This document shows positions 1 through 21,225 of a stretch of DNA of 21,225 bases, piece by piece. The position numbers and the translations under genes are program-made. Position 1 is the first letter of the stretch. Each line of letters starts with the position of its first letter. This DNA comes from Lachnospiraceae bacterium UBA3643 (GTDB taxonomy: Bacteria > Bacillota > Clostridia > Lachnospirales > Lachnospiraceae). The DNA is taken from contig DFKO01000064.1 of the NCBI GenBank assembly GCA_002373855.1, forward strand, positions 1 to 21,225. The letters are read 5' to 3'. Below the pieces are notes generated by a model. The model had not been told where the DNA came from, made no database searches, and saw only the letters and a list, made by a program, of their open reading frames with translations.

Positions 1-542
1 AGAGCGAACTCATCGAGTTCTTCTCTTGTGAGCTTCCACTGCTCAGCGATGTTGTCAGCTGTCTTGATCATATGATAATCGTTAAATGCATCCCAGAGTG
101 CATCGTTTACCATACAGTCAACAAACTTGCCGTTGTTCATTCTGTATCCGAAACGAGCCTGCATAGCTGCATAAGGAGCCATTGACATGTTCTCCATACC
201 ACCTGCAACAACGATGTCTGCATCACCTGCCATGATCATCTGTGCAGCCTGGTTAACGCAGTTAAGACCTGAACCACATACAACGTTCATTGTAACTGCG
301 GGAACTTCGATGGGAAGACCTGCCTTTAAAGTAGCCTGACGAGCTACATTCTGGCCGAGACCTGCCTGGATAACGCATCCCATGTAAACCTGATCAACCT
401 GTGAAGGCTCGATACCTGCACGCTTAACAGCCTCTTTGATAACGATTGCTCCAAGGTCTGCAGCAGGTGTTGTGGAAAGGGATCCGCCCATTGTTCCGAT
501 TGCAGTACGACATGCACTGGCTATAACGACTTTTCTTGCCAT
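1..542 (-). CDS. thlA: Acetyl-CoA acetyltransferase (thiolase), 3' end outside window
   Basis: The gene condenses two acetyl-CoA to acetoacetyl-CoA, the first committed step of the clostridial butyrate pathway (known for the family). It is cytoplasmic. Only the first 180 codons are in the window; the reading frame runs open through base 1. The start ATG (540-542) is preceded by GGAGG. The protein begins [16 protein letters not shown], a typical thiolase N-terminus, and the acyl-accepting nucleophile is Cys89 in the motif NVVCGSGL. A second hallmark, AGGMENMS, follows. It stands alone behind its own promoter-like element, and the strong hpf terminator lies upstream of it. The biosynthetic (thlA/atoB) rather than degradative role is inferred from the clostridial setting; the C-terminal Cys/His motifs are not visible. 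The gene symbol is by analogy. Confidence 0.93.
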
Positions 543-633
543 TTTGTTTTCCTCCATTAAGAAAATTTATTGAATAAATAATTGAAATTTTCAGACGCGA
601 TTTCGAATCTTAAACCGCAGTCAGCCGACTAAT

Positions 634-663
634 ATTTTATCATAGAAGATTCGTGTTTGTAAA
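634..663 (-). promoter_or_regulatory. Putative sigma-A promoter of the thiolase gene
   Basis: On the minus strand TTTACA (658-663) is separated by 18 bp from TAAAAT (634-639). This gives a leader of roughly 85 bases before the ATG. The -35 hexamer touches the tail of the hpf terminator. The similar layout before trxB and the SDR gene supports it, but it is a pattern match only. Confidence 0.5.
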
Positions 664-706
664 CGAAAAACGCGACGCCTTTTCAGTAAATTCAAGGCGT
701 CGCGTT
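661..706 (-). terminator. Rho-independent terminator of hpf
   Basis: A perfect 13-bp stem (669-681 paired with 694-706, AACGCGACGCCTT) has a 12-base loop. Read on the minus strand it is followed by a T-rich tail (TTTTTCGTTT, counting the last bases of the stem). It lies 22 bp past the hpf stop. On the plus strand no T-run follows, so it is directional. Confidence 0.88.
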
Positions 707-728
707 ATGTTAACCGTTTGTGTGTATA

Positions 729-1256
729 TCAGACCTCAGGCTCGATAAGACCGTATGTATTGCCCTTACGCTTGTATACCACATTGATCTGATCTGTCTC
801 AGCATTGTTGAATACAAAGAAGCTGTGTCCGAGGAGCTCCATCTGTACACATGCATCTTCGGGATACATGGGCTTGATATCGAATTTCTTCTCTCTGATG
901 ATCTTGATCTCATCATCGTCCGCAAAATCCTTCTCAATATACTCCTGTCTGAATGCTCCCGCATTTCTCTCTTTGCTGACAATCTTGTTCTTATATTTCT
1001 TAAGCTGTCTCTCGATAACCTCCTCTACGAGATCGATTGAAACATAGAGATCGTTGCTGACCTGCTCTGAACGAATGATATTGCCCTTAACAGGAATCGT
1101 AACCTCTATCTTGTGACGATCCTTCTCAACGCTTAATGTGACATTAACTCTGGTTTCCGGTGCAAAGTACTTCTCAAGTTTTCCGAGCTTATCCTCCACA
1201 TGCTCTCTGATGCCGTCTGTAACCTCAATGTTTTTTCCTAAAATATTAAACTCCAT
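729..1256 (-). CDS. hpf: Ribosome hibernation promoting factor, long form
   Basis: The 175-residue protein has the two-domain build of long HPF. The N-terminal S30AE/RaiA-like domain (about residues 1-100, starting MEFNILGKNIEVTDGI) binds the small ribosomal subunit. After a charged linker, the C-terminal domain (about 120-175, with KPMYPEDACVQMELLGHSFFVF cut here to its landmarks KPM, EDAC and GHSFFVF) drives dimerisation of two 70S ribosomes into inactive 100S particles. The function is known from the family (Bacillus, Lactococcus, Staphylococcus). The length is normal. The start ATG is preceded by AAAGGGATG. The gene is monocistronic by appearance, with an upstream consensus -10 and a strong terminator downstream. 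No stress-sigma signature was identified. Confidence 0.95.
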   Translation of the reverse strand: MEFNILGKNIEVTDGIREHVEDKLGKLEKYFAPETRVNVTLSVEKDRHKIEVTIPVKGNIIRSEQVSNDLYVSIDLVEEVIERQLKKYKNKIVSKERNAGAFRQEYIEKDFADDDEIKIIREKKFDIKPMYPEDACVQMELLGHSFFVFNNAETDQINVVYKRKGNTYGLIEPEV

Positions 1257-1294
1257 AATTGATCATCCCTTTCTGTTTAGGTTTTGATACACCG

Positions 1295-1300
1295 ATTATA
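1295..1300 (-). promoter_or_regulatory. hpf: -10 element of the hpf promoter
   Basis: A perfect TATAAT on the minus strand lies 39 bp upstream of the hpf ATG. The -35 region at a 17-bp spacing is poor (TGAAAA), so an activator or an alternative spacing may apply. Upstream (about 1356-1381) the motif AGTCA recurs three times. Confidence 0.5.
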
Positions 1301-1393
1301 CCACAAAAGGCAGGTATTTTCATCAAATTGCTTATTGCCTTATGACTGATTTTTGACTGTAAATTTCGTGACTTTTGACAATTGTAATCGCGA

Positions 1394-2305
1394 TTATTTG
1401 TCATGAAGCAGGCTTTCTATGGCATTGGCCCCATCCGCAACAGCCGTGACTATCTGTCTGAGCGGCTTTTTACGGGCATCACCTATGGCATAAATACCGG
1501 GAACCGATGTCCTGCAGTCCTCTCCCGCTATGATATATCCCTTTTCATCCATCTCTACTATACCGGTAAAGATATCCGTGGACGGGTTGATGCCTACTGC
1601 CACAAACATACCCTCAACAGGCAGTTCCATGGTCTCGTTTTTCTTGATATTTCTGACCTTTATGCTCTCAAGCTCAAACTCGCCGACAAGCTCCTCCACC
1701 ACGCTGTCCCATATAATGTGGATATTTTCAACACCTTTTAACTGGTTTTTGACACCTTTTGCAGCCCTGAGCGAATCACGGCGATGTATGAGATATACAT
1801 TGGCACAGCTCCTGGCAAGGAAGAGCGCATCCTCAACAGCCACATCGCCGCCGCCGACAACCGCCACATCACTGCCCTGGTAAAAAGCACCGTCACATGT
1901 GGCACAGTACGATACGCCCATACCGGCCAGCTCGTCTTCTCTGGCTACACCAAGCTTTGCATGACGGGCACCTGTTGCGATGATGATATTAGATGTCTCA
2001 AACTCGCCGTTTTCAGCAGTCATGACGATCTTTTTAAAATCCTCAAATCTGACATCGAGGACCTGGTCCTGAATGATCGTGGCGCCTAAAGATACAGCAT
2101 GGTCTCTCATCTTTTCGCCAAGCTCGGTACCGCTTATACCCGGAAGTCCCGGATAATTATCTACAGCATATGTCTGGAGCATCTGACCGCCGGGTCCTGC
2201 CGGTTCGATGGCGAGGACTTTAAGCCCGCCGCGCATTCCGTAGATGGCTGCCGTGAGCCCTGCGGGTCCTGCACCTATGATTATCACATCATACAATTCA
2301 GACAT
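1394..2305 (-). CDS. trxB: Thioredoxin-disulfide reductase
   Basis: This FAD enzyme reduces thioredoxin with NADPH. With the start at the MSELYD methionine it has 303 residues, normal for low-molecular-weight TrxB. An in-frame upstream ATG would add 19 residues, but the chosen start has GGGAGG exactly 8 bp upstream. Visible motifs: FAD-binding GAGPAG (11-16), the redox pair Cys134-Ala-Thr-Cys137, the nucleotide-binding GGGD (151-154), an HRRD-type NADPH phosphate-binding signature, and the C-terminal GDAR flavin motif. No thioredoxin gene is adjacent. It is transcribed divergently from the SDR gene. No terminator is seen between trxB and hpf, so some read-through into hpf is possible. Ferredoxin/flavin-thioredoxin reductases are less likely given the HRR motif. 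Confidence 0.95.
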   Translation of the reverse strand: MSELYDVIIIGAGPAGLTAAIYGMRGGLKVLAIEPAGPGGQMLQTYAVDNYPGLPGISGTELGEKMRDHAVSLGATIIQDQVLDVRFEDFKKIVMTAENGEFETSNIIIATGARHAKLGVAREDELAGMGVSYCATCDGAFYQGSDVAVVGGGDVAVEDALFLARSCANVYLIHRRDSLRAAKGVKNQLKGVENIHIIWDSVVEELVGEFELESIKVRNIKKNETMELPVEGMFVAVGINPSTDIFTGIVEMDEKGYIIAGEDCRTSVPGIYAIGDARKKPLRQIVTAVADGANAIESLLHDK

Positions 2306-2313
2306 TATGTCAA

Positions 2314-2319
2314 CCTCCC
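2314..2319 (-). promoter_or_regulatory. trxB: Ribosome binding site fixing the trxB start
   Basis: GGGAGG on the minus strand, 8 bp before the MSELYD ATG. It lies inside the longer open frame, and no comparable site precedes the upstream ATG, so the shorter protein is preferred. Confidence 0.8.
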
Positions 2320-2357
2320 TATCCGACTTTATGTCTTTCACTTTTGAAAAAACATAA

Positions 2358-2389
2358 ACCACATCTTAAATTTTAATGACTTATGTGGT
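2358..2389. promoter_or_regulatory. Inverted repeat straddling the trxB -10 element
   Basis: ACCACAT (2358-2364) and ATGTGGT (2383-2389) are perfect 7-bp inverted half-sites, 18 bases apart, and flank the putative trxB -10. Their centres lie about 25 bp apart. It could be an operator, but no regulator is identified and an AT-rich chance repeat is not excluded. Confidence 0.35.
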
Positions 2390-2399
2390 AAAGTGTAAA
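2370..2399 (-). promoter_or_regulatory. trxB: Putative trxB promoter
   Basis: On the minus strand TTTACA (2394-2399), 18-bp spacer, TAAAAT (2370-2375). Same hexamers and spacer as the thiolase promoter candidate. Confidence 0.5.
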
Positions 2400-2465
2400 T
2401 ACAAATTTGGCAGTTTTGTGATTTTTGGTCAGATTCATATTTTTTTACGTGATTTTTTGTTAAGG

Positions 2466-2495
2466 TTTACATAACATTGACATTAGTATCATAAT
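2466..2495 (+). promoter_or_regulatory. Putative promoter of the SDR gene
   Basis: TTTACA (2466-2471), 18-bp spacer, CATAAT (2490-2495), followed by AAAGGA and the ATG at 2521. A perfect TTGACA at 2477-2482 has no good -10 at the right distance and was not chosen. Confidence 0.5.
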
Positions 2496-2520
2496 TATCG
2501 GGATAAAAGGACACTGATTT

Positions 2521-3237
2521 ATGAAAAAAGCGGTAGTAACAGGTGCATCGAGGGGGCTCGGAAAAGCCATAGCAAAAATGCTTGCAAAAGAAGGATACGG
2601 GCTGTATCTGATATGTCAGAACAATATCGATTCATTAAGTGAATACGGAAAATATCTCGCAAATACATACGGCGTACCTGTACAATGCTTTAAGGGAGAT
2701 GTATCCGACAGTACATTTGTAAACAGCCTTTTTAGCAAAATCGAGGATCTCGATGTCCTCATAAACAATGCAGGCATATCATACGTTGGTCTGCTTCAGG
2801 ATATGACGGACGATGAGTGGCATAATATCACCGCCGTCAATCTTGACAGCGTCTTTTATTTCTCAAGACAGGCCATAAAGCTGATGCTGAAAAAACACAG
2901 CGGAAACATCATAAATATATCATCTGTGTGGGGAAATGTCGGAGCGTCGTGCGAGGTGGCATACAGCGCGACAAAAGGCGGTGTAAACGCATTCACAAAA
3001 GCCCTCGCCAAAGAACTGGCTCCGTCGGGCATAAGCGTAAATGCCATCTCATGCGGGATGATGGATACAGACATGAACGGGCATTTAAGTCCTGAAGATA
3101 AAGAAGAAATCGTAGCCCAGATACCCGCCGGCAGGCAGGGCACGGGAGATGATGTGGCCATGATGGTTAAATCAATAATAAATGCCCCGTCATATATGAC
3201 AGGGCAGATAATAAGTCTTGATGGCGGCTGGATATGA
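2521..3237 (+). CDS. ymfI: SDR oxidoreductase, probable EF-P 5-aminopentanone reductase
   Basis: A 238-residue classical short-chain dehydrogenase with TGASRGLG at 7-14 (dinucleotide binding), NNAG at 82-85 and the catalytic Ser135, Tyr148, Lys152. The stretch around the active site (SSVWG, then GASCEVAYSATKG and KELAPSGI) matches what is known of YmfI rather than FabG. YmfI reduces the 5-aminopentanone group on a lysine of elongation factor P to 5-aminopentanol, which tunes translation of polyproline. The alternative is a FabG-like 3-oxoacyl-ACP reductase; no fatty-acid gene is adjacent, which favours YmfI. Spacing to the convergent HD-GYP gene is 11 bp. The assignment to YmfI rests on remembered motif resemblance, not an alignment. 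Confidence 0.75.
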   Translation: MKKAVVTGASRGLGKAIAKMLAKEGYGLYLICQNNIDSLSEYGKYLANTYGVPVQCFKGDVSDSTFVNSLFSKIEDLDVLINNAGISYVGLLQDMTDDEWHNITAVNLDSVFYFSRQAIKLMLKKHSGNIINISSVWGNVGASCEVAYSATKGGVNAFTKALAKELAPSGISVNAISCGMMDTDMNGHLSPEDKEEIVAQIPAGRQGTGDDVAMMVKSIINAPSYMTGQIISLDGGWI

Positions 3238-3250
3238 TCCGGCCGTTTTT
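3225..3250 (+). terminator. Terminator overlapping the SDR stop codon
   Basis: A 9-bp stem (3225-3233 with 3237-3245, one G-U pair) with a 3-base loop is followed by TTTTT (3246-3250). The hairpin contains the stop codon and its T-run reaches the stop codon of the convergent gene. On the minus strand no T-run follows, so it should not end the c-di-GMP operon efficiently. Confidence 0.75.
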
Positions 3251-5633
3251 AAACAATCCTGATATCCGTGACTGCGCACTGATCACCGGTGACAGATGCG
3301 TAAATCTCCGGTATATCCTTATCAACCGTCGTAACGTTCTTGATAAATATACCCATATTTTCTGACGTGACGGTTACCTTGTTGCCCTTACGCCTGAAGT
3401 TTACAACGATCTCCATACCCTTTTTGTTTGCATCCTTCCATGCGTTCCAGCTCTCAAACTCCTCACCTTTGGTGACGAGGACTTTGTTTTCCGCACTCTC
3501 GTCAGTCTCGACGATCTCTCCGTCAAGTCTTATGAGCGCAAACTCTTTATATCCCGGACCGTGTGGCTTTTTATCCTCTGAGTAAAACAGGACTATATAT
3601 GGACAGTGCCATACAAACCTGGCCGCCGGCAGTGACATTGAATAAAATGCGATACGCATCTCATCCTTAACAGGCACGCTCTCGGTATAGGCGGCGCAGT
3701 ACCCGTCGATCTGGATATTTTTTATATCCGACTCCATACGGTTTATATATGAGATTTCCTCGGCGATACGCTCTATATCCCCTTCCTTAAGGATCTCATC
3801 GGTCTCAATGGTCTCAATATTTTTAAGTACGCAGTGCTCACCTGTCAGACCGATAAAGGTATATCTTGACCGGTCAGGCAGTGCAAAGATGATCTCATAA
3901 TCCTTTTCCCCGCCGTATATCCTGATCCTCACCTGATCTTTATACCGGCCTGCCTCTATCTCGTAGGATGTACCCTGATCATTTCTGCCGGGAGCTGTAT
4001 CGTGCTCACCTGTGACAGTCATCCTGATGTCCCTTGCATTGGTATCAACACAGTGGCCGTCAAACCACACCTCACCGTATTCATAGTATCTGTTTTCCTC
4101 GATGTACCTCTGTGCATGATGTACTCTGCCATCCATGGAATCAAAGATGATGGCTGCAGGTACCGAAAATCTCTCTTCACCTGTCTCATCTGCAACGAAG
4201 TCCATCCTGATCTTTATGACGTTTTCAGTGATAGGTATACCCCTGAAAATACTGCTCCTGTATGCCTCGCATACAAGTTCATTAATGCTTAAGTCCTCTG
4301 TCTCATCTACAGACTGCTTTAATCTGTAGTCCACATCATCGTCGATGATGTTAACCATGAGTTTGGCAATCTCCGGATCAAAACGATAGCCCGCTTCTGT
4401 GACAAATTCCTCTCTGACACGGGACTGGGGCAGATGATCTCTGAATGATTTCCTGGACGTCATGTTGTCATAGACGTCTGCCACTGCAACTATCCTGGCC
4501 GCAAGGGGGATATCATTGCCTTTAAGTCCCTCCGGATATCCGTCGCCGTCAAAACGCTCGTGATGAAAATGAGCCACTTCCGTAAGGAACGGATAATCTC
4601 TGATATCTCTGAGTATCCTCTCGCCGAGCCTTGTATGATTCATAAATATTTCATTAACGCCGTCCTCAGCTTCCTCACTCTCCAAGAGGATCTTGTCAGG
4701 TATGCTGACCTTGCCCACATCATGGAGAAGTGCCGCATAGTAAACCTTGTCCGTATCATCATCACTGAGGCCATACAGTTTTGCCAGCATCCTCGAATAA
4801 TTGGCCACGCGCACGGAATGGCCTTTCGTGTAATTGTTCTTGGCATCGACAGCACTCATAAACGATACAGCAGTCTGATCAAAGAGACGCTGCATCCCCT
4901 TTCTCTCTCTCTTAAGGTAATCAACTTCCTCCTTATGAAGACGCAGTACCATATTGTTCATGTCATACAGTACGAGCACATACATAAACACAGCCATGAC
5001 AACCATGGAAATATTTATGAGGGAAACTCCGTACAGTTTTGCCTGGAAAAAAGCGGCCACAAGAGGAACAGAGGAAAACAGAAAAAGAGCTGCAAATATA
5101 GCCTTTCTGATTTTCTTCCTGTTAATAAAGAGCTCAATAAAAATAAGCACAAGCATGATAAGAGGCACGAGATAGCATATATAAAATCCATCGCCTCTCT
5201 GATATCTGTTAGAACTGTCAAAGGAATAATAAAAATCCGTAAGCTGGGAGATAATGAGCATGCAAAATCCAAATGCGGCAACTATCTGGGCTGCAACAAG
5301 GAGTCTCGGAGTCCGCTCTACTCCCACATCATTCTTTAACATATCCACAACATACTGGCAGAACAACTCTATAACTATCAGGGTAAAAGCAAATACCATA
5401 AAGTTGCTGAGTCTGACCATCACATATCCGAGAGATGATGTATCACCTCTGAAAATATATGCAAATCTGTCAAAGGTAAGCAGGATCGTGACACCGGCCT
5501 CAAACACACCAAGGAGTATCCTCTTTCTGAATGGAAAAGCATTTGTAATAAATGCAAGCACAGCAAGAATACCGGTGATACCGGACAGCACGAGCATAAT
5601 ATCAAGCTGGTAAACTTTAAGTAATTCGATCAT
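3249..5633 (-). CDS. Membrane HD-GYP phosphodiesterase with C-terminal beta-rich duplicated domain
   Basis: This 794-residue protein probably hydrolyses c-di-GMP in the cytoplasm. Residues about 10-222 form seven hydrophobic segments (about 13-30, 39-54, 70-90, 112-130, 150-170, 178-196, 205-222), like the 7TM sensor parts of some kinases. The HD-GYP domain spans about 245-430: His272 in YTKGHS, His304-Asp305 in LLHDVGK, His333, and HHERFDGDGYP at 357-367, so the metal ligands look intact. Residues 445-794 have no recognised family. They contain two beta-rich halves ending in similar segments (GLTGEHCVLKNIETI near 595-609 and SVTGDQCAVTDIRIV at 780-794), like concanavalin/jelly-roll sandwiches. 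The gene is last in the five-gene operon, 13 bp after the response regulator; its RBS (AAAGG) abuts that gene's stop. GYP-domain activity on c-di-GMP is inferred from motifs. Confidence 0.88.
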   Translation of the reverse strand: MIELLKVYQLDIMLVLSGITGILAVLAFITNAFPFRKRILLGVFEAGVTILLTFDRFAYIFRGDTSSLGYVMVRLSNFMVFAFTLIVIELFCQYVVDMLKNDVGVERTPRLLVAAQIVAAFGFCMLIISQLTDFYYSFDSSNRYQRGDGFYICYLVPLIMLVLIFIELFINRKKIRKAIFAALFLFSSVPLVAAFFQAKLYGVSLINISMVVMAVFMYVLVLYDMNNMVLRLHKEEVDYLKRERKGMQRLFDQTAVSFMSAVDAKNNYTKGHSVRVANYSRMLAKLYGLSDDDTDKVYYAALLHDVGKVSIPDKILLESEEAEDGVNEIFMNHTRLGERILRDIRDYPFLTEVAHFHHERFDGDGYPEGLKGNDIPLAARIVAVADVYDNMTSRKSFRDHLPQSRVREEFVTEAGYRFDPEIAKLMVNIIDDDVDYRLKQSVDETEDLSINELVCEAYRSSIFRGIPITENVIKIRMDFVADETGEERFSVPAAIIFDSMDGRVHHAQRYIEENRYYEYGEVWFDGHCVDTNARDIRMTVTGEHDTAPGRNDQGTSYEIEAGRYKDQVRIRIYGGEKDYEIIFALPDRSRYTFIGLTGEHCVLKNIETIETDEILKEGDIERIAEEISYINRMESDIKNIQIDGYCAAYTESVPVKDEMRIAFYSMSLPAARFVWHCPYIVLFYSEDKKPHGPGYKEFALIRLDGEIVETDESAENKVLVTKGEEFESWNAWKDANKKGMEIVVNFRRKGNKVTVTSENMGIFIKNVTTVDKDIPEIYASVTGDQCAVTDIRIV

Positions 5634-5646
5634 TGATTATCAACCT

Positions 5647-6414
5647 TTACTGACGGGTCATAAAGAAATTATTTAACTTTTCAAGGAGTTCGTTTTTCTC
5701 AACAGTCTTTAATATATATCCCTCCGGCTTGTATGCCATGACATTCATGACACTCTCCTTGTCACTCCTGCCGGTCAGGAAAAACACGGGAATACGTTTT
5801 GTATCCTCATCACTCCTGAGCATTTTTAACACTTCCGGTCCGCTCGTGACGGGCATCTCATAATCAAGGAGGATAAGGTCTGTCTTGTTTTTTCCGAGCC
5901 ACTTTATAGCCTGGAGTCCGGAGCCGACCATATCGACTTTATACAGATTTTTTAACCAGTCCCTGACTATCCACATATATCCCGGATCATCATCAACTAT
6001 GAGGATCGTCTTTTTCGTATCGCCATCGTTTATCTTTACGGACAATTCAAAGATGCTCATAAAGAAATCAACATTGTCTACGGGCGAGATGAATTTTTTA
6101 TAGATAAGGACATTCTGGAGCTTATCGGACAGAGTCTTTACATTCTGCTTGTCTCCAACAAGAGTCACTCTCGTATTGTCATTGATCATTTTGTCATTGA
6201 TCAGTCTGATGATCTTCTCGGGAGGCAGTCCGCCGTTGTCGGTATATACCACAGCGAGCTCGAGTTCTGACCACTTAAGAGCCAGTTCATTTTCATCCCA
6301 TCCGCAGTATGCACATTCAAAGCCTGCTTCCTTAATCTTGTTTTCAAGGACCCTTGCCATAAATGTCTCTTTTTCTGCTATGAATAAAATCACTTTATCC
6401 TGATTATCAAACAT
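5647..6414 (-). CDS. Response regulator: degenerate receiver plus canonical receiver, no output domain
   Basis: The 255-residue soluble protein consists of two receiver-like domains. The second (about 134-255) is complete: acidic pocket at 141-143 (DDD), phosphoacceptor Asp184 in LLDYEMP, Thr214 in FLTGR and Lys236. The first (about 5-125) has the alternating hydrophobic pattern of a receiver, but Tyr57 sits where the acceptor Asp is expected and the acidic pocket is mostly lost, so it is probably a pseudo-receiver used for binding. No DNA-binding or enzymatic output follows. The start ATG has GGGAG 7 bp upstream. It lies 17 bp after the hybrid kinase, whose C-terminal Hpt is its most likely phosphodonor, and 13 bp before an HD-GYP gene, a plausible partner. 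Partner assignments are inferred from context. Confidence 0.87.
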   Translation of the reverse strand: MFDNQDKVILFIAEKETFMARVLENKIKEAGFECAYCGWDENELALKWSELELAVVYTDNGGLPPEKIIRLINDKMINDNTRVTLVGDKQNVKTLSDKLQNVLIYKKFISPVDNVDFFMSIFELSVKINDGDTKKTILIVDDDPGYMWIVRDWLKNLYKVDMVGSGLQAIKWLGKNKTDLILLDYEMPVTSGPEVLKMLRSDEDTKRIPVFFLTGRSDKESVMNVMAYKPEGYILKTVEKNELLEKLNNFFMTRQ

Positions 6415-6431
6415 CTCTTATCTCCCGTTTA

Positions 6432-9400
6432 TCAGTTTGCTTTTATCACTTCTTCCATCTTGTCCCAGTCAAGGATCCTGAACAGTTTGTTCAGCTCGGC
6501 TATCACTCCCGCCGCATCGTCCGGCAGTTTATACTCACTTAGCTGATCAAGTATCATCTCAACAGAACCTGCATCCATCTGGGAGATCACAACCTTTAAC
6601 GTATCAAGGCCGTCCCGAAGCATATCATCATCAATTAAAGGCTTATCATCTGCTCCGTTTTCCTCGCCGGCCTTTTTCAGTTTTTCCTTAAATGCCCTGT
6701 ACTCTGCGAGGAATCCCAAAGCGGTTTTATTTATATAATCCTTATCTTCCCGGTTGCCTGCATTTTCAAGTTCCTCGGCTCTCTTTGAAAGACCTGTTGC
6801 TCCGACTATTCTGGCTGATGTCTTAAGTGAATGAACTTTTATCGTAAACATCCGCAGGTCCCCTGCCCTGAATGCCTTTTCTATCAGATCTGAATTGTCA
6901 TCTATAGTCTCATAAAACATCTTTACGGACATAATAAATGCGGGGATGCTTCCGGAATGTTTTATTCCGTCATCTGCATTTAATCCTTCTACCTCCTTAA
7001 CCCAGAGGAAGTCTTCGGGAATCTCCGTGATCTCCTCATCGTCAGCCTCAGACTCAGTGACCTGTACTATGCCGGAGGGCAGATGCTTTAATATGATGCG
7101 CTCGAGGATAACAGTATCTATGGGTTTTGTCAGGTAACCGTCAAAGCCTTTTGATATGTAATAGTCCTCTCCCGCCGTTGAGTTTGCAGTGAGAGCATAT
7201 ACGGGCAGATCAGGATAATTCTCCCTGATCCTCTCAAGTGTCTCGATACCATCCATGCCGGGCATCATATGATCGAGAAATACCATATTGAATCTGCCGT
7301 ACCTGATCTTTTCAAGACATTCCGGTCCGCTCATTGCAGTCGTAATAAACATCTTTGTGGATTTGAGTAGTCCCTTTATGACCTCAAGGTTCATGGGATT
7401 GTCATCTACCACGAGGATGTCTGCTTCAGGCGCTATAAACTTTGGTTTATAAGGTCCCGCGTTATGATCCTGCCTCTCGATAAATGCCCCGATAGCCTTT
7501 CTGTCCACTATTTTCTGGGTAATAGTCAGCACAAACTCGGAGCCCTCACCGTATTTACTCTCACATGTGAGAGTACCGCCGAGGATCTGCGCAAACTTCA
7601 TTGATATATCGAGTCCGAGTCCCGTACCCTGGATATCACTGTTTTTAACTTCATCAAGTCTCTGGTACGCGGTAAAGAGTTTATCGCGATCCTCCTCTTT
7701 AATACCCATACCCGTATCCTTGACACTTATCCTTATACGGCATGAATCATTTGTCTTTTCCTCCATAAATACGCGGAGAGAAAAGCCACCTTTTTGCGTA
7801 TATTTAACGGCATTCGTGAGCAGATTTAATGTGATCTGCTTGATCTTACCGCAGTCTCCGTACATCCTGACCGGTATACTCTCGTCCACGTCCACATCAA
7901 AGAATAAACCTTTCTGGGAACTGCGGACTCTGATCATGGATACGATTGACCGCAGGATTTCCTCCGTATTGTACTCCTGCTCTACGAGGTTCATCTTGCC
8001 TGACTCAATCTTACTCATATCGAGGAGATCGTTGATAAGCGAGAGCAGAGCCTCCGATGCATTCCTGATATCCAGCGAATAATTTATGACAGACATAAAG
8101 TAGCCTTTTGGCACATCCTTGGCATCCTCACGCATCACCATCTCATTCATACCCATAATGGTATTGATAGGTGTACGTATCTCATGGGAAATATTGGCCA
8201 GGAATCTGGTCTTGGCCGTGCTGGCCCTCTCTGCCTCTTCCTTTGCAATCTTAATATCTTCATACTGCTTTTTAATGACTGTTCCTGACATGACGCGCCA
8301 TACCACAAAGCCTGCAATTATTACGAGGAGTCCCACAAATAATACTTTGACAAGGATCAGCTCTGAAAATTTAGGCTGCTTGATGATATTAAATGTATCA
8401 TCCTGGACAACAGCTCCTGTTGCGTCATCTATAATCTCAATATGGAGCACGTAATTTCCATATTTAAGCCCTGTGTACTCAAGAGCAGAGAGTTTGTCTC
8501 TCGTCGCAGTGATGCCGTCATCGCTACCCTCAAGGAATACATGTACTGTGGGATTTGACATGGTATAGTCAAGTACAGAGCAGCAGATCTGTATTCTGCC
8601 GGTTCCCTTGGGGATAACATATGTACCGTCCTGCCCCGGAAGTATCCGCTCATTGTTGCACATGAGTGATCCTATATCAGTCTTAATGCTGGCATTTTCC
8701 TCAAGATAATGATTTATATTTACTCTTGTAACGCCGTTTCTGCATGATATATAAAGATTGCCATCATCATCAAGAGCGCTGTACGAATTGGATGTAGGAG
8801 TACCCGTCATACCGTTTGCCAGAGTGTAGAGGCGGTAGTTGGTCACCTCATTGTTTAATACGTCCTCTGCGCTCACCCGGTATATACCGTACGATGAGAG
8901 TATCCACATATTATCTTTATCATCAAAATAAAAATCATAATTATTATTGATCGGGAATGATGTCACATTTGTGATGACACCGTCCTTCATATATTCAATG
9001 GAGTTGGAGGTAACTATCCAGTAGACGCCTCTTGTGTCATCTTTTTTAATACGCATGACGACATCACTCGTCAGACCGTCATCTCTGCCAAGATGTGTGA
9101 CGGTGTCGCCATCTATCACGTACATACCGTCTCCGTCGGATCCGACAATTATCTCTCCGTCATCGCCGTTTTCAACTGTCAGGAATACAGTATTTTTAAT
9201 ACCGTCTTCCTCAGCTACGACTCTCATGACAACTCCGTATTTAATAATGGCAAGTCCTCCGTTTGTACCTACCAGAGCCGAGCCGTCATCTGCAAAAGTA
9301 ATATTTCTGATGTAAGGGCTTGGCAGCCCGTCTGCCTCGGTGTAACCGGTTATCGTGCCGTCAGGGTGATAACAAACCAGTCCGCGCTTGCCCTTATAGG

Positions 9401-10673
9401 TACATACCCAGATATTTCCATCATCATCTGCTTTGATACATCTGACTCTCTCGTTGCCGATATATTCCGTCAGGTCGTTTTCGACAATATTCATATCACT
9501 GTCCAGGATATAGAGACCGGAATCCGTACCTATATAGAGCATGTCTCCGTATTTATATGTGGCACTCACCACATCCTCCGGGATCCCTGCCGCCTCAGTA
9601 ATATTAGAGAAGTTGTTGGCAACAACCTTCATCACGCCCTGGGTAGATGATGCAAACCACATATTACCCTGATAATCGGATGTAACCATCTCTATGGCAC
9701 TGGTCATAGGCAGATTGTCTATAATATGAAATGAGAAATCGGTATCGAGGAAACCTGCTGACGAAGGCGTGACTATCCATACCCTGCCGCAGTCATAACT
9801 CATCCAGTGTATCTCTTCCACACCTTCTGTCTCTATCTTTTTAAGTTCTTTTGAACCATATCCAAAAGGACCGTAATAAATATAATCATTAACTGTACCG
9901 TAATAGAAAACTCCCGGTTTTTCAGGATCGGGTAGGAGTGATGTGATCTCATTAACGCCTAGATCACTGCTCTCATAATACTCATCTATCACACCATCTG
10001 TTACCGAAAAGACTGCGCCGGAACCGGTGAGTCCGTATATCATGCCTGAGCTGTCTGATACAACCCTGAGTATTCTGTCGCTGTTGATACGGTCATCATC
10101 CACTATGTGTATGCTCATGGCATCATCCAGATAGCATAAACCTGCTGTAGTACCGGCATAAATATTGCCAAGGCTGTCCTCCGCGAACGACCTGATCGAC
10201 GATGCAGGGAGGCCCTCCTTGTATGTAATATGCTCGGCTGTGCCATTTGTGATTATGACAATACCGTTGTCATTTATACCGACCCATATACGGCCTTTAC
10301 TGTCCTCAAAGATACATCTGCCGCTGGTCAGTCCGTCGGATATGGTCACCTTTTCAAATACATTGCCGTCATATCTGAATATACCGCTGTATCCTCCTAT
10401 CCATACATATCCGGCCGTTGTGCCCAAAACATAATTGGCATCAGATGTCGGCAGACCGTTTGAGGCATCATATATCTCTGTCGTATATCCAAAACCTTCC
10501 AGCTGGCCTGTGACGGCGTACCCGCCTCCGTACTCATCATATACCGTGGGCTCTTCATCGGCTGTGACATTTATTATTCCGGCACTGATAAAAAGTACTA
10601 AAACAAAAAGCAGAAAAACAGCTGCCTTTTTAATGAGTCCGATATTATTTTTTATGGATAAATTAACTCTCAT
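6432..10673 (-). CDS. Hybrid sensor histidine kinase with beta-propeller sensor, receiver and Hpt
   Basis: A 1413-residue membrane phosphorelay kinase. An N-terminal hydrophobic segment (about 13-35) is the signal/anchor. Residues about 60-660 carry about a dozen Reg_prop-type repeats (pattern DGL...S..I....D..G..W.GT..G), enough for two extracellular propellers. About 665-765 resembles a Y_Y_Y domain. The second TM is about 773-795. HisKA has His830 (NISHEIRTP); HATPase_c has Asn954 and DTGMG/GTGLGL boxes. The receiver (1085-1200) has Asp1134 in FLDHMMPGMDG. The Hpt has His1281 in KVHSLKTSARIVGA. A further helical stretch (1340-1413) follows. In Bacteroidetes such sensors usually end in an AraC output and sense glycans; here the AraC domain is absent and the relay must leave through the Hpt. 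The start overlaps the upstream stop by 11 bp, suggesting translational coupling; GGGA lies 8 bp before the ATG. Confidence 0.93.
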   Translation of the reverse strand: MRVNLSIKNNIGLIKKAAVFLLFVLVLFISAGIINVTADEEPTVYDEYGGGYAVTGQLEGFGYTTEIYDASNGLPTSDANYVLGTTAGYVWIGGYSGIFRYDGNVFEKVTISDGLTSGRCIFEDSKGRIWVGINDNGIVIITNGTAEHITYKEGLPASSIRSFAEDSLGNIYAGTTAGLCYLDDAMSIHIVDDDRINSDRILRVVSDSSGMIYGLTGSGAVFSVTDGVIDEYYESSDLGVNEITSLLPDPEKPGVFYYGTVNDYIYYGPFGYGSKELKKIETEGVEEIHWMSYDCGRVWIVTPSSAGFLDTDFSFHIIDNLPMTSAIEMVTSDYQGNMWFASSTQGVMKVVANNFSNITEAAGIPEDVVSATYKYGDMLYIGTDSGLYILDSDMNIVENDLTEYIGNERVRCIKADDDGNIWVCTYKGKRGLVCYHPDGTITGYTEADGLPSPYIRNITFADDGSALVGTNGGLAIIKYGVVMRVVAEEDGIKNTVFLTVENGDDGEIIVGSDGDGMYVIDGDTVTHLGRDDGLTSDVVMRIKKDDTRGVYWIVTSNSIEYMKDGVITNVTSFPINNNYDFYFDDKDNMWILSSYGIYRVSAEDVLNNEVTNYRLYTLANGMTGTPTSNSYSALDDDGNLYISCRNGVTRVNINHYLEENASIKTDIGSLMCNNERILPGQDGTYVIPKGTGRIQICCSVLDYTMSNPTVHVFLEGSDDGITATRDKLSALEYTGLKYGNYVLHIEIIDDATGAVVQDDTFNIIKQPKFSELILVKVLFVGLLVIIAGFVVWRVMSGTVIKKQYEDIKIAKEEAERASTAKTRFLANISHEIRTPINTIMGMNEMVMREDAKDVPKGYFMSVINYSLDIRNASEALLSLINDLLDMSKIESGKMNLVEQEYNTEEILRSIVSMIRVRSSQKGLFFDVDVDESIPVRMYGDCGKIKQITLNLLTNAVKYTQKGGFSLRVFMEEKTNDSCRIRISVKDTGMGIKEEDRDKLFTAYQRLDEVKNSDIQGTGLGLDISMKFAQILGGTLTCESKYGEGSEFVLTITQKIVDRKAIGAFIERQDHNAGPYKPKFIAPEADILVVDDNPMNLEVIKGLLKSTKMFITTAMSGPECLEKIRYGRFNMVFLDHMMPGMDGIETLERIRENYPDLPVYALTANSTAGEDYYISKGFDGYLTKPIDTVILERIILKHLPSGIVQVTESEADDEEITEIPEDFLWVKEVEGLNADDGIKHSGSIPAFIMSVKMFYETIDDNSDLIEKAFRAGDLRMFTIKVHSLKTSARIVGATGLSKRAEELENAGNREDKDYINKTALGFLAEYRAFKEKLKKAGEENGADDKPLIDDDMLRDGLDTLKVVISQMDAGSVEMILDQLSEYKLPDDAAGVIAELNKLFRILDWDKMEEVIKAN

Positions 10674-12810
10674 GATACTTTTCCCAAATCATTCTGGCAT
10701 CATCAAGTGAATCCATAAATACCTCTACGCATTTAGGATCAAACTGGGTACCGGCTCCCTCGCTGATAATCTCAAGGGATTTCTCAAGCGAGAATGCAGG
10801 CTTGTAAACACGGGGTGATGTGAGGGCATCAAATACATCAGCCACTGCCATAACCCTGGCTGACAGGGGGATAACCTCTCCGTGGAGTCCCTCGGGATAG
10901 CCCTTTCCGTCCCATCTCTCGTGATGATAACCTGCCATATTTCTGGCTTCTTTAAGGTATGTACCACCCTGAACCATGGCGATTGCATTTTCCATGATCT
11001 TTTTTCCGGCTGTCGTATGAGTCTTCATGATCTCAAATTCCTCAGGCGTCAGCTTGCCCGGCTTGTTAAGAACGGCATCCGGTATGCTGACCTTGCCGAC
11101 ATCATGAAGAGGTGCCGACCGGACAACATCCTCAATATATTCATCAGTGATTTTTTCAAGATAATAGCCTTTTCTCCTAAGGCCCTCAAGGACAATCCTC
11201 ACGTATGCTGCGGTCTTCTGGACATGAGCACCCGTATCGGAATCCCTGTTTTCCACGATATCCGCAAGCGTGATGATCAGACCGTTTTGCATGGTAGATA
11301 CCGACTCTGTATAATACCTGATATTTCTCATCTGCTCCGCCATACCGGAAGCCATCCTGCATATTGACTGATAGAGAGCCTCTATCTCATCACCTGTCTT
11401 TATGTTTAATGACCTGATCTGCTTTACACTCTCGTCAAGCTCATCCTGGCTGACCTGGCGCTTCATAAACCTGCCTGTAAATCTCGCCATACTCTTAACG
11501 GGATATACGAGGCCGTATGCCGTGAACCAGAGACCCACAGCGATGATGAGAATAAGGAATCCAAAGAATACGAGCAGTACCTGGAGTACGAAATCCTTGA
11601 TATAATTTGTCATATACTCCAAGGATGCATCCGCGCCGGCGTATGCAACGCAGTGACCTTTTGAATCATATATAGGCGTATAAGCAGTCATGAAATATCC
11701 GTACCTGCTGTGCACCTCGACGACTTCGATTTTTTCACCGTTTAAAAGGGCCGGAATATAAGGCTCAAATGTTTCATCAAAAGGAATCATGGTACCTATC
11801 TTTTCGGTATTTCTAACCTCCGGATCCGTGTCAAAAACAAGGCGACATCCGTCCGGCCTTATCTGATATACATACAGATATCTGATATCAGAAAGGCTCT
11901 CATGATATGAGACAAGCAGATTATTTATATCCATATACTTCTGATTCTCATACTCACTGATATATTCGCCGTCTGACAAAAAGCCTTTTATCAGGTCACC
12001 ATCTATGTTTTCCGCCACAAATTCCGACGCTTTTATGGCGTCCTGTGCATATTCTTTTTTCAGATCCCTGAAATATAACTTAATACCGCAAAAAGCCATG
12101 AGTCCCGCCATTGATGCAGATGCAACTATGAGCATGATGGTCATCCTGGCATTCAGGGATTTGCCTGCGGCATATGATTCTTTTTTATATTCTTTTATCT
12201 CCGCTTCCGTGATGGGCTTTTGCTTCCAGCCAAGATTCCACATACGGTCTTTTACATCCTTAGGGATATAGACAAGGCCCATATAAGCCATAAAAGCAGA
12301 GAATCCCTTATCAACTATATTAAAGCCGAAATTAATGAGCAGTGCAGACATAAAAAAGTCCATGCCGGCTCCCTCTGAAAGCATCCTGGCAGCCTGTTCC
12401 ACATCCTCAAACTGGGGACCGCCGAGTATGATCCACTGAAAAATAATACCGGGTATACCACCGAGAGCAGAAATAATTATCAGGTATACTGCGGCATTAC
12501 TCTTTTTCTTAAATAATTCTGTTTTTACAAAATATGATGTTACAAGAACAATAGAAATACTGATTATAGAATAATAAAGTGCATATTCATTAAAAATACT
12601 GCACAGGGTATTAGATGCTATGGCTGTGACAATACCGGGTACGGCACCCATCATTACTGAAATAAAGATGGTGCCTACCGTATCAAGATAAATAGGAAGT
12701 CCAAGTCTTCCTACTATATAATTTAAGAGTACATTAACGGCTATGGCCAGCAATACTATTACCGCTGCCTTTGCCCTGTCTCTGTTTATTGCGTTAAGGT
12801 GATTACCCAC
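10663..12810 (-). CDS. Membrane HD-GYP phosphodiesterase with ECF-S-like membrane part, Cache-like domain and HAMP
   Basis: The 715-residue protein starts with GTG, supported by AGGAGG 8 bp upstream. Residues about 14-185 are a multi-TM region whose YLDTVGTIF...GAVPGI pattern resembles ECF transporter S components. A further TM (about 221-245) leads to an extracellular part (about 246-400) with the look of a Cache sensor (motif YLYVYQI, then YAGADAS). TM about 405-432 and a HAMP-like linker (about 433-490) follow. The HD-GYP domain (about 505-690) has His529, His569-Asp570, His598 and HHERWDGKGYP at 629-639, all apparently intact, so c-di-GMP hydrolysis is predicted. It is the second operon gene: 19 bp after the GGDEF-EAL gene and overlapping the kinase start. 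The ECF-S resemblance is a pattern impression; no ECF ATPase is nearby. Confidence 0.9.
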   Translation of the reverse strand: MGNHLNAINRDRAKAAVIVLLAIAVNVLLNYIVGRLGLPIYLDTVGTIFISVMMGAVPGIVTAIASNTLCSIFNEYALYYSIISISIVLVTSYFVKTELFKKKSNAAVYLIIISALGGIPGIIFQWIILGGPQFEDVEQAARMLSEGAGMDFFMSALLINFGFNIVDKGFSAFMAYMGLVYIPKDVKDRMWNLGWKQKPITEAEIKEYKKESYAAGKSLNARMTIMLIVASASMAGLMAFCGIKLYFRDLKKEYAQDAIKASEFVAENIDGDLIKGFLSDGEYISEYENQKYMDINNLLVSYHESLSDIRYLYVYQIRPDGCRLVFDTDPEVRNTEKIGTMIPFDETFEPYIPALLNGEKIEVVEVHSRYGYFMTAYTPIYDSKGHCVAYAGADASLEYMTNYIKDFVLQVLLVFFGFLILIIAVGLWFTAYGLVYPVKSMARFTGRFMKRQVSQDELDESVKQIRSLNIKTGDEIEALYQSICRMASGMAEQMRNIRYYTESVSTMQNGLIITLADIVENRDSDTGAHVQKTAAYVRIVLEGLRRKGYYLEKITDEYIEDVVRSAPLHDVGKVSIPDAVLNKPGKLTPEEFEIMKTHTTAGKKIMENAIAMVQGGTYLKEARNMAGYHHERWDGKGYPEGLHGEVIPLSARVMAVADVFDALTSPRVYKPAFSLEKSLEIISEGAGTQFDPKCVEVFMDSLDDARMIWEKYHES

Positions 12811-12818
12811 GCTTAAAT

Positions 12819-12824
12819 CCTCCT
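12819..12824 (-). promoter_or_regulatory. Ribosome binding site supporting a GTG start
   Basis: AGGAGG on the minus strand, 8 bp before GTG at 12808-12810. This strong site is the main reason for calling the non-ATG start of the 715-residue HD-GYP protein. Confidence 0.8.
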
Positions 12825-12829
12825 AGGCG

Positions 12830-15800
12830 TCAGGTCTTTGAATACTCCTCGGTAGTCCTGATCATCCGCATATTTTCTCTGACAGCGCCGATAAACTTAT
12901 CCTTGCCTGTACGGAGTATTACGTTAATACCTGCATCCTCAAGATCAAATATACCCTTGTCATCTCCGGAACCGATACCGAGAGCATCATTACCCTCAGC
13001 TACAACTTTAAATCCTGCATGGCGTCCCCAAATCTTGAACTCGCCCTTTGAAGAACCGAGCATTATAAGTTCGCGGCCGTTAAGGGTAGCCACATACTTG
13101 CCGCCATCAAGTTTAACCTCACCGCCAAGCTCGCCAAAGGTACCCATACCGCAGAGTTTCGTACCTGATCCGTGGATGTCGCAGCGCATGCTGGACATAT
13201 TGATAACCGGGCGTCCATCGATTGCACCGATACCAACACCCTGGGATACCCTAAGTTCCTGAGAGATTGAGCAGTTGTCCACGACGATATCGGGGGATCC
13301 TTCATACGCACCTATGCCGACACATTCCTCACAAGACATCACAAAATCCGTGTGACCGTTGTTCAGCCTGATTGAGCTGCCCTCCGCCATACTGCCGGCA
13401 CCGATACCGATACACTTGTTACCGTCACACTTGATATTAAGACGACCTGTGATGTCAATGATAACACTTCCGCATGTCTCCTTGGGGCCTCCTCCAATAC
13501 CGTAGCATTCAACATTCTTGGCCATGATATCAAGGTTGCCTCCGCCGACCAGCTTGACTGATGATGTGGCAGGGACTCTGATACCAGCCTGATGGAGTTC
13601 ATTCTTTGTACCCCAGAGTTCGAGTGTTAAGTTGACATTGTTGCCAAGCTCAATACATGGCGTATCATCCTCGCTGGCGATACATACATCCTTCATCACA
13701 ATATGGCAGTTTGTATCATCCTTGATCTTGATGGTCATGCCAGCCACGAAATCAGGATTGCCGATAAGATTCATGAAATCCTGGGCAATAATGATGCCTG
13801 TGTACTGCTCAAGAGACAGACGCATGACGGGGAGTTCTTTCTCACCGTTTGCCACAAACATCTTTTTATGCAGAGCAGTATACTCGCCCATATTGGCCTG
13901 GATGATATCGTGATAAACCTCCTGGGAAACCTCTTTGACAAAATCAAACTGGGGCTTGGCTGTGTAAAAGCCCTGGATAAGGTCAACGCCCATATGGATA
14001 ACTGCTCGCAGTTCTCCGATAGTCTCAACGCCCTCCGCGAGTGCCATGAAACCGTTGTTGTGGGCGAACTCTATAATATTCTTTACAAAATGCTGCTTCT
14101 TGGGCTCCTCCTGAATATCAGCGATCAAAAGTCTGTCAATCTTGACAACGTGGGGCTGATATTTAAGAAGCGCGGCAGTATTGGAATATCCCGTACCGTA
14201 ATCGTCAATGGCAACCGCATATCCGTCCCGTTTGCTCCTGCCGTCTATGACCTCAAACTCCTCATCGCTCATCTCTGTCTGCTCGGTAATCTCAACTACC
14301 AGCTTTTCAAAGAAATCACCGAAACGGAGTTTTAATTTATCATAGTCCATATCATCGAGATGAGATCCCGGGATACTGTTTATAAATATTCTCTTTGAAC
14401 CGAGCTCTTCCCTTAACGGATAACACTGGTTCATAACATTGAAGAATGTTGCCTTTTCGATCTCATAGAGTCTGCCGGTATCAGTTGCATATTTCAGAAT
14501 GGTAAGAGGTGATATGAATCTCTCTGTAGCCGATCTCATCAGAGCCTCGTAAGCATATATACTGCCGTCCTTGGCGCTGACGATAGGCTGGTATGCATAT
14601 CTGAATCTGTTGTTGTTTATGCAGTCCTCAACCAGCTCTCTCTCATCATTATCAGGTGTGACAGACGTGGTATTGCCCACTCTCTTTCTGCCCTCCTTGA
14701 TAAGAGCCTTTTCCGCAAATGCCTGATCGAGTACGGCACGCATATCATCTGCCTTGTCAAAATCAACTACCGTCGAGTTCTGATTGATCTCAATAGTATA
14801 TTCCTTGCCTGAGACAGAATTATAATTGGCAATACGATTGTCAAGCTCCTTAAATAATATATCGGCAGCCAGTTTTGCATCAAGCTTGACATGAAGAGCC
14901 GCAACAAACTCGTCGCCTCCGATATGAGCGCATATACCGAGGTCTCCCACCGCATCGGATATGATCGTGCCAAGAACCTTTATGGCATGATCACCCTCGA
15001 AATGACCGTATATATTATTGATATTTGCAAGTCTGTCTATGTCTATGCAGCAGAGTACCATGGTCTCTTTATTAACCATACAGTGCTTTTTGAGTTCCTC
15101 GACCTGCTCAACAAAACCGTTGGCGCTGAGCATACCGGTGAGGGTATCACGGTCCGACATCTCCTTGACCTGGGCAGATACATGATAGAGCTCGCAGTTT
15201 GCAATCCGGAGTCTGCGGTCACTGATATATCTTGCAAAGAGAGATTCTATATGGCTGATAAATCTGTCAAATATAGATGCAGACACGCTGTACTCGGAAT
15301 CTGTGACAATCCAGTTTCCAAAATACATACCGTCATAAAAAAGCGGTGATATGATGACAGGTACTTCCCCCTCGAGGATCTGGTCATACTCCGGGAAAAT
15401 ATCCTTTTCATTAAAGTACGTCCATGTCCTGGGCTCTCTCCTGGTATCTGCGAGGACGTACATCTTGCCATCCTCATGAGTCATGCTGAACTGGGCTCCG
15501 TATATATCCTGAAGGAATGAATCTCTCACGCAGATGAATGAATCCTCCGGGAGATTATCCGTGATAAGTTCCGAAATATTTTTAATATCAGAGAGTTCCG
15601 GGAGTTTTCTCGCCATGTTAAAGAGCTTTGGCTCTATTGAGACTCTCTTTTCCTGCTGGGCATACATACGGTTAAGTATTGTAGAATAGTCGGTACCCTC
15701 ATCAGATTTACATCCGCAGGATCCGCCGTACTTGATCGGACACTTTACAGGAGTCATGCGGACAGTATCTTTTCCGTCAAGGAGTGCTCCGATCCGGTCA

Positions 15801-16552
15801 AATACCTGCACAGCCATATCATGCTGGTTTTTATCAATCGTAGTGATGGAGGGGATGTAATAATCGCTCCTCACCGATCCGTCTATACCTGTGACGATCA
15901 CGTCATCTGGGACCTTTAAATTCCTCTTTTTAAGGAGATCACAGAGAGCGATAGCCATGGCATCATTGGCACAGACAATGGCATCGGGAGTATCAAGCGA
16001 AAGAAGCTCATCTCCTGCCTTCTGGGCTCCGTCTATCCAGTAATTGCCGTATGCTATACGGTTTTCATCATATTCAATTCCGTATTTGGAGAGAACGTTT
16101 CGATAAATATCGATGAGTTTGTCAGAATTCCATCTGTGAAGGAATCCGAGCATCAAATCGATCTTTGAGCATTTATGAACAGTCACAAGATGGCAGAGCA
16201 GCTCGTCAAAGGAGTCCTCCACAACGGAATAAAGACATCTGCAGTCCTCCTGCATGTCATTAAAGAGTATTGCGGGTTTGCCCTGTTTCTCTGCTGCCCT
16301 GACTATTTTAGAGATAAATGTTCTGTTGGTAATTTTGAAGCCGTCGATGATAACAGCGTCGCACACATTTATAAATGATGTGTAGCACTCTTCATCATCA
16401 TTGGCATTTCCCCCGGATATACCCATACTCACATAAACAGAGAGTATGTTGTATCCCCTTTCCCTGCCTTCTTTGATGACAGCCTCGAAATTATAAAGAC
16501 TGTCCTCATTATGAAGTCTGCCTGTGTAAAAACCTATTGTTTTCCTTAACAT
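12830..16552 (-). CDS. Cytoplasmic LacI-type sensor / GGDEF / EAL protein with GIG-repeat beta-helix-like C-terminus
   Basis: A 1240-residue soluble protein, counted from the ATG at 16550-16552. Residues about 1-270 match LacI/GalR-type periplasmic-binding folds (CANDAMAIA, PDDVIVTGIDG) but no HTH precedes them. A Cys-rich spot (GGSCGCKS) and a linker domain (about 300-455, possibly GAF-like) follow. GGDEF (about 465-625) has the intact GGDEF at 545-549, but no RxxD inhibitory site upstream of it. EAL (about 635-885) keeps Glu669 (EALMR), Asn725, Glu754, Asp783-Asp784 (DDYGTGYS), Lys804, Glu840 and Gln860, so phosphodiesterase activity is likely. Residues about 1010-1234 hold seven repeats of 28-31 residues marked by GIG-like turns. 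No signal peptide or TM is seen. An in-frame TTG six codons earlier was rejected because it overlaps the GGGGGAAG RBS. First gene of the five-gene c-di-GMP set. Confidence 0.92.
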   Translation of the reverse strand: MLRKTIGFYTGRLHNEDSLYNFEAVIKEGRERGYNILSVYVSMGISGGNANDDEECYTSFINVCDAVIIDGFKITNRTFISKIVRAAEKQGKPAILFNDMQEDCRCLYSVVEDSFDELLCHLVTVHKCSKIDLMLGFLHRWNSDKLIDIYRNVLSKYGIEYDENRIAYGNYWIDGAQKAGDELLSLDTPDAIVCANDAMAIALCDLLKKRNLKVPDDVIVTGIDGSVRSDYYIPSITTIDKNQHDMAVQVFDRIGALLDGKDTVRMTPVKCPIKYGGSCGCKSDEGTDYSTILNRMYAQQEKRVSIEPKLFNMARKLPELSDIKNISELITDNLPEDSFICVRDSFLQDIYGAQFSMTHEDGKMYVLADTRREPRTWTYFNEKDIFPEYDQILEGEVPVIISPLFYDGMYFGNWIVTDSEYSVSASIFDRFISHIESLFARYISDRRLRIANCELYHVSAQVKEMSDRDTLTGMLSANGFVEQVEELKKHCMVNKETMVLCCIDIDRLANINNIYGHFEGDHAIKVLGTIISDAVGDLGICAHIGGDEFVAALHVKLDAKLAADILFKELDNRIANYNSVSGKEYTIEINQNSTVVDFDKADDMRAVLDQAFAEKALIKEGRKRVGNTTSVTPDNDERELVEDCINNNRFRYAYQPIVSAKDGSIYAYEALMRSATERFISPLTILKYATDTGRLYEIEKATFFNVMNQCYPLREELGSKRIFINSIPGSHLDDMDYDKLKLRFGDFFEKLVVEITEQTEMSDEEFEVIDGRSKRDGYAVAIDDYGTGYSNTAALLKYQPHVVKIDRLLIADIQEEPKKQHFVKNIIEFAHNNGFMALAEGVETIGELRAVIHMGVDLIQGFYTAKPQFDFVKEVSQEVYHDIIQANMGEYTALHKKMFVANGEKELPVMRLSLEQYTGIIIAQDFMNLIGNPDFVAGMTIKIKDDTNCHIVMKDVCIASEDDTPCIELGNNVNLTLELWGTKNELHQAGIRVPATSSVKLVGGGNLDIMAKNVECYGIGGGPKETCGSVIIDITGRLNIKCDGNKCIGIGAGSMAEGSSIRLNNGHTDFVMSCEECVGIGAYEGSPDIVVDNCSISQELRVSQGVGIGAIDGRPVINMSSMRCDIHGSGTKLCGMGTFGELGGEVKLDGGKYVATLNGRELIMLGSSKGEFKIWGRHAGFKVVAEGNDALGIGSGDDKGIFDLEDAGINVILRTGKDKFIGAVRENMRMIRTTEEYSKT

Positions 16553-16560
16553 CAGTTTTT

Positions 16561-16568
16561 CTTCCCCC
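16561..16568 (-). promoter_or_regulatory. Ribosome binding site deciding the GGDEF-EAL start
   Basis: GGGGGAAG on the minus strand, 8 bp before the ATG at 16550-16552. It overlaps the upstream in-frame TTG, which therefore cannot be the main start. Confidence 0.75.
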
Positions 16569-16591
16569 AATAATATCTTTACAAAAATCTT

Positions 16592-17875
16592 TTATACGGT
16601 AGCGAGCGCCTGCTCAAGGTCTGCGATGAGGTCTTCCTTGTCCTCAAGTCCGCATGACATCCTGACGAGTCCTGCAGGAATACCTGCTGCCTCGAGCTGC
16701 TCATCTGTCATCTGACGATGTGTGGATGTAGCCGGATTCAGACAGCATGTCCTTGCATCGGCTACATGGGTCTCGATAGCTGCGATCTTAAGTGCTTTCA
16801 TAAACTTTTCAGCAGCCGCTCTGCCACCCTCTATCTCGAATGAAACTACGCCGCATCCGCCGTTAGGGAGATACTTCTGCGCAATCTCATAATATTTATC
16901 ACTCTTAAGTCCGGAGTAATTAACCTTTGTAATCTTGGGATGTTTCTCGAGAAACTCTGCAACTGCCTGACCGTTTTCAACGTGCCTGGCCATACGTACA
17001 TGGAGAGACTCTATACCGAGATTTAATATAAACGCATGCTGGGGAGACTGGATACATCCGAAATCTCTCATGAGCTGGGCTGTGGCTTTTGTGATAAACG
17101 CGCCTTCCTTGCCAAACTTCTCAGCATATGTAATACCGTGATAAGACTCATCCGGAGTAGTGAGTCCGGGGAACTTGTCAGCGTGAGCCATCCAGTCAAA
17201 CTTACCCGAATCGATGATGGCACCGCCTACTGTAGCACCGTGACCGTCAAGATATTTTGTAGTTGAATGGGTAACTATATCTGCTCCCCACTCAATCGGT
17301 CTGCAGTTGATAGGAGTAGGGAATGTATTGTCGATGATAAGAGGCACGCCGTGAGCATGCGCTGCCTTTGCAAACTTCTCGATATCGAGAACGGTAAGTG
17401 CAGGGTTTGCTATCGTCTCGCCAAATACGAGTTTCGTATTGTCCTTAAATGCGGCGTTAAGCTCATCTTCCGTGGCATCGGGAGATACAAAAGTCACATC
17501 AATGCCCATCTTTCTCATAGTCACATCGATGAGGTTGAATGTACCACCGTATATGGATGAAGAAGCGACGATATGACCGCCGTTTTCACAGATATTAAAC
17601 ATCGCGAAAAAGTTTGCAGCCTGTCCGGATGATGTAAGCATAGCTGCCGTGCCGCCCTCAAGCTCTGCAAGCTTTGCAGCTACATAATCGTTTGTGGGAT
17701 TCTGGAGTCTTGTATAGAAATAACCGCTTGCCTCGAGGTCGAAAAGCTTGCCCATATCTTCACTTGTATCATACTTGAATGTTGTAGACTGAATAATGGG
17801 AATCTGTCTGGGCTCTCCGTTGCCCGGTCTGTAACCTGCCTGAACGCATTTGGTATTGATTTTGAAATCACTCAT
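16592..17875 (-). CDS. metY: O-acetylhomoserine aminocarboxypropyltransferase (sulfhydrylase)
   Basis: A PLP enzyme that makes homocysteine from O-acetylhomoserine and sulfide, in methionine synthesis; cytoplasmic. It has 427 residues, the usual length for MetY (longer than MetB/MetC, about 380). Family landmarks are TKCVQAGY near the start, TRLQNPTND, TSSGQAA, IIDNTF, and the PLP lysine Lys207 in HSTTKYLDGHG. The C-terminal STHRQM and VRMSCGLED motifs are present. The start at MSDFKIN has AGGAGA 6 bp upstream; an in-frame ATG 13 codons earlier has no such site. The gene has an extended -10 promoter candidate and a leader of about 70 bases, too short for the usual SAM riboswitch. It sits alone among methionine genes, directly upstream of the c-di-GMP set. 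Minor alternative: cystathionine gamma-synthase. Confidence 0.93.
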   Translation of the reverse strand: MSDFKINTKCVQAGYRPGNGEPRQIPIIQSTTFKYDTSEDMGKLFDLEASGYFYTRLQNPTNDYVAAKLAELEGGTAAMLTSSGQAANFFAMFNICENGGHIVASSSIYGGTFNLIDVTMRKMGIDVTFVSPDATEDELNAAFKDNTKLVFGETIANPALTVLDIEKFAKAAHAHGVPLIIDNTFPTPINCRPIEWGADIVTHSTTKYLDGHGATVGGAIIDSGKFDWMAHADKFPGLTTPDESYHGITYAEKFGKEGAFITKATAQLMRDFGCIQSPQHAFILNLGIESLHVRMARHVENGQAVAEFLEKHPKITKVNYSGLKSDKYYEIAQKYLPNGGCGVVSFEIEGGRAAAEKFMKALKIAAIETHVADARTCCLNPATSTHRQMTDEQLEAAGIPAGLVRMSCGLEDKEDLIADLEQALATV

Positions 17876-17881
17876 TTTTCT

Positions 17882-17887
17882 TCTCCT
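17882..17887 (-). promoter_or_regulatory. metY: Ribosome binding site deciding the metY start
   Basis: AGGAGA on the minus strand, 6 bp before the MSDFKIN ATG. It favours the 427-residue over the 440-residue reading. Confidence 0.75.
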
Positions 17888-17953
17888 AATTGAATACACT
17901 ATATCTATAAGCAAAAGTTATCGCACTTTTTTATCACCTATAAATACTGAATA

Positions 17954-17962
17954 ATTATATCA
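17954..17962 (-). promoter_or_regulatory. metY: Extended -10 promoter candidate of metY
   Basis: TGATATAAT on the minus strand: a consensus -10 with the extended TG, about 79 bp upstream of the metY ATG. No good -35 hexamer is present, which fits an extended -10 promoter. The inverted repeat at 17982-17998 lies about 20 bp upstream. Confidence 0.5.
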
Positions 17963-17981
17963 CATTTCAATATAATTTTAT

Positions 17982-17998
17982 ACGGTTTATTTGACCGT
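17982..17998. repeat. Short inverted repeat upstream of metY
   Basis: ACGGT (17982-17986) and ACCGT (17994-17998) are inverted with a 7-base spacer, in the -35 region relative to the metY -10. Possible operator half-sites; too short to be certain. Confidence 0.3.
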
Positions 17999-18029
17999 TT
18001 ATCTGCCCAGAATATATCTTTAATCAAAT

Positions 18030-18056
18030 ATTACATCCTCCCCAATCAGATGTAAT
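18030..18056. repeat. 8-bp inverted repeat in the metY / DUF1284 divergent region
   Basis: ATTACATC (18030-18037) and GATGTAAT (18049-18056) are perfect inverted arms with an 11-base spacer (CTCCCCAATCA). No T-run follows on either strand, so it is not an intrinsic terminator. It lies 13 bp upstream of the candidate -35 of the plus-strand gene and may be an operator. The rest of the 243-bp intergenic region is AT-rich, with only the promoter elements listed. Confidence 0.4.
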
Positions 18057-18069
18057 GGATAAAAAACAT

Positions 18070-18098
18070 TTGTGATAAAATTATTTTCAAAAGATACT
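18070..18098 (+). promoter_or_regulatory. Weak promoter candidate for the DUF1284 gene
   Basis: TTGTGA (18070-18075), 17-bp spacer, GATACT (18093-18098); both hexamers match consensus at four of six positions. A GAGGTG ribosome binding site follows before the ATG at 18119. Confidence 0.3.
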
Positions 18099-18118
18099 TA
18101 ATTCTGAGGTGTATTTTA

Positions 18119-18490
18119 ATGGATATCAGATTGCGGCCCCATCACGGCATGTGCTTTCAGTTTTATAAAGGAAAAGGCTACAGCAAAAAATTTACGGAAA
18201 ACATGGACGATCTGCTGGGCAGACTGAGTGAAAATAATAATACGAACATAACCCTGACACTGTCTGCCGACTCCGTCTGTGGCAGCTGTCCCAACAATAT
18301 AAACGGTATCTGCAAAACGGAGAAAAAGGTGTCAGGTTATGACAGGGCCGTCCTTGAAAAGTGCGGTTTTGGTGAAGGGCAGACGATTCCCTACGGTGAG
18401 TTTATATCCACAGTAAAAAGCATTATTCTGAATAAAAATCTAAGAGAAGAAATCTGCGGCGACTGCAGCTGGAATGAAATATGTAAATAA
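18119..18490 (+). CDS. DUF1284-type cysteine-rich protein
   Basis: The 123-residue protein begins MDIRLRPHHGMCFQFYKGKGYS, i.e. LRPHH, Cys12, then GKGYS and NMDDLL, the signature of the DUF1284 family. It has eight cysteines (12, 54, 57, 65, 82, 113, 116, 122), including CGSC (54-57) and CGDC (113-116), with the spacing expected for a metal or iron-sulfur site. No membrane segment or signal is seen. The family has no established reaction; iron-sulfur binding is inferred. The RBS GAGGTG precedes the ATG. The next gene starts 12 bp downstream, so the two are probably cotranscribed. Confidence 0.82.
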   Translation: MDIRLRPHHGMCFQFYKGKGYSKKFTENMDDLLGRLSENNNTNITLTLSADSVCGSCPNNINGICKTEKKVSGYDRAVLEKCGFGEGQTIPYGEFISTVKSIILNKNLREEICGDCSWNEICK

Positions 18491-18502
18491 CGGAGCATCC
18501 AA

Positions 18503-19006
18503 ATGACTGATTATTTTAAAGAGGCCCTGGCATCATTTACAAAGGATACTGCATACGGCGGAGCCATCAGACACCTGGCGGATAACGGTCTCACTGTAAA
18601 AGAGATCACTGCAAAACTGTCATATCCCGTGGCAGAAAATATTGTATCTGAATATGTCTGGAATCATTTCATAAATAACAAAACAATCTGTATAAATCTG
18701 TCTGATTTTTATGATGACCCGGAAGGTGAATTTATAAAGGTAACCGGCAAATACGGAAAAACCAGTTTTGTCAGAAAATCTCCTGTCACTGAAATAAAAG
18801 AGCCAAAGGAATATGTAGAATGCAATTTCGGATCGGATAAAAGATTAAGTCCAAAAGAATATGAAAGAGAACTGTTATTATTAACCGATAACGACAGGGA
18901 ATATATCGAAGGTCTGCCATGGCCGTCAGGACCTGTTTATCATATAAAAAATGAGCGGATGGCCAGAATCGCCGATCCGCTCCATTTGAAAATATTATTA
19001 CTTTGA
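18503..19006 (+). CDS. Unrecognised 167-residue protein paired with DUF1284
   Basis: No family was recognised. The N-terminal part (about 1-60) is helical with AYGGAIRHLADNGLTVKEI, a pattern that could be a helix-turn-helix-like fold. The middle (about 65-100) looks beta-rich, and the C-terminus has acidic helices and the motif GLPWPSGPVYHI. It is soluble, with no signal peptide and only one cysteine. It follows the DUF1284 gene by 12 bp, with a modest CGGAG site before the ATG. Its last 9 bp overlap the convergent MATE gene and no terminator hairpin is seen at the junction. The reading frame, codon use and operon position support a real gene. Confidence 0.72.
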   Translation: MTDYFKEALASFTKDTAYGGAIRHLADNGLTVKEITAKLSYPVAENIVSEYVWNHFINNKTICINLSDFYDDPEGEFIKVTGKYGKTSFVRKSPVTEIKEPKEYVECNFGSDKRLSPKEYERELLLLTDNDREYIEGLPWPSGPVYHIKNERMARIADPLHLKILLL

Positions 19007-20368
19007 AATATAACTTTTTTCTGCTTTCCTTATCACGATGAAATATGCAGGGAGCATGATGACTGTGATCAGTATCCATGATACGGGATAAACAGTCATC
19101 AGCATCTCAAACGAATGCCACTTAACAAATACTGTGCCCATCCAGATCAGCCTGAATACAACAGTTCCAAATATGGCAATGACTGATGATAAATATGAGT
19201 GTCCCATGGCACGCATCACTCCGCCGGGTACTTCGTAGAAAGCCACCATACCCTCAAATATCATGACGTTCATCATACGGGATACGGCGTATTCGATTTC
19301 AGCAGGCTTTGGTGTGTATAAAGAAGCAAAAGGTGTTCTGAATACACCAAATACAAATGCCATGATCTCCGTAAAGACAAGGGCCAGGATTATACACTGT
19401 CTGCAGATCTTTCTGCATCTTTTCAGATTGCCTGCGCCGTAATTCTGCCCTGCGAAGGTGATCGAAGCCTGGGTAAATGCATTTGCCATATAGAATGTGA
19501 AATATTCAAAATTAAGCCCGACCGATGAGCCTGCGGTTGCGTCCGGTCCAAAGCTGTTGATACCGGACTGGACAAACACATTTGAAAAAGAAAACAGCGC
19601 ACCCTGAAGGCCTGCCGGAGCGCCTATGGAAAATATCTTTTTCAGATACAACTTGTCTATCGAAAGCTTTCTTAAATCAAGACGGATCCATTCCTCCTTC
19701 TCTCTTAATAAAGCTATTACGACTATGACGGTACTGATTATATTTGAGACTACAGTCGCGATAGCAACTCCCGCCACACCCATTGAAAATACAATTACCA
19801 GCACAAGATTCAGTCCCGTATTGATAATACCAGATATGATAAGCGCATACATTGGAAGCTTTGTATTTCCTATGCTTCTTAAAATAGCTGCTCCGTAATT
19901 ATATACCATGATAAAGGGCATACCGAGAAAATATATCCTAAGATACAGAGTTGCCATACCGAGAATGCTCTCATGGGTACCGGTAAGTATGAGCAGCCTG
20001 TCCGCTATGGGTATCCCCACCAGTGTAATGGCTATACCACTGATGATACCGACAGCCACGGATGTATGAACAACCTTGGTGACCTCTCCCTTTCTGCCCT
20101 GGCCTATCAGCGTGGCGATCACCACATTGGTACCGAGGGCAAGACCCGTGAAGAGATTGATGATAAGGGCAATGATGGCTGTATTGGCTCCGACCGCGCC
20201 GAGAGCTCCGTCCTCCGCAAAACGGCCTGCCACTGCAACATCTACGGAATTAAAAAGCTGCTGCAAAATATTACTTGCAGCAAGGGGCAGTGCGAACAAA
20301 ATAAGTTTGTCTGCGAGTGAGCCTGTGAGCATATTATTTTTTACAGGTAAGTTATTATTTTCTGACAT
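18998..20368 (-). CDS. MATE family multidrug/toxin efflux transporter
   Basis: A 456-residue inner-membrane antiporter with about twelve hydrophobic segments in two repeated MatE halves (about 20-225 and 240-440). The start MLTGSLADKLILFALPLAASNILQQLFN, here cited by its landmarks TGSLADKL and PLAASNILQQLFN, with VDVAVAGRF, is typical of clostridial MATE proteins. These exchange Na+ or H+ for organic cations or metabolites; the substrate cannot be told from sequence. The gene starts only 6 bp after the rsmH stop, with a weak GTGAGAG site inside rsmH, so it is probably cotranscribed and perhaps translationally coupled. Its 3' end overlaps the convergent 167-residue gene by 9 bp. Confidence 0.92.
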   Translation of the reverse strand: MSENNNLPVKNNMLTGSLADKLILFALPLAASNILQQLFNSVDVAVAGRFAEDGALGAVGANTAIIALIINLFTGLALGTNVVIATLIGQGRKGEVTKVVHTSVAVGIISGIAITLVGIPIADRLLILTGTHESILGMATLYLRIYFLGMPFIMVYNYGAAILRSIGNTKLPMYALIISGIINTGLNLVLVIVFSMGVAGVAIATVVSNIISTVIVVIALLREKEEWIRLDLRKLSIDKLYLKKIFSIGAPAGLQGALFSFSNVFVQSGINSFGPDATAGSSVGLNFEYFTFYMANAFTQASITFAGQNYGAGNLKRCRKICRQCIILALVFTEIMAFVFGVFRTPFASLYTPKPAEIEYAVSRMMNVMIFEGMVAFYEVPGGVMRAMGHSYLSSVIAIFGTVVFRLIWMGTVFVKWHSFEMLMTVYPVSWILITVIMLPAYFIVIRKAEKSYISK

Positions 20369-20374
20369 GATGGA

Positions 20375-21225
20375 TCATGCTCTCACTGCCCACCTCATCT
20401 TGGTGGATTTGCTCCTGGGATTAAGTCTGCACTCCTCGGCAGACGGTCTGATCACATCGTCTGACACATCCGAGTATACTCCTGCTTTTTTAAGTGCCTT
20501 GAACGATTTCTTGACCAGTCTGTCCTCGCCTGAATGAAATGTCAGTATCGCCACTCTGGCTCCTGGATTAAGTATATCCGGGAGTTTTTCAAGAAACGAA
20601 TAGAGGACTTCAAATTCACTGTTTACATCTATTCGCAGGGCCTGAAAGACTCTTGCACATGATTTTTTTACCGCTTCTTTTTTATCTTCCGCAGGTAATT
20701 TATCAAGTGCCGACTCGATCGCATTTCGAAGAGCTGTAGTCGTATCAATGGGGCCGCCTTTTTTCATATTGTCAAAAACCTTTTCGGCAATCTCCTCCGC
20801 ATACGGCTCGTCGGAATTCTCGATCATCATTCCGACAAATTCCTGTTTTGTTATTTTATGCAGGCGTTCTGCTGCGGATTCGCCATGCTCCGGATCAAGC
20901 CTTAAATCAAGAGGGCCGTCTGTCTTGTAGGAAAATCCTCTTGAAGGGTCATCTATCTGCATTGATGAAACGCCAAGGTCAGCTAGTACAAAATCAAATC
21001 TGCCGGCCTCTTCTGCCACTTTATCGATATTTGCAAAATTAATGAGTCTGAATTTAAAGCTGTCCTCTAAAAAGCCGGATTTCCTGATACGCTCCACTGT
21101 CTTTTCTGATTCGATGGGATCAACATCAAGACCGTAGATACAGCCGTCACCCTTAAGTTTTTCCAGCATCTTCATGGTATGCCCGCCATATCCGAGTGTA
21201 CAGTCAAGGCCCTGCATGCCGGGTG
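20375..21225 (-). CDS. rsmH: RsmH-family 16S rRNA (cytosine-N4) methyltransferase, 5' end outside window
   Basis: RsmH (MraW) uses SAM to methylate N4 of C1402 in 16S rRNA. The frame is open to the window edge and lacks only the short N-terminus (the HIPVLL segment). Visible motifs: SAM-binding DCTLGYGGHT, LADLGVSSMQIDDPSRGFS with DGPLDLRLD, TFHSGEDRLVK and the C-terminal NPRSKSTKMR. Two are off the usual pattern: SFHSLEDR reads TFHSGEDR, and the KPI segment before NPR is replaced by DVIRPSAEEC. It is followed by a MATE gene, not ftsL, so it is not in the dcw cluster. It may be a second, divergent RsmH paralog; the methylation target is then uncertain. Confidence 0.88.
   Translation of the reverse strand, partial: PGMQGLDCTLGYGGHTMKMLEKLKGDGCIYGLDVDPIESEKTVERIRKSGFLEDSFKFRLINFANIDKVAEEAGRFDFVLADLGVSSMQIDDPSRGFSYKTDGPLDLRLDPEHGESAAERLHKITKQEFVGMMIENSDEPYAEEIAEKVFDNMKKGGPIDTTTALRNAIESALDKLPAEDKKEAVKKSCARVFQALRIDVNSEFEVLYSFLEKLPDILNPGARVAILTFHSGEDRLVKKSFKALKKAGVYSDVSDDVIRPSAEECRLNPRSKSTKMRWAVRA

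Follow-up and report, generated by a model that had tools for sequence, protein, structure and literature searches.

Four adjacent genes of Lachnospiraceae bacterium UBA3643, designated G2 to G5, form, as judged from gene order across genomes, a real conserved unit in many Lachnospiraceae. We consider it fairly probable that this unit is a signalling cassette that lowers c-di-GMP under phosphorelay control while its surroundings vary, being located here between G1 and an SDR gene. The reading draws on sequence comparison, namely on the conserved order with its differing flanks, the junction with G1, the metal-site residues of HDA (G2), the relay residues, and the frequent loss of the metal site in HDB (G5). 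Searches of a literature collection listed no description of the four-gene unit; to an earlier note on this DNA the module had looked undescribed. That note had proposed one integrated five-gene module; a conserved unit with a complete phosphorelay is indeed present, but it comprises four genes, and two units are joined here. The features of the window, i.e. the whole stretch of 21,225 nt that was analysed, are as follows.

2521-3237, plus strand: SDR gene, convergent (YmfI-like EF-P 5-aminopentanone reductase; NF047420 above cut-off)
3183-3206, minus strand: terminator-like hairpin downstream of G5 (10 pairs, 6 G-C, T-rich tail)
3249-5633, minus strand: G5 = HDB, multi-TM N-terminus, HD-GYP, tandem beta-sandwich C-terminus
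3252-4289, minus strand: tandem galectin/lectin-like beta-sandwich region of G5, about residues 449-794
4368-4856, minus strand: HD-GYP domain of G5, seven surveyed metal-site residues canonical (profile match, residue survey)
5647-6414, minus strand: G4 = RR2, N-terminal pseudo-receiver and REC (D184), no output domain
6432-10673, minus strand: G3, hybrid histidine kinase with Reg_prop propeller, HisKA (H830), HATPase, REC (D1134) and Hpt (H1281)
10663-12810, minus strand: G2 = HDA, ECF-S-like membrane N-terminus, extracellular segment (weak Cache similarity), HD-GYP
10732-11265, minus strand: HD-GYP domain of G2 (profile match)
12830-16552, minus strand: G1, LacI-type periplasmic-binding-like domain (soluble, without HTH), GGDEF, EAL and C-terminal beta-helix
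12842-13861, minus strand: beta-helix C-terminal domain of G1, about residues 904-1243 (AlphaFold2)
13952-14626, minus strand: EAL domain of G1, surveyed catalytic residues intact (profile coordinates, residue survey)
14720-15154, minus strand: GGDEF domain of G1, probably non-cyclase/regulatory (profile coordinates, residue survey)
16592-17914, minus strand: metY (O-acetylhomoserine sulfhydrylase), flanking, possibly the first gene of the run (TIGR01326 above cut-off)

The ORF list of the window contains five minus-strand ORFs (16570/16552-12830, 12810-10663, 10673-6432, 6414-5647 and 5633-3249, corresponding to G1-G5), which are separated by 19, -11 (overlap), 17 and 13 nt, confirming the positions, common direction and gaps reported before. 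The ATG at 16552, which is preceded by GGGGG, is by sequence a better start of G1 than 16570. Pfam matches above the cut-offs comprise GGDEF and EAL (G1), HD_5/HD (G2, G5), Reg_prop, HisKA, HATPase_c, Response_reg and Hpt (G3), and Response_reg (G4), so that the domain signatures assigned earlier are correct; an Rfam scan of the window gave no family at gathering score. Only 39 nt separate the end of metY from the G1 ATG, which makes the tight run one of six genes. The earlier description of a tight five-gene run is borne out by the spacing, but left out metY, which also lies just upstream of G1 in the genomes G014 and G017, and the terminator-like hairpin, which starts about 40 nt past G5. 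From the gene spacing a single transcript is plausible, and metY would be part of it.

The source genome fragment (1.94 Mb, 67% complete) holds 30 GGDEF, 14 EAL and 14 HD_5 matches, with clusters of at least three such matches on each of the contigs C168, C229 and C240. Co-occurrence by itself is therefore weak evidence, and the argument for a unit is one from conserved gene order. Sufficient flanking DNA was available for 72 distinct kinase relatives. In 63 of these HDA is encoded directly upstream of the kinase, and in 35 the full order HDA-HK-RR2-HDB is found; the named kinase loci are the top 80 from a set of at least 584, a choice that favours conserved order. Another 17 of the 72 have HDA and HDB but no RR2 directly after the kinase, RR2 being located behind HDB in 3 of them. 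The order is maintained at 37-57% identity across many genomes, and the flanks of the cassette differ between them; a G5 match at E <= 1e-60 is absent from 11 of 35 genomes of the genus. In the loci L180, L183, L187 and L304 other GGDEF genes are found directly upstream of HDA.

The phosphorelay residues given in the earlier note, H830, D1134 and H1281 of G3 and D184 of G4, are correct by residue number, and they are widely kept in relatives (H830 in 96/101, D1134 in 99/101, the Hpt His in 93/101 with 7 gaps, and D184 of RR2 in 72/73 with 1 gap). G3 has hydrophobic segments at residues 9-40 and 767-801, a Y_Y_Y match below cut-off (E 0.0034) and a C-terminal tail (residues 1336-1413). This tail and RR2 are both present in 62 relatives, both absent in 14 and discordant in 13 (n = 89), an association that was not significant when tested on independent pairs (3 supported pairs, median p 0.5). 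The N-terminal pseudo-receiver of RR2, which has no Pfam match, was named from inspection. We propose that the extracellular propeller of G3 binds an outside ligand, possibly a carbohydrate if comparable hybrid kinases of bacteria that use glycans are a guide, and that phosphate would pass from H830 via D1134 and H1281 to D184 of RR2, which, having no output domain, would act by protein contact with the membrane phosphodiesterase HDA and/or HDB. This last step is unsupported, since every HD-GYP protein of the cassette lacks a receiver domain and no REC/HD-GYP ORF was found among the surveyed loci (L067-L086, L177-L196, L227-L306 and the window). An ordinary REC-HD-GYP ORF lies beside another regulator in L116, so the genus does have classical regulators of this type.

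Hybrid two-component systems (HTCS) of gut Bacteroides combine a Reg_prop/Y_Y_Y sensor, HisKA, HATPase and REC with an AraC-type DNA-binding domain in one protein. G3 likewise carries Reg_prop/Y_Y_Y (Y_Y_Y sub-threshold), kinase and REC in one chain, but has Hpt and a separate regulator instead of an AraC-type domain (no HTH among the 8 Pfam families matched at E <= 0.1), and its neighbours are c-di-GMP enzymes. In the RpfC/RpfG system of Xanthomonas, as far as the cited account describes it, one hybrid kinase unites histidine kinase, REC and Hpt domains; an HD-GYP phosphodiesterase is encoded alongside it, and the system lowers c-di-GMP in response to an outside signal (PMC3749722). G3 and RpfC thus share HisKA, HATPase, REC and Hpt. 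RpfG, however, is a REC-HD-GYP fusion, whereas the HD-GYP proteins of the cassette lack REC and a separate pseudoREC-REC protein would receive the phosphate; by Pfam, G2 and G5 have no Response_reg match and G4 has no HD match. The cassette further differs in having two HD-GYP proteins rather than one and a propeller in place of the RpfC sensor.

The window HDA reads HHDKHHHEGYPD, with HD, HH, the single His and Asp metal ligands, Lys and GYP, and all seven metal-site residues are kept in 70 of 75 module HDAs; HDA would be the main c-di-GMP hydrolase. All seven are kept in only 9 of 62 module HDBs and at least one is lost in the other 53, the window copy being intact and carrying the HD, HH, His, Asp, Lys and GYP set as HDA does. 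The earlier note had counted two unrelated hydrolase types; this holds at the present junction only, as both hydrolase-type proteins of the conserved unit are of the HD-GYP kind and one of the two is degenerate as a rule. Intact copies are scattered over the HDB tree, with at least four state changes, and in the wider family 55 of 116 members are complete, 61 have at least two losses and none has exactly one (gaps counted as losses). E359, G365 and P367 of HDB are conserved in 67/67 and in 111-112 of the 116, and only 25 of the 53 degenerate HDBs have basic residues at the equivalents of both R314 and K317, substrate contacts of PmGH. As the equivalent of PmGH E185 is Tyr268, the window HDB probably does not form a three-metal site. 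Its best PDB match, 5z7c, is the Vibrio 3'3'-cGAMP phosphodiesterase V-cGAP3, to which G5 aligns in two stretches of the chain, and other cyclic dinucleotides may be substrates of the HD-GYP enzymes. One of the two HD domains of V-cGAP3 is degenerate; the cassette, by comparison, divides the complete and the frequently degenerate HD-GYP between two proteins that flank the kinase.

Because its active site is lost so often, HDB suggests itself as a reader or relay of the signal rather than its destroyer. In the favoured reading HDB would be a partner with a cytoplasmic lectin-like tail that is still enzyme-like in the window copy but in most relatives would have become a regulator without enzymatic activity or a receptor for c-di-GMP. 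That HDB is a receptor for the c-di-GMP level set by HDA, relaying the signal to the kinase or RR2 or through the membrane in the manner of DvhD or LapD, so that the cassette is an eraser with a reader, is possible but doubtful. The losses in 53/62 copies that nonetheless retain E359, G365 and P367, and the absence of single losses in the wider family, are in its favour, as is the precedent of DvhD from Desulfovibrio vulgaris, an HD-GYP protein without metal ligands described as binding c-di-GMP without cleaving it (PMC13090378). On the other hand, the window HDB is intact and may be an enzyme, 55/116 copies of its closer family are likewise complete, and the substrate-contact positions are only partly kept. 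To go by the cited portrayal (PMC13090378), DvhD and most HDBs are both membrane proteins whose HD-GYP has lost the metal ligands, but DvhD has dCache and PAS domains and belongs to a Lap-like adhesin operon, whereas HDB has a multi-TM N-terminus, a lectin-like tail and a place in a kinase cassette; the window HDB, unlike DvhD, is not degenerate. We regard as unlikely the self-contained circuit in which HDA destroys c-di-GMP while HDB senses both c-di-GMP and, through its lectin-like tail, an intracellular sugar, and exerts feedback on the kinase or on RR2. If regains were excluded on the HDB tree, the metal site would in that circuit have been lost more than once, and the window lineage would hold the ancestral enzymatic state.

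Kinase and RR2 occur without HDA or HDB in 4 of the 72 loci (L193, L252, L284, L296), so that RR2 may act elsewhere. Together with the wealth of c-di-GMP genes in the genome and with RR2 relatives elsewhere, which often have no HD-GYP gene within 1.5 kb (in a survey that did not extend to the HDA place upstream of a kinase), these loci would fit four genes held together through history or selfish co-transfer only, with kinase and RR2 controlling something else and the HD-GYP proteins being independent. We judge this quite unlikely, as the order persists at the divergence given above between different flanks and the same genome encodes another, related propeller that shares a single reading frame with GGDEF as a fusion. 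A GGDEF gene occupies the HDB place in L236 and L245, and a GGDEF-EAL gene the HDA place in L301. By sequence, the fusion and these three substitutions would tie this propeller type to c-di-GMP.

G1 is, to go by its neighbourhood, part of another locus outside the conserved cassette. The SDR gene is its usual direct neighbour in relatives, and in 12 of 20 fetched loci G1 lies directly against the convergent SDR gene. The cassette sits at the G1/SDR junction only in the window and the sister genome G014 (20 fetched loci), whose G1 is 98% identical, and G1 is absent from within 5.5 kb of all the other 97 kinase relatives that were counted; the five-gene order, whose conservation had been proposed earlier as a check, was found only in these two. 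The synthesis arm assigned to G1 is doubtful as well: the window protein keeps the GGDEF letters and the metal and base residues, yet Leu and Ala replace the canonical Phe and Lys, which are lacking in all 21 distinct family proteins. The second Gly of GGDEF is replaced in 19 of these 21, being kept in the window and G014, and inspection of the window protein revealed no RxxD I-site. As the catalytic EAL set (E, N, E, DD, K, E, Q) is complete in 21/21 and the GGDEF lacks canonical residues, G1 is probably a hydrolase only, an EAL phosphodiesterase. The LacI-type match is limited to the periplasmic-binding-like part, the HTH of LacI-family transcription factors being absent. An AlphaFold2 model of residues 884-1246 (pLDDT 93.3, pTM 0.89) gave no PDB match at E <= 0.001, the weak ones being mostly beta-helix proteins. 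In FimX, according to the cited summary, GTP acts via a degenerate GGDEF to increase EAL activity (PMC8846402). G1 resembles FimX/LapD-type proteins in its probably degenerate GGDEF beside EAL, but differs in its canonical EAL set, its solubility, its LacI-type domain and its beta-helix. As a neighbour of the cassette, G1 would be a soluble phosphodiesterase of the EAL type whose control probably lies with a sugar-like ligand and with nucleotide bound to its GGDEF domain. A balanced five-gene module in which G1 makes c-di-GMP and G1, G2 and G5 break it under one signal is highly unlikely: the tight co-directional spacing, the GGDEF letters of the window G1 and the recurrence of a cyclase partner implied by the GGDEF genes at L180, L183, L187, L304, L236 and L245 speak for it, but the restricted order, the G1-SDR loci without cassette and the residues missing from the G1-family GGDEF argue against it.

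The four-gene reading amends the picture of a module balanced between synthesis and breakdown. If it is true, many Lachnospiraceae would link a propeller sensor kinase to c-di-GMP hydrolysis via a separate regulator without output domain, a wiring that differs from RpfC/RpfG. The pairing of an intact and an often degenerate HD-GYP at one conserved gene position would provide a natural series from hydrolase to signal reader and, should the window lineage hold the ancestral enzymatic state, the transition from enzyme to receptor would be traceable at that position.

The run consists of five long ORFs on the minus strand, separated by 19, -11, 17 and 13 nt according to the ORF listing, with the following Pfam domains:

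G1, 16552-12830, minus strand: periplasmic-binding-like domain, GGDEF and EAL
G2 (HDA), 12810-10663, minus strand: HD_5/HD
G3 (propeller hybrid kinase), 10673-6432, minus strand: Reg_prop, HisKA, HATPase_c, Response_reg and Hpt; Y_Y_Y below threshold
G4 (regulator RR2), 6414-5647, minus strand: single Response_reg in the C-terminal half
G5 (HDB), 5633-3249, minus strand: HD_5/HD, preceded by a hydrophobic N-terminus

The five genes and their domains had been correctly described in an earlier note, whose residue numbers for the relay (H830, D1134 and H1281 in G3, D184 in G4) were all verified. Past HD_5/HD, the C-terminal ~350 residues of G5 gave no match in the Pfam search. Hydropathy predicts G1 and G4 to be soluble, G2 and G5 to be membrane proteins with the HD-GYP domain after the last hydrophobic segment, and a large extracellular part of G3 between hydrophobic segments 9-40 and 767-801. 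The G2 N-terminus resembles an ECF S component (NF045596, E 1.6e-18, under that family's cut-off), and G2 shows weak Cache similarity. Upstream metY belongs to the tight run, 39 nt from the G1 ATG, and a terminator-like hairpin lies 3' of G5. A 167-aa ORF adjoining DUF1284 (18503-19006) has no Pfam match; L185 and L186 carry relatives close to the cassette.

Since the window's own genome (G000; 1.94 Mb, 67% complete) is rich in GGDEF, EAL and HD_5 matches (30, 14 and 14), with several together also on contigs C168, C229 and C240, the cluster alone is unremarkable, and conservation of gene order decides. G2, G3, G4 and G5 were searched in each of 35 genus genomes including G000, G5 being matched at E <= 1e-60 in 24, and 20 kinase neighbourhoods were sorted by gene order. 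The complete G2-G3-G4-G5 order occurs in three (L177-L179), G2-G3-G5 without G4 in nine (L180, L184-L186, L188-L192), G2-G3-G4 in two (L181, L182), G2-G3 alone in two (L183, L187) and G3-G4 in three (L193-L195, two on short contigs), with 37-57% identity in the first groups. The remaining one, L196 (6089-11089), has the order kinase-regulator-HDA, and the N-terminus of its related kinase matches G2's ECF-S-like membrane region. A scan of one genome per GTDB species with a G3 alignment supplied 80 loci, the best among at least 584; nearly all of the 80 carry titles naming Lachnospiraceae, Butyrivibrio or Pseudobutyrivibrio, and many are ruminant-derived by title. Pooling yielded 98 distinct kinase genes, 72 with sufficient flanking DNA: 35 with HDA, RR2 and HDB, 17 with HDA and HDB where RR2 does not directly follow the kinase (in L265, L285 and L305 it follows HDB), six with HDA and RR2, five with HDA only and nine without HDA directly upstream. 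The flanking genes vary between loci, so G2-G5 is a unit with a stable order in variable surroundings. Judged by gene order, the integrated module claimed in the earlier note is thus real as a four-gene cassette, most likely lowering c-di-GMP, to which G1 is a neighbour and not a member. L266 contains two adjacent HDA-kinase units, and in L294 a single run holds two propeller kinases; both arrangements look like the outcome of duplication or of more than one arrival.

At E <= 1e-20 G1 was matched in 45 of 60 genomes including its own, many matches covering the GGDEF or EAL part only; among the matches listed, long ones that cover the beta-helix come from the genus alone. In 12 of 20 G1 neighbourhoods G1 directly adjoins the convergent SDR gene (2521..3237 in the window), in one (L070) the two are one ORF apart, and in six, including L075 near a contig end, SDR is not beside G1. 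The cassette lies between them, as in the window, only in the sister genome G014, and no G1 other than the window's was found within 5.5 kb of the 98 distinct kinase genes, a count that misses G014, whose G3 ORF is broken in two. In the simplest scenario, the cassette inserted between G1 and SDR within the G000/G014 lineage. In the draft assembly of G014 (L067, G014:C67, 1-7516) the homologues of G3 and G5 are both broken up, the former into two overlapping frames, the latter into two pieces; decay and sequencing error are both possible. Next to SDR in G025 there is an HDA remnant whose frame is broken (L076, 11757-12556). G1 has recurring c-di-GMP neighbours of its own, since upstream of its relatives there is a GGDEF gene (L068, L069, L076) or, nearby, a protein with a G5-type lectin-like tail (L078, L081, L084, L085).

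All surveyed catalytic EAL residues are present in 21/21 distinct G1 proteins, and the window's GGDEF keeps its metal and base residues. All 21 have Leu for the Phe of the DxDxFK motif, and Gly, Ser or Ala for its Lys. In 19 of them Ser, Thr or Ala stands where GGDEF has its second Gly, which the window and G014 retain. These replacements make the proposed c-di-GMP synthesis by G1 doubtful. We take G1 to be a phosphodiesterase of the EAL type whose GGDEF senses nucleotides, with FimX as precedent (PMC8846402), and it probably makes no c-di-GMP. A cyclase partner does recur near the cassette, but as an exception: a GGDEF gene lies directly upstream of HDA in L180, L183, L187 and L304, two loci (L236, L245) have one instead of HDB next to the kinase, and in L301 the place of HDA is taken by a GGDEF-EAL gene. 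A relative of the G3 propeller is fused in-frame to GGDEF in G000 (L006, G000:C168), which links sensors of this type with c-di-GMP.

The relay residues are conserved: H830 in 96/101, D1134 in 99/101 and the Hpt His in 93/101 kinases (seven gaps), and D184 in 72/73 regulators (one gap). The kinase's last ~75 residues and RR2 are both present in 62 of 89 cases, both absent in 14 and discordant in 13, which suggests that this tail serves RR2; an independent-pairs test was uninformative. In working, the cassette is closest to RpfC/RpfG, yet it lacks the defining REC-HD-GYP fusion by which that system links kinase to hydrolase (PMC3749722). G3 is no HTCS because it has no DNA-binding domain. Given that Pfam found no REC on the window's HD-GYP proteins, that the loci checked for a REC-HD-GYP fusion ORF (L067-L086, L177-L196, L227-L306 and the window) have none and that 4/72 loci carry kinase and RR2 without HDA or HDB, we can only infer that RR2 or the kinase would act on HDA/HDB by protein contact. 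Genome G008, which has no G5 match and no full-length G2 match in the genus searches, contains a REC-HD-GYP fusion ORF convergent to a receiver-only regulator (L116, 1926-3026). Our search, with most subscription papers outside its scope, found no literature on the cassette gene order or on Lachnospiraceae/Butyrivibrio HD-GYP proteins.

The metal-site positions surveyed are those at which substitution by alanine eliminated or strongly lowered the activity of PmGH (PMC4159591), those of HDB being assigned via a G5 alignment to PmGH. The pattern is complete in 70/75 HDAs (four with the HD His replaced by Tyr, one with a gap) and in just 9/62 HDBs, the window's among them; one residue is lost in three HDBs, two in nine, three in 26, four in nine and five in six. 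In the wider HDB family (best 120 of 841 proteins, 116 of sufficient length, a set biased towards the window) 55 are complete, 61 have lost two or more residues, gaps counted as losses, and none exactly one. Complete HDBs are scattered on a quick tree without metal-site columns or bootstrap, rooted for drawing only, requiring at least four state changes. HDB is conserved over the whole protein, and E359, G365 and P367 are retained in 67/67; mean column majority in degenerate HDBs is 0.63 in HD-GYP, 0.63 in the last beta-sandwich and 0.51 in the first; the HDA HD-GYP has 0.86. This pattern fits degenerate HDBs being maintained for a role other than catalysis. Equivalents of the PmGH substrate contacts R314 and K317 are both basic in 74/75 HDAs, 7/9 complete HDBs and 25/53 degenerate HDBs. 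The retained GYP of HDB would fit contacts with GGDEF proteins like those mediated by this motif in RpfG, as told in a review (PMC3749722). Inactive HD-GYP proteins are already known, namely V. cholerae VC1087 and VCA0895 and Pectobacterium ECA3548 (as told in PMC4212101) and Bd1817 (PMC4159591), and the HDB of most module relatives resembles DvhD (PMC13090378), but the window's does not. The new fact of most interest is that the HDB metal site appears to have decayed repeatedly while the gene kept one position within the cassette.
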